Origin: Sediminimonas qiaohouensis DSM 21189
GTDB taxonomy: Bacteria > Pseudomonadota > Alphaproteobacteria > Rhodobacterales > Rhodobacteraceae
Assembly (NCBI RefSeq): GCF_000423645.1
Contig: NZ_AUIJ01000002.1
Span: 62,001-126,000 of the forward strand
DNA: 64,000 bases
Direction: 5' to 3'
Both the position numbers and the translations under genes were made by a program. Shown here one piece after another: positions 1 to 64,000 of this stretch; within the stretch, counting starts at the first letter, position 1, and every line of letters begins with the position of its first letter. Below the pieces are notes generated by a model. The model was not told the DNA's origin, made no database searches, and saw only the letters and a program-made list of their open reading frames with translations.

Positions 1-2349
1 CTCCAGCCCATCCGCCTCCAGCGATAGCCGGTCGATGCGCGGCGGCTCTCCTAGTGCGCCTGCCACCTCCAGCCGCCCCTGCCCCGCCTCGGGCAAGGCC
101 CAGCCGATCCACGGCAGGTTCAAACCCAGCCCCGCCAGATCCGATTGCAGGGTAAACGCCGGTTGGCTGCCGCGATTGAACACGATCTCGAAAGGCGCCG
201 CGTTTCGCCCCGAAACGGACCCAGGCGGTAGGCCAACGCGGAACTCCTCGACGAACTCCTGCGACAGGGTCACGGTGCCGTCTACGCGGCTTTTGCCCGC
301 ATCCTCCTTGCGCAACCCGCTGTGCCATACGGCATCGAATGGCACGCGACCGACCCGGCCCTTGCCACTGATGGTCACCGCGTCATTGTCGGCCTCCACC
401 TCCAGCAGCGGCGCCGCCAATACCCGCTCCGGCACGATCTTTTCGCTGCGCACGTCGCGCAAGTGCCCGCGCGCGGAAAACACTACCTCCTCGGGCTGCA
501 ACCCCTTCTTCAGCCTCAGCGCGAGCGAGGCGCGCACCTCCGCACGCCCGTCGGCCAGCGTCACCGGCTGTCCCGCTTTCTCGATAAAGTTGAGCGGATC
601 GCTGTCCAGCATCGAAAGCGCCGCCGTGATCGTGCTTTGCGATCGCAAATGCACCGTCGCCGGCGCCTCGTGGATGCGCACATCGGGCACCACCAGGCTG
701 GTGCCCGCCACGTCCAGCGCGCCGCCCTGCGGGGGCGTGACATGCCCGCGCGCGGCGGTTACGACAAAGCGGTTATTCATCAACGTCGCATGCCCCGCGC
801 CGCCGTGCAGAACCGGCAATTGGCGCGCGTATGTCACCTCGGCCTCGTCGAACTCGAACTCTAGGAACACGGTCTGGCGGACATCCATCCCGGTGCGATA
901 CGCCAGCCGGATATCGTGCACCGACGCACTGTGCAGGTTCTCGACGATCCAGTTGCGCGTGCGCGGCTTGATGCGTTGCGGCCAAAGCGCGACCACACGA
1001 TCGGGGCTGATCGCGTCCATCTCTCCGTTCAGCGCCAGCGCCCAGCCCCCGGCCCCCGCATCCAGCGTTCCGTCCAGATGCAGCACCTGTTCCTGGTCGG
1101 TGATGCTGACCTGCCCGATATCCAGCGAAAATGGATCAAGCCGCAGGCGGAAATCCATCTCGGCCCGCTCAAGCTTCACCGGCTCGGGATAGAGCGCGTC
1201 GGGGTTGGCGGCGATGTCGCGCAGAGTGAACTGCCCCAGCATCTCGCGCGGCCAGCCGTCTTGCATCCCCCGCAACGTCGCGCGCCCCTCGGCCCGCAGA
1301 CTGACCCATTTGCTGCTGACCGAAACCTCGTCAAAGCGCAATTGCTCCGTCGTCGGCGAATATGTCAGGTAGGCGCGCGCCGCATCGAACGGGATCGGGC
1401 GCGTGGCCTCGGTCGGTTGCACAACGCCCGCCCCGATCTGCAACGTCGCGTTCAGCGGCCCAAGCGCCCCCGCCCCGTTCAGCGACGCCCGGATCGCCCC
1501 CGAAATCGGCGCCCGCAGCACGTTCAGCCACGCCAGCGCCGGCGCCTGGTCGGCAATGTCGGCCGCCGCCATGTCGCGAAAGCTCATCCCGAATTGCGCC
1601 GCGGACGAGCCAAGCGCGCTGGAATAGCTCAGCTCGAGCGTGGTGGCGTAATCATACCCGCCAAGAAGGGCGAAGTCGCCGCTCACGCTCAGCTCTCCTT
1701 GCTCCCGCGTCAGGCGCAGCCGCCCGCCATCCACCGTCCAGGCCCGCCCCGCGCGCGCATCCTCATAGCGCACGGTCAGCGCCTCGGCGGTGACGCTGCG
1801 CAGCGACGATAGCTGCGGCCGTGCCATCAGGGCATCCACCGCCTCGACGATCTGCGCCGCGCTTACCGCCTGCCCCAGCGGGCGCAGGTCCGCCCCCAGC
1901 GACAGATCGAACACCCCGTCCGGCGTGCGCCGCACCTTGACCCGCGCCCCCGACAGGCGCACCCGCCCGGGCCGTATCCGCCCCTCCAGCAACGCCGCGC
2001 CCGAGACGCTCAGCTCAATATCGCTCAGCGTCAGAACCGGTCGCCCCGATACCTCGCTCAGGTCCACGTCCTGCAATCGCAAGCTGGGCTGCCACCCCTG
2101 CGACACCACAAGCGTCACCGCGCCAAAGCGCACCTGCATCCCCGGCAGCGCCGCGCTGGCGCGGTCCTCGATCCGTTCGTGCATCCATTGCGGCGCCTCC
2201 AGCGGCCTGCCGATCGCCGACACCACCAGCAACATCACCGCCACCGCCAGCGCCGCCAGCCCGATCAGCGCGGCAAACCCCACGCGCCGCCGCCTGCGCC
2301 GCCGCGGGGCCTTTTCGCTGTGGGAAGAGGTGGGATCGGGTGATTTCAT
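1..2349 (-). CDS. AsmA-like / DUF3971 envelope protein (C-terminus cut)
   Basis: Reading the minus strand from an ATG at 2349 gives an open frame of 783 codons that runs off the window, so the C-terminal part is missing. The N-terminus has an arginine-rich patch (about residues 16-22), one membrane segment (about 24-46) and then a long beta-rich periplasmic region with repeated short strands. This fits the YhdP/DUF3971 AsmA-like proteins, thought to bridge inner and outer membrane in lipid transport. It is divergent from the bcp-like gene with a spacer of about 110 bp. Family assignment rests on architecture and on my memory that Rhodobacterales place this gene beside a peroxiredoxin; the exact role is inferred. 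Confidence 0.8.
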   Translation of the reverse strand, partial: MKSPDPTSSHSEKAPRRRRRRRVGFAALIGLAALAVAVMLLVVSAIGRPLEAPQWMHERIEDRASAALPGMQVRFGAVTLVVSQGWQPSLRLQDVDLSEVSGRPVLTLSDIELSVSGAALLEGRIRPGRVRLSGARVKVRRTPDGVFDLSLGADLRPLGQAVSAAQIVEAVDALMARPQLSSLRSVTAEALTVRYEDARAGRAWTVDGGRLRLTREQGELSVSGDFALLGGYDYATTLELSYSSALGSSAAQFGMSFRDMAAADIADQAPALAWLNVLRAPISGAIRASLNGAGALGPLNATLQIGAGVVQPTEATRPIPFDAARAYLTYSPTTEQLRFDEVSVSSKWVSLRAEGRATLRGMQDGWPREMLGQFTLRDIAANPDALYPEPVKLERAEMDFRLRLDPFSLDIGQVSITDQEQVLHLDGTLDAGAGGWALALNGEMDAISPDRVVALWPQRIKPRTRNWIVENLHSASVHDIRLAYRTGMDVRQTVFLEFEFDEAEVTYARQLPVLHGGAGHATLMNNRFVVTAARGHVTPPQGGALDVAGTSLVVPDVRIHEAPATVHLRSQSTITAALSMLDSDPLNFIEKAGQPVTLADGRAEVRASLALRLKKGLQPEEVVFSARGHLRDVRSEKIVPERVLAAPLLEVEADNDAVTISGKGRVGRVPFDAVWHSGLRKEDAGKSRVDGTVTLSQEFVEEFRVGLPPGSVSGRNAAPFEIVFNRGSQPAFTLQSDLAGLGLNLPWIGWALPEAGQGRLEVAGALGEPPRIDRLSLEADGLE

Positions 2350-2458
2350 TGTCTGTCTTGGTCTGCCTCGACGCACGGCCCTTGCGGGTCGCGCTTTATT
2401 CTCGCCGCTCACGCCCTAATATGAAACTCGCTTTTTGTCCGCAGAAAAGGAATAGCAC

Positions 2459-2920
2459 ATGCTCGACGCGCCCGACACCGCCCCCGATTTCACCCTGCCC
2501 TGCGATGACGGCACCCGCGTCACGCTGTCGGCGCTGCGCCCGGCGCCCGTTGTCCTGTTCTTCTATCCGCGCGACGACACCTCGGGCTGCACACGCGAGG
2601 CGACCGATTTCACCGCCCTCGCGGATGATTTCGCGGCATTGGGCGTCAAGGTGTTCGGCATCTCCAAGGACAGTCTCGCCAGCCATGAAAAATTCGCCGC
2701 CAAGCACGGCCTCGCCGTCCCCCTTCTGTCCGACGCGGACGGCACAGTGTGCGAGGATTACGGCACCTGGCGGGAGAAAAAGATGTACGGAAAAGCCTTC
2801 TGGGGGATCGAACGCTCGACGTTCCTGATCGACGGATCGGGGCAAATCGCCCGCGCCTGGCGCAAGGTCAAGGTGCCCGATCACGCCGCCGCGGTCCTTG
2901 CCGCCGCGCGCGCCATGTGA
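2459..2920 (+). CDS. bcp: Bcp/PrxQ-type peroxiredoxin
   Basis: A 153-residue thioredoxin-fold peroxidase expected to reduce hydrogen peroxide and alkyl hydroperoxides in the cytoplasm. The active site reads PRDDTSGC, with the peroxidatic cysteine at 44 and the conserved Thr/Ser three residues before it. The second cysteine that many Bcp proteins carry five residues later is absent. Another cysteine lies at about residue 99 in GTVCEDYG, where some PrxQ proteins have a resolving cysteine, so the protein may be 1-Cys or use that alternative. It is a single gene between the divergent AsmA-like gene and the M23 peptidase. Confidence 0.93.
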   Translation: MLDAPDTAPDFTLPCDDGTRVTLSALRPAPVVLFFYPRDDTSGCTREATDFTALADDFAALGVKVFGISKDSLASHEKFAAKHGLAVPLLSDADGTVCEDYGTWREKKMYGKAFWGIERSTFLIDGSGQIARAWRKVKVPDHAAAVLAAARAM

Positions 2921-3120
2921 GCTTGCTTCGCCTGAGCAATGTCGCTCAAGCGCTTCATTTCGGCGGTTTTTTGCCAAATTCCGGCCCTGCACGGCCCTGC
3001 GAGCGCCCTCGCGGGCGGAAAGCGGTTGCCCTGCGCGCGCTCACTGGTTAATCAAATCCAAAGCCCTGGACAGCATAACACGGGGCGCGCACAAAGGGAC
3101 GGATCAAGGGGCACGAACCA

Positions 3121-4446
3121 TTGAGAACACGACTGGCAATTCGTTTCGACACGATGCTCGAGGCCTGGTTTCCCGAGCGTCGGCTCTTCCTGAAGTCCGA
3201 TACCGATACCCGCTTCATCCGGCTCAGGCCGCACACCCAGATGATCGGCTTTGCCGGCAGTACGCTGCTGGTGGCCTGGGCGATTATCGCCACCGCGATC
3301 ATCTTGATGGATTCGATCGGCGCGGGAAATTTCCGCGACCAGGCCCGCCGCGATCAGCAAACATACGAGGCGCGGCTCAACGCCCTTGCGCAAGAACGCG
3401 ATGCCCGCGCCAGCGAGGCGCAGGCCGCGCAAGAGCGGTTCAACAGCACGCTTGAGCAGGTCTCGCAAATGCAGACAGAGTTGCTGGCCTCGGAAACCCG
3501 TCGGCGCGAGTTGGAGACAGGGATCGACGTGATCCAGACCACCCTGCGCCGTACCCTCAAGGAACGCGACGCCATAAAGCGAAAGGTCGCCGCGCTCACG
3601 GATGGCGACCAATCCGCGTCGCAAGCCAACGTGACCGAGGCCGAATCCGAGGCCATGGACATGGTGATCGCCGCCCTCGCCGATACCGCGACGGAACGTG
3701 ACATCATCGCCACCGACGCGCAGGACGCGGTGAAAACCGCCAAGGAGCTGGAATTTCAGATCCGCCTGATGCAGGACCAGAACGATCAGATCTTCCGCCA
3801 GCTTGAAGAGGCGATGGCCGTCTCGGTCAAGCCGCTCGACAAGATGTTCCGCTCGGCCGGGATGAATACTGAGACCATCCTCGACCAGGTGCGCTCGGGC
3901 TATTCCGGGCAAGGCGGGCCGCTGATGCCGATATCGTTTTCCACCAAGAGCCAGGAACTGACCCCGGACGAAGTGCGCGCCAACCGTATCTTGCAGCAGA
4001 TGGACAAGCTCAACCTCTACCGCATCGCCGCCGAAAAGGCGCCGTTCAACAACCCGGTGCGCGCCTCGTTCCGCTTTACCAGCCCTTTCGGCAATCGCCG
4101 CCACCCCGTCACCGGCGGCAACCGCATGCATGACGGCGTCGATTTCGCCGCCCCCATGGGTACCGACATTTTCGCCACCGCCGATGGCGTTGTCACCTAT
4201 GCCGGCTGGCAATCGGGCTATGGCCGCATCGTCAAGATCCGGCACGAATTTGGCGTCGAAACCCGCTACGCCCATATGTCGCGCATCCGCGTCAAGAAGG
4301 GACAAAAAGTCTCGCGCGGGGACCATATCGGTGATATGGGCAACTCAGGACGGTCCACCGGCTCGCACGTTCACTACGAAGTGCGCGTAAACGGGAAACC
4401 CGTCAATCCAATGACCTACATCAAGGCTGCGAGAAATGTTTTCTAG
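3121..4446 (+). CDS. M23 family metallopeptidase with DUF5930-type N-terminus
   Basis: A 441-residue peptidoglycan endopeptidase of the LytM type anchored in the inner membrane. A short cytoplasmic N-terminus precedes a membrane segment (about 42-64), a long coiled-coil stretch (about 72-260) and a C-terminal M23 domain (about 318-430). Zinc ligands are visible: H337 and D341 in MHDGVD, and H416 and H418 in HVHYE. The TTG start at 3121 is preferred because it keeps the conserved N-terminus and has AAGGGG about 10 bases upstream; an ATG at 3154 is the alternative. All zinc ligands are present, so the domain is probably active rather than an EnvC-like activator. It overlaps the downstream bactofilin by 11 bases. 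Confidence 0.92.
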   Translation: MRTRLAIRFDTMLEAWFPERRLFLKSDTDTRFIRLRPHTQMIGFAGSTLLVAWAIIATAIILMDSIGAGNFRDQARRDQQTYEARLNALAQERDARASEAQAAQERFNSTLEQVSQMQTELLASETRRRELETGIDVIQTTLRRTLKERDAIKRKVAALTDGDQSASQANVTEAESEAMDMVIAALADTATERDIIATDAQDAVKTAKELEFQIRLMQDQNDQIFRQLEEAMAVSVKPLDKMFRSAGMNTETILDQVRSGYSGQGGPLMPISFSTKSQELTPDEVRANRILQQMDKLNLYRIAAEKAPFNNPVRASFRFTSPFGNRRHPVTGGNRMHDGVDFAAPMGTDIFATADGVVTYAGWQSGYGRIVKIRHEFGVETRYAHMSRIRVKKGQKVSRGDHIGDMGNSGRSTGSHVHYEVRVNGKPVNPMTYIKAARNVF

Positions 4447-5047
4447 AAGCAAGATCAACGACCCCGGCCCCAAGGCTGACGACGCAAGCAAACCCGCCGC
4501 GTCCGAAGCCACCCAAAGTGCCGCGCAGAGCAAGCCTGCCGAACCCAAGAGCAGCAGCCCCGCCAAGCCCAAGCCGCCGGCGTCGACCCTGTCCTCGGAT
4601 CTGCATATCAGCGGCAACATCAAGACCAGTGGCGATGTCCAGGTCGAAGGCACCGTCGAAGGCGATATTCGCGCACACCTGCTGACGGTCGGCGAATCCG
4701 CCACCATCAAGGGCGAGATCGTCGCCGATGACGTGGTCATCAACGGTCGCATCGTGGGCCGTGTGCGCGGCCTCAAGGTGCGCCTGACCTCCACCGCGCG
4801 GGTCGAAGGGGATATCATCCACAAGACCATCGCGATCGAATCCGGCGCCCATTTCGAAGGCTCGGTTCAGCGGCAGGATGACCCGCTCACGCCCCAGAAC
4901 AAGGGCGCGGCCACACCGCAACCGCAGCGCCAGCAGCAAACGCAGCAACAGCAGCAACGCAGCCAGCAACAGCAGCCCGCAGCGGCCAAACCCGCCAGCA
5001 GTGAGGCCGCCGCCGCCTCGCAGGGCAAGGGCAACACCGGCTCCTGA
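4436..5047 (+). CDS. Bactofilin (polymer-forming cytoskeletal protein)
   Basis: A 203-residue protein with a central bactofilin beta-helix (about residues 50-145), seen as short repeats such as SGDVQVEGTVEGDI and ATIKGEIVADDVVI. The N-terminus is rich in Lys/Ala/Pro and the C-terminal tail is low-complexity, dominated by Gln. Bactofilins assemble into membrane-associated filaments without nucleotide and often recruit cell-wall enzymes. The start codon lies inside the end of the M23 peptidase gene, so the two are probably translationally coupled and act together in local cell-wall remodelling. A hairpin terminator follows the stop codon. Confidence 0.93.
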   Translation: MFSRSKINDPGPKADDASKPAASEATQSAAQSKPAEPKSSSPAKPKPPASTLSSDLHISGNIKTSGDVQVEGTVEGDIRAHLLTVGESATIKGEIVADDVVINGRIVGRVRGLKVRLTSTARVEGDIIHKTIAIESGAHFEGSVQRQDDPLTPQNKGAATPQPQRQQQTQQQQQRSQQQQPAAAKPASSEAAAASQGKGNTGS

Positions 5048-5071
5048 GCCGCACCGCAATCCTGAACGCCG

Positions 5072-5102
5072 AAGGGCGCCGCACCACCGCGGCGCCCTTT
5101 GT
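5072..5102 (+). terminator. Rho-independent terminator after bactofilin
   Basis: An inverted repeat GGGCGCCGC / GCGGCGCCC with a 6-base loop (5074-5097) is followed by a short T-run. It begins about 25 bases after the bactofilin stop codon and is placed to end the M23-bactofilin transcript. Confidence 0.75.
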
Positions 5103-5181
5103 CATTGGCGGGGGTGTGGAGCCAAGCACAAACCAAGCGAGCGCCTGCCCTTGGGGTGACGCCGCAACGACCGAGCTGAAC

Positions 5182-5208
5182 ACTTTATCCCGCCAAATAC
5201 CTCCACCC
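5182..5208 (-). repeat. Degenerate copy of intergenic TATTT-GGC repeat
   Basis: Read on the minus strand, this spacer holds GGAGGTATTTGG followed by CGGGATAAAG. It resembles the better copies at 9005-9112, 28968-29030 and 58942-58976. It is the weakest member and is included because it also lies at the 3' side of a gene, here the HNH endonuclease. Confidence 0.35.
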
Positions 5209-5253
5209 TACCGATGGCAGTGCCCGGCCTCCAAAGCGCCAGCCCGCCGGAAC

Positions 5254-5275
5254 AAAAAGGCGCTCGCCCGGCGCC
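5254..5275 (-). terminator. Terminator downstream of HNH endonuclease gene
   Basis: On the minus strand GGCGC, a 7-base loop and GCGCC are followed by five T residues. It lies about 50 bases after the stop codon of the HNH gene, a suitable position for its terminator. Confidence 0.5.
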
Positions 5276-5322
5276 CTGCGGGCGCTGTTCGGGCGGGGGC
5301 GCCACCCCCCACCACCAGCCCT

Positions 5323-5907
5323 TCACGCCTCCAACTCGGCATCCCAATACAGGAAATCGATCCAGCTTTCGTGCAGGTGGTTGGGCGGGAACTTGCGCCC
5401 CATGTTGCGCATTTCCTCGGCGCCCGGCGCGCGCGGCGTCTTGCGCAGGTGCAGCCCCGAGCGCCGCAGGCTCCGCGATCCCTTGCGCAGGTTGCACGGC
5501 GCGCAGGCGGCCACCACGTTTTCCCACGTGGTCGTGCCCCCGGCGGCGCGCGGCACCACGTGATCAAAGGTCAGATCGGAGCGCGTGCCGCAGTACTGAC
5601 AGCGAAATTCATCCCGCAGAAAAAGATTGAAGCGCGTGAATGCCACGCGCTTCCTCGGTTTGACGTAATCTCTCAGAACCACCACCGACGGCATTCGTAT
5701 CCGCATGCTCGGGCTTCGCACCACGTGGTCATACTCGGCCACGATATCGACCCGGTCCAGCCACACCGCCTTGACCGCCTCCTGCCAGGGCCACAGCGAT
5801 AGCGGGTAATATGAGAGCGGCCGGTAATCCGCATTCAGCACCAGCGCCGGGTTCTGCTTGAGCCCCGCCGGCTCCCTGACAAAATCGCGCCTGAAGTCTC
5901 CGTCCAT
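5323..5907 (-). CDS. HNH endonuclease family protein
   Basis: A 194-residue protein starting at the ATG at 5907, which has GGGAGAA at good spacing; an upstream in-frame ATG at 6012 would add a non-conserved leader. The C-terminal half is a zinc-stabilised HNH domain: CQYC (103-106), the DH of DHVVP (115-116), Asn 130 and CAPC (135-138). The N-terminal part (NADYRPLSYYPLSLWPWQEAV) is typical of a chromosomal HNH family widespread in alphaproteobacteria. Its cellular substrate is not known. It lies apart from any mobile element and appears to be a core gene rather than a restriction enzyme. Confidence 0.92.
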   Translation of the reverse strand: MDGDFRRDFVREPAGLKQNPALVLNADYRPLSYYPLSLWPWQEAVKAVWLDRVDIVAEYDHVVRSPSMRIRMPSVVVLRDYVKPRKRVAFTRFNLFLRDEFRCQYCGTRSDLTFDHVVPRAAGGTTTWENVVAACAPCNLRKGSRSLRRSGLHLRKTPRAPGAEEMRNMGRKFPPNHLHESWIDFLYWDAELEA

Positions 5908-6079
5908 CTGGCAATTCTCCCTGCCCAGCCTGCCCTGCGATGGCGACGGGGCGGGGGACCGCCCCGGCACATCTAACACTATATATCGCGTTCGCCGTGG
6001 GGCAAGCCCCATGTATCTGCGATCACACCAAGGCAGTAGCGCGCCATTGCAACAGCGCGATGACAGGCGCGGGCGCCGC

Positions 6080-7324
6080 TCAGACCCACTCGCCCTTGCG
6101 GAACACCGGGACGCGGCTGCCGTCCCCTGTCACGCCGTCGATGTCGATCTCGGCCGAGCCGATCATCCAGTCGATATGGATCATGCTCTCGTTGCCGCCC
6201 CGCGCCGCGATCTCTTCGCGGCTGAGGGTATCGCCCCCCTCGAAGCACTTGGAATAGCACTGCCCAAGCGCGATGTGGCAGGCGGCGTTCTCATCGAACA
6301 GCGTGTTGTAAAACAATAGCCCCGATTGCGAGATTGGCGAGGAATGCGGCACCAACGCCACCTCGCCCAGGCGCCGCGCGCCCTCGTCGCTGTCCAGAAC
6401 CTTGTGCAGAACCGCCTCGCCGCGGCTGGCGCTGGCCTCGACGATCCGGCCGGATTCGAATCGCACGGCGATATCCTCGATCAACGTCCCCTGGTACGAA
6501 AGCGGCTTGGTCGCGCTCACATGCCCCTCCACCCGCGCGGCGTGCGGCGTGGTGAACACCTCTTCGCTGGGGATGTTGGGGTTGCACACGATCCCGTTCT
6601 TGGCCAGCGACGCGCCGCCCATCCATTCGTGCCCATCGGCCAGGCCCACGCGCAGATCGGTGCCCGGCCCGGTGAAATGCAACGCCGCGAACCGCTGCGC
6701 ATTCAGCCAATCCGTCCGCGCCCTGAGCCGCGCGTTATGCGCCTGCCAGTTGGCCACGGCATCGGCATCCTCCACGCGCGAAGCCGCGAATATCGCATCG
6801 GCCAGCTTCGCCACCGCCGCCCCCTCGGGCAGGTCCGGGAACACCAGCTGCGCCCACTCCGTGCCCGGCCACGCCACCAGGTTCCAGTTGATGTCGAACC
6901 CGGTGATCCGCTCGCGCGCGGGCTTGTAAGCCTCCGATTGCGCCTTGGACGCGCGCGACACACGCTCGGGATCCTCGTTGGACAGCAGCATCGGGTTGTC
7001 GCCCACCACTCCCAACCGCGCGGTATTGGCGTCGAACGCCTGCGCCATCCCCTCGTAAAGCCACCCCGCCGCGCGGTCGAAGCTTTCGTCGCGGGCATGC
7101 GCGAACCGCGCCAGCGTCACTTGGTCATCCGACAACAGCGGCGTCACCACGCCCGCGCCCGCCTCATACGCATGCACCGCGATGCGCCGCACCAAAGGCG
7201 CCGCCGCGATCGGCGCGGTCAGCAGCAGGTCCTGCCCCTCTTGCAGGTTCAACCCCACCTTCACGGCCACCTCGGCCAAACGGTCCAGCTTGACAGGATC
7301 AATCGGTGCGGTTTCGGTGCTCAT
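6080..7324 (-). CDS. M29 family aminopeptidase (AmpS/AmpT-like)
   Basis: A 414-residue metallo-aminopeptidase of family M29. Recognisable blocks include NLQEGQDLLL near the N-terminus, FTGPGTDLRVGL with EVFTTPH (metal-binding region), and the C-terminal series HIALGQCYSKCFEGG and SMIHIDWMIGS. Members use two divalent metals to remove N-terminal residues from peptides in the cytoplasm. The start at 7324 (MSTETAP) is chosen over upstream in-frame options because family similarity begins there. It is divergent from the aminotransferase at 7605 with a spacer of about 280 bp that should hold both promoters. Confidence 0.93.
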   Translation of the reverse strand: MSTETAPIDPVKLDRLAEVAVKVGLNLQEGQDLLLTAPIAAAPLVRRIAVHAYEAGAGVVTPLLSDDQVTLARFAHARDESFDRAAGWLYEGMAQAFDANTARLGVVGDNPMLLSNEDPERVSRASKAQSEAYKPARERITGFDINWNLVAWPGTEWAQLVFPDLPEGAAVAKLADAIFAASRVEDADAVANWQAHNARLRARTDWLNAQRFAALHFTGPGTDLRVGLADGHEWMGGASLAKNGIVCNPNIPSEEVFTTPHAARVEGHVSATKPLSYQGTLIEDIAVRFESGRIVEASASRGEAVLHKVLDSDEGARRLGEVALVPHSSPISQSGLLFYNTLFDENAACHIALGQCYSKCFEGGDTLSREEIAARGGNESMIHIDWMIGSAEIDIDGVTGDGSRVPVFRKGEWV

Positions 7325-7604
7325 CGTGGCGGCCTCCAAGGGGGGTGATCGGGTCTGGCAGACCATAAGCCGCGCACCAGCAGGGTCAATGGCCCGGCGA
7401 CACATCCTCCCGACGCACCGCCGCGCATGCAGCCACCCGCGCACAAACGATAAGTCCAGATGCCCCCGCCCCGGCCTCCGTGCCGCAAATCCGCGTGACA
7501 AGCCCGCACCAGACCCACACACTGCGGCCAAAACCACCCGGTCCCCGCGCGCGCGCCACGCCACGCGAAGGGGCCAAAGCCACCAAACCCAACAGGAGCC
7601 TACC

Positions 7605-8987
7605 ATGGAACCGCTTTCCAATTCCTCTGCCCAGGTCGATATCTCGACCGCGCTGCACCCCTATACCGACGCCCGCGCGCACGAGGCCCAAGGCCCCGTC
7701 ATCATCGACCGGGGCGACGGCATCCACGTCTACGACCAGGGCGGCAAACGCTATATCGAGGGGCTGGCCGGGCTGTGGTCGGTCGCCGTCGGATTCAACC
7801 AGCCGCGACTGCGCGATGCGGCCACCGCCCAGATGGACCGCCTGCCCTATTACCATAGCTTCGCGCACAAGGCGCACGAGCCCTCGATCCGGCTAGGCGA
7901 GAAGCTGGTCGAAATGACGCCGGACAACCTCACGCGCGTGTTTTTCACCAATTCGGGGTCCGAGGCCAATGATACAGTGGTCAAGATGCTGTGGTACATG
8001 AACAACGCCCTCGGCAAGCCAGAGAAGAAAAAGTTCCTCGCCCGCACCAAGGGTTATCACGGCATCACCGTCGCCTCGGGCAGCCTCACGGGCCTGCCCA
8101 ACAACCACCGCGATTTTGACCTGCCGGCGATCCCGGTCACGCACCTGACCTGCCCGCATTTCTACCGCTTCGGCAAGAACGGCGAGAGCGAAGAGGCGTT
8201 CACCGCGCGTCTCCTGGCCGAGCTGGAAGAAGTGATCGCGGCCGAGGGCGCCGACACCATCGCCGGCTTCATCGGCGAGCCGTTGATGGCCGCCGGCGGT
8301 GTGATGCCGCCGCCCGCCGGCTACTGGCCCGGGGTCGAGGCGATTTGCCGCAAACACGATATCAAGCTGATCGCGGATGAGGTGATCAACGGCTTCGGCC
8401 GCCTCGGCAGCGCCTTCGGCGCCACCCATTACGGCTTTACCCCCGATATCATGGTGACCTCGAAACAGCTCACCTCGTCCTACATGCCGCTGGCCGCCAT
8501 TATTTTCTCGGAAGAGATCTATGACGGCATCGCAGACAACTCGCACCGCATCGGCACATTCGGGCATGGCTACACCGCCAGCGGCCACCCCGTCGCCACC
8601 GCCGTGGGGCTGGAAAACCTCAAGATCATCGAAGAGATGGACCTGATCGGCAACGCCGCCCGCCTGGGCCAGGTGCTGCAGTCCGAACTGGCCCAACTCG
8701 CGGATCACCCGCTGGTGGGCGAGGTGCGCGGCGAGGGCCTGATCGCGGGGCTGGAGCTGGTCGCCGACAAGGCCGGCAAGACGCCGTTCGATCCGGTCGG
8801 CAAGCTGGGGCTGGCCGCCTTCAACATCGGCCACGACGAAGGGCTGATCATGCGTAATATCGGCGACACGCTGGCGCTGTGCCCGCCGCTGATCCTGACC
8901 GAGGACGACGCCCGCGAAATTGCCGCCATCATGGCCCGCGTGCTCGACAGGACACAGGACTGGGCAAAGGACCAGGGCTTGCGCTGA
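7605..8987 (+). CDS. Class-III (omega) aminotransferase
   Basis: A 460-residue PLP-dependent aminotransferase of the subgroup that includes taurine-pyruvate and polyamine-pyruvate enzymes. Visible features are the phosphate-binding NSGSEAND, the DEVINGFGR block holding the PLP-interacting Asp, and the Schiff-base lysine K287 in SKQLTSSYMP. The start has AGGAG seven bases upstream. Substrate cannot be assigned from sequence; the amine donor may be an omega-amino acid or a diamine. It stands alone, with an intergenic repeat following its stop codon. Confidence 0.93.
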   Translation: MEPLSNSSAQVDISTALHPYTDARAHEAQGPVIIDRGDGIHVYDQGGKRYIEGLAGLWSVAVGFNQPRLRDAATAQMDRLPYYHSFAHKAHEPSIRLGEKLVEMTPDNLTRVFFTNSGSEANDTVVKMLWYMNNALGKPEKKKFLARTKGYHGITVASGSLTGLPNNHRDFDLPAIPVTHLTCPHFYRFGKNGESEEAFTARLLAELEEVIAAEGADTIAGFIGEPLMAAGGVMPPPAGYWPGVEAICRKHDIKLIADEVINGFGRLGSAFGATHYGFTPDIMVTSKQLTSSYMPLAAIIFSEEIYDGIADNSHRIGTFGHGYTASGHPVATAVGLENLKIIEEMDLIGNAARLGQVLQSELAQLADHPLVGEVRGEGLIAGLELVADKAGKTPFDPVGKLGLAAFNIGHDEGLIMRNIGDTLALCPPLILTEDDAREIAAIMARVLDRTQDWAKDQGLR

Positions 8988-9004
8988 CGCGCCCGCCCGG
9001 CCCG

Positions 9005-9053
9005 CCGGGGGCGCTGCCCCCGGACCCCCGGGATATTTTGGGCCAGAAGAAAC
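9005..9053 (+). repeat. Intergenic hairpin plus GGGATATTTTGGGCCAGAAG element
   Basis: A hairpin (CCGGGGGC / GCCCCCGG, 9005-9023) is followed by CCCCCGGGATATTTTGG and GCCAGAAGAAA. It starts 18 bases after the aminotransferase stop codon. The same element occurs inverted near 28968-29030. I recognise this motif as common in Rhodobacterales gene-end spacers; it probably works in transcription termination or mRNA 3'-end stability. Confidence 0.7.
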
Positions 9054-9075
9054 AGGGGCAAGGCACGTACCGGCC

Positions 9076-9112
9076 CTTCATCTTGCCCAAAATACTCCCG
9101 CCGGAGGCCTCC
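9076..9112 (-). repeat. Intergenic element GGCGGGAGTATTTTGGGCAAG, inverted
   Basis: Read on the minus strand: GCCTCCGGCGGGAGTATTTT followed by GGGCAAGATGAAG. It lies just past the stop codon of the deacylase at 9130, mirroring the element that follows the convergent aminotransferase. A near-identical copy lies at 58942-58976. Confidence 0.7.
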
Positions 9113-9129
9113 GCACTATCAGCCCGCGC

Positions 9130-10437
9130 TCAGGCGTCTTCGAGCCCGCACCACTCGGCGATGAACAGTGCTGTGGTCTGCGTCAGGCGCCGCAGGCTTT
9201 CCAGATCGACGCGCTCATTGAAGCCGTGGATCGCCTCGGCGCGCGGGCCGTAGACCAGCGCCGGCGTGTCAGCATAAAGCCCGAAAAAGCGCGCGTCCGT
9301 GGTCGCCGTAATCGCCGCGGTGTCCAACGCCCGGCCCGTCACCCGCTCATGCGCGCCGCCCAAGGCACCGATGGCGTCGCGCGCGGCGGTCGAGCGGTCT
9401 TGCGACAGAGCATAGCCCTCGGCCATGAAGCCGTGATAGACGATCTCGGGCTGGTTGTTGCGCAGGAAATCGCTGTCTTGCGCGGCGGCGCGCAGCACCT
9501 CCTCGATCTCGCGGCGTGCCTCGGCCAGGTTCTGACCAGGGAACACGCCCATGCGCACGTCAAAGACGCACCACGCCGGCACCGAGCTGGTCCAGTCGCC
9601 GCCTTGAATGCGCCCGATATTGAGGTTCAGCGGGTGATCCACATGCCCGTAATCGCCGTGCCGCCGCTCCGCCCCGTTCCAGCGCTCCTCCATCGCGTGC
9701 AGCGCCGTGATCAGGGGCATCGCCGCCTCGATCGCGTTGGCGCCGCTGCCGGCATAGGCGACATGCGCGGGCACCCCCTTCAGGTGCACCTGGAACCAGA
9801 TCACGCCCACCTGCGCGGTGACCAGTGTCTCGTTGAACGGCTCGGGGATCAGCACCGCATCAGCGCGGTAGCCGCGTTGCAGGCAGGCCAGCGCGCCGTT
9901 GCCGGTGCATTCCTCCTCGACCACCGATTGCACATGCACATCCGCCCCCGGCGCCAGGCCGATCTCGCGCAGGGCGTCCAGCGCAAAGATGTTCGCCGCC
10001 AGCCCCGCCTTCATGTCGCCGGCGCCGCGCCCGTACATCCAGCCGCCATCGACGCGCGGCGAAAACGGCGGACTGTCCCACATGTCGTGCGGGCCCTCGG
10101 GGACCACATCGATATGCCCGTTGAGGATCAGCGACCGGCCCGTGCGGCGGCGGCTGGCATGGGTGCCCACCACGTTGACCGCGTCCTCGTAATCGCCGAT
10201 CACCGGCGAGAACCCCGGCATGTCGCGGATATCGTCCAGGTCGATCTGCCAGCGATCCACCGACAGGCCCCGGTCGCCCATCTCGCGCGCCATGAAATCT
10301 TGCGCCGACTGCTCATTTCCGCGGGTCGAGGGATGCGCCGTCAGCTCCGACAGGAACGCCACCTCGCGGTCGAACAGCGCATCCACCGCGGCGCGGATAC
10401 GGGGTTCAACCTCGGGCTCCATTTCTGGCGTCGTCAT
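9130..10437 (-). CDS. ArgE/DapE-type (M20) deacylase
   Basis: A 435-residue M20 metallohydrolase that probably removes an acyl group from an amino compound. Motifs follow the family order: LNGHIDVVPEG (metal His and catalytic Asp), YGRGAGDMKAG (bridging Asp), SVVEEECTGNGA (catalytic and metal Glu), and a late His in EAIHGFNER. The ATG at 10437 follows GAGGGAGG. It is the last gene of a four-gene minus-strand operon with a CoA-transferase pair and a class-III aminotransferase, the same gene set as Bacillus subtilis yodQ-yodR-yodS-yodT, although the substrate there is also uncertain. Confidence 0.92.
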   Translation of the reverse strand: MTTPEMEPEVEPRIRAAVDALFDREVAFLSELTAHPSTRGNEQSAQDFMAREMGDRGLSVDRWQIDLDDIRDMPGFSPVIGDYEDAVNVVGTHASRRRTGRSLILNGHIDVVPEGPHDMWDSPPFSPRVDGGWMYGRGAGDMKAGLAANIFALDALREIGLAPGADVHVQSVVEEECTGNGALACLQRGYRADAVLIPEPFNETLVTAQVGVIWFQVHLKGVPAHVAYAGSGANAIEAAMPLITALHAMEERWNGAERRHGDYGHVDHPLNLNIGRIQGGDWTSSVPAWCVFDVRMGVFPGQNLAEARREIEEVLRAAAQDSDFLRNNQPEIVYHGFMAEGYALSQDRSTAARDAIGALGGAHERVTGRALDTAAITATTDARFFGLYADTPALVYGPRAEAIHGFNERVDLESLRRLTQTTALFIAEWCGLEDA

Positions 10438-10462
10438 CGCGTGCCTCCCTCTCGCTTGTCGT

Positions 10463-11122
10463 CTAGAACACCGGCAGCGGCGCATCCGGCACCTCCAACG
10501 GCGCGCCGGTTGCCTCGACCACCTCGCGCACGCTGACGCCCTCGGCCAGCTCCCGCAAGACCACCCCCCGCGGCGTGACATCGCACACCGCCATGTCGGT
10601 ATAGATCCGGCTGACGCTGCCCGACGCCGTCAATGGCAGCGTGCAGCGATCGACGATCTTGGGGTTGCCGGCCTTGTCCACATGCGCGGTGATCGCGCCA
10701 ACCCGACGCGCCCGCTGTGCCAGCTCGATCGCGCCGCCCGCACCGGGCGAGAACCGCCCCGGGATGATCCAGTTCGCCAGATCCCCGTTCGCCGCCACCT
10801 CGAACGCCCCCAGAAGCGTCAAGTCCAGCCGCCCGGACCGCACTATCGCGAACGACACCGCACTGTCGAAATACGCGCCCCCCGGCAGGGTCGAGACATA
10901 GCTGCCGCCTGCGTCGATCAGGTTGCGATCTTCCTGCCCCGCAGGCATGACCGGCCCGACGCCGGAAATGCCGTTTTCCGAGTGCAGGCACACCGGCATC
11001 CCGGCGGGCAGATGCCCCACCACCTGCGTCGGCAGCCCGATGCCAAGGTTCACGCACATCCCCGGCACGATATCGGCCGCTGCCCGTGCCAACATGCGGG
11101 TTTTAGCGTTTGACGACACCAT
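10463..11122 (-). CDS. 3-oxoacid-type CoA-transferase, subunit B
   Basis: The 219-residue beta subunit of a family I CoA-transferase. HSENGISGVGP carries the catalytic glutamate, which forms the covalent glutamyl-CoA thioester, and GAYFDSAVSFAIVRSGRLDLTLLG follows as in ScoB/AtoA. It works as a heteromer with the subunit A encoded just upstream, and its start overlaps the end of that gene by 20 bases. In this operon it probably activates or deactivates a beta-keto or beta-amino acid intermediate rather than acetoacetate, but that is inferred from gene company. Confidence 0.93.
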   Translation of the reverse strand: MVSSNAKTRMLARAAADIVPGMCVNLGIGLPTQVVGHLPAGMPVCLHSENGISGVGPVMPAGQEDRNLIDAGGSYVSTLPGGAYFDSAVSFAIVRSGRLDLTLLGAFEVAANGDLANWIIPGRFSPGAGGAIELAQRARRVGAITAHVDKAGNPKIVDRCTLPLTASGSVSRIYTDMAVCDVTPRGVVLRELAEGVSVREVVEATGAPLEVPDAPLPVF

Positions 11123-11795
11123 ACACCTCCGGCAGTTCCGACATCTCGATCACGTGATCCACGAACGGGCCGGGCGTGTGCACCTCGTCGGGGCCAAGCG
11201 CGCCAAGGGGTTCTACCCGCTCGGCCTCGGCGATCACGCAGCGCGCGGCCATCGCGGCCAGCGGGTTGAAGTTGCGCGCGCTGGCCCGGTAGCACAGGTT
11301 GCCGAACGGATCGGCCCGCTCGGCATGGATCAATGCCACATCGGCATATAGCGCCGGCTCGAACATGCCCTCGCCGGCGGCGGTGGTGATCCGCTGCTTG
11401 CCCCGCGCAAGCAGTGTGTCCATCCCGATATCGGTGACGAACCCCATCACCCCTGCCCCCGCCGCGCGGATACGTTCGGCCAGAATTCCCTGCGCGTTGA
11501 ACTCCACGTCAAGGCTGCCGTCGTTCATCATCGACACCGCCCGCGGATTGAGTCCGATATGCGAGGTGATCAACCGCTTGACCAGCCCCGCTTGCAACAG
11601 CCAATCCACCCCCATGCCGGTCTCGTTGGCGTCGTTCTTGATGATCGTCAGATCGCGCGCGCCATGCGCCACCAGCGCCTCGATCAAGCAAAACGGCGTG
11701 CCCGGCACCCCAAAGCCGCCCAGTATCACGCTGGCCCCGTCGCGGATGGTGGCGATGGCGTCCTCCATGGCGCATGTCTTGTCCGGCAGGCTCAT
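11103..11795 (-). CDS. 3-oxoacid-type CoA-transferase, subunit A
   Basis: A 230-residue alpha subunit of a family I CoA-transferase (ScoA/AtoD-like). The glycine-rich CoA-binding stretch GGFGVPGTPFCLIEAL lies near residue 27, and EFNAQGILAERIRAAGAGV and ALIHAERADPFGN are typical family blocks. It overlaps the aminotransferase stop upstream by four bases and the subunit B gene downstream by 20, so all three are probably translated together. Confidence 0.93.
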   Translation of the reverse strand: MSLPDKTCAMEDAIATIRDGASVILGGFGVPGTPFCLIEALVAHGARDLTIIKNDANETGMGVDWLLQAGLVKRLITSHIGLNPRAVSMMNDGSLDVEFNAQGILAERIRAAGAGVMGFVTDIGMDTLLARGKQRITTAAGEGMFEPALYADVALIHAERADPFGNLCYRASARNFNPLAAMAARCVIAEAERVEPLGALGPDEVHTPGPFVDHVIEMSELPEVYGVVKR

Positions 11796-13144
11796 GGCGC
11801 CGACACCGGCAGCGACAGCTCGGCCGCCAACGCCCCAAGGCTGTCGTCCAGAAGGCCGATGATTTCGTCGATCTGCTCGGGTGTCACAATGAGGGGCGGA
11901 CAGACAAGGAAATGATCCCCCTCGCGCCCGCCGCGCGTGCGCCGCGAATAGATGATCAACCCCCGATCATACGCCAGCTCGACCAGCCGGTTAAACGCGT
12001 TCATCCCCGGCGGCAGCGGCGCCATGCTGCCCCGATCCGCGACCAGCTCAAACGCCAGCAAAAGCCCCTTGCCGCGCACGTCCCCGATGAACGGGTAGCG
12101 CGCCATCAGCGCCTCCAACCCGCGCTTGAGAAGCGCGCCCATCTCGGCGGCGTTCCCGATCAGGCCGGCGCGCTCGATCTCGTCCAGAACCGCCAGCCCT
12201 GCGGCACAGGCCAGCGGGTTGCCCGCATAGGTAAACCCGTTGGCAAAGCCCCCCGCGCCGGTCACCTCGTCCACGATCCCGCCGCGCGCCACCACCGCGC
12301 CAAGCGGCGCGTACCCGGCGGCAAAGCCTTTTGACAGGGTCACGATATCGGGTAGGATTCCCCAATGCTCGGCGGCGACGAAGGTGCCGGTGCGCCCGGC
12401 GCCGCTCATGACCTCGTCGTAGATCAGAAGGATACCGAACTCATCGCAGATCTCGCGGATACGCGCGTAGTAGCTGTCAGGCGCCACCAGCGCCCCCGTC
12501 GAGGCGCCGCCGACCGGCTCCATGATGAAGGCCAGAACGCTGTCGGGGCCCTGCGCCAGTATCTCCTCGCGCAGCATCTCGGCATATTTGAGGCCCCGCT
12601 CCTCGTCACTCAGATTGTCGCGGTCCAGGTAACAGGTCGGCGCGGGGATCTTGGGCATGTCGCGCATCATCGGCATGAACGGATCGCTCAGCGGCGCATA
12701 CCCCGTCAGCGCCAGTGCGCCCAGGGTGCAGCCGTGATAGGATGGAAACCGCGATATCACTTTCCAGCGCCCCGCCTCGCCGCGCGACAGGGCGTGCTGC
12801 CGCGCCAGCTTGATCGCGCTTTCCACTGCCTCGGACCCGCCCGAGACGAAAAACACCCGGTCCAGATCGCCGGGCATCCGAGCCGCCGTGCGCCGCGCCA
12901 GATCCTCGGCCGGTTGGTTGCGGAAATGCAGGCGGTAGCCAAAGGTCGAGCGCTCCATCTGCTCGCGCATCGCGGCCAGTACGTTGGGATTGGAATGACC
13001 GATATTGCTGACCATCGCACCGCTGGAGCCGTCGAGATATCGCCGCCCCTCGGTGTCATAAAGGTAAATACCCTCCGCGCGGTCCAGCATCGGACGCGCG
13101 ATATCGGTCAGGGAAAACAGGTTCGATGGGGGTTGGGTCGTCAT
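11792..13144 (-). CDS. Class-III aminotransferase of CoA-transferase operon
   Basis: A PLP-dependent aminotransferase of about 450 residues, the first gene of the operon. Motifs: VSGGSEAVESAIK (phosphate binding), IYDEVMSGAGRTG (PLP Asp) and K272 in LSKGFAAGYAPLG (Schiff base). The ATG at 13144 is preferred because AGGTG lies at about 10 bases; the ATG at 13153 is only three bases from it. Together with the CoA-transferase and deacylase it suggests catabolism of an amino or diamino acid through transamination and CoA activation. Substrate is not known. It is divergent from a GMC oxidoreductase gene. Confidence 0.92.
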   Translation of the reverse strand: MTTQPPSNLFSLTDIARPMLDRAEGIYLYDTEGRRYLDGSSGAMVSNIGHSNPNVLAAMREQMERSTFGYRLHFRNQPAEDLARRTAARMPGDLDRVFFVSGGSEAVESAIKLARQHALSRGEAGRWKVISRFPSYHGCTLGALALTGYAPLSDPFMPMMRDMPKIPAPTCYLDRDNLSDEERGLKYAEMLREEILAQGPDSVLAFIMEPVGGASTGALVAPDSYYARIREICDEFGILLIYDEVMSGAGRTGTFVAAEHWGILPDIVTLSKGFAAGYAPLGAVVARGGIVDEVTGAGGFANGFTYAGNPLACAAGLAVLDEIERAGLIGNAAEMGALLKRGLEALMARYPFIGDVRGKGLLLAFELVADRGSMAPLPPGMNAFNRLVELAYDRGLIIYSRRTRGGREGDHFLVCPPLIVTPEQIDEIIGLLDDSLGALAAELSLPVSAP

Positions 13145-13255
13145 TGGGGGCATTCACCTGCGGTCAAGATCTCGTCGCCGGGCGCACGCGCCGCGCGCAC
13201 CCCTTTCCCCGAGGATAAAGCGCAGCGGGGACCATCATGCAAATAAATACCAAAG

Positions 13256-13266
13256 ATAGTGACTAT
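13256..13266. promoter_or_regulatory. Palindrome ATAGTGACTAT in divergent spacer
   Basis: A perfect 11-base palindrome inside an AT-rich island of an otherwise GC-rich 229-bp spacer between the divergent aminotransferase operon and GMC oxidoreductase. Flanking ATGC and GCAT boxes widen the symmetry slightly. It could be an operator shared by both directions; no regulator gene lies beside it, so the binding protein is unknown. Confidence 0.4.
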
Positions 13267-13373
13267 AGCATGGCTCTATGGTCCTTTGCCGCAGGGAAGT
13301 CGCGGGTGAAATGGCATTTTCACTTGAAAATCAAGGCCCCGGGCTGCACGCTTGGCTGTGGGAGCAGCAGATC

Positions 13374-14984
13374 ATGACCTTCGATTACGTCATCATAGGC
13401 GCCGGCTCTGCTGGCTGCGTCCTCGCCGCCCGCCTGAGCGAGGACCCCACCACCACCGTGTGCCTTCTCGAAGCCGGCGGCGAGGGGCGGTCGATCCTCT
13501 TTCGCGCCCCGGCCGCCACCGTCGCGGTCCTGCCCGGGCGGCCCAAGATGGGCAACTGGGCCTTTGAAACGGTCCCCCAATCCGGCCTCGGCGGCCGTCG
13601 CGGATACCAGCCCCGAGGCAAGGCCCTCGGTGGCTCCAGCGCGATCAATGCGATGCTGTATATCCGCGGCCACTGCGCCGACTACGACGGCTGGGCCGAT
13701 ATGGGCTGCCCCGGCTGGGACTGGAACAGCGTGCTGCCCTACTTCAAGCGTGCCCAGAACAACGCCGAGGGGGGCGGCGCGTATCACGGCACCGATGGCC
13801 CCCTGCACGTCACGCCACAGTTCAGCCCCCGGCCCCTCACCCACGCCTTCGTCGAGGCCGCCAGCCAGATGCAGCACCCCCTGAGCGACGATTTCAACCG
13901 CGGCGAAACCGAGGGCGTCGGCCTCTACCCGGTGACGCAGTTCCACGACCCCGCTCGCCGGGGCGAACGATGCTCGGCCGCCGCCGCCTACCTGCACCCG
14001 GTGATGGACCGACCCAACCTGACCGTCATCACCCGCGCCCGCGCCGCCCGGATACAGGTCGAGGATGGCCGCGCGACCGGCGTCACCTACCTGCGACGCG
14101 GCCGCACCTGCTTTGCCTCCGCCCGCGCCGAGGTGCTCCTTTGCGGCGGCGCCTTCAACTCGCCCCAGATCCTGCAACTCTCGGGCATCGGCGCCCCCGA
14201 TGACATCACCCCCTACGGCATCGAGATGACCCACGAGTTGCCCGGCGTGGGCCGCAACCTACAGGATCACCTCGATTTCATCCTCGCGTGGAAAACCCGC
14301 GATACCGACAATTTCGGCATCAGCCCCGCAGCGGGCCGCAACCTGTGGCGCCATATTCGGCGCTGGCGTCGCGACGGCACCGGTATGATCACCACCCCCT
14401 TCGCCGAGGGCGCCGGGTTCCTGAAAACCGATCCCGGACTTGCGCGGCCCGACATCCAGCTTCACTTCGTGATCTCCGTCGTCGATGACCACGCCCGCAC
14501 CCTGCATCGCGGGCACGGCTTTTCCTGCCACGTCTGCGCCCTGCACCCCCATTCGCGCGGCACGGTGACGCTTAATTCCGCCGATCCCACCGCGCCGCCG
14601 CGGATCGATCCCGCCTACCTGACCGATACACGTGACATGGAAACGATGATCCGCGGTGCCAGGATGATGCGCCAGATCATGCAGGCCCCGGCGATGAAAC
14701 CCTACCGCGAGACCGAGCTGTTCGGCACCCATGACGACATGAGCGATGCCGACTGGGCCAAACATATCCGCGCCCGTGCCGACACCATATATCACCCGGT
14801 CGGCACCTGCCGCATGGGCACCGATGACATGGCCGTTGTGGACCCCGAATTGCGGGTGCGCGGCATAGGCGGGCTGCGGGTGGTGGATGCCTCGGTGATG
14901 CCCACGCTGACCGGCGGTAACACCAACGCGCCGACCATCATGATCGCCGAGAAAGCCGCCGACATGATCCGCGCCGCCCCTTGA
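13374..14984 (+). CDS. GMC family FAD oxidoreductase (choline dehydrogenase-like)
   Basis: A 536-residue flavoprotein of the glucose-methanol-choline family, which oxidises alcohols to aldehydes. An N-terminal dinucleotide fold ([19 protein letters not shown]), the [15 protein letters not shown] signature, the second GMC signature [16 protein letters not shown], and catalytic H474 (HPVGTCRMG) with N518 (GGNTNAPT) are all present. The ATG at 13374 has GGGAG upstream. The annotation 'choline dehydrogenase' is too specific, since the gene has no betaine aldehyde dehydrogenase or BetI neighbour. It is followed 59 bases later by a Rid-family gene and probably shares its transcript. Confidence 0.93.
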
Positions 14985-15043
14985 CGCGCCGTGACCGCGC
15001 GCCGATACCGGGCCGGACAAACCCCGCAACAGGAGCGCCCAAA

Positions 15044-15391
15044 ATGATCGAACGTCACCACGTCGGCCAACGCATGAGCCAGATCGTCAAGCATAACGGC
15101 ACCATCTACCTCGCCGGCCAGGTCGGTCACGGCGACACCGTCGCCGAGCAGACTCGCGATTGCCTCGCGAAGGTGGACAAGCTGCTGGAAGAAGCGGGCA
15201 GCGACCGCGAGCATATCCTGCAGGCGATCATCTGGATGGCCGACATGGACCGCGACTTTGCCGAGATGAACACCATCTGGGATGCCTGGGCCCCCGAGGG
15301 CCACGCCCCCGCCCGAGCCGCCGGCGAAGCGAAGCTTGCAACCCCCGACTACCTGGTCGAAGTGATCGTGACCGCGGCCGAGAAAGCCTGA
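15044..15391 (+). CDS. RidA/YjgF-family protein
   Basis: A 115-residue Rid-family protein with [21 protein letters not shown] and [20 protein letters not shown], the latter holding the arginine that binds the substrate carboxylate. RidA enzymes hydrolyse reactive enamines and imines released by PLP enzymes and amine oxidases, so its place after an oxidoreductase and near aminotransferases is sensible. The ATG at 15044 follows AGGAG; an earlier in-frame start lacks family similarity. Subgroup and exact imine are not determined. Confidence 0.9.
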
Positions 15392-15465
15392 TTTCCGGCA
15401 AGCTCCCGGCAGATTTCCCTGTCATCCTTGGTGATTGAGCCGCGCGGCGCCCACCGTCGCGGCCG

Positions 15466-16413
15466 CTACTTGCGCCGTGATCGCGTATCGGACGCGACCG
15501 CGGCGCCGGTCAACTGACCCGCGGCATGGATCACGTGCCCCGCATGCCCCACGATCAACGGATCGGAGGGCGTGGCGACCTCAAGGTCCTTGCCAGGGTA
15601 ATCCAGCGTCGACAGGAAATGCCGCATGCAATTGAGGCGCGCACGTTTCTTGTCCTTCGACTTGATGATCGTCCACGGCGCGTCGGCGGTATCGGTATAG
15701 AAGAAATTGGCCTCTTTCGCGTCGGTATACGCGTCCCATTTCTCAAGGCTGGCCAGGTCTATGGGGCTCAGCTTCCAACGCTTGAGCGGGTCGCTTTCGC
15801 GCGCCCGGAACCGGCGCACCTGTTCCTCTCGCGTGACCGAGAACCAGTACTTGTAAAGCCGGATACCCGAGCGCACCAGCATCCGCTCCAGCTCGGGCGC
15901 CTGGCGCATGAACTCAAGGTACTCCGTCGCCGAGCAGAACCCCATGACCCGCTCAACCCCCGCGCGGTTGTACCACGAGCGGTCGTAGAACACCATTTCG
16001 CCGCTGGTTGGCAGGTGCTCGATATAGCGCTGGAAATACCATTGGCCCTTTTCCCGTTCGGATGGCTTGTTCAGCGCCACAACGCGCGCAAAGCGGGGGT
16101 TGAGATGCTCGGTAAAGCGCTTGATCGTGCCACCCTTGCCGGCCGCGTCGCGCCCCTCGAACAGAAGAACGAACTTCTGCCCGCTGTCCTGCGCCCACGC
16201 CTGCACTTTCAGCAACTCCGCCTGAAGCTTGGCCTTCTCGGCCTCGTAGGGCTTGCGCGCCATCGGGTGCGCGTAGGGATAGCGCCCGGTCTCGAACGCG
16301 ATGCGAACTTCGTCCGCCGGTGTCTTGGGGAATGTATCCACGTCCCCACCGCCTTGCGGAGCGTGCCGCGTCGATGTGTGCCTGTGGGGTTGACCCTCGT
16401 AAGTATCGCTCAT
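15466..16413 (-). CDS. ppk2: Polyphosphate kinase 2 (PPK2)
   Basis: A 315-residue PPK2-family kinase that transfers phosphate between polyphosphate and nucleoside di- or monophosphates. It has a P-loop GRDAAGKGG (87-95), the lid region GQWYFQRYIEHLP, and the Walker B-like YDRSWYNR (143-150), and ends with the usual SKDKKRARLNCMRHFL region. The start at 16413 follows a GAGGAG site. It lies downstream of ndk on the same strand, separated by a terminator-like hairpin, so the two are probably transcribed separately although their substrates overlap. Confidence 0.95.
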   Translation of the reverse strand: MSDTYEGQPHRHTSTRHAPQGGGDVDTFPKTPADEVRIAFETGRYPYAHPMARKPYEAEKAKLQAELLKVQAWAQDSGQKFVLLFEGRDAAGKGGTIKRFTEHLNPRFARVVALNKPSEREKGQWYFQRYIEHLPTSGEMVFYDRSWYNRAGVERVMGFCSATEYLEFMRQAPELERMLVRSGIRLYKYWFSVTREEQVRRFRARESDPLKRWKLSPIDLASLEKWDAYTDAKEANFFYTDTADAPWTIIKSKDKKRARLNCMRHFLSTLDYPGKDLEVATPSDPLIVGHAGHVIHAAGQLTGAAVASDTRSRRK

Positions 16414-16494
16414 GAATTGCTCCTCTCTCATTCGATGCGATTCTACACCCAATACCGCCGCGCCGCCTTGTGGCAGGTCAACTCTCGCCAACGC

Positions 16495-16521
16495 AAAAGG
16501 CCGCCCCCAATGGGGACGGCC
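16495..16521 (-). terminator. Rho-independent terminator after ndk
   Basis: On the minus strand a 10-base stem (GGCCGTCCCC / GGGGGCGGCC, one mismatch) with a 3-base loop is followed by TTTT. It lies 27 bases after the ndk stop and before ppk2. Confidence 0.7.
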
Positions 16522-16547
16522 CGCATCGCATGCAATGGTCCGCGCGA

Positions 16548-16970
16548 TTAGCCGACCAGTTCAAGCCCCGAGAAGAAGTAGGCGATTTCTTCTTTCGCCG
16601 TGTCCTCGCCATCCGAGCCGTGAACCGAGTTTTCGCCGATCGACAGGGCGTAGTCCTTGCGGATCGTGCCTTCGTCCGCTTCGGCGGGGTTGGTCGCGCC
16701 CATCACTTCGCGGTTCTTGGCAATGGCGTCTTCCCCTTCGAGAACCTGCACGACGATCGGCTCGGACGCCATGAACTCGCACAGTTCGTCATAGAACGGG
16801 CGTTCCTTGTGGACGGCATAGAACACGCCGGCCTGCGCCTTGGTCAACTGGATGCGCTTTTGCGCGATGATGCGCAGGCCCGCGGCCTCCAGCTTGGCGT
16901 TGATGGCGCCGGTCAGGTTGCGCTTGGTCGCGTCGGGTTTGATGATGCTGAAGGTCCGTTGGATGGCCAT
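16548..16970 (-). CDS. ndk: Nucleoside diphosphate kinase
   Basis: A 140-residue Ndk that moves the gamma-phosphate of ATP to other nucleoside diphosphates through a phosphohistidine, here H117 in [17 protein letters not shown] at the N-terminus and [16 protein letters not shown] are typical, and the length matches the bacterial family. The ATG at 16970 has AGGAAA upstream. It reads as a single-gene transcript ended by the hairpin at 16495-16521. Confidence 0.98.
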
Positions 16971-17168
16971 TTTTCGGTTTCCTTTGAAGGGTTGAATAGA
17001 CTGGCGCGGCCTTAGCACGCGGGCGTGACGGGGAAAAGGGGGCACCGCGCCAAAGGCGAGACAAGGTGCGACAAACGACCCCTTGTCATTTCCGATTATT
17101 TTGGTCAGCTTTCGCCGAGCAACCTTACCGGCAGCCAGGAAACAAACACAGACACACGGGAAACAGTC

Positions 17169-17456
17169 ATGAAACCAGTCAAAGCCATCGCGCTTGCCGC
17201 CCTTCTCGCCGCGCCGCAATTCGTCTCCGCCGAGGCAACGACGCCCATGCCCCTGACCTACGAGGTGTTCGAAGAAGCGATCCCGCATATCGACCTGGAA
17301 ACCTGCCCGTCCGAGATGGCCGGGGATGACCGCTTCTGCCGCGCCGTGGTGCACCACGATGCGATCAACGTCTTCGCGTTCCTCTATGACGCCGACAGCC
17401 CCGCCGTCGCCTACCGCAGCTATCCGGCCGATGGGCTGAATGCGATCCTGGACTAG
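17169..17456 (+). CDS. Small secreted hypothetical protein
   Basis: A 95-residue protein with a clear signal peptide ([21 protein letters not shown]) and cleavage likely near residue 21. The mature part is acidic and has two cysteines, about 12 residues apart, which could form a disulfide in the periplasm. I do not recognise a domain. It lies alone between the divergent ndk and the ABC-F gene. Coding is supported by the signal peptide and sensible codon use. Confidence 0.75.
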
Positions 17457-17501
17457 TAATCCGCATTGACACGGGTGGGGCGCTGGTTCAGTGCTCCGCC
17501 C

Positions 17502-19364
17502 ATGTTACGCATTACCGATCTCAGCTTCTCGATGGAGGGCGCGCCGCTGTTCGACGGCGCCAGCGCAATCATTCCCACCGGCCACAAGGTGGGCGTGGTT
17601 GGCCGCAACGGCACCGGCAAGACCACCCTGTTCAAGTTGATCCGCGGCGAGCTGCACGCCGAAGGCGGCTCCATCACCCTGCCGCCCCGCGCCCGCATCG
17701 GCGGCGTCGCGCAGGAGGTGCCCGGCAACGAGGTGTCGCTGATCGATACCGTTCTGGCCGCCGATACCGAACGCGCCGCCCTGATGGCCGAGGCGGACAC
17801 CGCCACCGACGCCGCCCGCATCGCCGAGATCCAGACCCGCCTTGCCGATATCGATGCCTGGTCCGCCGAGGGCCGCGCCAGCGCGATCTTGCGCGGCCTG
17901 GGCTTTGACGCAGACGAACAGCGCATGCCATGCAGCGCCTTTTCGGGCGGCTGGCGGATGCGTGTCGCGCTGGCGGCTGTGCTGTTCGCGCAGCCCGATC
18001 TGCTGCTGCTGGACGAGCCGACCAACTACCTCGATCTGGAGGGCGCGCTGTGGCTGGAAAACTACCTGCAGCGTTACCCCCATACTGTGCTGATCGTCAG
18101 CCACGATCGCGGCCTTCTGAACCGGGCCGTCGGCGGCATCCTCCACCTGGAGAACCGCAAACTCACCTACTACACCGGCCCCTATGACCAGTTCGCCCGC
18201 CAACGCGCCGAGCAGCGCGCGATTCAGGCCGCCGCCGCGAAAAAGCAAGAGGCCCGCCGCGCGCACCTGCAAGGCTTCGTCGATCGCTTCCGCGCGCAGG
18301 CCAACAAGGCCAAACAGGCGCAAAGCCGGGTCAAGATGCTGGAAAAGATGGAAACCATCCGCGCGCCCGAGGATGCCGCGCGTACCGTTTTCACCTTCCC
18401 CGAGCCCGAGCAGCTTTCGCCGCCCATCCTGATGACCGAAGGGGTCAATGTCGGCTACGACGGCACCACCGTGCTGCGCAATCTCGACCTGCGCATCGAT
18501 CAGGACGACCGCATCGCGCTGTTGGGCAAGAACGGACAGGGCAAAACCACGCTGGCCAAGCTGCTGTCGGGGCGCCTGCCGCCGATGACCGGCAAGCTCC
18601 AGCATTCGGGCAAGCTGAGGATCGGGTTCTTCGCACAGCACCAGGTTGACGAGCTGCGCATCGAGGAAACGCCGCTGCAGCACCTGTTCCGCGAGTGCCC
18701 CGGCGAGGCGCAATCGAAACTGCGGGCGCGGCTGGCGGGCTTTGGCCTTGGCGCCGAGCAGGCGCAGACCCCGGTCGGCAACCTATCGGGCGGGCAAAAG
18801 GCGCGGCTGTCGCTGCTGCTGGCTACCCTGCCCGCGCCGCATCTGCTGATCCTGGACGAGCCGACCAACCACCTTGATATCGAAAGCCGCGAAGCGCTGG
18901 TCGAGGCGCTGACTGCCTATACCGGCGCGGTGATCCTGATCAGCCACGACATGCACTTGCTGTCGATGGTGGCCGACCGGCTGTGGCTGGTCAAGGACGG
19001 CACCGTGCGTCCCTATGACGACGATCTCGAGGCGTATCGCCGGATGCTGCTACAGGCCGACACCCCGGCCAAACCCGCCGCCGCGCGCAAGCCAGAGCAG
19101 CCCAAACGCGCCGGGCGCGACCAGATCCTCGCGCTGCGCGCGGAGCTGCGCAAATGCGAGGACCGGCTGGAGAAACTGGGCGAGATGAGCGAGAAGCTGG
19201 TGGCCAAGCTGGCCGATCCGGCGCTCTACGAGGAGGGGCGCTCGGACGAGGCGGCGGTATGGCAAAAGAAATACGCCGAACTGCGCGAGGCTCAAAGCCG
19301 CGCCGAGGATCTGTGGCTGCGCGCGCAGGACCGCCTGGAGCGCGCCGAGGGTCAGAACGCCTGA
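17502..19364 (+). CDS. ABC-F family ATPase (Uup/YheS-like)
   Basis: A 620-residue soluble protein with two ATP-binding cassettes and no membrane domain. Cassette 1: Walker [10 protein letters not shown], signature [12 protein letters not shown], Walker [13 protein letters not shown]. Cassette 2: Walker [10 protein letters not shown], signature [12 protein letters not shown], Walker [14 protein letters not shown] charged linker lies between them and a coiled-coil C-terminal tail from about residue 540. ABC-F proteins act on ribosomes, or in Uup's case on DNA or ribosome-linked processes. The start at 17502 (MLRITDLSF) matches the family; an ATG 36 bases upstream is less likely. Confidence 0.95.
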
Positions 19365-19437
19365 TCCCGCGCGGCGGTGGCTTTGACATGGGCCGCGCAT
19401 TCGGTACTAATGCGGCTCACGGATCGGAGCACGTGAC

Positions 19438-20052
19438 ATGGACAGCGCATTCCTGATTTCTGCTTTTGTCACGCTCTTCGTGATCATCGATCCCATTGGC
19501 CTGACCCCCATATTCGTCGCGCTGACCCAGGGCATGACCAGCCCACAGCGCCGCGCTATCGCGCTGCGCGCCTGCCTTGTCGGGGCGATCCTGCTGTGCC
19601 TGTTCGCCGCCTTCGGCGAGGCGGTTCTGGGCTTTGTCGGCATCTCGATGCCCGCGTTTCGCATCGCCGGGGGGATCTTGCTGTTCCTGACGGCGCTCGA
19701 CATGCTGTTCGAACGGCGCACCAAGCGGCGCGAGGACCAGGCCGAGGATGATACCCCCGACCCTTCGGTGTTTCCGCTGGCGATCCCGCTGATCGCTGGG
19801 CCGGGCGCGATTGCCTCGATGATCCTGCTGGCGGGGCAGCAGCCGGGGCTGGCGGGGCTGGCTATCGTGATCGGCGTGATGCTGGCGGTGGTGGCGATGC
19901 TGTTCGTGATGTTCCTCGCCGCCGGCCTTGTCGAACGTGCCCTCGGGCGGACCGGCACCAACGTGATCACGCGGCTTTTGGGCATGCTTCTGGCGGCACT
20001 GTCGGTGCAATTCGTGCTGGACGGGCTGCGCGCCTTCGGCTTTGCCGGTTGA
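19438..20052 (+). CDS. MarC family integral membrane protein
   Basis: A 204-residue protein with about six membrane segments, the family opening (FVIIDPIGLTPIFVALT) and the central IPLIAGPGAIASMILL block. MarC proteins were once thought to be antibiotic-resistance factors but their transport function is not established. It starts 74 bases after the ABC-F gene on the same strand. Confidence 0.92.
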   Translation: MDSAFLISAFVTLFVIIDPIGLTPIFVALTQGMTSPQRRAIALRACLVGAILLCLFAAFGEAVLGFVGISMPAFRIAGGILLFLTALDMLFERRTKRREDQAEDDTPDPSVFPLAIPLIAGPGAIASMILLAGQQPGLAGLAIVIGVMLAVVAMLFVMFLAAGLVERALGRTGTNVITRLLGMLLAALSVQFVLDGLRAFGFAG

Positions 20053-20108
20053 AATCGCGCCCGCCCGCGCCGATCTAATCACCAACAGCAATCAGGACCC
20101 CCGCCACG

Positions 20109-20684
20109 ATGTCCGATCTTCCCAACCTGATCTACCTTGGTGCGCTGCTGGCGTTCATTGGCTTGTGGTTTGTCACGCAAAACCGCCTGTCGCTGGGCAA
20201 GACCCTGCAATACGCGCTTAGCTGGGCGTTGATCTTTGCCGCCGCCATCGCGGTTGTAGGGCTGTGGGGGGATCTGCGCCAAGTCGTGCGCCCCACCCAA
20301 TCGGTCGATACTCGCGCCGGCAAGGTGGAACTGCCCCGCGCCCCCGACGGGCATTATTACGTCACCGCCGACGTCAACGGCGTGCCGATCCGCTTTGTCG
20401 TGGACACCGGCGCGACCGATCTGGTGCTAAGCCGCGAAGACGCGGAAAAGGTCGGCATCAACGCCGCCGACATGGCCTTCTACGGGCGCGCCCAAACCGC
20501 CAACGGCACCGTACGTACCGCGCCCGTTCAGCTCGACAGCCTGTCCATCGGCCCGATCCGGGACACCAACCTGCGCGCCTGGGTGACCGAGGGTGAGATG
20601 TCGGGCTCGCTCATGGGAATGAGCTACCTGCAGCGCTATTCCAAGATCGAGATCGCCGACGGCGCATTGGTGCTAACGCGCTAG
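20109..20684 (+). CDS. Membrane-anchored retropepsin-like aspartic protease (TIGR02281)
   Basis: A 191-residue protein with two N-terminal membrane segments (about 6-24 and 34-53) and a clan AA aspartic protease domain at about 75-190. The catalytic motif is VVDTGATDLVLS with D99. A single DTG motif means it would act as a dimer, as retroviral proteases do. Its substrate is unknown. It lies 57 bases after marC and may share its transcript. The 206-bp spacer to the convergent chi gene holds a short CACGCC/GGCGTG hairpin at 20778-20792. Confidence 0.88.
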   Translation: MSDLPNLIYLGALLAFIGLWFVTQNRLSLGKTLQYALSWALIFAAAIAVVGLWGDLRQVVRPTQSVDTRAGKVELPRAPDGHYYVTADVNGVPIRFVVDTGATDLVLSREDAEKVGINAADMAFYGRAQTANGTVRTAPVQLDSLSIGPIRDTNLRAWVTEGEMSGSLMGMSYLQRYSKIEIADGALVLTR

Positions 20685-20890
20685 CGGTACGGATTCAAAC
20701 CGCGCGGAATCTAGGCCGCAGGCCTTCGCGCATCGCCGGACCGCCCGACGCCCCAAAGGGGCGCCGCCCAACAGCGGCACGCCTCCGGCGTGACGGCACG
20801 GCGATGCGCTCCCTCAGCCGGTCACCCGACGACTACAACCGGTAAGTCATGCCCCGGCCCCCAGCCCCGCGCAAGGCACAATGCCACACA

Positions 20891-21355
20891 CTACCGCTCC
20901 GCCTTCTTCTCCCACTTGCCCCCGTCCTCGGCCCAGTATTGCGCCGCGCAGCCCGCGCTTGTCAGTTCCTTCCACTGCGCCCGCGCGCGGTCCAGCGCCT
21001 GCGCATCGTTGCCGTCGAACAGAACGCAAACCCGCTGCATGCGCTCCACCTCCTCGGGCGTGACCGGCGCGCCGTCCACCGCCATCAGGCAGGCGGCATC
21101 ATTGGCCGCCGCCCCCGGTGCATCGGCACACAGCAGCACCGGCTGATCGGCATCATGCGCGCCGCCGACCACGCCGTGCGGCAAGAACCCCTCCTCGGGC
21201 ACCAGCCACAGCTTCTGATCCAGCCACTCGATTCGTCCCGGATCGCTGCCGCGCACCAGAACCCGCCAGCCGGCCCCGCGCGCCTTGGACAGCAACATCG
21301 GCAAGGTCACCTCAAGAGGTGCGCGCGTCAGATGATAGAAATACGCCGCTCCCAT
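20891..21355 (-). CDS. holC: DNA polymerase III subunit chi
   Basis: A 154-residue HolC. The N-terminal block YFYHLTRAPLEVTLPMLLSKA and the DNDAQALDRARAQWKEL-like C-terminal block (here DGNDAQALDRARAQWKEL) are typical, with GFLPHG in the middle. Chi links the clamp loader to single-strand DNA-binding protein at the replication fork. The start is set at MGAAYF because similarity begins there. It is divergent from lptF. Confidence 0.92.
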   Translation of the reverse strand: MGAAYFYHLTRAPLEVTLPMLLSKARGAGWRVLVRGSDPGRIEWLDQKLWLVPEEGFLPHGVVGGAHDADQPVLLCADAPGAAANDAACLMAVDGAPVTPEEVERMQRVCVLFDGNDAQALDRARAQWKELTSAGCAAQYWAEDGGKWEKKAER

Positions 21356-21474
21356 GCGTCCCCCTTCGTGTGCCCTGCCCGGCGCCGCCTGGCCCCGCCA
21401 AACCCAGATAGCAGTTTTCCCCCGTGCCGACATCCTGTAACATGCCGCCAATGGATTAACGCCGTTGGGGGCCT

Positions 21475-22611
21475 GTGCGCGTGACCAGATTCGACAGATA
21501 TGTCCTGTCACAACTTATGGTGCTGTTCGGGTTCTTCGCACTAATACTTGTGTCGATTTACTGGATCAACCGGGCGGTTCTTCTGTTCGATAAGATGATT
21601 GGCGACGGGCAATCCACTGCGGTTGTTGTGGAACTGACCCTTCTGACCCTGCCCCGCGTGATTGCCCTGATGCTGCCGATGGCGGCCTTCGCCGCCGCCG
21701 TTTACGTGACCAACCGGATGAGCAGCGAGAGCGAGCTGGTCGTGATGCAGGCCTCGGGCTTCTCGCCGTTCCGAATCGCTCGGCCGGTCCTTGTTTTCGG
21801 GCTGATCGTGGCGCTTATGTCCGGCCTGCTGGGGCATTTCCTGGTGCCCGCCAGCACCGAGCGAATGCGCGAACGCCAGGCCGAGATATCCAGCAACATC
21901 ACTGCCAAGCTGCTGAGCGAGGGCACCTTTCTGCACCCCACCAACGGCGTGACCTTCTACATCCGAAAAATCACCCAGGATGGCGCCCTGCAGGATGTGT
22001 TCCTGTCCGATCGCCGCGATCCCGAGATCACCATGACCTACACCGCCGCGCAGGCCTACCTGACCCGCGACGGCAGCAGCACCGACCTGGTGATGATCGA
22101 AGGACTGTCGCAGGGCTACGTGCCCGAGGACGGAAGGCTCTTCACCACCCATTTCACCGATTTCGGCTACGATATCAGCGCGGTGGTCAATACAGACGTC
22201 AGCCGCGGCAACAACGTGGAATTCCTGACCACACCGCAATTGATGCGAAACCCGAAGAAGGTGATGCGCACCACCGGCGTCAGCCCCGGCGCCTACGCCA
22301 TCGAGTTGCATGACCGCTTCAACCAGTCGCTGATCGGTGTCGCAGCCGCGCTGATCGGGTTCTCCACGCTTCTGGTCGGGGGCTTCTCGCGCTTTGGCGT
22401 GTGGCGGCAGATCATTGGCGCGATTGGCCTGCTCGTGGTCATCAAGATGATCGAAAGCGCCGTCGCAGAGCCGGTGTTGCGCAACGCCGCGCTCTGGCCG
22501 CTTGTCTACCTGCCCTCGGTCTCGGGCTTCGCCATTGCCACGGGCCTTCTGCTTTGGGTCCGCAGGCCGCGCAGACGCCGCCGCGCCGTGATCCAGGAGG
22601 CGCCGGCATGA
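21475..22611 (+). CDS. lptF: LPS export permease LptF
   Basis: A 378-residue inner-membrane permease subunit of the LptB2FG transporter, which extracts lipopolysaccharide from the inner membrane. Three membrane segments at each end flank a periplasmic beta-jellyroll (about 125-275). The N-terminus (RFDRYVLSQLMVLFGFFALILVSIYWI) and ELVVMQASGFSPFRIARPVL coupling-helix region are characteristic. It starts with GTG at 21475; a second GTG lies six bases later. It is the first gene of a tightly packed operon with lptG, lptD, surA, pdxA and ksgA. Confidence 0.96.
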   Translation: MRVTRFDRYVLSQLMVLFGFFALILVSIYWINRAVLLFDKMIGDGQSTAVVVELTLLTLPRVIALMLPMAAFAAAVYVTNRMSSESELVVMQASGFSPFRIARPVLVFGLIVALMSGLLGHFLVPASTERMRERQAEISSNITAKLLSEGTFLHPTNGVTFYIRKITQDGALQDVFLSDRRDPEITMTYTAAQAYLTRDGSSTDLVMIEGLSQGYVPEDGRLFTTHFTDFGYDISAVVNTDVSRGNNVEFLTTPQLMRNPKKVMRTTGVSPGAYAIELHDRFNQSLIGVAAALIGFSTLLVGGFSRFGVWRQIIGAIGLLVVIKMIESAVAEPVLRNAALWPLVYLPSVSGFAIATGLLLWVRRPRRRRRAVIQEAPA

Positions 22612-23705
22612 TACTCCACCGCTACTTCGCGACCAAGTTCCTGTTGATTTATATGTCGATCCTCGCGGTGTTTTTCGTGCTGCTCACGATGGTGGACCTG
22701 ATCGAACAGGTGCAGCGTTATTCCACCCGCGACCTGGCGTTTTTCGACCTGTTCAAGCTGACGCTGCTCAACGTGCCCGAAGGGCTTTATAACATCATGC
22801 CGTTGGTCATGATCCTGTCGACGGTGACGCTGTTCCTGGGGCTTGCGCGCAGCAGTGAGCTGGTGGTCACCCGCGCAGCCGGCCGCTCGGCCCTGAGCAG
22901 CTTGATGGCGCCGCTGGTGGTGGCCTGCGCCATCGGGGTGCTGGCGGTGGCCATGCTCAACCCGATCGTCGCCGCCACGACCAAGCGCTATCACACCCTG
23001 TCGACAACCTATCGAACCGGAAGCACGGACGTACTGTCGATCTCGGCCGAGGGCCTGTGGCTGCGCCAGGGCGGCCCCGAGGGACAGACGGTGATCCGCG
23101 CCACCCGGGCCAATCCGAACGGAACCGTATTGTTTGATGTCACCTTCATCAGCTACGCCGCCGATGACGGCCCCAACCGTCGCATCCACGCCAAGTCGGC
23201 GCAATTGCGCGACGGGGAATGGCAGTTGCAGGGCGCGCGTGTCTGGCCCCTGGGCTCCGGCGTCAACCCGCAAGAAGGCGTCCTTGACCGCCAAGACATG
23301 GTGCTACCATCCACCCTCACGCAAGAGAGGATACAGGACAGCTTCGGCAACCCCAACTCGGTGCATTTCTGGGATCTGCCCACCTATATCCAGCAGCTTC
23401 GCGCCGCCGGGTTTTCGGCCCGCCGTCATGCCGTCTGGTATCATATGGAAATGGCCAGGCCGCTGTTCCTGATGGCGATGGTCCTGATTTCCGCGGCCTT
23501 CACCATGCGCCACGTGCGCTTTGCGCGCAGCAGTATTTCGGTCCTCGCGGCAATATTGCTGGGCTTCGGGCTTTATTACATCCGAAATTTCGCGCAGGTT
23601 CTGGGAGAGAACGGCCAGATTCCCGTTGTTCTTGCTGCCTGGGCGCCGCCTGTCGCGTCGATCTTTCTGGCAACGGGGCTGGTGCTGCACATGGAGGACG
23701 GATGA
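22608..23705 (+). CDS. lptG: LPS export permease LptG
   Basis: A 365-residue partner of LptF with the same fold: membrane segments near 10-30, 55-78 and 98-118, a periplasmic jellyroll, then three more segments from about 275. ELVVTRAAGRSALSSLMAPL is the coupling-helix region that contacts the ATPase LptB. Its ATG overlaps the lptF stop in an ATGA junction, and GGAGG lies upstream. No lptB is in the window; in alphaproteobacteria it usually lies elsewhere. Confidence 0.96.
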   Translation: MILHRYFATKFLLIYMSILAVFFVLLTMVDLIEQVQRYSTRDLAFFDLFKLTLLNVPEGLYNIMPLVMILSTVTLFLGLARSSELVVTRAAGRSALSSLMAPLVVACAIGVLAVAMLNPIVAATTKRYHTLSTTYRTGSTDVLSISAEGLWLRQGGPEGQTVIRATRANPNGTVLFDVTFISYAADDGPNRRIHAKSAQLRDGEWQLQGARVWPLGSGVNPQEGVLDRQDMVLPSTLTQERIQDSFGNPNSVHFWDLPTYIQQLRAAGFSARRHAVWYHMEMARPLFLMAMVLISAAFTMRHVRFARSSISVLAAILLGFGLYYIRNFAQVLGENGQIPVVLAAWAPPVASIFLATGLVLHMEDG

Positions 23706-25870
23706 TGCGCGCGCGCTGGCGCAGCTTTGGCTTGGTACTGGGGGCGCTTTTCCTGCTCGCGGCCCCCCTGTCGGCGCAAGACACGCCGCGCGACCCTGCT
23801 GCCGCCCCGACCGGCGCCGCGCCCGCCATGCTGGTCGCCGACCGCCTGTCGGTCAGTGGCCGCACCCGCCTGATCGCCGAGGGCCATGTCGAGGTGATCC
23901 AGGGCACGACCCGCCTGCGCGCGCAGCGCATCGTATACGACCGGCAGGGCGACACGCTGGAGCTGACCGGTCCGATCATCATAGATGATGGCGAAGACAC
24001 CCGTATCCTGGCCGATTCGGGAGAGCTGAGCACCGATCTTGAGCGCGGCCTTCTGCGCGGCGCGCGCCTGGTGCTGGATCAGCGCGTGCAACTGGCCGCC
24101 AACCAGATCGACCGCGTCGGCGGCCGCTATACCCAGCTCTACAAGGTCGCCGCCACATCCTGCCGGATCTGCGCCTCGGATACGCCGCCGCTCTGGCAAA
24201 TCAGGGCCAAGCGCGTCGTCCACGACAAGGAGGGCAAGCAGCTTTATTTCGATCAGGCGCAAGTTCGCGTTCTGGACGTGCCAATTTTGTGGGTGCCGCG
24301 CCTGCGCCTGCCGGACCCGACACAAACCCGCGCCACCGGCTTTCTCATCCCGTCGCTGTACCAGAACTCGCAATTGGGCCTTGGGGCGCGCGTGCCCTAT
24401 TTCATCCGAATCGGCGATCACCGCGACCTCACGCTGACCCCCTACATCGCCGAGCATACCAACACGCTGGAATGGCGTTATCGCCAAGCCTACCGAAATG
24501 GCCGGATCGAATTCAAAGGCGCGGTCTCGGACGACACGTTGGGGACATCGGGCCTGCGCGGTTACCTCTTTGGCAAGGGCCGGTTCAAGCTGCGCAACGA
24601 TTTCCGCCTGAGCTTCGATATCAAGGCAACAAGCGATCGCGCCTACCTTCTGGAATACGACTATTCCGGACAGGACCGCCTGCGCAGCGGCATCGACCTG
24701 ACACGCGTGCGCCGCAACGAATATATCAGCGGCGAGTTAAGCCACTATAAAACTCTGCGCGCGGGCGAGGTAAGCGCCACCCTGCCCACGATGGTAGGCA
24801 GCGCCACCTATGAAAAGCGCCTGTTCCCGAGTCGCGTCGGCGGGCAGCTTACGCTGTCGATGGACCTGCTCGCGCATGGGCGCTCGTCCTCCCTGCCGAC
24901 GGTCGGCCGCGACGTTGCCCGCACCGAGGTGGCCGCCGATTGGCGCCGGACCTGGACACTCCCGGGCGGCCTGCGCGCGGGGCTGCAAACCGGCATCGCC
25001 TTCGACGGCTTCGACATCCGGCAAGACCCGGCAACCCAAGGCACGCACGGTCAGGTCACGCCGCATGCCGCCGTGACCCTGCGCTGGCCATTGAAGAAAA
25101 CCACGCCCGGCGGCGTGACACACCTGCTGCAACCGCTGGCGATGATCGGCTGGACCGGGGGCAACCGCCTCAACGTGCCCAACGACGAAAGCACCCGCGT
25201 CGAGTTTGACGAGGGCAACCTCCTGTCGCTGTCGCATTTCCCCGCCGCCGATAGGCGCGAGCGCGGCAGAACCGCCGCCATCGGGATCAACTGGAACCGG
25301 CAAGGCGCCGGCGGCTGGAACGCCGACCTGACGCTGGGTCAGGTCTTTTTCGAGAAGGCGCAGCCGGATTTCACCCGAAGCTCGGGATTGCAGGGCACGG
25401 AATCCGATTTCCTCGTGGCCGCGCAGATCGATTCGCCCGCCGGGCTGGGCCTCAACGCGCGGGGCCTGTTTGACGCCGACACCCTTACGCTCGACAAGGC
25501 CGAGGCCCGCGCGGCGTGGAACAACAACGGCCTCTCGGTCGGGTCCTCGTATATCTGGCTGACGCAGGATTTGGACGAAAACCGCTTGGCGGACCAATCC
25601 GAATGGGCGATCGATGGCTCGTACCGCATGTCGCGCCACTGGACGGGGCGCGCCGACTGGCGTTATGATCTGGCCAACGATCAGGCCTCCCGCGCCGGCG
25701 TGGCCTTTGAATACCGCAACGAATGCGTCAACATCGAGGTGTCGGTCTCGCGCCGGTTCACATCTTCGACGATCGTCGCACCGTCTACGAATTTCGGCTT
25801 TACCGTCGGGTTGAGTGGGTTTAGCGCAAGCTCCATCGATGATAGTTATGCGCGAACATGCAGGAAATGA
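23702..25870 (+). CDS. lptD: LPS-assembly outer-membrane protein LptD
   Basis: A 722-residue outer-membrane protein that inserts LPS into the outer leaflet. A signal peptide (about 1-25) is followed by an OstA/jellyroll N-terminal domain (about 45-150) and a C-terminal beta-barrel. Four cysteines remain in the mature protein (C154, C157, C675, C720), enough for two disulfides between the jellyroll side and the barrel end as in the E. coli protein, but with a different spacing. Its start overlaps the lptG stop by four bases. The chaperone SurA, which helps fold such barrels, is the next gene. Confidence 0.95.
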   Translation: MMRARWRSFGLVLGALFLLAAPLSAQDTPRDPAAAPTGAAPAMLVADRLSVSGRTRLIAEGHVEVIQGTTRLRAQRIVYDRQGDTLELTGPIIIDDGEDTRILADSGELSTDLERGLLRGARLVLDQRVQLAANQIDRVGGRYTQLYKVAATSCRICASDTPPLWQIRAKRVVHDKEGKQLYFDQAQVRVLDVPILWVPRLRLPDPTQTRATGFLIPSLYQNSQLGLGARVPYFIRIGDHRDLTLTPYIAEHTNTLEWRYRQAYRNGRIEFKGAVSDDTLGTSGLRGYLFGKGRFKLRNDFRLSFDIKATSDRAYLLEYDYSGQDRLRSGIDLTRVRRNEYISGELSHYKTLRAGEVSATLPTMVGSATYEKRLFPSRVGGQLTLSMDLLAHGRSSSLPTVGRDVARTEVAADWRRTWTLPGGLRAGLQTGIAFDGFDIRQDPATQGTHGQVTPHAAVTLRWPLKKTTPGGVTHLLQPLAMIGWTGGNRLNVPNDESTRVEFDEGNLLSLSHFPAADRRERGRTAAIGINWNRQGAGGWNADLTLGQVFFEKAQPDFTRSSGLQGTESDFLVAAQIDSPAGLGLNARGLFDADTLTLDKAEARAAWNNNGLSVGSSYIWLTQDLDENRLADQSEWAIDGSYRMSRHWTGRADWRYDLANDQASRAGVAFEYRNECVNIEVSVSRRFTSSTIVAPSTNFGFTVGLSGFSASSIDDSYARTCRK

Positions 25871-25875
25871 GCATC

Positions 25876-27108
25876 ATGAATTACGCAAAGCGACTGTTGA
25901 CCCTCGCCGTGCTTGTGGTCAGCGGGATCGCCGCCGCCCCGGCGGGTACCGCCGCACAGGGGCTGTTCGATCCGGTCATCACGGTCAATGATTCCGTCAT
26001 CACGCGCTATGAGCTGAAGCAGCGCACACGCCTTCTGTCGGTGCTCAACGCGCCGGGCGATCCGGCCAAGCTCGCGCGCGAGCAACTGATCGAGGAACGG
26101 CTCAAGATGGGCGCCGCCGAGCAAAGCGGACTTGAGCTGTCCGAAGAGGGTGTGCAGGCCGGCCTGAAAGAATTCGCCGGCCGCGGGAACATGGAGCCGG
26201 ACGAATTTATCGCGGCGATGAAGCGCGAAGGCGTGGCCGAACAGACCGTGCGCGATTTCGTCACCGTCGGCGTGACATGGCGGCAGCTCATCGCGGCGCG
26301 CTTCGGCCCCCGTGTCCAGATCACCGAGGCGGACGTCGACAAGGCCCTCAACGCCGTCACCGGCGGCAGCTCCGTGCGCGTTCTGCTCTCCGAGATCATC
26401 ATGCCCGCCCCGCCGCAACAGGCCAACGAAGTGCAAGCCCGCGCCGCGCAGCTCAGCCAGATCAACAGCGTCGCGGAGTTCTCAGACGCCGCACGCAAAT
26501 ATTCCGCCGCCGAAACCGGCCGCAATGGCGGGCGGCTCGACTGGATGTCGATCACCAAGCTGCCCCCCGCCCTGCGCCCGCTGATCCTTTCGCTGGCCCC
26601 TGGCCAGGTCACCGATCCGGTCCCCCTCGACGGCGCCGTCGCCCTGTTCCAGATGCGCGACATTCAGGAGACCGGCGTCAAATCCCCCAACTACGCCGCG
26701 ATCGATTATGCCACCTACCTGATCCCCGGCGGCCGCACCGAGGACACGCTGCAACAGGCCGCCTCGATCACCGCGCGCGTCGATACCTGCGATGACCTCT
26801 ACGGCGTGGCCAAGGGCCAGCCGCCCGAGCGCCTGACCCGCGACGCCCGTAAACCCGGCGAGATCCCCAACGATATTGCCGTTGAGCTATCCAAGCTCGA
26901 CCCCGGCGAGGTGTCCACCACCCTGACGCGCACCTCCAGCGATGGCCAGGCGTTGATGCTGCTGATGCTGTGCGGCCGCACGCCCGTGTCGCAAGAGGAC
27001 GCCTCGCGCGAGGACATCAAGCAGCGCCTGCGCAGCGACCGGCTGGAATCCTTTGCCAACAGCTACCTCGAACAGCTCCGCGCCGACGCGCGCATCGTCG
27101 AGAAATGA
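25876..27108 (+). CDS. surA: Peptidylprolyl isomerase / chaperone SurA
   Basis: A periplasmic chaperone of about 410 residues that helps fold outer-membrane proteins. It has a signal peptide, a SurA N-terminal chaperone domain (ITVNDSVITRYELKQRTRLL), and a parvulin-type rotamase domain at about 165-270 (MPAPPQQ through LDWMSITKLPPALRPLILSLAPGQVTDPVPLDG). Only one parvulin domain is clear, where E. coli has two. Start at 25876 is preferred because AGGAA lies nine bases upstream; in-frame ATGs at 25858 and 25867 are also possible. Confidence 0.93.
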   Translation: MNYAKRLLTLAVLVVSGIAAAPAGTAAQGLFDPVITVNDSVITRYELKQRTRLLSVLNAPGDPAKLAREQLIEERLKMGAAEQSGLELSEEGVQAGLKEFAGRGNMEPDEFIAAMKREGVAEQTVRDFVTVGVTWRQLIAARFGPRVQITEADVDKALNAVTGGSSVRVLLSEIIMPAPPQQANEVQARAAQLSQINSVAEFSDAARKYSAAETGRNGGRLDWMSITKLPPALRPLILSLAPGQVTDPVPLDGAVALFQMRDIQETGVKSPNYAAIDYATYLIPGGRTEDTLQQAASITARVDTCDDLYGVAKGQPPERLTRDARKPGEIPNDIAVELSKLDPGEVSTTLTRTSSDGQALMLLMLCGRTPVSQEDASREDIKQRLRSDRLESFANSYLEQLRADARIVEK

Positions 27109-28097
27109 CACCGCCCATTGCGCTGAGCTGCGGCGAACCCGCCGGCGTCGGTCCGGAAATCGCGGCCCGCGCCTGGGCCGAGCTGCGCGGCGATCTGCCG
27201 TTTTTCTACATCGGCGACGCGCGCCACCTGCCCGCCGGTACGCCCCACGCCCTGATCGGCGATCCATCCGAGGCCCCCACTGCGGCTCGCCGCGCCCTGC
27301 CGGTGCTGCAACACGATTTCCCGCACCCCGCCCGCCCCGGGGATATCGACCCCGCCAACGCCCAGGCCGTGATCGACGTGATCACCCGCGCCGTGGAGTT
27401 GGTGCAATCGGGCACCGCGAGCGCCCTGTGCACTGCCCCGATCAATAAACAGGCCCTCAAGCAGGGCGCCGGCTTTGCCTACCCCGGCCATACCGAGTTT
27501 CTGGCCGCGCTGGCCGATGTCGATAGCGTTGTAATGATGCTCGCCTGCGAGGTGCTGCGGGTCGTCCCCGCCACCATCCACATCCCGCTTCGCGAGGTGC
27601 CCGCCGCCCTCAACGCCCAGGACCTGCGCGACACCATCCGCATCACCCACAGCGCCCTCAAGCGCGATTTCGGCATCACCAACCCGCGCATCGCCGTGGC
27701 CGGCCTCAATCCCCACGCCGGCGAAGGCGGCACCATGGGCCGCGAAGAGGTCGACCTGATCGCCCCGGTGCTCGACACGCTGCGCGACGAGGGGCTGACC
27801 ATCACCGGCCCCCTGCCCGCCGACACCATGTTCCACCCCGAGGCCCGCGCGCGCTATGACGCCGCCGTCGCCATGTACCACGATCAGGCCCTGATCCCGA
27901 TCAAGGCGCTGGATTTCGCGCGCGGCGTCAATGTCACCCTGGGCCTGCCCTTCGTGCGCACCTCGCCCGATCATGGCACCGCGCTGGACATCGCCGGGCA
28001 GGGCCGCGCCGACGCGCGCTCGCTGATCGAGGCGCTGAAACTGGCCGGTCGCATGGCCGTCGCCCGACAGCGTGCCCAGGCCCTGCCGCGCCCATGA
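27105..28097 (+). CDS. pdxA: 4-hydroxythreonine-4-phosphate dehydrogenase
   Basis: A 330-residue PdxA, which oxidises 4-phosphohydroxy-L-threonine in pyridoxal phosphate synthesis. [13 protein letters not shown], the [25 protein letters not shown] block, [10 protein letters not shown] and [14 protein letters not shown] hold the metal and substrate ligands. The ATGA overlap with surA and another with ksgA show tight operon packing. A plain lptFGD-surA-pdxA-ksgA order is common in alphaproteobacteria. Confidence 0.97.
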
Positions 28098-28936
28098 GCG
28101 GCATCGACACCCTTCCCCCCCTGCGCGAGGTGATCGCCGCGCATGACCTGGCGCCGCGCAAATCGCTAGGTCAGAACTTCCTGCTGGATCTGAACCTGAC
28201 CGCCAAGATCGCCCGCCAGGCCGGTGATCTGAGCAAATGCGACGTGCTCGAAATCGGCCCCGGCCCCGGCGGGTTGACGCGGGCGTTGCTGGCCGAAGGC
28301 GCGCGCCGGGTGCTGGCCATCGAAAAGGACGCCCGCTGTCTGCCCGCGCTGGAGGACATCGCCGCCGCCGCGCCCGGGCGGCTCAAGGTGATCGGCGGCG
28401 ATGCCCTCGCCGTGGACCCGCGCCAGCACCTCACGCCGCCCATCCGGATTGTCGCCAACCTGCCCTACAACGTGGGAACCGAATTGCTGGTGCGTTGGCT
28501 CACGCCCCCCGAATGGCCGCCGTTTTGGTCCAGTCTGACCTTGATGTTCCAACGCGAAGTCGCCGAGCGCATCGTCGCCCACCCCGGCTCCAAGGCCTAC
28601 GGGCGGCTGGCGCTTCTGGCCTCCTGGCGCTGCGACGCGCGCATCGTCATGACACTGCCGCCCGGCGCGTTCACGCCGCCGCCCAAGGTGTCCTCGGCGG
28701 TGGTGCACCTGACCGCCCTGCCTGCGCCGCGCTACCCGGCCGACGCCGCCACGCTCGAACGGGTGATCGCCATGGCCTTCAACCAGAGGCGCAAGATGCT
28801 GCGCTCGGCGCTCAAAGGCCTGCGCCCCGATATCGAGGACGTACTACGCGCCGTCGGCATCCCACCCACCGACCGCGCCGAAACCGTCACGCTTGAAAAG
28901 TTCTGCGCCCTCGCGCGCGCCATCCACACTGGCTGA
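28094..28936 (+). CDS. rsmA: 16S rRNA dimethyladenosine transferase
   Basis: A 280-residue KsgA/RsmA that dimethylates two adjacent adenines in helix 45 of 16S rRNA, using S-adenosylmethionine. [23 protein letters not shown] (SAM binding) and the [12 protein letters not shown] catalytic motif are present. It is the last gene of the lpt operon, overlapping pdxA by four bases and followed by an inverted intergenic repeat. Confidence 0.97.
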
Positions 28937-28967
28937 CGCCCAACACCGGCACACCACACCCCCCTCC

Positions 28968-29030
28968 GCATCTTCTGGCCAAAAATATCCCGGGGGGAGG
29001 CGCCGCAGGCGACGGGGGGCAGGCCCCCCT
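28968..29030 (-). repeat. Intergenic hairpin plus GGGATATTTTTGGCCAGAAG element, inverted
   Basis: Read on the minus strand, a hairpin with 7-base arms (GGGGGGC / GCCCCCC, 29014-29029) is followed by GGCGCCTCC and CCCCCGGGATATTTTTGGCC. It starts about 20 bases after the stop codon of the MoxR gene and matches the copy at 9005-9053. Confidence 0.7.
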
Positions 29031-29048
29031 CTAACCCGCACACAGATC

Positions 29049-29960
<912 letters not shown>

Positions 29961-30201
29961 ACTTACCTCTATTTTTTCGTTTTAAAACAAGATAATCGCT
30001 TCACGCTTCACAGTGAAACACCATGCTTGCAACCGGCGCCCCCGAACGTCAAGATGCCCCTGCCGGCCGGCCACCCCGGCCTTGGATGAACAATAGCTCA
30101 GAAACCCCATGAATTCTTCCAATTTTCGCCCCATTGGCGACCTAGGAATTTTCCAACACCCCGCGGCCTGATCGCGGCGGCAAGATTGGGGAAGATATCT
30201 C

Positions 30202-31188
30202 ATGCAGGACACGCCACACCTTACCGAGACATCGCTGGCCGATTTGGGCCGCGACGACTGGCTGCGCGCGGTGGCCGGCATCGTGACGCACCAGGGCGCG
30301 TTCGAGACGCTCGGCCCCCACCACAGCGCCGCCCTCGTCACCGCGGGCAGCACCCTGCTCGTCACCTTCGAAAGCTTGCAGGGTATTCAGGCCCTCTCGG
30401 ACACCGCCCATCCCCTCGGCTGGGAGCTGGCCGAGACCAATGGCTGGTCCCAGCTCGCCCTGATCAGCGACGGCGATACCTGGTTCCGCCACCGCGCCGT
30501 CTATGGCTATTTCGACCGGCTCGTCGATGACGGCTTCTTCGAGGAATTCGATCAGGTCGTCTTTTACGGCGCCGGCCCCTGCGGCTATGCCGCCGCCGCC
30601 TTCTCCGTCGCCGCCCCCGGCGCGCGGGTGCTGTCGATCCAGCCGCAAGCGACGCTCGATCCCCGCCTGACGGAGTGGGATGACCGCTTCGTTCACATGC
30701 GCCGCACCTCGTTCACCGATCGCTACGGCTATGCCCCCGATATGCTGGACGCGGCCGACCGCGCCTTTGTTCTCTATGACCCGAACGAGCAGCTGGATGC
30801 GATGCACGCGACCCTGTTCGACGCCCCTAACGTGACCCGCCTGCGCATGCCCAACATGGGCGCGGCCCTGCAGGGTGATCTGATCTCGCTCGACCTGCTC
30901 AACACCCTGATCGAAGCGGTCGCCGCCGACACCCTGACCCGGCAGCACTTTGCCGGGCTGATGCGCCTGCGGCGCAGCTACGGGCCCTATATCCTGCGGT
31001 TGATGAGCAAGCTCGCCGCGCAGGATCGCCCCCGGTACGAGATCGCCGTGTGTCGAAACGCCCTGAGCCGGATCAGGGCCCCGCGCGTCCGACGCCGCCT
31101 TCGCATGCTGGAGGAAAAGCTTGCTGCGTCCCAAGACGGCGATGCAGCAACCCAGGACATGCGAGCCGGCTCTCCCGCGCAGCTCTGA
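30202..31188 (+). CDS. Conserved Rhodobacterales hypothetical, alpha/beta-hydrolase-like
   Basis: A 328-residue protein of a family I recognise from Rhodobacterales, sometimes named phosphoadenosine phosphosulfate reductase without good reason. The centre VVFYGAGPCGYAAAAFSVAAPG looks like the strand-turn-helix of an alpha/beta-hydrolase nucleophile elbow, but a Gly stands where the Ser nucleophile would be. The C-terminal 60 residues are basic and helical. No catalytic set is evident, so it may be a non-enzymatic relative. It sits 51 bases upstream of pyrC and probably shares its transcript. Confidence 0.75.
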   Translation: MQDTPHLTETSLADLGRDDWLRAVAGIVTHQGAFETLGPHHSAALVTAGSTLLVTFESLQGIQALSDTAHPLGWELAETNGWSQLALISDGDTWFRHRAVYGYFDRLVDDGFFEEFDQVVFYGAGPCGYAAAAFSVAAPGARVLSIQPQATLDPRLTEWDDRFVHMRRTSFTDRYGYAPDMLDAADRAFVLYDPNEQLDAMHATLFDAPNVTRLRMPNMGAALQGDLISLDLLNTLIEAVAADTLTRQHFAGLMRLRRSYGPYILRLMSKLAAQDRPRYEIAVCRNALSRIRAPRVRRRLRMLEEKLAASQDGDAATQDMRAGSPAQL

Positions 31189-31239
31189 CCGGCAAAACGG
31201 CGCTGGCCCCACGCCCGGCAATTGTGTATCCGCTAGGGC

Positions 31240-32280
31240 ATGAGCACAACGATCCGCCTGCCCCGACCCGATGACTGGCATCTTCACCTGCGCGATGGCG
31301 CGATGATGCGCGCCGTGTTGCCCGAAACCGCCCGTGATTTCGCCCGCGCGATCATCATGCCCAACCTCGTGCCGCCCGTCGTGACCGGCGCGCAGGCCGC
31401 GGCCTACCGCGACCGGATCCTGGAGGCGCTGCCCGCCGGCATGGTGTTCGAGCCGCTGATGACGCTCTACCTGACCGAAGACACCGACCCGGACGATCTG
31501 GCCGCCGCCCATGCCAGCGGGCTGATCACCGCGGTCAAGCTCTACCCGGCGGGCGCCACCACCAACTCGGCCTCCGGTGTGCGCGACTTCGCCAAGGTGC
31601 GCCCGGTGCTTGATCGCATGGCCGAGATCGGCTGCCCCCTTTGCGTGCACGGCGAGGTGACAGACCCAGACGTCGATATCTTCGACCGCGAGGCGGTGTT
31701 CATCGACCGCGTGCTTGACCCAATACGCCGCGCCACGCCGGGCCTGCGCGTCGTGATGGAGCATATCACCACCGCCGACGGCGTCGCCTACGTGCAGTCC
31801 GCCGAGTCCGGGCTGGGCGCGACGATCACCACCCATCACCTGATCATCAACCGCAATCATATCCTCGTGGACGGGATCAAACCGCACTATTATTGCCTGC
31901 CGGTCGCCAAGCGCGAGGATCATCGCCTTGCCCTGCGCAAGGCCGCGACGGGCGGCGATGCCCGGTTTTTCCTGGGCACCGACAGCGCCCCGCATACCGA
32001 TTCCAACAAGCTCAGCGCCTGCGGCTGCGCGGGCTGTTTCACCGCGCCCAACTCCCTGCCGATCCTTGCCCAGGTGTTCGAAGAGGACGGCGCGCTCGAC
32101 CGCCTCGAGGGGTTCGTCGCGCGCCACGGGGCGGCGTTCTACGGGCTGCCGGTCAACAGCGGAAGCATCACGCTGTCCAAGTCCGATCCCACTCCCACCC
32201 CGACCCACATCAACACCGACGATGGCCCCGTTACCGTGTTCGATCCGGGTTTTGACCTGTCCTGGCGCGTCGTGCGCTGA
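31240..32280 (+). CDS. pyrC: Dihydroorotase (class II, PyrC)
   Basis: A 346-residue zinc amidohydrolase that interconverts carbamoyl-aspartate and dihydroorotate in pyrimidine synthesis. DWHLHLRDG gives the first metal histidines, [13 protein letters not shown] the carboxylated lysine, HGEVTD and MEHITT further histidines, and LGTDSAPH the catalytic aspartate. The 346-residue length and motif order match the E. coli-type PyrC rather than the longer class I forms. Confidence 0.97.
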
Positions 32281-32351
32281 CGTAGCAGCGCGCCAGATGC
32301 GCAACCAGTTTCGGCAGCGCGTCAACACGTGATAGGCTTGTCAGGGATGAA

Positions 32352-32438
32352 TGGTGCGGTCGAGAAGACTCGAACTTCCACGGGTGTTACCCCACAGCGA
32401 CCTCAACGCTGCGCGTCTACCAATTCCGCCACGACCGC
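32352..32438 (-). tRNA. tRNA-Leu (anticodon GAG)
   Basis: The minus strand folds into a class II tRNA: acceptor stem GCGGTCG / CGACCGC, discriminator A, encoded CCA, D-loop GGAATTGGTAGAC, T-loop GTTCGAGTC and a long variable arm. The anticodon loop TTGAGGT gives GAG, reading CUC and CUU leucine codons. Confidence 0.96.
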
Positions 32439-32672
32439 ACTGTCTAGGCTTGGTGAGGGGGCGTATAGCGAAGCGTGCCAAGGATGTGAAGAGAGAAATC
32501 GGCACGCCGAGGCGGAATTTACAAGAGGCGCTCATGCGCCCGGGTCAACCACCACTCGTCGCCATCATTCAAGATCAATGCCCGGGGCACTGACAATGTC
32601 GTCGAACGGGCCTATGTAAGGGCCTAGGAGGGCATTTTACGCAGACGCAGCGCCCCGATAGCAGGAGGGTAA

Positions 32673-33317
32673 ATGGCTACGCCAATCCAGATCGACATCG
32701 TCTCGGACGTCATGTGCCCATGGTGCATCATCGGTTGGAAGCAGCTTGAGCATGCGCTCACGGCCAGCGGGCACGAAGCTGTGCTGCGGTGGCACCCGTT
32801 CGAATTGAACCCCGATATGCCCGAGACGGGGCAGGACCTGCGCGAACACCTGATCGGCAAATACGGCATCACCGCGCAACAAAGCGCCGAAAACCGGGAG
32901 CGCATGCAAGCGCTTGGCGCCGACCTGGGATTTACCTTCAACTTTTCCGAGGACATGCGGATGGTGAACTCGTTTCGCGCCCACCAGGTAATCGACTGGG
33001 CCGGCACACTGGGCCACCAGCACCCGATGAAGATGGCGCTGTTCACGGCGCATTTCACGCAAGGCCGGGATGTCAACGATCCTGTGGTTCTGGCCGAAGT
33101 CGCGGGGGAAATCGGGCTTGACCCCGCAGCGGCGCGCGCGGTTCTGGACACTGCCCGCCACGCCGAAAGTGTCCGCGAAAAGCAACGATTCTGGACCGCG
33201 CAAGGCGTTTCAGGCGTTCCTGCCATGGTGTTTCAGCAGCAGTTCCTCGTGACCGGCGCCCAAGGTGCCAAGACCTATCGAGAACTGCTTGACCGGTTCG
33301 CAAACGCGGACGCCTGA
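32673..33317 (+). CDS. DsbA-family oxidoreductase, FrnE-like
   Basis: A 214-residue thioredoxin-fold protein with a CPWC active site at 15-18 and no signal peptide, so it should act in the cytoplasm. DVMCPWCIIG at the N-terminus and VSGVPAMVF with the cis-proline near residue 183 are typical of FrnE, linked to oxidative stress and disulfide isomerisation. It has its own ribosome site (AGGAGG). A hairpin with 8-base arms follows the stop. Confidence 0.93.
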   Translation: MATPIQIDIVSDVMCPWCIIGWKQLEHALTASGHEAVLRWHPFELNPDMPETGQDLREHLIGKYGITAQQSAENRERMQALGADLGFTFNFSEDMRMVNSFRAHQVIDWAGTLGHQHPMKMALFTAHFTQGRDVNDPVVLAEVAGEIGLDPAAARAVLDTARHAESVREKQRFWTAQGVSGVPAMVFQQQFLVTGAQGAKTYRELLDRFANADA

Positions 33318-33323
33318 TAGCCA

Positions 33324-33351
33324 AGGGGCGCATCCTTTCGAACGCGCCCCT
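33324..33351 (+). terminator. Hairpin after frnE-like gene
   Basis: AGGGGCGC / GCGCCCCT arms with a 12-base loop start seven bases after the stop codon. There is no strong T-run, so termination is likely but not certain; it also lies 26 bases from the end of the convergent gene and could serve both. Confidence 0.5.
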
Positions 33352-33376
33352 AATCGGATGCCCCCCGTGTTTGTCG

Positions 33377-34984
33377 TTAGTCCACCGAGAAGCTGGGCAG
33401 CGATGCCGCCTCTGGTTTGGGCATGCCATCGTTCTGAGCGGTATCACCAAGGGCAAGCGTTGCCGCCTTCAGAAGGCCCACGCGTTCGGGTTGCCCGGGC
33501 GCGATTACGGGCTCTGCGCCGCCCTCAAGCGCATCGACGGCCAACGAATACCACTCGCGCGCGCGCTCCAGGTTCGTCTCCACGCCAAAGCCCTGCGACA
33601 GGTGGTGGCCTACCAACTCGGCGTAGGGTTTCTGGCCGACCCCGACCAAAAGCATCGCCGAGCCGAGCGCAACATCCATCTTGTCGCGGCGGTATCCCGA
33701 GAACAGGCAGACCTTTGCAGTGCCCTGGAGCTGTTCGACCGACATGTCCGCATCAAGGACGAATTTCTGAACCTGGCCCCGCACCTCCGCGCTGCTTTGA
33801 CCGAGCTTGGCAACATAGGGCGCCATCGCCGGGCCGAAGGAATCGCACTGCTGATCCACTTGCGCCTGCGTCAGGCCCTGCACGTTGCGTACCATGTCCT
33901 CGCCCGTCGAGATCGCGTAGCTGCGGCTCAGGCAGAATTGCTCGCTCATCGCCATCTCGGGGTCGGTCATGTTCGCCTGCGTCACGAAGCCACCGTTCGA
34001 ATTGGTCAACAGGCTGACCTTGCTGCAACGGCTGGCAAGCGACGCCTCGGTTTTCGCGCTGCCTGATGCCATCGGCAAGGCCGAAATACCGCCTGACGAC
34101 TCTCCACCCCCGCCGGTCGAAGCCATCTGCGTTTGTGGCTCGGACGCCGCATCAGGGGCCGCGTCATCCGGCGTGTCACTGGCCATCTTCGGCACGCTTT
34201 CGTTCATGCGGCACACGCCTTGGTGGCAGTTGAACATCGCCGGCTTGGCCTCGTAGGTCAGGAAATCATTGCGCTTGTAGCCATCAGGCGTCGAGGCAAA
34301 GACCATCACCGAGCAGTTCGAAGCGCCGCACCAGAAGGAACTGCCGGTGACCGAGGTATCAAGCACATAATCCGTCTTGCCGTCACCGTTCAGATCGGCA
34401 AGTTGCACAAAACCCGACCGCTGCAGCAACTGCTCGGGGCTTGGGTCGCTGGAGGCGGCGATTTCGTCAACTGCATCGGACACTTCGGGCGGCATGCCGC
34501 CATAGCTGGCGCTGCGGGCTCCGCCTGCCTCGCCCTGCCAAGTCTTAAGCAGGCCGCGCACGCCCTTGGAGCTGTTCATCGCCTTGACCACCTGCGGCCC
34601 GCCAGCCTGCGCGCGGTTGTGCGAGGACACCAGGAGGTCGCGCTGGTAGCTGGTCAGTTCACCCGTCACCGGAAAGCCCATATACGCTTGGTACTGCCGC
34701 ACCGCCGCGCGGGTGCGCGAGCCGATGACGCCATCGGGTGTGCCCGCCGGGAAGCTGAAATAGTTCAGTGCTGTCTGGGTTTCGCGATTGGCCTGCCGCT
34801 GCGCTGAATACGCGTTCGAGCGATAGACGCGCTTGCGCTTGTTCTTTGTCGCTTCATTTACGATAACACCGCCAATAATCCCGCCGATCAAGCCGGACCC
34901 AAGGCTATCCGCCGCAGCGGGCGCCGCCGGGGCGCCAAGCGCCACGCCCGCGATCACCGCGGCTTTCAATGGATTGGAAAACAT
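33377..34984 (-). CDS. Secreted peptidoglycan-binding domain protein
   Basis: A 535-residue exported protein. A signal peptide (about 1-25) is followed by a glycine-rich membrane-like stretch (LGSGLIGGIIGGVIV), a PG_binding_1-like domain (about 65-115: ALNYFSFPAGTPDGVIGSRTRAAVRQYQAYMGFPVTG is the typical core), a DLNGDGKTDYV stretch resembling FG-GAP/VCBS calcium loops (about 198-208), and a C-terminal Sel1-like helical part with GVETNLERAREWYSLAVDALE. Eight or so cysteines suggest disulfides in the periplasm. The function is not established; it may sense or bind the cell wall. It stands alone, divergent from lipB. Confidence 0.85.
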   Translation of the reverse strand: MFSNPLKAAVIAGVALGAPAAPAAADSLGSGLIGGIIGGVIVNEATKNKRKRVYRSNAYSAQRQANRETQTALNYFSFPAGTPDGVIGSRTRAAVRQYQAYMGFPVTGELTSYQRDLLVSSHNRAQAGGPQVVKAMNSSKGVRGLLKTWQGEAGGARSASYGGMPPEVSDAVDEIAASSDPSPEQLLQRSGFVQLADLNGDGKTDYVLDTSVTGSSFWCGASNCSVMVFASTPDGYKRNDFLTYEAKPAMFNCHQGVCRMNESVPKMASDTPDDAAPDAASEPQTQMASTGGGGESSGGISALPMASGSAKTEASLASRCSKVSLLTNSNGGFVTQANMTDPEMAMSEQFCLSRSYAISTGEDMVRNVQGLTQAQVDQQCDSFGPAMAPYVAKLGQSSAEVRGQVQKFVLDADMSVEQLQGTAKVCLFSGYRRDKMDVALGSAMLLVGVGQKPYAELVGHHLSQGFGVETNLERAREWYSLAVDALEGGAEPVIAPGQPERVGLLKAATLALGDTAQNDGMPKPEAASLPSFSVD

Positions 34985-35124
34985 TGCAATTCCTCCCTAT
35001 ACCAAATGCACCAAATTCGATTCTCCCATATATTAGCACGATTCGCCGCTGCATGGGGTAAACCGGCAACAGCAGTTTTCAGGGCCAGGAGACCCGTTTC
35101 GCAACCCCGGATGGAGGCCAAAAC

Positions 35125-35811
35125 ATGGTCGAGTGGATCATATCAGAGGGGCTGACTGATTACACAGCCGCCGAAACGGTCATGGAAGACCGCGCCGCCG
35201 CGATCGCGGCAGGCACCGCGGACGAGGCCATTTGGCTGGTCGAGCACCCCCCCCTTTATACCGCCGGGACCAGCGCCCGGCCCGCTGACCTGACGGACCC
35301 GGACCGCTTTCCCGTGTTCACGACCAAGCGCGGCGGCCAATATACCTATCATGGCCCCGGGCAGCGCGTGGTCTATGTTATGCTGGACGTCGGACGCCGG
35401 GGGCATGACGTGCGCCGATTTGTGCAGCAACTGGAAAGCTGGGTGATCGGCACGCTGGATAGCTTCAACATCAAGGGCGAAATCCGCGACGGCCGGGTCG
35501 GCGTGTGGGTGGCCCGCCCGGACAAGCCGTTGACCGCCTCGGGCGCCGTGCCCGAGGACAAGATCGCGGCGATCGGCATTCGTTTGCGCAAATGGATCAG
35601 CTTTCACGGCCTTTCGATCAACGTGGACCCGGACCTGTCGCATTTTTCGGGCATCGTGCCTTGCGGAATAACCGAGCACGGGGTGACAAGCCTTGTTGAC
35701 TTGGGCCTGCCGGTGTCGATGTCGGATGTCGATGTTGCCCTGCAACGCGGTTTCGAGTCCGTATTCGGACCGCTGAATCACGCCGACGAGGACCGGTTCG
35801 CCCTGCGATGA
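35125..35811 (+). CDS. lipB: Octanoyl-ACP:protein octanoyltransferase
   Basis: A 228-residue LipB that moves octanoate from acyl carrier protein to lipoyl domains of 2-oxoacid dehydrogenases and the glycine cleavage H protein. The catalytic pair is C180 (VPCGIT) and K146 (DKIAAIGIR), with the same 34-residue spacing as in characterised enzymes. [12 protein letters not shown] is the family signature. It is followed 80 bases later by a cytochrome c gene. Confidence 0.96.
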
Positions 35812-35891
35812 ATTGCCCGTTGCACCAAACTTGTGTCAGGCTATGTGTGTAACCTGGAACGCGACTACAACTGCAAACCGTGAGGTGAACA

Positions 35892-36308
35892 ATGAAAACC
35901 CTTTTGACTACGGCAGCCCTGCTTGCGTTGGCGGCCCCCGCATTCGCCGAAGGCGACACCGGAGGCGATCCAGCCAAGGGCGAAAAGGAATTCCGCAAGT
36001 GCAAAGCGTGCCATATGATCGTGGATGATGAGGGCGAAACCATCGTGCGCGGTGGCCGGACTGGCCCGAATCTGTATGGCGTCATTGGCCGCACGGCCGG
36101 CTCCGTCGAGGACTTCCGCTATGGCCCCGGCCTCGAAGCGGCAGCCGAGGACGAATTCACGTGGACCGAAGAGGAAGTGGCCGTATACGTGGCGGACCCT
36201 TCTGCTTGGCTTGAAGATCAGGGCTATCCCAAGCGTTCCAAGATGACCTTCAAGCTGCGCAAGGGCGGAGAGGACGTGGCCGCCTACCTGGCCTCCGTCG
36301 CCGAATAA
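35892..36308 (+). CDS. Soluble class I cytochrome c (c2/c550-like)
   Basis: A 138-residue periplasmic electron carrier with a signal peptide (about 1-19), a CKACH haem-binding motif (37-41) and a C-terminal methionine ligand M118 in RSKMTFKL. The acidic surface and GPNLYGVIGRTAG block resemble cytochrome c2/c550 of Rhodobacterales, which feed electrons from the bc1 complex to terminal oxidases or denitrification reductases. It lies directly upstream of the ctaD gene, its likely redox partner. A GAGGTG site precedes the ATG. Confidence 0.93.
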   Translation: MKTLLTTAALLALAAPAFAEGDTGGDPAKGEKEFRKCKACHMIVDDEGETIVRGGRTGPNLYGVIGRTAGSVEDFRYGPGLEAAAEDEFTWTEEEVAVYVADPSAWLEDQGYPKRSKMTFKLRKGGEDVAAYLASVAE

Positions 36309-36366
36309 TTCCCTTTGGGATGATGGCCAGCCAGGGGCTGACCTGCCGGGGGTGCGACAATATTAT

Positions 36367-36380
36367 TTGATCTGGATCAA
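36367..36380. promoter_or_regulatory. FNR/FnrL-type box TTGATCTGGATCAA
   Basis: A perfect match to the TTGAT-N4-ATCAA consensus lies 58 bases after the cytochrome c gene and 105 bases before the ctaD start. FnrL-type proteins bind such boxes when oxygen is low. The distance leaves room for a promoter between the box and the gene; activation or repression cannot be told from the sequence. Confidence 0.8.
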
Positions 36381-36485
36381 ATTCAGTCATTGCCGCGCCC
36401 CCCAAGCCATTCTAAAACATGAATGGAATTCAAGCGCCCGGTCCTGGTGCCCGGCGCTGTCAAACACATAACAGGAGGCACCAAG

Positions 36486-38156
36486 ATGGCAGACGCAGCC
36501 ATTCACGGCCATGACCACGAGGACCAGCGCGGTTTCTTCACTCGCTGGTTCATGTCGACCAATCACAAGGATATCGGGATACTGTATCTCATCACCGCCG
36601 CGGTGGTGGGTCTGATCTCGGTTTCCTTTACTGTCTACATGCGGCTCGAGTTGATGGAGCCGGGCGTACAGTACATGTGCCTTGAGGGCGCGCGCTTTAT
36701 CGCGTCGGATGCAACCTGCACGCCCAACGGGCACCTTTGGAACGTTCTGGTCACCTATCACGGCGTCCTGATGATGTTTTTCGTGGTGATCCCGGCGCTG
36801 TTCGGCGGCTTTGGCAACTATTTCATGCCGCTACAAATCGGCGCGCCCGACATGGCGTTTCCGCGCATGAACAACCTCAGCTACTGGCTCTACGTCGCCG
36901 GCACGGCGCTTGGCGTGGCGTCGGTGCTGTCGCCGGGCGGCAACGGGCAGCTTGGTTCGGGCGTCGGCTGGGTGCTCTACCCGCCGCTGTCGGTGAACGA
37001 GGGCGGCATGTCGATGGACCTGGCCATTTTTGCCGTGCACGTCTCGGGAGCCAGCTCGATCCTTGGTGCAATCAACATGATCACCACTTTCCTGAACATG
37101 CGCGCGCCGGGCATGAGCCTGTTCAAGGTGCCACTGTTCTCGTGGTCGATCTTTGTCACCGCATGGTTGATCCTGTTGTCGCTGCCGGTACTCGCGGGCG
37201 CCATCACGATGCTGCTGACCGACCGCAACTTCGGCACGACGTTCTTTGACCCCGCCGGCGGCGGCGATCCAGTGCTGTATCAGCACATCCTGTGGTTCTT
37301 TGGCCACCCGGAGGTGTACATCATCATCCTGCCCGGCTTTGGCATCATCAGCCACGTCATCTCGACCTTCTCGCGCAAGCCGATTTTTGGCTACCTGCCG
37401 ATGGTTTGGGCGCTGATCGCCATTGGCGTGCTGGGCTTTGTAGTTTGGGCGCACCACATGTACACGGTGGGTATGTCGCTGACGCAGCAAAGCTATTTCA
37501 TGCTGGCCACGATGGTGATCGCGGTGCCAACGGGTGTGAAGGTGTTCAGTTGGATCGCAACGATGTGGGGCGGCTCGATCGAGTTCAAGACGCCGATGGT
37601 CTGGGCGTTCGGGTTCCTGTTCCTGTTCACCGTGGGCGGCGTGACCGGCGTGGTGCTCAGCCAGGCCGCAGTCGACCGTGCCTATCATGACACATACTAC
37701 GTGGTTGCGCACTTCCACTACGTGATGAGCCTTGGCGCGGTGTTCGCCATCTTTGCCGGCATCTACTACTACTTCGGAAAGATGACCGGGCGGCAGTACC
37801 CGGAATGGGCGGGCAAGTTGCACTTCGCGATGATGTTCATCGGCGCCAACCTGACGTTCTTCCCCCAGCACTTCCTGGGTCGTCAGGGCATGCCGCGTCA
37901 GTACATCGACTACCCTGAGGCATTTGCGACCTGGAACTATGTCTCGTCGATGGGGGCGTTCCTGTCCTTCGCCTCGTTCCTGTTCTTCTTCGGTATCATG
38001 GCCTATTCGCTTACTCGCGGGGCACGCGTGACCGAGAACAACTACTGGAACGAGTACGCCGACACACTGGAATGGACCCTGCCCAGCCCGCCGCCCGAGC
38101 ACACGTTCGAGCAGCTTCCCAAGCAAGAAGACTGGGACAAGCAGCCGGCGCACTAG
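36486..38156 (+). CDS. ctaD: Cytochrome c oxidase subunit I (aa3-type)
   Basis: A 556-residue haem-copper oxidase subunit with about 12 membrane segments, catalysing oxygen reduction coupled to proton pumping. [17 protein letters not shown] holds the CuB His and the cross-linked Tyr, AHHMYTVG the other two CuB histidines, and [18 protein letters not shown] the haem ligands. The start at 36486 has AGGAGG upstream; an ATG at 36423 adds an unlikely leader. It is monocistronic here: subunits II and III are not adjacent, as in Rhodobacter, and a strong terminator follows. Confidence 0.97.
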
Positions 38157-38180
38157 GCAAGGCACAACACCAAAGTCGAA

Positions 38181-38206
38181 ACGGGCCCCGGAATTCCGGG
38201 GCCCGT
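38181..38206. terminator. Perfect 26-base palindromic terminator after ctaD
   Basis: Arms ACGGGCCCCGG and CCGGGGCCCGT with AATT at the centre form a perfect 26-base palindrome 25 bases after the ctaD stop. Its symmetry means it can end transcription from either side, including the convergent aroB. Confidence 0.75.
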
Positions 38207-38264
38207 ATTCGTTTGTTGGACGGGATTGTCGGACGCAGGGCGCCTAGCCACCTGCGCCGTTTCT

Positions 38265-39380
38265 CTAGCCGGTGGAGCCGCGTAAGGCGTCGCTCAACGT
38301 TTCGCGCAAGATGCCCGCAGGCACATCCGCCGACACGAAGGCCTCGCCAATCCCGCGCACAAGGACGAAATGAAGCTTGCCGCCCTTGACCTTCTTGTCC
38401 TGTGCCATGAGCGCAATCAGATCGTCGGCATCGGGCAAGTCCCCGGGAATATCGGAAAGTTCGGTCTTCATGCCCATGGCCCGCAAATGGGCACGCAGGC
38501 GGCTTGGCTCTTCCTGGGGGCACAGCCCCAGGCGCGCCGACAGATCCAGCGCCAGTTCGCAACCTATCGCAACCCCCTCGCCATGCAGCAGCCGATCAGA
38601 ATACCCGGTCGCGGCCTCCAACGCATGGCAAAAGGTGTGACCAAGGTTCAATAGCGCGCGGTCGCCCTTTTCGGTCTCATCACGAACAACGATTTCGGCC
38701 TTCATCTCGACCGACCGCTTCACGATCATCATGCGCGCTTCCATGTCCCCGTTTGCGGCGGCTGCGTTTTTCTCAAGCCACTCAAAGAAACCGCGATCGC
38801 CAAGCAGCCCGTACTTCACCACCTCGCCATAACCGGCAAGGTAGTCGCGCTGCGTCAACGTACTCAGAACGCCAATATCAGCCAGTACCATGCTGGGTTG
38901 ATGAAATGCCCCGATCAGGTTCTTGCCAAGCGCCGAGTTGATCCCCGTCTTGCCACCGACAGAGCTATCGACCTGCGCCAGCAGGCTCGTGGGGATCTGC
39001 ACAAAGCGCACCCCGCGCCTAAGCACCGCCGCGGCGAACCCGACCAGATCGCCGATCACGCCGCCGCCAAGGGCTATGACAATGTCATGCCGCTCGACAT
39101 TTTGCTCCAACAACCACTCGGTGCAGCGCGTGAAATGGGGCCAGCTCTTGGTGGCCTCGCCTGCGGGCAGAGTAAGAGCGACCATTTCGATGCCGCCATC
39201 CGCCAACCCTTGCCGCAGCGTCTCAAGGTGCAGCGAACCCACGTTTTCGTCGGTGACCACGGCGACACGCGGGCGCCCCTGCAGGAGCGGCGAAATCAGG
39301 TCCCCCGCCCGGGTCAGCAGGTCGGCGCCGATATGGATATCATAGGCACGCGCGCCCAGATCGACATGAACGGTTTTCAT
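38265..39380 (-). CDS. aroB: 3-dehydroquinate synthase
   Basis: A 371-residue AroB that turns DAHP into 3-dehydroquinate in the shikimate pathway, using NAD and a divalent metal. ALGGGVIGDLVGFAAAV (NAD-binding), RGVRFVQIPTSLLAQVDSSVGGKTGIN and NLGHTFCHALEAATGY with metal ligands are visible. It overlaps aroK by four bases on the same strand, the usual aroK-aroB order. Confidence 0.97.
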   Translation of the reverse strand: MKTVHVDLGARAYDIHIGADLLTRAGDLISPLLQGRPRVAVVTDENVGSLHLETLRQGLADGGIEMVALTLPAGEATKSWPHFTRCTEWLLEQNVERHDIVIALGGGVIGDLVGFAAAVLRRGVRFVQIPTSLLAQVDSSVGGKTGINSALGKNLIGAFHQPSMVLADIGVLSTLTQRDYLAGYGEVVKYGLLGDRGFFEWLEKNAAAANGDMEARMMIVKRSVEMKAEIVVRDETEKGDRALLNLGHTFCHALEAATGYSDRLLHGEGVAIGCELALDLSARLGLCPQEEPSRLRAHLRAMGMKTELSDIPGDLPDADDLIALMAQDKKVKGGKLHFVLVRGIGEAFVSADVPAGILRETLSDALRGSTG

Positions 39381-39931
39381 TCGCTCGGCTCCTGTTGCAG
39401 CACATCAGGCCGCTGGCTAAGTGCATTCAGCACGCTGCGCGCTGTTTCCTCGATCGACAGGCCGGGCAGCACATCCACCCGCAGATCCGCCTTGGCGTAG
39501 TGCGGCACGCGCGCCTCGTACAGATCGGACAGCGTTTGGTACGGGTTTTGTGTGCGCAGCAATGGTCGGCTATCCTTGTGACGCACGCGCCGCCACAGTA
39601 GCGGAAGGCGCGCATCCAACCAGACCGACACGCCATCGCGGTGAATCAGATCCCGGTTGCGTTCGGCCAGGAAGGCGCCGCCACCCGTCGACAGGATACC
39701 CGCGTAGCCATGCAAGAGGCGCTCGATAACCTGAGTTTCCTTGTCGCGAAAAAAGGCTTCGCCGTCTCGGGCGAATATCTCGGAAACCTGCAGATTTGCC
39801 GCGGCCTCGATCTCGGCATCCGAATCCAGAAAAGGAACGCCCAGCATCGAGGCAAGCGCTTTGCCCACTGCGGTTTTTCCCGCACCCATCATGCCAACCA
39901 GCACGACTGTTTTTTTCAGTTCCCAAGCCAT
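39377..39931 (-). CDS. aroK: Shikimate kinase
   Basis: A 184-residue P-loop kinase that phosphorylates shikimate. Walker A is GMMGAGKTAVG, shikimate contacts are in FLDSDAEIE and STGGGAFL, and the lid has an arginine-rich RHKDSRPLL. It is the first gene of the aroK-aroB pair and is divergent from the 40024 gene; the AT-rich 92-bp spacer probably holds both promoters. Confidence 0.97.
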   Translation of the reverse strand: MAWELKKTVVLVGMMGAGKTAVGKALASMLGVPFLDSDAEIEAAANLQVSEIFARDGEAFFRDKETQVIERLLHGYAGILSTGGGAFLAERNRDLIHRDGVSVWLDARLPLLWRRVRHKDSRPLLRTQNPYQTLSDLYEARVPHYAKADLRVDVLPGLSIEETARSVLNALSQRPDVLQQEPSE

Positions 39932-40023
39932 TATCCGCCTGTTTCGGCCATCCGCCGCTATTTTTCAATATTTTCGCCTGAATGACGTGAACTTGAGCCA
40001 AAGGCCAGATATATGTTTGATAA

Positions 40024-40239
40024 ATGACGGCACACAAATCGTCGCAACAGGCAGGATCCATGCTACGGCTCATCAAGTACTTGTTCTATCTGGCGCTACT
40101 AGGGGGAATTGCCTTGGTGGGGTACGCATATATCGGACCATTCCTTGGGGCTGACTTTTCAGCGCCCAAAGAGGACATCACGCAAACGGTCGTGCTACCG
40201 CTCGACACGGACTCCCCCGGCAGCAGCGGCGGCGAATGA
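40024..40239 (+). CDS. Small single-pass membrane protein
   Basis: A protein of up to 71 residues with one membrane segment (LIKYLFYLALLGGIALVGYAYIG). The real start may be the ATG at 40060 (MLRLIKYL), giving 59 residues. The segment is followed by ADFSAPKEDI and an acidic tail. I recall similar small proteins between aroK and xerD in other Rhodobacterales. It overlaps the next gene by four bases, which supports both being translated. Confidence 0.7.
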   Translation: MTAHKSSQQAGSMLRLIKYLFYLALLGGIALVGYAYIGPFLGADFSAPKEDITQTVVLPLDTDSPGSSGGE

Positions 40240-41786
40240 CGCGCGGCGGCGGGATAGCTGCGGCCTGGCTTCTGTTTGCCGCGCAAGGCGCGTTGGCGCA
40301 GGAGCCGCTCTCGGCGATCGATTGGCTGAGCGAGCATTCGGCGCCGCCGATCACGCAGCGCGATCTGGACCGATCTTTTGAGCGCGGCGCGCACCCCGGA
40401 GTACAAAGCGTGCAGCCCCCAGATATCGAGGTCCTGCCGCTTGAGGTGACGGTCGAGGCCGATGCCGTAGGTCTGGTGTCTTCGCGCGTCAGCGGCCTGC
40501 CGTCTGATTTGTGGGCCGGTTCGGATAGTGGCACGTTGATCTCCCTGCTGCGCGAGCGGCGCGTTGCCCGGCTGCCGGCAATGCAGCGGCTGCTCTACAC
40601 GCTTTTGTTGGCCGAGGCGGAGCCCCCTAAACAAAACGGCAATGCCAACGAGTTCCTCCAGGGACGCGTTGAAAAGCTGATGGATCTGGGCGCACTGGAC
40701 CCGGCGCTCGCGCTTCTGGATCGTGCTGGGCCAGAGCGGCCGGGCCTGTTTGATCTGTGGTTCGATGCGGCCCTTCTGACCGGCCAGGAGGATACCGTAT
40801 GCCAAGCATTGCGTGCGCGCCCGACACTGACGCAATCCCAAGCCACGCGCATCTTTTGTATGGCACGGGGCGGGCAATGGGCCGATGCAGCGCTGCTGCT
40901 GGATACATCCGCGGCGCTTGGCCTTCTGTCGGAGGATGAGGAAGACCTGCTGGCTTGGTTCCTTGAGCCGGAGTTGTTTCACGGGGTCGAGCCACCGCCG
41001 CCACCACAAAACCCGACCGCCCTTGTCTTTCGGCTACGCGAAGCGGTCGGAGAGCCATTGCCGACGACATCGTTACCACGCGCCTTTGCCGTCTCGGATC
41101 TGCGCGGCACCGCCGGGTGGAAGGCGCAATTGACCGCGGCGGAGCGATTGGCGCGTACCGGCGCCCTGCCGGAAAACCGGCTGCTTGGCATATACACGGC
41201 GCGGCAACCCGCTGCATCGGGCGGGATCTGGGACAGGGTCGAGGCGCTTCAGGCCTTTGACGAGGCGATGCGCCGGCGCGACGCCGAGGCGATCGCCGAA
41301 ACCCTGCCTGTCGTCTGGATCGCGATGCAATCGGCAGAACTGGAGGTGCCCTTTGCCGCACTTTTCGCAAGCCGCCTTTCACGCATCCCGCTGACGGGAT
41401 CCGCCGCTGCGCTGGCCTATGAGATCGCGCTGCTGGGGCCGGAATACGAGGCGGCCGCAAGAACAACAGGGATCAAACAGGCAGAGCTGGCGTTCGTGAA
41501 CGGGCTCGCGCGCGGCTCACCTGCCTTGCCCCAGGCGACCGGACAACTGGAGCGCGCTATTGCCAAGGGGTTTTCTGCTGCGGCCACACCCAAAGGCGTT
41601 CAAGAGGCTACCCGGGACTCGCGCCTCGGAGAGGTAATTTTGACCGCGATGCGCCAGTACGAGCAAGGCGTACAAGGCAACCTGACACGCATTTCGCAAT
41701 CGCTTGCCACGTTCCGCGCCGTCGGCCTTGAGGATATCGCACGAAGCGCCGCGCTACAGCTATTGCTGTTGCGGCCACGGCTATAG
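40236..41786 (+). CDS. Conserved exported hypothetical protein
   Basis: A 516-residue protein with a signal peptide (about 1-22) and an otherwise helical, Ala/Leu-rich body without a recognised motif. The spacing of helical pairs suggests TPR- or Sel1-like repeats, for example around RAGPERPGLFDLWFDAALLTG and WADAALLLDTSAALGLLSEDE, but this is uncertain. Its stop is two bases before the xerD start, so it is in an operon with the small membrane protein and xerD. Function unknown. Confidence 0.75.
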   Translation: MTRGGGIAAAWLLFAAQGALAQEPLSAIDWLSEHSAPPITQRDLDRSFERGAHPGVQSVQPPDIEVLPLEVTVEADAVGLVSSRVSGLPSDLWAGSDSGTLISLLRERRVARLPAMQRLLYTLLLAEAEPPKQNGNANEFLQGRVEKLMDLGALDPALALLDRAGPERPGLFDLWFDAALLTGQEDTVCQALRARPTLTQSQATRIFCMARGGQWADAALLLDTSAALGLLSEDEEDLLAWFLEPELFHGVEPPPPPQNPTALVFRLREAVGEPLPTTSLPRAFAVSDLRGTAGWKAQLTAAERLARTGALPENRLLGIYTARQPAASGGIWDRVEALQAFDEAMRRRDAEAIAETLPVVWIAMQSAELEVPFAALFASRLSRIPLTGSAAALAYEIALLGPEYEAAARTTGIKQAELAFVNGLARGSPALPQATGQLERAIAKGFSAAATPKGVQEATRDSRLGEVILTAMRQYEQGVQGNLTRISQSLATFRAVGLEDIARSAALQLLLLRPRL

Positions 41787-41788
41787 AC

Positions 41789-42724
41789 ATGGATGACCGG
41801 CGCTGGATCTCCACCTTCATCGAGGCGCAGGCCGCCGAACAGGGGGCCTCGCACAACACGCAGCTTGCTTATGCACGTGACCTGCGCGATGTGGCCGAAT
41901 ACCTGGGCACCAGGGGGGGCTTCGCTACGGCAACGCAAGAGGCGATCGAGGGATACCTGATTGCCTGCGAGGCCCAAGGCTTGGCCGCCGCAACGAGGGC
42001 GCGGCGATTATCCGCGATCAAGCAGCTCTACCGCTTTGCCTTTGACGAGGGGTGGCGCACCGACAACCCCGCGCAACGCATCGCCGGGCCGGGACGGAGC
42101 AAGCACCTGCCCGGCACGCTTAGCACGGCCGAGGTGGACCGTCTTTTGGAGGCCGCAAAACAGCACGGGCGCGGCATTCCCGACCGGCTGCGCAACACCT
42201 GCCTGATGGAGTTGCTCTATGCCACGGGAATGCGCGTCAGCGAGTTGGTCTCGCTGCCGCAAGAGGCCGCCCGGGGCGATCCAAGGATGCTGCTGATCAA
42301 GGGCAAGGGCGGCAAGGAGCGCATGGTGCCGCTCTCGCCCCCGGCGCGCGAGGCGCTGCGCGACTGGCTGGCCCACCTAGACGATCAAGCCAACCGGGAC
42401 CGCGCAGAGGGCAAGCCGGTCTCGCGCTTCCTGTTTCCCTCGCGTAGCAAGGCGGGGCACATGACGCGGGTGCGTTTCTACACTCTTATCAAGGAGATGG
42501 CACACCGCGCCGGCGTCGCGCCGGACGCCGTCACCCCCCACACGCTCAGGCATGCCTTCGCGACCCATTTGCTGGAGAACGGGGCGGATCTGCGTGCGAT
42601 CCAGACGTTGCTGGGCCACGCGGACATCGCCACGACCGAGATATACACCCATGTTCTGGAAGAGCGGCTCAGGCAACTGGTGCTGGACAATCACCCGCTG
42701 GCCAAGGCGCCGCCACGCAGTTGA
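41789..42724 (+). CDS. xerD: Site-specific tyrosine recombinase XerD
   Basis: A 311-residue recombinase that with XerC resolves chromosome dimers at dif under FtsK control. The N-terminal SAM-like domain (1-100) precedes a catalytic domain with R149 (GMRVSEL), K173 (KGKGGKE), H251 and R254 (HTLRHAF), H277 (LGHADI) and the nucleophile Y286 (TEIYTHV). Full length and a complete catalytic set with housekeeping neighbours argue for XerD rather than a mobile-element integrase. Its 3' end overlaps the convergent phosphoesterase gene by 34 bases. Confidence 0.95.
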   Translation: MDDRRWISTFIEAQAAEQGASHNTQLAYARDLRDVAEYLGTRGGFATATQEAIEGYLIACEAQGLAAATRARRLSAIKQLYRFAFDEGWRTDNPAQRIAGPGRSKHLPGTLSTAEVDRLLEAAKQHGRGIPDRLRNTCLMELLYATGMRVSELVSLPQEAARGDPRMLLIKGKGGKERMVPLSPPAREALRDWLAHLDDQANRDRAEGKPVSRFLFPSRSKAGHMTRVRFYTLIKEMAHRAGVAPDAVTPHTLRHAFATHLLENGADLRAIQTLLGHADIATTEIYTHVLEERLRQLVLDNHPLAKAPPRS

Positions 42725-43506
42725 GGCGGCAGAACATCCTCGGATGGCCATCGCCCGGTCAGAAGGGCGCGATCATACCCCTGCACAAGACCGGCCTTTT
42801 GCATCTGCCGCGCCGCGCCTTGGGCGTCATAGCTCAGGCGCTCGATACGCGGACCCTGCCCCGTCAGGACGGCAAAACGTGTCTGCGGCGCGCCATCATT
42901 CGGCGGCAGACCGATCGCACCGGCATTGATCCAATCGGGCGACCCCGGGCGTATGAAAGCAAGCCCGCAATGCCCCGCAATCACCACATCGACAAACCCA
43001 CAATGTCGTTCAATTTCATGGGATTCCTCGGTAAACACCGCGTCGGCGCTAATCGGCCAGACGAAGCGGCTAATATCCGTTGCGCCTCCATGGATCACGG
43101 CGTAATCGCGGCCCGCGTGGTGAAACCGGATCATGTCGGGCAGCTCCGCCATCCATTGCCGGTCGGATGCGCCGATATGGGCATCAGCATGCGCAAACCA
43201 CCCTGCCGAGAGCCGGTCGCAGGTGCTCCCCTCCTCGAATCCGCAACCGCAGGTCATGGCGCCACTGGCCAGTTGCCGCTCGCAATTGCCCGCAACAACG
43301 TGAATGCCGCTGTGCCGGATCAGATCAACGCATTCGGCGGGTTGTGCGCAGTAGGCCACGACATCGCCGGTGCATACCATCCGCCCTGGCGGAATGCCCA
43401 GATCATGCGCCTTTTGCATGAGCGCGTGCAGCGCGTGCAGGTTCGAATGCACGCCGCCAAATAGCAGCACCGCACCATCCAGAACGCCAGTGTTGTCAAT
43501 CCGCAT
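42691..43506 (-). CDS. Metallophosphoesterase-like protein with altered motifs
   Basis: A 271-residue protein with the calcineurin-like phosphoesterase layout, but several metal ligands differ. The first motif GDxH is GGVH, the GNHD motif is GNCE and the GHTH motif is GHCG; GDVVAYC and VIHGG are closer to normal. Related Rhodobacterales proteins share these changes, as I recall, so this is a family trait rather than decay. Metal content and activity are therefore uncertain. A cysteine-rich stretch (TCGCGFEEGSTC) adds possible metal ligands. Confidence 0.82.
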   Translation of the reverse strand: MRIDNTGVLDGAVLLFGGVHSNLHALHALMQKAHDLGIPPGRMVCTGDVVAYCAQPAECVDLIRHSGIHVVAGNCERQLASGAMTCGCGFEEGSTCDRLSAGWFAHADAHIGASDRQWMAELPDMIRFHHAGRDYAVIHGGATDISRFVWPISADAVFTEESHEIERHCGFVDVVIAGHCGLAFIRPGSPDWINAGAIGLPPNDGAPQTRFAVLTGQGPRIERLSYDAQGAARQMQKAGLVQGYDRALLTGRWPSEDVLPPQLRGGALASG

Positions 43507-43576
43507 CGCGACAGTCCCTTGATTGACAGGGGTTTCATCCCCATAACCGCATGCAGGCGACAAGGACACAACCCCA

Positions 43577-44896
43577 ATGGACGACACCTCAAGCATGTTT
43601 GATGCGGCCTTCTGGATTACCACGTTGGCCATCCTGTTCCTGCTGTTTCTATCCGGCTTGTTCTCGGGATCGGAAACGGCATTGACCGCGGCGTCGCGCG
43701 GCAAGTTGCGGGCACAGGCCGACAAGGGATCAAAGGGAGCGCAGAAGGCCCTGATCATAACCGAGGACAACGAACGGTTGATCGGGTCTGTCCTGCTGGG
43801 CAACAACCTGGTCAATATCCTTGCCGCATCCATCGCAACGGCCTTGTTTACAAAGCTGTTCGGAGAATCCGGCGTCGCGCTGGCGACACTGGTGATGACG
43901 CTGCTGGTACTGATCTTTGCCGAGGTGCTGCCAAAGACTTATGCGATCACCAACGCGGAATCGGCCGCGGCGCGGGTTTCGCCGTTCATCGCTGTGGTGA
44001 TCCGGGTCTTCGCGCCGGTCGTCGCCGCGGTGCGGTGGCTGGTGCGCGGGTTGCTGCGCGTGGTCGGGGTCCGGACCGATCCTGACAGCCATATCCTTGC
44101 GGTCCGGGAGGAAATCGCCGGCGCGCTTTACCTTGGCCATTCCGAAGGCGTGGTCGAGAAGGAAGATCGCGACCGGATCCTGGGGGCGTTGGACCTGGGG
44201 GAGCGGGCCGTCGAAGAGATCATGCTGCACCGCAGTCAGATCGAGATGCTGGATGCCGCAAGCGACCCCGAAACCCTGTTGGAGCAATGCCTGCAAAGCA
44301 GCCATACCCGGTTGCCGGTCTATCGGGACGATCCGGACAACATCCTGGGCGTGGTACATGCAAAAGACCTGTTGAGGGCGATGCACAAACTGGCATACGG
44401 GCCGGATGGATCTCCTACAACTTTGAAAAGGTTTGATATTCTTGACGTCGCGATGCCGCCCTACTTTGTCCCGGACACCACCACGCTGGACGATCAGATG
44501 CGCCAGTTCCTGCGCCGCAGAACCCATTTCGCGTTGGTGGTGGATGAATATGGCAGCCTGGAAGGGTTGATCACGCTAGAGGATATCCTGGAGGAAATCG
44601 TCGGCGAGATTACCGACGAATTTGACCCGGCCACCGATCATCCGATCCAGAAAAGCAAGGATAATCAATTCCTTGTTGATGGCGACATGACGATCCGAGA
44701 CCTCAACCGCGCGACCGACTGGTCACTGCCGGACGAGGAGGCGAACACCGTTGCGGGGCTGGTTATTCACGAGGCGCAGATGATCCCGACGATGGGGCAG
44801 GTCTTTAGCTTTCACGGCTTCCGCTTCGAGGTGGTCGAGCGCGACGGAAACCGGATCAGCAAGCTCAAGGTCCGGCCGCTCGACCGACCCTCCTGA
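43577..44896 (+). CDS. CNNM/CorC-HlyC family membrane protein
   Basis: A 439-residue protein with a DUF21 membrane domain (four segments within about 1-150; [22 protein letters not shown] is the family opening), two CBS domains (about 205-335) and a CorC_HlyC domain at the C-terminus. Members are linked to magnesium or cobalt efflux. It is divergent from the phosphoesterase-like gene with a 70-bp spacer. Confidence 0.94.
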
Positions 44897-44903
44897 GGGG
44901 GAC

Positions 44904-44951
44904 AAACGTACGAACCGGACATTTCACGACGTGAAACGTACGTTTCGTACG
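44904..44951. promoter_or_regulatory. Cluster of overlapping palindromes, likely operator
   Basis: Contains AAACGTACG twice (44904 and 44934), the palindrome TTTCACGACGTGAAA (44922-44936), the perfect palindrome GAAACGTACGTTTC (44933-44946) and TTCGTACG (44944-44951). Such stacking is typical of a regulator that binds cooperatively. The next gene is about 260 bases downstream and the previous gene ends seven bases upstream. Confidence 0.6.
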
Positions 44952-45131
44952 CTTGCACGCGCGCGCAGTTTCTGCCCAGCCGGGTCGAAGGCGGGTGCAT
45001 CGCGGATCACCGCCGGGTCCGCCCCTATTTGATACCGCCGCGATCAGAGTACGAGCCGTGTGCGCGGCGTTGAATAAGCCACCTACACCACCCCGCGTCA
45101 TACCAGGGCAAGCCCTCGAACTTATCCACTT

Positions 45132-45183
45132 GCGACATAAGGTGTCGCCTTTGGGCTTGCCTGCCCCCGGCAGGGGCGAAAGG
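45132..45183 (+). promoter_or_regulatory. Tandem stem-loops in leader of dmgdh-like gene
   Basis: Stem 1 is GCGACA-TAAGG-TGTCGC (45132-45148). Stem 2 (45148-45183) closes with CCTTT / AAAGG and has an inner CCTGCC / GGCAGG helix. They end about 28 bases before the start codon, so they may form a regulatory leader; no known riboswitch consensus is recognised. Confidence 0.4.
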
Positions 45184-45211
45184 GTTGTGGCACGCAAACG
45201 GGAGGAAGCTC

Positions 45212-47629
45212 ATGAAATCCACAGCGCGTGTTGTCGTCATCGGCGGCGGGGTCGTCGGGTGTTCGGTCCTGTATCACCTGACCAAGCTGGGCTGGACGGA
45301 TGTGATGCTGCTGGAGCGGTCGGAGCTGACCAGCGGCAGCACATGGCACGCGGCGGGTGGGTTTCACACCCTGAACGGCGATACCAACATGGCGGCGCTG
45401 CAGGGCTATACGATCAAGCTTTACAAGGAGTTGGAAGAGATCACCGGCCTGAGTTGCGGGCTGCACCATGTCGGCGGCGTAACACTGGCCGACACGCAAG
45501 AGCGGTTCGACATGCTGTTGGCGGAGCGGGCCAAGCACCGGTTCATGGGGTTGGAGACCGAAGTGATCGGCCCAGAGGAAATCGCCAAGATAGCACCGAT
45601 CACCAATCTAGAGGGTATCATCGGCGCGCTTTACGATCCGCTGGACGGGCATTTGGACCCGTCGGGCACCACCCATGCCTATGCCCGCGCGGCGCGGATG
45701 GGCGGCGCCAGTATCGAGACGCATTGCATGGTGCGCGCCACCACGCAGCGCACGGATGGCACCTGGGACGTGGTGACGGACAAGGGCACGGTGCATTGCG
45801 AACATGTCGTCAACGCCGCCGGCCTTTGGGCACGCGAGGTGGCGGCGATGGCGGGCGTCTACCTGCCGCTGCACCCGATGGAGCACCAGTATATCGTCAC
45901 CGACGCGGTGCCAGAGATATACGAGCGCGACAGCGAGCACCCGCACCTGATGGACCCGGGTGGCGAATCCTACCTGCGGCAAGAGGGGCGCGGTTTGTGC
46001 ATCGGCTTCTACGAGCAGAACGCGCGGGCCTGGGCGGTGGATGGCACCTCGTGGGATTTCGGGCATGAGTTGCTGCCCGACAACCTGGACAAGATCGAGG
46101 ACAGCATCGCGTTCGCCTATCGCCGCTTTCCGGTGCTGGAGCGGGCCGGCGTCAAATCGGTGATCCACGGGCCGTTCACCTTTGCCCCCGATGGTAACCC
46201 GCTGATCGGGCCGGTGCCGGGATTGCGCGGCTACTGGTCGGCGGCGGCGGTGATGGCCGGGTTCAGCCAAGGCGGCGGCGTGGGCCTGATGCTGGCGCAA
46301 TGGATGGTCGAGGGCGAATGCGAGCGCGATGTCACCGCGATGGACGTGGCGCGCTACGGGGACTGGATCACGCCGGGCTATACCCGGCCCAAGGTGGTGG
46401 AGAATTACCAGCGCCGGTTCTCGGTCAGCTACCCGAACGAGGAATTGCCCGCCGCGCGGCCGTTCCGCACAACGCCCATGTTTGACATTTTCGATGGCAT
46501 GGGCGCGGTCTTGGGCCATCAGTACGGCCTTGAGGTGGTCAACTATTTCGCCCGCGACGGCGAAGCGCGGTATGAAACCCCGTCATTCCGCCGGTCCAAC
46601 GCGCATGACGCTGCCGCGCGCGAGGTGGCTGCGGTGCGCGAGGGTGTGGGCATTAATGAGACGCACAACTTTGGCAAGTACCTTGTCACCGGGCCCGGTG
46701 CGCGCGCGTGGCTGGACAGGATCATGGCGGGGCGCATCCCCAAGCCCGGGCGCATGAGCCTGAGCCCGATGCTCTCGCCCAAGGGGCGGCTGATGGGGGA
46801 TTTCACGATCTCCTGCCTTGGTGCGGAAAGCTATCAGTTGACTGCCAGCTATGGCGCGCAGGCATTCCATATGCGCTGGTTCACGCAGCATGGCGCCGAC
46901 GGCGTGCATATCGAGAATGTCAGCGACCGCCTGACAGGGTTCCAAATTGCCGGACCGAAGGCGCGCGAGGTATTGCAAGATTGCACGCGTAGCGATGTAT
47001 CCGACATGGCGTTCATGGATGTGCGCAAGATGACCCTGGGCATGGTGGATTGCCTTGTGCAGCGCGTCAGTTTCACCGGCGATCTGGGCTTTGAGCTCTA
47101 CTGCGAGCCGATGGCGCAGCGCGCGCTGTGGCAGGTCCTGTGGGCCGCGGGGCAGCCGCATGGCATGCGCCCGTTCGGAATGCGCGCGATGATGTCGCTG
47201 CGGCTGGACAAGTTCTTTGGCGCGTGGCTGCGCGAATACGGGCCCGATTACACGCCTGGCGAAACCGGCATGGACAAGTTCATCGCGTGGAAGAAAGAGG
47301 CCGATTTCATCGGCCGCGACGCCGCCGAGGCCGAGCGCGCGGAAGGCCCGGCGCGGCGGCTGGTGGCGTTCGAGGTCGAGGCGCGGGATGCCGATGTCCA
47401 CGGGTACGAGCCGATCTGGCTGGATGGCGAGGTGCAGGGGTTCTGCACCTCGGGGGGGTATTCGCACCATGCGGGCAAATCCATCGCGCTTGGCCTGATC
47501 CCGGCGGCGCGCGCGGACGAGCCGGAATTGCAAGCCGAGATCGAGATACTGGGAAAGATGTGCCCGGCCAGGCGTCTGAACGCGCCGCTATTCGATGCGG
47601 ACGGGCAGCGCATGCGCGGCGGGGCTTGA
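45212..47629 (+). CDS. FAD-dependent dimethylglycine/sarcosine dehydrogenase-like protein
   Basis: An 805-residue two-domain enzyme. The N-terminal DAO-type FAD domain has the dinucleotide motif VVVIGGGVVGCSVLYHL and GSTWHAAGG, where H46 matches the histidine that carries covalent FAD in dimethylglycine dehydrogenase. The C-terminal half is a GCV_T/aminomethyltransferase-like folate domain (from about 420). It should demethylate an N-methylglycine-type substrate with transfer of the one-carbon unit to tetrahydrofolate. Roseobacters carry several paralogues, so the exact substrate (dimethylglycine, sarcosine or other N-methylated amines) is not fixed. The ATG at 45212 follows GGGAGGA. Confidence 0.92.
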   Translation: MKSTARVVVIGGGVVGCSVLYHLTKLGWTDVMLLERSELTSGSTWHAAGGFHTLNGDTNMAALQGYTIKLYKELEEITGLSCGLHHVGGVTLADTQERFDMLLAERAKHRFMGLETEVIGPEEIAKIAPITNLEGIIGALYDPLDGHLDPSGTTHAYARAARMGGASIETHCMVRATTQRTDGTWDVVTDKGTVHCEHVVNAAGLWAREVAAMAGVYLPLHPMEHQYIVTDAVPEIYERDSEHPHLMDPGGESYLRQEGRGLCIGFYEQNARAWAVDGTSWDFGHELLPDNLDKIEDSIAFAYRRFPVLERAGVKSVIHGPFTFAPDGNPLIGPVPGLRGYWSAAAVMAGFSQGGGVGLMLAQWMVEGECERDVTAMDVARYGDWITPGYTRPKVVENYQRRFSVSYPNEELPAARPFRTTPMFDIFDGMGAVLGHQYGLEVVNYFARDGEARYETPSFRRSNAHDAAAREVAAVREGVGINETHNFGKYLVTGPGARAWLDRIMAGRIPKPGRMSLSPMLSPKGRLMGDFTISCLGAESYQLTASYGAQAFHMRWFTQHGADGVHIENVSDRLTGFQIAGPKAREVLQDCTRSDVSDMAFMDVRKMTLGMVDCLVQRVSFTGDLGFELYCEPMAQRALWQVLWAAGQPHGMRPFGMRAMMSLRLDKFFGAWLREYGPDYTPGETGMDKFIAWKKEADFIGRDAAEAERAEGPARRLVAFEVEARDADVHGYEPIWLDGEVQGFCTSGGYSHHAGKSIALGLIPAARADEPELQAEIEILGKMCPARRLNAPLFDADGQRMRGGA

Positions 47630-47687
47630 TCGGCCGGCGCGTGTGCCGTTTCATGGCGGGCGAGGCACGCAAAAGGCCGAGGACGCG

Positions 47688-48293
47688 ATGACACCGATCC
47701 TGATTCTGGCCGCTGGCGCCTCGCGCCGGATGGGCGGGGCTGACAAGCTGTTGCAATCCGTGGCGGGGCAGCCATTGCTGGAGGTAATAGTCGGGCGCGC
47801 CTGCGCTGCGGGGCGCGACGTGTTCGTCGCCCTGCCCGGCCCCGACCATCCGCGCGCCGAGGTGATTGAAGGCACCTGCGCACGCCCCGTCTGGGTGGCG
47901 GATGCGGATGAAGGCATGGCCGCATCGATCCGCGCGGGCGTTGCCGCCCTGCCACTAGGCGCGCCGGGAGTGATGATCCTGCCCGCCGATATGCCAGAGT
48001 TGACCGAGGCCGATTTGCGCGCCGCGCTCGACGCGTTCGAGCAGGCCGCGCCGCCGCGCCCGATCCTGCGGGCAACCGATGAGGGTGGCACGCCGGGGCA
48101 CCCGGTGATCTTTCCCAGCGACCTGTTTGCCAAGCTGCGCTGCCTTGCGGGCGACGAGGGCGCGCGCGGCGTGGTGCAGGCGCATAACGACCGCGTGGCG
48201 CTACTGCGTTTGCCGGGCGGACATGCCACCACCGATCTGGACACGCCCGAGGCGTGGGCGAGCTGGCGCGCAGGTGGCGGCGGTGAGGGCTGA
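47688..48293 (+). CDS. MobA/MocA-like NTP transferase
   Basis: A 201-residue nucleotidyltransferase with the GT-A type opening ILAAGASRRMGGADKLL and ILPADMPELTEADL, close to MocA/MobA enzymes that attach CMP or GMP to the molybdenum cofactor. Near the end GTPGHPVIFP resembles the substrate-binding block. It lies 58 bases after the dehydrogenase-like gene on the same strand. No molybdenum enzyme genes are beside it, so the substrate is inferred only from family. Confidence 0.87.
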   Translation: MTPILILAAGASRRMGGADKLLQSVAGQPLLEVIVGRACAAGRDVFVALPGPDHPRAEVIEGTCARPVWVADADEGMAASIRAGVAALPLGAPGVMILPADMPELTEADLRAALDAFEQAAPPRPILRATDEGGTPGHPVIFPSDLFAKLRCLAGDEGARGVVQAHNDRVALLRLPGGHATTDLDTPEAWASWRAGGGGEG

Positions 48294-48312
48294 TTCGAAC
48301 CCTTCCAAGAAA

Positions 48313-48340
48313 AAGGCCGCAGGCGGGAACCTGCGGCCTT
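48313..48340. terminator. Bidirectional terminator between convergent genes
   Basis: Arms AAGGCCGCAGG / CCTGCGGCCTT with a 6-base loop. On the minus strand the stem is followed by a T-rich run, so it suits the RTX gene best; it can also stop the MobA-like gene transcript. Confidence 0.8.
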
Positions 48341-48376
48341 GATCCTTGCGAGGGCCTTGCGCGGCCCCTGCCCCGG

Positions 48377-51373
48377 TTACTTGACCAGTAGCTTGGCCTC
48401 GTGCTTTTTCAGCGACCGGCGCGCGGCACGGTAGTCGCGGATACCTGCGTCGTTCGCGAGGTCCGGGAACAGTTCGAGTATCTCGTCGCGTTGCGCATCG
48501 CCAACACCCTTGAGCGACAGATCCCCGGGCTGGAAGCTTTCGGTCCAGGCCCCGTTGGACAGCACCACTTCGTGGTGGTCGAACATGAAGTGGATGTAGC
48601 TGGTGCTGAGAACATCGACCTCGTGGATGCCGTCGCTGCCGACCAGGTGCTTGGCTGCGGCCAGCACCTCGCGCTCCTCGAAGAACAGCGCCGAGCGGTC
48701 GCTGTTGATCAGCAGCCGGTGATTGGGGCTGACCATCATGTCGCGCTCGGGCAGGCCATTGCCAAGCGCGCCGCTCTTGATCAGCACCGGCTTGAGGTGC
48801 GGCAGGCGCGCCATTTCCACACCGCTGAGCGGTTTGGTCCCGATCCAGCGGATTTCCTGCAACCCGTTGTCGCGGGTGATGACGCGATCGCCCACTTTCA
48901 GGTCTTCGACCAGCCGCTCGCCCTGCGGCGTCGCGATGGCGGTGCCGGGGGTGAAGCAGGGAATGACGTTCTCGATTTCCTCGAAGGTGGCGGAACCTGT
49001 CAGGATGCCGTCGCCGTCAAAGAAGTTGACTGTGCCATTCTCGGGGTTCGGGTCGTAGACCACGCTAAGCGAGCCACCCGCCGGGGCCGAGCCCGTCAGG
49101 TCAAGCGTATCGTAGTCATGCCCGCCCGAGCCGCCATCGATATGGTCGCCCGCCGTGGCCCCGAGGAAGGTATCGCGGTCATCGCCGCCCGAAAGCGCGT
49201 CTGCCCCGTCACCGCCGGTGATCGTGTCATCGCCATGGCCGCCGGTGACGGTGTCGTCGCCGGTGCCGCCATCGACAGTATCGTCATCGATCCCTGCGTC
49301 GATCACGTCGTTGCCGGCGCCGCCGGTGATCGTGTCATCGTCATCCTGACCATAGATGGTATCGTTGCCATCGCCGCCATCGATAAGGTCGCGGCCATTG
49401 TCGGGCACCAGGTCGACGTCATCCGGGATGTTCAGGCTATCGGGGTAGATCGGATCAAGCCCGCCATAGATCAGGTCATCGCCGGTTCCGCCCTCGATCG
49501 TGTCGGAGCCTTCGCCGCCGATGATCGTATCATGGCCCGCATCGCCGGAAATCTGGTCGGCGTCGATGCCGCCATCGATATGGTCGTCGCCGGCGCCGCC
49601 GCTAATGGTGTCGGCATCGTCGCCGGTGGTGATCGTATCGTTGCCATCGCCGCCTTCGACAGAGTCGCGGTCATTGTCGGGGTCGGGGTCGGCCGGGAAC
49701 AGGCCGGGATAACCCAGATCGGGCAGCGGGTCGCTCGACGCAGGCGCGCCGGTGTCGATCACGTCGTTGCCATCGCCGCCATAGACCACGTCGCTGCCAT
49801 CGCCGCCGATCAGGGTGTCATCGCCGGTCGTGCCGCCGCCAAGCTCCCCACCGTCCGCGTCAAAGAAGATGTCCGAAATGTTCACCTGGCTGGCGCCGTC
49901 GCCTACGTTCACGTGATCGATCTCGATCCGCGAAACGGGGCCTGCGATATCGACCAGCACAGCGTTGTCGCCATCGGTCGGCGGGCCGTTGTCGGAACCG
50001 GTGGCGGTTTCATCACCCGCCACGCTGTCCTCATCGCTCAGGATCAGGTCGGCGCCCGCTGTCAGGTTGACCGAGATCTGGTTGCCGTCCGCATCGTAGG
50101 CGCGCACCGCGACCTGTCCGAGGTTGCCGTCGATGTCGGAAACGGTGAACTGCGCGTTGGTGACTGCCTCGGAGAAATCGAAGCTATATGTCGCATCACC
50201 GTTGCCGTTGTTGTCGTAGGAGCGCAGCGAAGAGCGGTCATTGACGGTCTCGTCGCCGCCATCGATCCCGTCTACGTTGATATACGCGGTGTCATAGTCG
50301 CTATCGACGCGCGAGGTATCCGCAGCTTGCAGCGTGGCGGTAACCGTGACGGTGCCGGTGTCCTGAACGAGGGTCTTGCCGTCCAGGTCGTCGCCGTCGC
50401 CAATGCTGAAATCCGGGCAATCGGGATCATCCAAGCCGCTCCAGTTGAACGACTCGCGAGAGGTTTCCGTCGTGTCGCCGCCGGCGCCAGCCAGGTCACC
50501 GTCGCCGTGAATCACGTCGTCCCCGGCGCCGCCCTCGACGTAGTCGCTGCCGCCCCCGGCATACACCTCGTCGTCGCCCGCGCCGGCCTTGACCGTATCG
50601 TCGCCGTCGCCGGCCAGAACGATGTCATCATCGGGCCCTTCGCCCGGCAAAACCGCGTCGCCCGCGTCGATCATGTCGCCATCGGGATCGCCGGTATAAG
50701 TGGCATCGATCAGGTCACCTGAGTTGGTGCCCTCGACATAGCCGTCTGGCTCGTCGGGCGCCTCCATCGTTTCAAAATGCACGTCGGTGAGCGAGATCTG
50801 CTGATCCGTCTCTTCGCCGTTGGCATACTGAATCTCGATCTTGGCCACCGGCCCGGCGATATCGACCTGAACCGACCCAAACGGATCATCGGAATCGAGA
50901 GATCCGAAATCCATGACTTCGCCGGTAAGGGTGTTTCCGTCAATGCTCTGGCCACCCGAGGTCGTGAAAGAAACGTCAACGGCGTTTCCGTCCGCATCAT
51001 AAGCCAGAACGGTCACGATATCGGTGTGGTTATCTTCGTAAGTGCCGCGATCTATGTCGTTTATGCGGAACGAGACGTTGCTAACCTCGTCGGCATAGGC
51101 GCTATCGGTCGAAGAGAAGCTGAGCGTCGTGGTCGACGTGGCATCCACGCCGCCCTCGCCACCGGCGCCGTAGAGGGCCAATGATGAGTTCGTATCGTAC
51201 GGATCGCCCCATGCGGTGTATTGGCTCGTGTCATCCGTCGTTGCGGTTGCGCCCTCGTCCTGGGCCTCAAAATCCAGCGTCACGGAAACACCGCCCGTGT
51301 CCACCGTTTCGCCGCCATTCAGGCTACTTCCGTAGGACCCGAACAGCGACCAGTCCAATATCAAGTTCGCCAT
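48377..51373 (-). CDS. RTX-repeat protein with C-terminal Hint domain
   Basis: A 998-residue acidic, glycine- and aspartate-rich protein. Two similar beta-sandwich-like units (about 20-205 and 320-505), each ending in DIAGPV[AS][KR]IEI, are each followed by RTX calcium-binding nonapeptides of the GGxGxDxxx type (about 255-300 and 510-780). The C-terminus is a Hint domain starting at C806 (IPCFTPGTAIATPQG) with the later SPNHRLLI block, an autoprocessing fold related to inteins and Hedgehog. There is no signal peptide, so type I secretion is expected, but no ABC/MFP genes lie nearby. Function may be surface or extracellular adhesion; not established. Confidence 0.9.
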   Translation of the reverse strand: MANLILDWSLFGSYGSSLNGGETVDTGGVSVTLDFEAQDEGATATTDDTSQYTAWGDPYDTNSSLALYGAGGEGGVDATSTTTLSFSSTDSAYADEVSNVSFRINDIDRGTYEDNHTDIVTVLAYDADGNAVDVSFTTSGGQSIDGNTLTGEVMDFGSLDSDDPFGSVQVDIAGPVAKIEIQYANGEETDQQISLTDVHFETMEAPDEPDGYVEGTNSGDLIDATYTGDPDGDMIDAGDAVLPGEGPDDDIVLAGDGDDTVKAGAGDDEVYAGGGSDYVEGGAGDDVIHGDGDLAGAGGDTTETSRESFNWSGLDDPDCPDFSIGDGDDLDGKTLVQDTGTVTVTATLQAADTSRVDSDYDTAYINVDGIDGGDETVNDRSSLRSYDNNGNGDATYSFDFSEAVTNAQFTVSDIDGNLGQVAVRAYDADGNQISVNLTAGADLILSDEDSVAGDETATGSDNGPPTDGDNAVLVDIAGPVSRIEIDHVNVGDGASQVNISDIFFDADGGELGGGTTGDDTLIGGDGSDVVYGGDGNDVIDTGAPASSDPLPDLGYPGLFPADPDPDNDRDSVEGGDGNDTITTGDDADTISGGAGDDHIDGGIDADQISGDAGHDTIIGGEGSDTIEGGTGDDLIYGGLDPIYPDSLNIPDDVDLVPDNGRDLIDGGDGNDTIYGQDDDDTITGGAGNDVIDAGIDDDTVDGGTGDDTVTGGHGDDTITGGDGADALSGGDDRDTFLGATAGDHIDGGSGGHDYDTLDLTGSAPAGGSLSVVYDPNPENGTVNFFDGDGILTGSATFEEIENVIPCFTPGTAIATPQGERLVEDLKVGDRVITRDNGLQEIRWIGTKPLSGVEMARLPHLKPVLIKSGALGNGLPERDMMVSPNHRLLINSDRSALFFEEREVLAAAKHLVGSDGIHEVDVLSTSYIHFMFDHHEVVLSNGAWTESFQPGDLSLKGVGDAQRDEILELFPDLANDAGIRDYRAARRSLKKHEAKLLVK

Positions 51374-52084
51374 CTATATTCACCCCTCTCAAAGTCCCCG
51401 CTGCACCATGAGGTACGCCGGGACCCTGGTGCGCGCGCAGTGGCGCAGCACCCAAAATGCGTTCAGCACTTGTTGGCAAGGAAGATCAGGGTAGCAGACC
51501 GATGGCGCGAAACCGCGCCTAAACCTTTATAGTTTCACCACCACGCACAGCAGCACCGACTACCCCCGCCACCTTTCGGCAACAAGCGATTTCAGTGGCC
51601 GCCCCCTTGGCCAAACAGACAAAGCCCCCCAGTGGGCTAAGAGGATTTATAGTCGAATGACTTAACGTATTAAAGAAATGATTTTGCCACGCGGGCGCCT
51701 TATTCATGACAAATTCCTTAATTGGTCATTTGTTTACCATGTGTTGTCCCGTTCCGGGAAACAGTCCCGGCCAACAGACGAGCCTTCGCGATCCACGTCA
51801 GCCTTGGTTATACAGGGCGCCACGGCAATCACGCAGAAGGTCGATGTCGAACGCGTCGCAATATTTGCCACGTATCCGCAACAATCAGAAAGATCGCATT
51901 TTACGTTGATTCTGCGGCGCGCCGGGCGCGTTTGTTGCGTGATGGGAATTAGTTTCCACAGGCTGGGGGAATAATCTCCAATATCGGATCAACGCACCAT
52001 GCGAATCAACGCAATAGCCTTCGACCTGAACAAGCAATCAAGAGCGGACGACGAGATGTCGCACCACACCCATGCCACTCTCGG
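51374..52084. other. 711-bp intergenic region without recognised gene
   Basis: This spacer is AT-richer than its surroundings. It probably holds the promoter of the RTX gene and the 3' end of the sigma-factor transcript. Short open frames exist on the plus strand (for example 51678-51974) but lack a good ribosome site, family resemblance or plausible codon use, so none is called. A small RNA is possible. Confidence 0.5.
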
Positions 52085-52960
52085 TCAGAAGGGGCGCTCT
52101 TGCATGGTATAGGCTTCTGACAGTCCGGCACGAAGGCGGTCCAGCGCCCGTTCGCGCAACTGCCTGATCCGCTCTTTCGACAGGTCAAAGCGCACAGCGA
52201 GAGATTCCAGCGTCTTGGGCGGGTCCGCAAGATGCGTGGCGATCACGATTTCACGCTCACGCGCGGGCAAGCGATCAAGCTGCTTGGCCAGCAGGTCGTA
52301 AAATTGCCGCCGGTCAAGCTTGCGGGCCACCTGCCCTTCGACATCGCTGTCGTCATCAGGCAGCAGTGCAATCGCCTCATCGCCATCCTCGCCCACTGCG
52401 GGACGGTTGAGGGAAATATCGTTGCCTGCGAATTGCTGGCGCAGCCGGTCCAGCGCCGACAGGTTGACGCCAAGCGTCTCGGCGATCCGGCGCTCGGCCT
52501 CGGGGCCGCCTTCGCCGGGGGCTGAGGCCTCTTGGTCAAGCCGGCCCAGATTGGCGAACACCTTGCGCGCGCGGGAAGAATTGCCGCGCCGCACGATCGA
52601 CCAGTTGGCCATGCGGTAGTCCTGCAACTCGGCCCTGATCCACCACGCCGCGTAGGTGGAAAAGCGATAGCCGAGGTCGGGTTCGAACCGATCGGCGGCC
52701 TTGAGCAGGCCTATGTAGGCGTGCTGCACCAACTCGGGGTCGACGCCCCCCTCGCCGCCCGAATGCCGCCGCGCCATCGACACGGCCAGCGGCGAGAAGG
52801 CTGTGACCAGGGTATTGCGCGCCTCAACCGAGCCATCCTCGCGCCAGGCGCGGGCAAGCTGCTCTTCGCGCTCGCGGGTCAACATCCCCTTGCGGCGTTG
52901 GCTCGTACCATTGGCGGGGCGGGCCGTGGCAGTGTCGTCTTGTCGCAGTGGCTTGTTCAT
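52085..52960 (-). CDS. RpoH-like sigma-70 family factor
   Basis: A sigma factor of about 291 residues. Region 2 (VQHAYIGLLKAADRFEPDLGYRFSTYAAWWIRAELQDY) and the RpoH-type box that follows (NWSIVRRGNSSRARKVFANL) point to the sigma-32 group, and region 4 (LPAREREIVIATHLADPPKTLESLAVRFDLSKERIRQLRERAL) is intact. It departs from the main RpoH consensus at several conserved places (for example VQHAYIG instead of IQEGNVG), suggesting a secondary paralogue. An ATG at 52987 would give nine more residues; neither start has a strong ribosome site. It is divergent from the MarR-Mrp-Nfu operon with a 112-bp spacer. Confidence 0.88.
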   Translation of the reverse strand: MNKPLRQDDTATARPANGTSQRRKGMLTREREEQLARAWREDGSVEARNTLVTAFSPLAVSMARRHSGGEGGVDPELVQHAYIGLLKAADRFEPDLGYRFSTYAAWWIRAELQDYRMANWSIVRRGNSSRARKVFANLGRLDQEASAPGEGGPEAERRIAETLGVNLSALDRLRQQFAGNDISLNRPAVGEDGDEAIALLPDDDSDVEGQVARKLDRRQFYDLLAKQLDRLPAREREIVIATHLADPPKTLESLAVRFDLSKERIRQLRERALDRLRAGLSEAYTMQERPF

Positions 52961-53072
52961 GGTCGCTCGCAGGTGTTTGATGGCCATTCATAGACCATAT
53001 TGATTTCGACTCGAAACTATTTTCATTCTAACCCCATTGTCAAACTGATTTCGAAACGCTACCAATTACGTC

Positions 53073-53681
53073 ATGTCAAACCGCAACGCCCGCATTGATG
53101 AAATCGCTGAGCTGATGGTTCACATCGGCCGCTCGGCACGGGGCGAGGATGCAGGCGCAGAACTGACAGCGGCCCAATGGACGGGCCTGCGATTCTTCGC
53201 CCGGGCCAACAGCGCGTCGCGCACACCATCGGCATTCGCCAGCTTTCAGGCGACGACGCGCGGCACGGCCTCGCAAACGATCAAGTCGCTGGAGGCCAAG
53301 GGTTTGCTGGCGCGCCGCCGATCCGAGCATGACCGGCGCAGCGTGGTGTTCGCGATCACCCAGGCCGGGCGCGAGATGTTGTGCAACGACCCGCTGCGTC
53401 ATTTGATGGCGGCGCTGGAGCGGCTGCCGTCCGAGGCCTGTGAAACCCTGTCTTTGTCGCTCTCCCAAGTCGCCGCCGACTTGGCCACGCTACGCGGGTG
53501 CCGGGCGTTCGGCACCTGTGAGGGGTGCAGCCATTATGCGGCTGACGGCGGCAGCAAAGGCGGGTATTGCGCCTGCGTGGCCGCGGATCTGGCCCCTGAC
53601 GACATCGGACGGCTTTGCGCGAATTTCGACCAGAGGCACGACACCCTTCCGGTGCCGCCCCTCAAGACCAAACGGAGTTGA
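53073..53681 (+). CDS. MarR-type regulator with cysteine-rich C-terminus
   Basis: A 202-residue protein with a MarR winged-helix domain (about 8-140; FQATTRGTASQTIKSLEAKGLLARRRSEHDRRS is the DNA-binding core). The tail holds C143, C149, C152, C166, C168 and C182, including a GTCEGC pair and a YCACV pair, likely to bind zinc or an Fe-S cluster. MarR relatives with a similar Cys tail exist, as I recall, but pairing with the next genes is telling: its stop is four bases before the start of an Fe-S carrier ATPase gene, so it may sense Fe-S or oxidative state and control this operon. Confidence 0.87.
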   Translation: MSNRNARIDEIAELMVHIGRSARGEDAGAELTAAQWTGLRFFARANSASRTPSAFASFQATTRGTASQTIKSLEAKGLLARRRSEHDRRSVVFAITQAGREMLCNDPLRHLMAALERLPSEACETLSLSLSQVAADLATLRGCRAFGTCEGCSHYAADGGSKGGYCACVAADLAPDDIGRLCANFDQRHDTLPVPPLKTKRS

Positions 53682-53685
53682 ACAC

Positions 53686-54885
53686 GTGAGCAGCACGACC
53701 CCACAATCCGATAGCGACCAGGCCGGGCATCTGGCGCACCTGGGCCGCATGATCGCAATCAGCAGCGGCAAGGGCGGTGTGGGGAAATCCACCGTCGCCG
53801 CCAACATGGCGGTCACGCTGGCGCGGCAGGGCCTGCGTGTGGGGGTTGTCGATGCGGACCTCTACGGCCCGTCGATCCCCGGCATGTTGGGCATTCCCGG
53901 CGACACGCCCCCGGCGATGTCGCCCGAACGCAAGGTGATCCCGGCCGAGGCGCATGGCGTCAAGGTGATCTCGATGGCGATGCTGTCGGGCGATGACAAG
54001 CCCGCGGTCCTGCGCGGGCCGATGGTGACCAAGTACCTGCAGATGTTCATCACGCAGGTGGAGTGGGGCGAGCTGGATTTCCTGCTGCTGGACCTGCCGC
54101 CGGGCACGGGGGATATCCAGTTGACCCTGGCGCAGGCATTTCCCCTTACCGGGGCGATCGTGGTCAGCACGCCGCAGGATGTCAGCCTCAAGATCGCGCG
54201 ACGCGGGTTGCGGATGCTGGAACAGGTGAGCGTACCGATCCTGGGCATCGTCGAGAACATGAGCGGCTTTACCTGCCCTTCCTGCGGCGAGGTTACGCAT
54301 ATCTTCCACCAGGGTGGCGGCGCGAAGATCGCCGAAAGCCTTGGCGTGCCGTTTCTTGGCGCGATCCCGCTGGACCCGGCAATCGTGGATAGCGGCGACA
54401 GCGGCGCGCCGCTGGTCACCAGCGCCCCGCAGAGCCCCGCCGCGCAGGCCTATGACGCCATCGCCACCGCCCTGACTGGGGCGGCGGATCAGGGGGGCGG
54501 ACTGCGGGTGCCGTTCGATTGGCACATTGGCGACGGAACCGGCAAACCCGCCGCCGCCAGCCCCGCACCCGGCGGTGCGCCGGACCGGCCCGTGGCGTTG
54601 GATTACCGCGCAGAGGGCCTGCGCATCGGGTGGCAGGACGGCACCGAGCAGGTCATATCGGCGCGCGATCTGCGCCTGTCGTGCCGCTGCGCCGCCTGCC
54701 GCGACGAAATGAGCGGCGCGGCGCTGCTGAACCCGGAGACGGTATCGCTGGATATCGTGCCCACGCGGATCTGGAGTGTCGGCAACTACGCCATCGGCAT
54801 CGCGTTCAGCGACGGGCACAGCTCGGGCATCTACACGTTCACCGCGCTGCGCGCGCTGGAAACGCCAGAGGCTGAAGATGTCTGA
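53686..54885 (+). CDS. Mrp/NBP35-type Fe-S carrier ATPase fused to DUF971
   Basis: A 399-residue protein starting with GTG at 53686 (GGAG upstream). The Mrp domain has a deviant Walker A SSGKGGVGKST (26-36), DADLYGPSIPGMLG, LLLDLPPGTGD and the CPSC motif (C197, C200) that bridges an Fe-S cluster between two subunits. The N-terminal DUF59/MIP18 domain usual in Mrp is absent. After a Pro/Ala-rich linker, a DUF971 (gamma-butyrobetaine hydroxylase N-terminal-like) domain follows at about 305-395, with C333, C335 and C338. It overlaps the downstream Nfu-type gene by eight bases. Confidence 0.92.
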   Translation: MSSTTPQSDSDQAGHLAHLGRMIAISSGKGGVGKSTVAANMAVTLARQGLRVGVVDADLYGPSIPGMLGIPGDTPPAMSPERKVIPAEAHGVKVISMAMLSGDDKPAVLRGPMVTKYLQMFITQVEWGELDFLLLDLPPGTGDIQLTLAQAFPLTGAIVVSTPQDVSLKIARRGLRMLEQVSVPILGIVENMSGFTCPSCGEVTHIFHQGGGAKIAESLGVPFLGAIPLDPAIVDSGDSGAPLVTSAPQSPAAQAYDAIATALTGAADQGGGLRVPFDWHIGDGTGKPAAASPAPGGAPDRPVALDYRAEGLRIGWQDGTEQVISARDLRLSCRCAACRDEMSGAALLNPETVSLDIVPTRIWSVGNYAIGIAFSDGHSSGIYTFTALRALETPEAEDV

Positions 54886-56110
54886 GACCTCGAAACACGC
54901 CCGCCGCATCCGCGCCCAGGCCTCGCCGCGCGATCCGCTGACCATGCGGTTCATTCTGGATGAACCGGTGCAGGCGGGGTGCAGCGTCAGCCATGACAGC
55001 CTTGATGCGGCCACTGCCCCCCTGCCCCGCGCCCTGTTCGCGGTGGACGGTGTCGATAAGCTGCACGTCGCCGGAGAAACCGTGACGGTGACGCGCAAGG
55101 CGGATGCGGATTGGCAGGCCCTGAAGCCGCGGATCGCCGCGGCGATCCGGCAGGTTCTGGATGCCACCGACGCGCCGCTTGGGGATGACGCGGGCGCCCC
55201 CGAGGCGGCGCAGGCAGGCGACACCGCCCTACTGAATGCGGCGCGCCATATCCTTGATCAGCAGGCCAACCCGGCCATCGCCAGCCATGGCGGGCACGTC
55301 ACGGCCGAGCGCGCCGAGAACGGAGTGATCTACCTGCGCATGTCGGGTGGCTGCCAGGGCTGCGCGGCCTCGGCGGCGACGCTGCGCAACGGGATCGAGA
55401 CGATGCTGCGCAACGCCTTGCCCGAGATCCGCGATATCGTCGACGTGACCGACCACGCGGCGGGCGACAACCCGTTCTACAGCGAAACGCCGGGGCAAAG
55501 CCCGGTCCTCAACCGCCCGATACCACCAGGCGCGATCGTGTGGGAGGACGGGCAATTCATGATCGACCCGGATTACCTTGCGCCGCGCCTTGGGCTGGAC
55601 GCGGAGGGCCTGCGCGAGGGGTTGCGCAAGGGCACGGTGGTCAGCCATTCCGAAAGCGGCGTCGGCGCGGACGCCGGACAAACGCGCATCACCATCCGCA
55701 GCGCACAGCGCGCCTGGGCTGCAGAGGTGGCACCAGACGGCGCCGCGCGCGAGGTGCCGCCGCCGCGCGGCCCCGCCCCGACCCCGGCTTTGGCCGACAA
55801 GCTGCGCCAGTATCTTGAGACGCTGGCGCCGCGTGATCTGCCGATCACCTACGGCAAGCTGGCACGCGCCATGGGCATGTATGCCCCCGGATCGGTGCGC
55901 AAGGTGACGCGCGCACTTGAGGAAACCATGCGCGAGGACGCCGCGGCCGGACGCCCCTTTGTCGCAGCGCGCGTAGTCGGGCGCGGCACCCCTGCGCGCC
56001 CCGGTCAGGGGTTCTTTGACCTCGCGCGCGAGCTGGGCCGCGGCCCGGGGAACAACCAGACCGAAGACGCCTATTTCACGCAGGAATTCCAGGCCAGTAC
56101 GGCGGTGTGA
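54878..56110 (+). CDS. Nfu-type Fe-S scaffold fused to DUF6522-like and winged-helix modules
   Basis: A 410-residue protein with four parts. Nfu_N-like domain (about 16-97), NifU C-terminal domain (about 117-190) with the cluster-binding C159-x2-C162 (GGCQGCAAS), a DUF6522-like segment (about 218-288; EDGQFMIDPDYLAPRLGLDAEGLREGL), and a C-terminal winged-helix-like module (about 305-388; LPITYGKLARAMGMYAPGSVRKV and GTPARPGQGFF). The first two parts assemble or carry Fe-S clusters; the others suggest binding of a target or DNA. It is the last gene of the MarR-Mrp operon. Domain boundaries are by eye. Confidence 0.85.
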   Translation: MSETSKHARRIRAQASPRDPLTMRFILDEPVQAGCSVSHDSLDAATAPLPRALFAVDGVDKLHVAGETVTVTRKADADWQALKPRIAAAIRQVLDATDAPLGDDAGAPEAAQAGDTALLNAARHILDQQANPAIASHGGHVTAERAENGVIYLRMSGGCQGCAASAATLRNGIETMLRNALPEIRDIVDVTDHAAGDNPFYSETPGQSPVLNRPIPPGAIVWEDGQFMIDPDYLAPRLGLDAEGLREGLRKGTVVSHSESGVGADAGQTRITIRSAQRAWAAEVAPDGAAREVPPPRGPAPTPALADKLRQYLETLAPRDLPITYGKLARAMGMYAPGSVRKVTRALEETMREDAAAGRPFVAARVVGRGTPARPGQGFFDLARELGRGPGNNQTEDAYFTQEFQASTAV

Positions 56111-56194
56111 TCGCAGCCATACCCCATCGGAAACGAAGACGGCTGTCTTTGCCCGCCCCGACCGGAGTAATACTCAACACTTGTGAAATCTGGC

Positions 56195-56280
56195 TGGTGC
56201 CCAAGGCGAGACTCGAACTCGCACGGTATTGCTACCGGGGGATTTTGAATCCCCTGCGTCTACCATTCCGCCACTTGGGC
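56195..56280 (-). tRNA. tRNA-Leu (anticodon CAA)
   Basis: The minus strand folds into a class II tRNA with acceptor stem GCCCAAG / CTTGGGC, discriminator A and encoded CCA. The anticodon stem GGGGA / TCCCC encloses loop TTCAAAA, giving CAA, which reads UUG. A long variable arm and GTTCGAGTC T-loop are present. Confidence 0.96.
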
Positions 56281-56418
56281 CCGGCGCCTGATTAGCGCCC
56301 CAAGGCGGCGCCGTCCAGTTGAAATTCGATCCCTGGCTGTCCGCGTGATTTCGCTTTGCCCCGGGCTGGCGGAACGCTACACCTGCGCGGACCGAAACAC
56401 AGCAACCGGAGGCGTGGG

Positions 56419-56997
56419 ATGATCCGCCCGCTCTATGATTGGACGATCAGACAGGCCTATCACCCGCGCGCCCTCTGGGTGCTGGCATTCGTCAGCTTCA
56501 TCGAGGCGTCGGTGTTCCCAATCCCGCCCGATGTGCTTATGATCCCGATGATCCTGGCGCGGCCATCGCGGGCGTGGCTCATCGCGGGCGTGGCCTTGGC
56601 GGCGTCGGTTCTGGGCGGGCTCGTAGGCTACGGCATCGGCGCGCTGTTCTATGAGCAGATCGGACAGCCGATCCTGGCGACAATGGGCAAAGAGGCGGCG
56701 ATGGCCGAGTTCAACACCCGTTTCAACGAGATGGGCGTTTGGGTTGTTCTTACCGCGGGCGTGACCCCCTTTCCTTTCAAGGTGATCACCATCATGTCAG
56801 GCTGGACCGGGATGAACCTGGCGACGTTCATCGCCTCGGCGCTCATAGCGCGGGGGCTGCGGTTCTTCGTGGTCGCGGCGCTTTTGTGGAAATTCGGAGC
56901 ACCGATTCGCGCGTTTATCGAGCGGCGGCTTGGCCTTCTCTTTACCCTGTTCGTGATTGCCCTGGTGGGCGGCTTCATATTGGTGAGGTACCTATGA
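56419..56997 (+). CDS. YqaA/DedA-family membrane protein
   Basis: A 192-residue protein with four or five membrane segments. FIEASVFPIPPDVLMIPMILARP is the SNARE-associated/DedA opening and GVTPFPFKVITIMSG the second half of the reentrant motif. DedA proteins flip phospholipids or undecaprenyl phosphate; the YqaA branch is less studied. GGAGG lies before the ATG, and its stop overlaps the dsbB start by four bases. Confidence 0.92.
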   Translation: MIRPLYDWTIRQAYHPRALWVLAFVSFIEASVFPIPPDVLMIPMILARPSRAWLIAGVALAASVLGGLVGYGIGALFYEQIGQPILATMGKEAAMAEFNTRFNEMGVWVVLTAGVTPFPFKVITIMSGWTGMNLATFIASALIARGLRFFVVAALLWKFGAPIRAFIERRLGLLFTLFVIALVGGFILVRYL

Positions 56998-57467
56998 CAC
57001 TGACGCACAAACACCTGATCGCAATTGCCGCCGGTGGCTCGGCGGCGCTGCTGCTGGGGGCGTTCGCGTTCCAGCACCTGGGCGGATTGGCACCTTGCAA
57101 GCTGTGTCTGTGGCAGCGCTGGCCGCATGGCGCGGCCGCCGCGATTGGCGTTTTGGCGCTGTTGTGGGCACCGGGGGCGGCAATGCTGGCATGGGCCGGG
57201 GCAACGGCAGCGGCGGCAACGGGTGCCATCGGCGCCTACCACACCGGGGTCGAGCGCGGCTGGTGGGAAGGACCGGACACCTGCACATCCGGCCCCGTCG
57301 GAGGGCAATCGTCCGATGATCTCTTTAACCAGATCATGAGCGCGCCATTGGTGCGCTGCGACGAAGTTCCATGGGAGATGTTCGGCCTGTCGATGGCAAG
57401 CTGGAACGCGATCATCGCCTTTGCGCTGGCTTTGATCTGGATCGCGGCGGCCCGGCGCGCGCCCTGA
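56994..57467 (+). CDS. dsbB: Disulfide bond formation protein B
   Basis: A 157-residue inner-membrane protein that reoxidises periplasmic DsbA and passes electrons to ubiquinone. Four membrane segments, the CKLC pair (C35, C38) and the second pair C97 and C122 in the periplasmic loop fit DsbB; the QRWP block after CKLC carries the arginine that contacts quinone. The ATG overlaps the stop of the YqaA-like gene by four bases. No DsbA with a signal peptide is in the window. Confidence 0.93.
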   Translation: MTLTHKHLIAIAAGGSAALLLGAFAFQHLGGLAPCKLCLWQRWPHGAAAAIGVLALLWAPGAAMLAWAGATAAAATGAIGAYHTGVERGWWEGPDTCTSGPVGGQSSDDLFNQIMSAPLVRCDEVPWEMFGLSMASWNAIIAFALALIWIAAARRAP

Positions 57468-57896
57468 TCAGCGGCCCGAGATGCGCGTCGCCAGCAGCAG
57501 GCTGGTCTCGCTCGTCGCCACGCCGTCCAGCCGCCGAATACCGGCCAGCGCCCGGTCGAGTTCTTCAAGCGACTGCGTGCCCAGCTCGACAATCAAATCC
57601 CAGCGGCCATTGGTGGTGTGCACGCGGCGCACCTCGGGCATGCCCGAGAGTTGCCGCATAATCCGTTCGGCGCCGCGCCCCTCGACCCCGATCATCATCA
57701 GCCCGCGCACCGGGTCCTGCGTCACGTCGCCCTTAAGGACTACGCTGAAGCCCACGATATCGCCCTGTCGCTGCAGCTTTTCGATGCGACTGCGCACGGT
57801 GGTGCGCGACACGCCCAACTCCTCGGAAAGGGCCGAGAGCGAGGCGCGCGCATCATGGCGCAGCGCCCGGATCAGGCTTTGGTCAGTGCTATCCAT
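57468..57896 (-). CDS. Lrp/AsnC-family transcriptional regulator
   Basis: A 142-residue regulator with an N-terminal helix-turn-helix (LSALSEELGVSRTTVRSRIEKL) and a C-terminal RAM/AsnC ligand-binding domain. It is divergent from the arginase gene, so it most likely controls the arginase-cyclodeaminase pair in response to arginine or ornithine, in the way of PutR or AruR. The stop codon abuts that of dsbB. Confidence 0.93.
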   Translation of the reverse strand: MDSTDQSLIRALRHDARASLSALSEELGVSRTTVRSRIEKLQRQGDIVGFSVVLKGDVTQDPVRGLMMIGVEGRGAERIMRQLSGMPEVRRVHTTNGRWDLIVELGTQSLEELDRALAGIRRLDGVATSETSLLLATRISGR

Positions 57897-57934
57897 TTCG
57901 GCACATTTTCCCTGCGGTTTGCAAAAATCTCATG

Positions 57935-57952
57935 CATATTGCGCAAAATATG
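57935..57952. promoter_or_regulatory. TTGCGCAA palindrome, candidate Lrp/AsnC site
   Basis: Within an AT-rich spacer between the Lrp-type gene and arginase, a near-palindrome CATATTGCGCAAAATATG has a perfect TTGCGCAA core (57939-57946). TTTGCAAAAAT lies just upstream. Lrp/AsnC proteins bind TTGC-like half-sites, so it fits a shared operator. Confidence 0.5.
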
Positions 57953-58013
57953 TCCTTAAATCTACCCCGTTTCGAGCGCCATAAATGGCCTGACCTGAAT
58001 TCGGAGGCCTTTC

Positions 58014-58940
58014 ATGCTCTCAAAGACATGCGTTTTGATCGGCGCGCCGGTGGATAGCGGAACGCGGCGTCCCGGTTGTTTGATGGGGCCCGACGCCCTG
58101 CGCACGGCCGGGCTTGCGGATGCGCTGACCGGGTTGGGGCACGACGTGCACGACCGGGGCAATGTCGCCCCCGGCCCGTTCACCCCGGACCCAACGGATC
58201 ACGCCGTACATGCCCGCGCGGAAACCGCCGCCTGGACCGACGCATTGACACGCGCGGCACGCGACGCGGCTCGCCAGGGCATGGCGATCTTCATGGGCGG
58301 CGATCACAGCCTGTCACTGGGCACGGTGGCCGGCGTGGCCGCCAATGCGCAGGATATCGGGCGCCCCCAATTCGTACTATGGCTTGATGCCCACGCCGAT
58401 TTCCACACCCCGCTCAGTTCGACCTCGGGCAACCTGCATGGAACCCCGCTGGCCTATGTCACGGGATGCCCCGGCTTTGACGGATTCGCGCCGCCCCCTG
58501 CCCCGGTACCAGCCGAAAACGTCTGTATCCTCGGGCTGCGCTCGGTCGACGGGCCAGAACGCGCGGCGTTGGCCAATAGCGCTATCAGCGCCCATGACAT
58601 GCGCGAGATCGACGAAGGCGGCATTGCGCGTCCACTCGGCGCGTTCCTCGATCGGGTCGCGCGTGCAGGCGGGCTACTGCATGTCTCGCTCGACGTGGAT
58701 TTTCTCGATCCGTCCTTCGCCCCGGCGGTCGGAACCACGGTGCCCGGTGGCGCAACCATGCGCGAGGCGCATCTCGTGATGGAAATGATCAACGACAGCG
58801 GGCTGATGACTTCGCTGGACCTGGTCGAGCTGAACCCCTTCCTGGATGAACGCGGGCGCACCGCGCAGGTGATGGTCGACCTGGCCGCGTCCGGCATGGG
58901 CAGGCGGGTCTTCGATCGCCCCACGCGCGCCTATCCCTGA
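58014..58940 (+). CDS. Arginase
   Basis: A 308-residue ureohydrolase that splits arginine to ornithine and urea. The binuclear manganese ligands are in GGDHSLSLG, LDAHADFHTP and SLDVDFLDPSFAPAVGT; the STSGNLHGTPLA loop binds the substrate. It precedes an ornithine cyclodeaminase, which agrees with arginase rather than agmatinase or formiminoglutamase. Divergent from an Lrp-type regulator. Confidence 0.94.
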   Translation: MLSKTCVLIGAPVDSGTRRPGCLMGPDALRTAGLADALTGLGHDVHDRGNVAPGPFTPDPTDHAVHARAETAAWTDALTRAARDAARQGMAIFMGGDHSLSLGTVAGVAANAQDIGRPQFVLWLDAHADFHTPLSSTSGNLHGTPLAYVTGCPGFDGFAPPPAPVPAENVCILGLRSVDGPERAALANSAISAHDMREIDEGGIARPLGAFLDRVARAGGLLHVSLDVDFLDPSFAPAVGTTVPGGATMREAHLVMEMINDSGLMTSLDLVELNPFLDERGRTAQVMVDLAASGMGRRVFDRPTRAYP

Positions 58941-58941
58941 G

Positions 58942-58976
58942 TTCATCTTGCCCGAAATACTCCCGCCGGAGGCTCC
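58942..58976 (-). repeat. Intergenic element GGCGGGAGTATTTCGGGCAAG, inverted
   Basis: Read on the minus strand: GGAGCCTCCGGCGGGAGTAT then TTCGGGCAAGATGAAC. It differs by one base in the core from the copy at 9076-9112. It lies between arginase and ornithine cyclodeaminase, opposite in direction to both genes. Confidence 0.7.
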
Positions 58977-59016
58977 TGCCCCATCCACCGGCGCCCCGTT
59001 TTGAAAGGACCGCATA

Positions 59017-60066
59017 ATGGCTTCAACATCCCCCTCCGCCAAGGCGCTTGTACCGTTCGTCAGTGTCGATCACATGATGGGCCTTGTTCACCATCTTGGC
59101 GTGCCCGTCGCACTTCGCCAAATTGCCGAGTATATCGAGGCCGATTTCAAGCGCTGGCAATTGTTCGACAAAACCCCGCGCGTGGCATCGCATTCGGCCG
59201 AGGGCGTGATCGAGCTTATGCCCACGTCGGACGGCGAGGTATATGGTTTCAAATACGTCAACGGCCACCCCAGGAACACGCGCGACGGGTTGCAAACCGT
59301 CACCGCCTTCGGGTTGCTGGCTGATGTGAACACGGGTTACCCGGTGTTGATGTCTGAAATGACGTTGCTGACCGCTTTGCGCACGGCCGCCACTTCGGCG
59401 CTGGTGGGCAAGTACCTCGCCCCCCGGGGCGCGCGCACTATGGCGATGATCGGCAACGGCACCCAATCGGAATTCCAGTGCCTGGCATTTCAGGCGCTGT
59501 GCGGGATCGATAGCGTGCGCTTGTTCGATATCGACGCGGGCGCCACGCGCAAGGCGGCACACAACCTGTCTGGCAGCGGCCTTGAGGTGGTCACCTGCAC
59601 CTCGGCCGAAGAGGCGATCGAGGGCGCGCAGATCATCACCACCTGCACCGCGGACAAGCAATACGCCACCATCCTGACCGACAACATGGTCGGTAGCGGC
59701 GTGCATATCAACGCCATCGGCGGGGACTGCCCCGGCAAGACCGAACTGGCGCCGGCGATCCTGCATCGCAGCTCGATCTTCGTGGAATACCCGGAACAGA
59801 CCCGGATCGAGGGCGAGATACAACAACTTGCCGCCGATCACCCGGTGATCGAGCTGTGGCAGGTGATCTCGGGGCAGGCCGAGGGCCGGCGGCGTCCCGA
59901 CGAGGTGACGCTTTTCGACAGCGTCGGATTCGCCACCGAGGATTTCAGCGCATTGCGCTTTGTCCGCGACGCGATCGTCGGTACGCCCTATTCGCAACCA
60001 CTGGACCTTCTGGCCGATCCGGACGATCCGCGAGATTTGTATGGAATGCTGATGCGCGCGGTCTGA
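59017..60066 (+). CDS. Ornithine cyclodeaminase
   Basis: A 349-residue member of the mu-crystallin family that converts ornithine to proline with release of ammonia, using NAD. The NAD-binding fold is at about 140-170 (MAMIGNGTQSEFQCLAF), and INAIGGDCPGKTEL is a conserved substrate/NAD block. ALRTAATSALVGKYLA is typical. With arginase upstream it forms a short route from arginine to proline, probably controlled by the divergent Lrp-type regulator. Confidence 0.94.
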   Translation: MASTSPSAKALVPFVSVDHMMGLVHHLGVPVALRQIAEYIEADFKRWQLFDKTPRVASHSAEGVIELMPTSDGEVYGFKYVNGHPRNTRDGLQTVTAFGLLADVNTGYPVLMSEMTLLTALRTAATSALVGKYLAPRGARTMAMIGNGTQSEFQCLAFQALCGIDSVRLFDIDAGATRKAAHNLSGSGLEVVTCTSAEEAIEGAQIITTCTADKQYATILTDNMVGSGVHINAIGGDCPGKTELAPAILHRSSIFVEYPEQTRIEGEIQQLAADHPVIELWQVISGQAEGRRRPDEVTLFDSVGFATEDFSALRFVRDAIVGTPYSQPLDLLADPDDPRDLYGMLMRAV

Positions 60067-60069
60067 GCG

Positions 60070-60555
60070 TCACTCCGCCGCGGGCACCGGCGGCACGCGC
60101 GGCCCGCGCAGGGGTTGCTGCGGTGCTTCGGGCGCCATGCCGCCAAGAAGATCATCCTGCAGCATCGCATCCTCCAACGTAATGGCGTCGAACACCGCAA
60201 GGAATGCCGCCAGCGCCTTGTTGCCCACGCTGGCCAATCGGCACCCGCATGAAACACGGCAGGTGTTCCCCGGCAGGTAGCATTCGAAAAGGCCGAAATC
60301 GGGCTCGGTCGATCGAATCACGGCGCCTATGTTTATCGTGCTCGCCGGCCGCGCCAGCGCGATTCCACCACCTCGCCCGCGCGTCCCCGTCAGATACCCC
60401 TCACGGGACAGATGCAGCACCACTTTTTTCACGTGGGCACGCGAAATATTGAAGGTCTGCGCGGCGTCGTCGATGGTCAGGCGTGCGCCCTCGTCCCTGT
60501 TGGCAGCCAGAAGCAACAGGCGCAGCGCATAATCGGTGAACTTGGTCAAACGCAC
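60070..60555 (-). CDS. nsrR: Rrf2-family nitric oxide-sensing regulator, NsrR-like
   Basis: A 161-residue Rrf2 protein. The GTG at 60555 gives VRLTKFTDYALRLLLL, the usual NsrR opening, and has AAAGG upstream; an ATG at 60627 gives an unlikely leader. The helix-turn-helix is about 28-60. The cluster cysteines are within ECYLPGNTCRVSCGCRL: C92, C99 and C105 match the three cysteines that hold the [4Fe-4S] in characterised NsrR, and C103 is extra. NsrR represses NO-detoxification and denitrification genes and is inactivated by NO. It is divergent from the nos operon. Confidence 0.88.
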   Translation of the reverse strand: MRLTKFTDYALRLLLLAANRDEGARLTIDDAAQTFNISRAHVKKVVLHLSREGYLTGTRGRGGGIALARPASTINIGAVIRSTEPDFGLFECYLPGNTCRVSCGCRLASVGNKALAAFLAVFDAITLEDAMLQDDLLGGMAPEAPQQPLRGPRVPPVPAAE

Positions 60556-60692
60556 CTTTTTCGGCCTTTCGGATATGTGCAACGGAATATTTCCCTTACG
60601 GCACCCAATGTCCAGCCCTCGGGACAATCAGACGCAGCCAGGACGCCAAATGCAGATCATCGGCAAGCATCCTCATAAAAGGGATATTTTGT

Positions 60693-60706
60693 TTGACCTA
60701 TATCAA
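60693..60706. promoter_or_regulatory. FNR/Nnr-type box TTGACCTATATCAA
   Basis: Matches TTGAC-N4-ATCAA, a variant of the FNR/DNR/Nnr consensus. It lies 35 bases before the small gene that heads the nos operon, at a distance typical of an activator site overlapping or just upstream of -35. FnrL or an NnrR-type protein would turn on nos genes at low oxygen with NO. Confidence 0.72.
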
Positions 60707-60741
60707 GGAAGTGGACACCGTGGAGGCGTAGGTCAGGCGCC

Positions 60742-61107
60742 ATGAACGATACGAGTCCACATCCCATCTACGCACTGCTGCTCGCACTGTGCCTGGTCAC
60801 GGTCAGCGTGGCCGAGGTGATGGCGCGCACCTCGATGGCAGTTGCCGACGAGGGCAGCACCCGGTTGGTGATTTGCGGCGCGCATGGTGCCGAGGTGATC
60901 GAGCTGCCCGGCGTCCCCCGGGATCACGCCGATTGCGATCTATGTCCGGCCTGTCACATGGCCACACCGACGCTCCAGGACGACCTGCCGCGCGTTTCCG
61001 CGCCTGATGGCATCGTGCGCCTTCGTCAGATTTTCCGTCCAGTTTCACAAACTACGCCCCGCCGCGTCGCGATGCGGCGGGCCCGTGCCCCACCGAAAGC
61101 CAGCTGA
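60742..61107 (+). CDS. Small membrane-linked CPACH protein ahead of nosR
   Basis: A 121-residue protein with an N-terminal hydrophobic segment (about 9-26) that can be a signal or anchor, then ICGAHGAEVIEL and the cysteine motif C65-x2-C68-x2-C71-H72 (CDLCPACH). The tail is basic. It resembles the DUF2946 group, small proteins often seen with copper or respiratory genes. CPACH fits a haem c motif, but the triple cysteine pattern also suits copper binding. It ends three bases before nosR, so it belongs to the nos operon and may help copper supply to NosZ; this is inferred. Confidence 0.75.
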   Translation: MNDTSPHPIYALLLALCLVTVSVAEVMARTSMAVADEGSTRLVICGAHGAEVIELPGVPRDHADCDLCPACHMATPTLQDDLPRVSAPDGIVRLRQIFRPVSQTTPRRVAMRRARAPPKAS

Positions 61108-61110
61108 TAC

Positions 61111-63360
61111 ATGACCCTTGCCCGCCCCTTCCCAAGTCTGGTTCGCCGCCTGATCATTGCATCGCTTGCCATGTTTGCCATGCTGCTTGGGGCGTTCAGC
61201 GCCGCCAGCGTGGCCCGCGCCCAAGGCAAGTCGCCGGTGTTGGAGAAGTTCCTGCCAGAGGTCCCCGCGGGCGATTTGGTGTCCGGGGCCGACGGATACG
61301 GGGCGATCCGGGAGGATCAGCCCGTCGCCCCCGTCCTGAAGGATGGCGAACGCGTCGGCTGGGCCTTTGTCACATCGGATTTCGTTGGCACCACCGGCTA
61401 TTCGGGCAAGCCGATTCACACGATGGTGGCCGTCGACGAGGATGCCACGGTGATGGGGGTGCGGCTGGTCAAGCACTCGGAACCAATCGTTCTGATCGGC
61501 ATACCCGACAGCAAGATCAAGGCGATGGCCGCCGATTATGTCGGGCTCGACCTGTTGGCCGAGGCCGAATCGGGCGGCACCAGCCACGAGTTGAACATCA
61601 TTTCGGGCGCAACCGTCACGGTCATGGTGATCGACGATTCGATCGTGCGCTCGGGGCTCAAGGTGGCGCGTGCGCTCGGGCTGGGCGGGCTGGAGCCGGT
61701 CAAGGCCCCCACCGGCCCCCGCTATGAGTTGAACCCCGAGGCGCAGGCCGCGCCGGACTGGTTCACGCTGGAGGGCGATGGCACGCTGAAGCGGCTGTCG
61801 CTGGATGTCGGGCAGGTCAATGCCGCGTTCGAAGAAATGGACGATCCGCGCGCCGCTGAACGCCCGATCGAAGAGCCGCCCGAGACGACATTCATCGAGA
61901 TGCAGGTGGCGCTGGTATCGGCACCGCCGGTTGGCCGGGCCCTTCTGGGCGAGGCAGAGCACGAGAACCTGCGCAGTTGGCTGAATGAAGGCGATCACGC
62001 GATCATGGTCGCCGGCCGCGGGATGTATTCGTTCAAGGGGTCCGGCTATGTGCGCGGCGGCATCTTTGACCGGATCGTTCTGATCCAGGACGACATCTCG
62101 GTCCGCTTCCGCGACCGGATGCACCGCCGCCTGGGAGACATCGCCGCCGAGGGCGCGCCGGAATACCGCGAAACTGACCTGTTCAAGATCCCTGCCGATA
62201 CCGGGTTCGACCCGGCCAAGCCGTTCCGCCTGCAACTGCTGGTGCAGCGCGACGTGGCCGCGATCGAGCGGGTCTTCACCACCTTCGAGCTAAGCTACCG
62301 CTTGCCGGGCAAGTACCTGCGCGAAGTGCCGCGCCCCGGTGCCGAGCCCGCCCCCGCAGGCAGCGCTCAGGCCAAGGCCGATCAAGACGAGAAGGCCGCG
62401 CAATCCGCCCTGTGGAAGCGCATCTGGCGCGACAAGACGCCCGAGGTGATCGGCGTGGCGGCGATGCTTCTGGTGCTGACGGCGGCGTTCTTCTTCCAGA
62501 CGTTCCTGACCCGGTCCGAGCGGCTGACCTTCTGGTTCCGCATGTCGTTTCTGACCGTGACGCTGGTCTTTCTGGGTTGGTACGCCAACGCGCAGCTGTC
62601 GGTCGTCAACCTGATGGCATTGTTCGGTGCCCTGACGTCCGACTTTAGCTGGCAGGCCTTCCTGCTGGACCCGCTGACGTTTATCCTGTGGTTCTCGGTC
62701 GCGGCGGCGCTTATTTTCTGGGGGCGCGGGGCCTATTGCGGATGGCTGTGCCCGTTCGGCGCCCTGCAAGAGCTGACCAACCAGATCGCGCGCTATTTCA
62801 AGGTGCCGCAATGGACCCTGCCCTGGGGCCTGCATGAGCGGCTCTGGCCCCTCAAATACATGATTTTCCTCGGGTTGTTCGGTGTCTCACTGGCCTCGAT
62901 CGAGCAGGCCGAGGCATTGGCAGAAGTCGAGCCGTTCAAGACCGCGATCATCCTGAAGTTCATTCGCGCATGGCCGTTCGTGGCCTACGCGGCGGCGCTG
63001 CTGATCGCAGGGCTGTTCGTCGAGAGGTTCTTTTGCCGCTACCTGTGCCCGCTTGGCGCGGCGCTGGCGATCCCGGCACGACTGCGGATGTTCGACTGGC
63101 TCAAAAGGTACCGCGAATGCGGCAACCCCTGCCAGACATGCGCCCATGAATGCCCGGTTCAGGCGATCCACCCCACGGGCGAGATCAACCCCAACGAATG
63201 CATCAACTGCATGCACTGCCAGGTTCTCTATCAATCCAAGGAGAAGTGCCCGGTCGTGATTAAGAAACTCAAGCGCCGCGCAAACGCCTCGCAAGGGGCG
63301 GCGACGCTGGAGCGCAGCCTATCCAATCACCCCAACCTGAAGGAGACACAGAATGTCTGA
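61111..63360 (+). CDS. nosR: Nitrous oxide reductase regulator/electron-transfer protein NosR
   Basis: A 749-residue polytopic membrane flavo-iron-sulfur protein needed for NosZ function. A signal-like N-terminus (about 1-38) leads to a periplasmic FMN-binding domain with the flavinylation motif SGATVT (T170). Membrane segments follow from about residue 445, with CGWLCPFG and CRYLCPLG pairs, and a C-terminal 2x[4Fe-4S] ferredoxin domain ([13 protein letters not shown] and CINCMHC). The length and order match NosR rather than NirI. Its stop overlaps nosZ by eight bases. Confidence 0.96.
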
Positions 63361-64000
63361 TCAAGATAAGAAACACGGCATCACCCGCCGCGGCCTGCTG
63401 GGCGCGACGGCCAGTGGCGCGGCCCTGCTGGGCGGCGCAGGCGGCGCGCGTCTGGCGATGCTGGGCGGCGCGGCAGGCGTGGCCACCGCGGCCAGCACCA
63501 CACCGGCCAGCGCGGCAACCGACGCGGTGACGCTCGCGCCGGGCGAGTTGGACGACTACTACGGCTTCTGGTCGTCGGGACAGACCGGCGAGCTGCGCAT
63601 CATGGGCTTTCCGTCCATGCGCGAGCTGATGCGCGTTCCGGTTTTCAACCGCTGCTCTGCCACCGGCTGGGGGCAGACCAACGAAAGCCTCAAGATCATC
63701 AAGGACGGCATGTCCGAGCAAACCCGCGACTTTTTGGCCGCCAACGGCAAGGAAGTGCACGACAACGGCGATTTGCACCACCCGCACATGTCGTTCACCG
63801 ACGGCACCTATGACGGGCGCTACCTGTTCATGAACGACAAGGCCAACACGCGCGTGGCACGCGTGCGCTGCGACGTGATGAAGTGCGACAAGATCACCGA
63901 GATCCCCAATGCCAAGGCGATCCACGGCCTGCGTCCGCAGAAGTTCCCGCGCACCGGCTACGTGTTTGCCAATGGCGAGGACGAAGTGCCGATGGTCAAC
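63353..64000 (+). CDS. nosZ: Nitrous-oxide reductase NosZ (C-terminus cut)
   Basis: The first 216 residues of the enzyme that reduces N2O to N2 in the periplasm. A twin-arginine signal ([13 protein letters not shown]) is followed by a long Ala-rich leader and then the beta-propeller start; [12 protein letters not shown], and [11 protein letters not shown] with CuZ-type histidines, are typical of clade I NosZ. AAGGAG is placed before the ATG. The window ends within the propeller; the CuA domain is not seen. Confidence 0.96.

Follow-up and report, generated by a model that had tools for sequence, protein, structure and literature searches.

The window analyzed here is a stretch of 64,000 nucleotides from Sediminimonas qiaohouensis DSM 21189 (contig NZ_AUIJ01000002.1, 62,001 to 126,000 of the forward strand), and all coordinates are window positions. 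It contains a compact minus-strand operon of four intact open reading frames, running from 13153 to 9130, which an earlier note on this DNA had recognized and placed correctly. The genes for the aminotransferase and CoA-transferase subunit A overlap by 4 bp and those for the two CoA-transferase subunits by 20 bp, and a gap of 25 bp separates subunit B from the deacylase. The operon, in transcribed order, and three neighbors that we regard as tentative partners are as follows.

11792..13153, minus strand: class-III aminotransferase in the YodT-like position (453 aa; Aminotran_3; alternative start possible at 13144)
11103..11795, minus strand: 3-oxoacid CoA-transferase subunit A, YodS-like (TIGR02429, 208 bits, cut-off 128.5)
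10463..11122, minus strand: 3-oxoacid CoA-transferase subunit B, YodR-like (TIGR02428, 255 bits, cut-off 243.55)
9130..10437, minus strand: M20 family ArgE/DapE-type N-deacylase in the YodQ-like position (NF005306, 641 bits, cut-off 376)
13374..14984, plus strand: GMC flavoprotein oxidoreductase, divergent from the operon, tentative partner (open reading frame from 13278)
15044..15391, plus strand: RidA-family imine/enamine hydrolase, tentative partner (open reading frame from 14981)
7605..8987, plus strand: second class-III aminotransferase, convergent with the deacylase gene, tentative partner (NF004767, 735 bits, cut-off 517)

The two CoA-transferase subunits are identified by the curated models that they pass and by the sequence SENG at residue 48 of subunit B, which we take to be a 3-oxoacid CoA-transferase motif. 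The deacylase is 435 aa long when read from the ATG at 10437, the listed open reading frame of 483 aa beginning further upstream. It belongs to the NF005306 ArgE/DapE family by its score and by the sequences NGHIDV (106), GAGDMKAG (138), EEECTGN (174), and AIHGFNE (402), which we read as M20 motifs. Its closest solved structure by sequence is 3pfo (E 4.8e-116), a putative acetylornithine deacetylase (“putative” is the depositors' own word), presumably from Rhodopseudomonas. The aminotransferase has a lysine, K275, within SKGF, whose significance we assume from general knowledge. An Rfam scan of positions 5000-20000 gave no matches.

The earlier note likened the four genes to yodQ-R-S-T of Bacillus subtilis, with their order reversed. 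The likeness holds for the four enzyme functions, but the aminotransferase and the deacylase miss the curated models that their Bacillus counterparts pass: the aminotransferase scored 429.6 against NF005375 (cut-off 535; Bacillus YodT, 786) and the deacylase 309.7 against NF005373 (cut-off 428; Bacillus YodQ, 765). The reversal is mistaken. In the records of both B. subtilis (NZ_CP035409) and B. velezensis (NZ_CP094295) the genes run aminotransferase, CoA-transferase A, CoA-transferase B, deacylase, yodP (ablB), and kamA, the last being located by tblastn in the first of these records (L208), and the transcribed order of the shared genes is therefore the same. Identities to the Bacillus proteins are 39% (YodT), 49% (YodS), 45% (YodR), and 33% (YodQ). 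The best match to YodS in the S. qiaohouensis genome is the CoA-transferase A of the window; that to YodT is another aminotransferase, on contig C7, and not the one in the window. In trees of aminotransferases (which included 14 of the 80 loci described below) and of deacylases (from which rows with fewer than 330 aligned residues, namely L026, were dropped), the window proteins fall within module clades, that of the deacylase being module specific, and YodT and YodQ lie on long branches outside them; unlinked paralogues are nearer to the window deacylase than is YodQ. The earlier note had also raised the prospect that the proteins would fall outside the Yod families or that the genes would often occur independently. 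Here the outcome is mixed: the aminotransferase and the deacylase fail the models, but the genes are never apart in the deacylase's own clade. Judged by model scores, the module appears to be a yod-like variant whose aminotransferase and deacylase lie outside the curated families to which YodT and YodQ belong.

Across Rhodobacterales, where the earlier note had proposed a comparison, the four genes stay together as a unit. Among 80 close loci from Rhodobacterales and Hyphomicrobiales, many in hosts that are marine by name, the CoA-transferase genes and the aminotransferase gene accompany the deacylase gene wherever the contig reaches (79 of 79, 79 of 79, and 78 of 78; counts in the locus surveys rest on tblastn). 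In the order sample both CoA-transferase genes lie beside 11 of 11 close deacylase orthologues and beside 0 of 15 paralogous deacylases. An amino-acid ABC transporter is linked in 69 of 76 loci. A thiolase gene lies just downstream of the deacylase gene in 54 of 79 loci, its match beginning no more than 63 bp after that of the deacylase ends in 53 loci and 160 bp after it in the remaining one. A GNAT acetyltransferase gene lies between the aminotransferase and CoA-transferase genes in 15 of 78 loci. Other neighbors in relatives (racemase/amidohydrolase, creatininase-family, and FAD-oxidase genes) have no place in the route proposed below; among the additions are a racemase and amidases of the creatininase-family, M20, or DMF-like kinds. 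As for the tentative partners, the GMC oxidoreductase occurs at the same divergent position in 1 of the 80 loci (L045, Sediminimonas), and a second class-III aminotransferase follows the deacylase in 1 of 80 (L043). RidA relatives share a gene run with the module aminotransferase in 3 of 16 loci sampled at the class level (L193, L194, and L205).

Those 16 loci, from other Alphaproteobacteria, hold aminotransferases of the same clade and show how the parts of the module are interchanged. Ten have a beta-keto-acid cleavage enzyme (BKACE), three a CoA-transferase, and three neither; 6 of the 16 have a GNAT beside the aminotransferase. Three rhizobial plasmids (Shinella, Phyllobacterium, and Pararhizobium) carry aminotransferase-BKACE-GNAT-HDAC operons, their aminotransferases belonging to the same clade as that of the window. 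There BKACE would take over the cleavage that the window type assigns to CoA-transferase (plus thiolase), and an HDAC-family enzyme would replace the M20 deacylase; other BKACE loci have an M20 deacetylase. The aminotransferase of the Shinella locus is immediately preceded by an amino-acid ABC transporter. Neither BKACE nor an HDAC of the plasmid type was found in any of the 80 CoA-transferase loci within the stretch examined, and BKACE had no match at E 1e-20 in the S. qiaohouensis genome. The aminotransferase tree calls for at least two switches between CoA-transferase and BKACE. A single BKACE was tested, from one of the related operons; it passes NF053538 and fails the free-amine Kce model, a result that fits an uncharged side chain in its putative substrate. 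NF053538 is named for 3,5-dioxohexanoate, which is not an acetamido acid. Gene content, gene order, conserved linkage, and the partner genes with their substitutions are, in sum, computational observations.

In the Bacillus operons an AblB-type yodP and kamA follow the four shared genes. The earlier note was right that neither is adjacent here, and the absence extends to the whole genome as searched. The KamA family (TIGR00238) had no match in the S. qiaohouensis genome (99.97% complete), and the AblB-type acetyltransferase (TIGR03827) had none in any of 11 module genomes, this one included; the controls, B. subtilis among them, matched in both cases. Across the order, TIGR00238 exceeded its cut-off in 10 of 149 genomes, with a mild enrichment in module genomes (3 of 11 versus 7 of 138 others; Fisher p = 0.027). 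We reject KamA as a necessary part, the KamA-family genes of module genomes not lying beside the module: of the two that were examined, both of which pass TIGR03822, one (L189) is flanked by uvrC and pgsA and the other (L190) adjoins pgsA. Since a KamA-family gene overlaps or adjoins genX/epmA in two rhizobial records (H108 and H113), modification of EF-P is the likelier role for those genes. A Rhizobium plasmid (C104) has a lysine-2,3-aminomutase-like gene 0.4 kb before a CoA-transferase A-CoA-transferase B-deacylase-thiolase-GNAT block. On rhizobial accessory plasmids, lysine-2,3-aminomutase-like enzymes are also found near L-amino acid ligases, on the same replicon as the CoA-transferase-deacylase-thiolase-GNAT block. 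Import of the substrate, given the transporter in 69 of 76 loci, would account equally well for a missing kamA.

The genes for import and acetylation that the operon lacks may lie elsewhere in the genome. Relatives have a linked transporter and thiolase; S. qiaohouensis has, on contig C7, an unlinked block encoding a LysR regulator, two permeases, a substrate-binding protein, and an ATPase of a Pot-type importer, followed by a small GNAT, which may replace the AblB-type acetyltransferase. The permeases and binding protein are 74-82% identical to those of blocks that precede aminotransferase-BKACE genes (L193, L198, and L203) and 54-68% identical to those before aminotransferase-GNAT-CoA-transferase-deacylase genes (L058 and L117). 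The C7 GNAT shares only 36-44% identity with operon GNATs and scores below every curated cut-off. In the 8 of 11 module genomes of the order without an operon GNAT, the best match was the C7 gene (E 3e-25), the others being weak (E 5.7e-9 or worse). Of 8 module genomes in which no amino-acid transporter is linked to the module, 3 lack the Pot-type binding protein, and of 23 that have such a linked transporter, 2 encode it (p = 0.0056; L043 was left out, its operon being cut by the end of the contig). Because p rises to 0.135 when the three genomes from which the idea arose are excluded, a functional tie of the block to the operon is weakly supported. The usual amino-acid transporter does not lie elsewhere in the genome, its best binding-protein match being 33%.

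The individual reactions, the substrate, and what the unlinked block does are our inferences, as follows. The operon may supply the intracellular part of a pathway that breaks down a beta-diamino acid under acetyl protection; the likeliest substrate is beta-lysine (3,6-diaminohexanoate) or a conjugate from which it is released. We hold this reading with even confidence. The LysR-associated polyamine-type ABC transporter would take up the substrate, and the GNAT at the end of its operon would acetylate the terminal amine, preventing ring closure of the later 6-amino-3-oxo acid to a pyrroline. The aminotransferase would convert the C3 amine to a ketone, giving 6-acetamido-3-oxohexanoate, and the CoA-transferase would form its CoA ester. 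A thiolase, presumably encoded elsewhere in the genome, would yield acetyl-CoA and 4-acetamidobutyryl-CoA, and after release of CoA the M20 deacylase would produce 4-aminobutyrate for the GABA shunt; the second class-III aminotransferase (7605..8987) could process this product. Lysine fermentation in Clostridia and Cloacimonas (KamA, KamDE, Kdd, Kce, and Kal or Kat), as excerpts of its literature present it, resembles this scheme in its entry through beta-lysine, its beta-keto acid chemistry, and its acetoacetate-type CoA-transferase. It differs in proceeding through free-amine 3-keto-5-aminohexanoate, and KamA and Kce (BKACE) are without a match in the S. qiaohouensis genome, the related BKACE failing, as noted, the Kce model.

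Other readings deserve consideration. Many methanogens have Nepsilon-acetyl-beta-lysine as a major osmolyte (according to the excerpted text of PMC1224877), and the substrate might be this compound, imported already acetylated; the chemistry would be the same and the acetyltransferase would be unneeded in most lineages. The 63 of 78 loci without a GNAT between the aminotransferase and CoA-transferase genes and the marine names of many hosts are consistent with this, but a GNAT is present in 15 of 78 operons and 6 of 16 class-level loci, and beside BKACE and HDAC in the three plasmid loci, and a Pot-type importer would better suit a cationic ligand. We consider a pre-acetylated substrate rather unlikely. 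We accord the same low standing to the view that the M20 enzyme acts first, releasing some other beta-amino acid, either diamino or a mono-amino acid supplied as an N-acyl or peptide conjugate. The breadth of the ArgE/DapE family would allow it, the racemase and the extra amidases of relatives (creatininase-family, M20, or DMF-like) hint at conjugated or stereoisomeric substrates, and the named activity of the BKACE model is for 3,5-dioxohexanoate. It would, however, leave unexplained both the GNAT and HDAC-type or M20 deacetylase found with the aminotransferase and BKACE and the aminomutase-like gene of the Rhizobium plasmid. The earlier note's suggestion of a substrate other than beta-lysine is likewise not favored, given the recurring GNATs and deacetylases, that same aminomutase-like gene, and import as an explanation for the missing kamA.

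It is quite improbable that the CoA-transferase acts before the aminotransferase, the latter being an acyl-CoA beta-transaminase. A precedent exists in Kat of the variant lysine fermentation, a class-III aminotransferase that needs a CoA (or mimic) thioester (as described in the excerpt of PMC3149608), and the aminotransferase and CoA-transferase genes overlap. But BKACE replaces the CoA-transferase in 10 of 16 class-level loci, and since the substrate of a Kce-type BKACE, besides acetyl-CoA, is the free beta-keto acid (PMC4922564, in excerpt), the aminotransferase in those loci should use the free acid. Least probable, and rejected here, is the view that four generic catabolic genes sharing no pathway have clustered by chance. 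It could appeal to the size and ubiquity of the aminotransferase, CoA-transferase, and M20 hydrolase families, and to the best match to YodT, which lies on C7, but the genes are linked wherever the 80 loci allow a test, across two orders, and the CoA-transferase genes are beside none of the 15 paralogues.

The interchange of CoA-transferase plus thiolase with BKACE, of M20 with HDAC, and of polar-amino-acid with Pot-type ABC transporters narrows the candidate chemistry to that of a beta-keto acid carrying an acetyl protecting group. A broader and speculative idea, which we think still less likely than a pre-acetylated substrate, is that the module takes part in an opine- or rhizopine-like exchange of beta-lysine compounds, with rhizobial plasmids and marine Rhodobacterales sharing an interchangeable pathway; the L-amino acid ligases would then make beta-lysyl dipeptides, and the three alternative amidases (creatininase-type, M20, and DMF-like) would open different conjugates. 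In searches of the open-licence literature we recognized no account of this module, absence there being weak evidence. In the excerpted text of the survey PMC6522883, the physiological function of KamA remains to be determined, biotin metabolism is a speculation for YodT, and the Bacillus counterpart is left unexplained. The four genes resemble a variant, widespread in marine bacteria, of that uncharacterized Bacillus operon, which probably degrades beta-lysine-like compounds once an acetyl group protects them. If so, they would name bacteria able to consume beta-lysine compounds, the methanogen osmolyte included.

The four genes of the operon overlap or almost abut in our reading of the window, and all four are intact, with the expected motifs present at the positions inspected. 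The operon genes were assigned by family score:

13153-9130, minus strand, first gene: class-III aminotransferase (AT)
13153-9130, minus strand, second gene: 3-oxoacid CoA-transferase A
13153-9130, minus strand, third gene: 3-oxoacid CoA-transferase B
13153-9130, minus strand, fourth gene: M20 deacylase
13374-15391, plus strand, opposite to the operon: GMC oxidoreductase and RidA protein
7605-8987, opposite to the operon and convergent with the deacylase gene: second class-III aminotransferase

This four-gene module is genuine and conserved. When the deacylase was queried against the order (149 genomes), 21 genomes yielded a total of 26 matches (E <= 1e-80). All 11 matches of at least 72% identity were flanked by both CoA-transferase genes; none of the 15 at 60% or below had these genes within 1.5 kb on each side, nor did the five such paralogues read over 20 kb. 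A scan of named genomes found 162 deacylase relatives, the best 80 of which were surveyed (loci L043-L122), a set biased to close relatives and including several species per genus; denominators are the loci whose contig extends far enough. CoA-transferase B (79/79), CoA-transferase A (79/79), and AT (78/78) were always present, usually with a linked ABC transporter (ATPase 70/77, permease 69/76, substrate-binding protein [SBP] 69/76) and a divergent LysR gene (71/73). An acetyltransferase gene of the GNAT family sits between AT and CoA-transferase A in 15 of 78 loci, and a thiolase sharing 68-82% identity with its counterpart in locus L123 lies on the same strand 3' of the deacylase in 54 of 79 (53 within 63 bp, match to match, and one at 160 bp). 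Homologues of the β-keto-acid cleavage enzyme (BKACE), of HDAC-family proteins, and of DMF-like proteins were found above 80 bits in none of the 80 stretches. Among the 64 complete loci, 30 have a creatininase-family gene within the transporter operon and 20 an M20 amidohydrolase and alanine-racemase-like pair 3' of the operon, the two being mutually exclusive (Fisher p = 7e-8, loci counted without correction for kinship). On pSymA of Sinorhizobium meliloti ml56 (L211), the CoA-transferase genes 5' of a 68% identical deacylase are annotated as five pieces, which suggests that this module is decaying.

The earlier note had likened the gene set to Bacillus subtilis yodQRST. The window operon is indeed organized like yod, but its AT and deacylase fall below the cut-offs of two models (429.6 bits against 535 for NF005375; 309.7 against 428 for NF005373) that Bacillus YodT and YodQ pass at 786 and 765 bits. 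Identities to the window proteins are 39% for YodT, 49% for YodS, 45% for YodR, and 33% for YodQ. YodS finds its best match in the genome in the window CoA-transferase A (the sole other hit is at 42%). For YodT, the best match is an aminotransferase encoded on contig C7 (42%, 357.6 bits), which outscores the window AT (317 bits). In a deacylase tree the window protein shares a clade (21 rows, support 98/93) with the other CoA-transferase-linked deacylases sampled; 14 unlinked paralogues are nearest to that clade, and YodQ falls far outside. In an AT tree the module clade excludes YodT, which sits on a long branch. Contrary to the earlier note, the gene order proved not to be reversed, since the two yod loci in the plasmid collection, L208 (B. 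subtilis SRCM103612) and L209 (B. velezensis AP3), read T-S-R-Q-P-kamA on the coding strand (AT, CoA-transferase A, CoA-transferase B, peptidase, ablB, kamA), the same order as in the window; the kamA of L209 is annotated, and tblastn located that of L208 (70% to the L209 copy). The L208 record (NZ_CP035409), linear, 35 kb long, and filed as a plasmid, carries cge and yod genes, which lie on the chromosome in the B. subtilis reference strain, and is probably a piece of chromosome.

Whereas ablB and kamA end the Bacillus operon, the Sediminimonas qiaohouensis genome (99.97% complete) has no match to either family: the absence of adjacent kamA and yodP noted earlier extends to the whole genome for TIGR00238 (KamA) and TIGR03827 (AblB), the latter being empty in 10 other module-bearing genomes as well. 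A lysine-aminomutase link appears on rhizobial plasmids. In Rhizobium sp. C104, a gene of the TIGR03822 family (556 bits against a cut-off of 396), a hypothetical equivalog whose lysine 2,3-aminomutase-like reaction is putative, ends 0.4 kb 5' of genes for CoA-transferase A and B, a deacylase (71% to the window's), thiolase, and GNAT. Seven of the 12 plasmid records in the 60-80% deacylase identity band were examined; the six rhizobial ones each have an aminomutase-like gene at least 79% identical to that of C104, some 0.4 to 120 kb from the block, and the seventh, from Rhodobacteraceae M382, has none among the matches listed. On five rhizobial plasmids (L212, L247-L250) such genes lie near ATP-grasp ligases, with the PF18603 L-amino acid ligase domain in all four proteins tested (from L212, L247, and L249) and, on some, aspartate-semialdehyde dehydrogenase, kinase, or MFS genes nearby. 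Four of the five (L212, L247, L249, L250) also carry the catabolic block, making a candidate system for synthesis and use of β-lysyl peptides.

The AT query matched 26 of 385 class-level genomes (E <= 1e-140), and 16 of these loci (L192-L207) were read, leaving out the window locus and nine others. AT adjoins BKACE in 10 (L192, L193, L195-L200, L203, L205), CoA-transferase in three (L201, L202, L204), and neither in three (L194, L206, L207). An HDAC-family deacetylase occurs in six (L193-L195, L198, L203, L205) and an M20 deacetylase in six (L196, L197, L200-L202, L205), L205 having both; no deacetylase was seen in L192, L199, L204, L206, or L207 as read. GNAT is present in six (L196-L198, L200-L202) and RidA in three (L193, L194, L205). 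On annotated plasmids of Shinella, Phyllobacterium, and Pararhizobium (three in all), the genes run in the order AT, BKACE, GNAT, and histone-deacetylase-family protein, and plasmids of Sinorhizobium medicae and Rhizobium bangladeshense have CoA-transferase, deacylase, thiolase, and GNAT followed by an AT of another subfamily (28-29% identity). On the AT tree, supported branches force at least two changes between CoA-transferase and BKACE. What recurs through these partner swaps is thus a β-aminotransferase and a means of cleaving a 3-oxo acid, together with a deacylase and, in many cases, an acetyltransferase.

A FAD-oxidoreductase-like gene (366-383 aa) lies 3' of the HDAC gene in L193, L195, L198, L203, and L205, Pfam DAO being confirmed in L198 alone; in two of these loci, L193 and L205, RidA follows further along, and the GMC-RidA pair that diverges from the operon in the window may be compared with this arrangement. 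The M20 deacylase at L039:7552-11369 and L040:8695-12487 is a paralogue (54% to the window protein) flanked on one side by an HDAC-family gene (48-50%) and on the other by a gene related to the second aminotransferase of the window (64-65%), with no CoA-transferase genes; these loci appear to hold a further acyl-amine pathway within this bacterial order.

In the pathway that we propose, AT would act just ahead of the cleavage enzymes, converting a 3-amino acid to a 3-oxo acid, which CoA-transferase and thiolase, or BKACE, would then cleave. The occurrence of GNAT and deacetylase in the same operons implies that a second amine would be masked by the former and freed later by the latter. The BKACE of locus L124 exceeds the NF053538 cut-off and fails the free-amine Kce model, a profile that would suit an uncharged side chain, though the named substrate of NF053538 is 3,5-dioxohexanoate (BKACE groups and substrates are described in passages of PMC4922564). 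Among natural β-amino acids with a second amine, β-lysine fits best because, by chemical inference, its 3-oxo product, if left unmasked, would cyclize to a five-membered imine; the pathway would finally yield acetyl-CoA, acetate, and 4-aminobutyrate. We give about an even chance to the prediction that the substrate is β-lysine or a conjugate of it. That β-lysine arrives already acetylated seems unlikely; an excerpt of PMC1224877 describes Nε-acetyl-β-lysine as an osmolyte that methanogens produce with AblA and AblB. Another β-amino acid is a similarly improbable substrate. Extracts of PMC4619459 are relevant to β-valine. The substrate of Kat is a CoA ester in those of PMC3149608. As for β-lysine itself, passages of PMC6522883 report its formation by B. 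subtilis KamA in vitro, and describe the physiological function of KamA as undetermined and YodT as uncharacterized. In searches of open-licence papers on yod genes, β-lysine breakdown, and BKACE, we recognized no description of the module.

Finally, the usual linked SBP lacks an orthologue in the S. qiaohouensis genome (best match 33%). A separate block was found on contig C7 (locus L188):

L188 5270-10836: LysR, two permeases, PotD-like SBP, PotA-like ATPase, and GNAT

The GNAT gene lies 2 bp past the ATPase. The permeases and SBP are 74-82% identical to those 5' of AT-BKACE in L193, L198, and L203, and 54-68% identical to those 5' of AT-GNAT-CoA-transferase-deacylase in L058 and L117. Directly 5' of the block are the ectoine genes ectB, ectC, and aspartokinase (L188:1974-5153), and near the block, on the opposite strand, is a second class-III aminotransferase (L188:11830-13152; NF005685, 766 bits), the best YodT match mentioned above. 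Among module genomes, a Pot-type SBP (E <= 1e-40) occurs in five of eight lacking the linked amino-acid transporter (S. qiaohouensis, L045, L058, L102, and L117; absent from L048, L054, and L056) and in two of 23 having it (L049, L074), a Fisher p of 0.0056, or 0.135 without the three genomes that prompted the idea; L045 and the window genome are closely related (AT 87% identical), and L043, negative for the SBP, was excluded since the operon there is cut off by the contig end. As a lead rather than proof, the parts that the window module lacks, an importer and an acetyltransferase, may be supplied by the C7 block.
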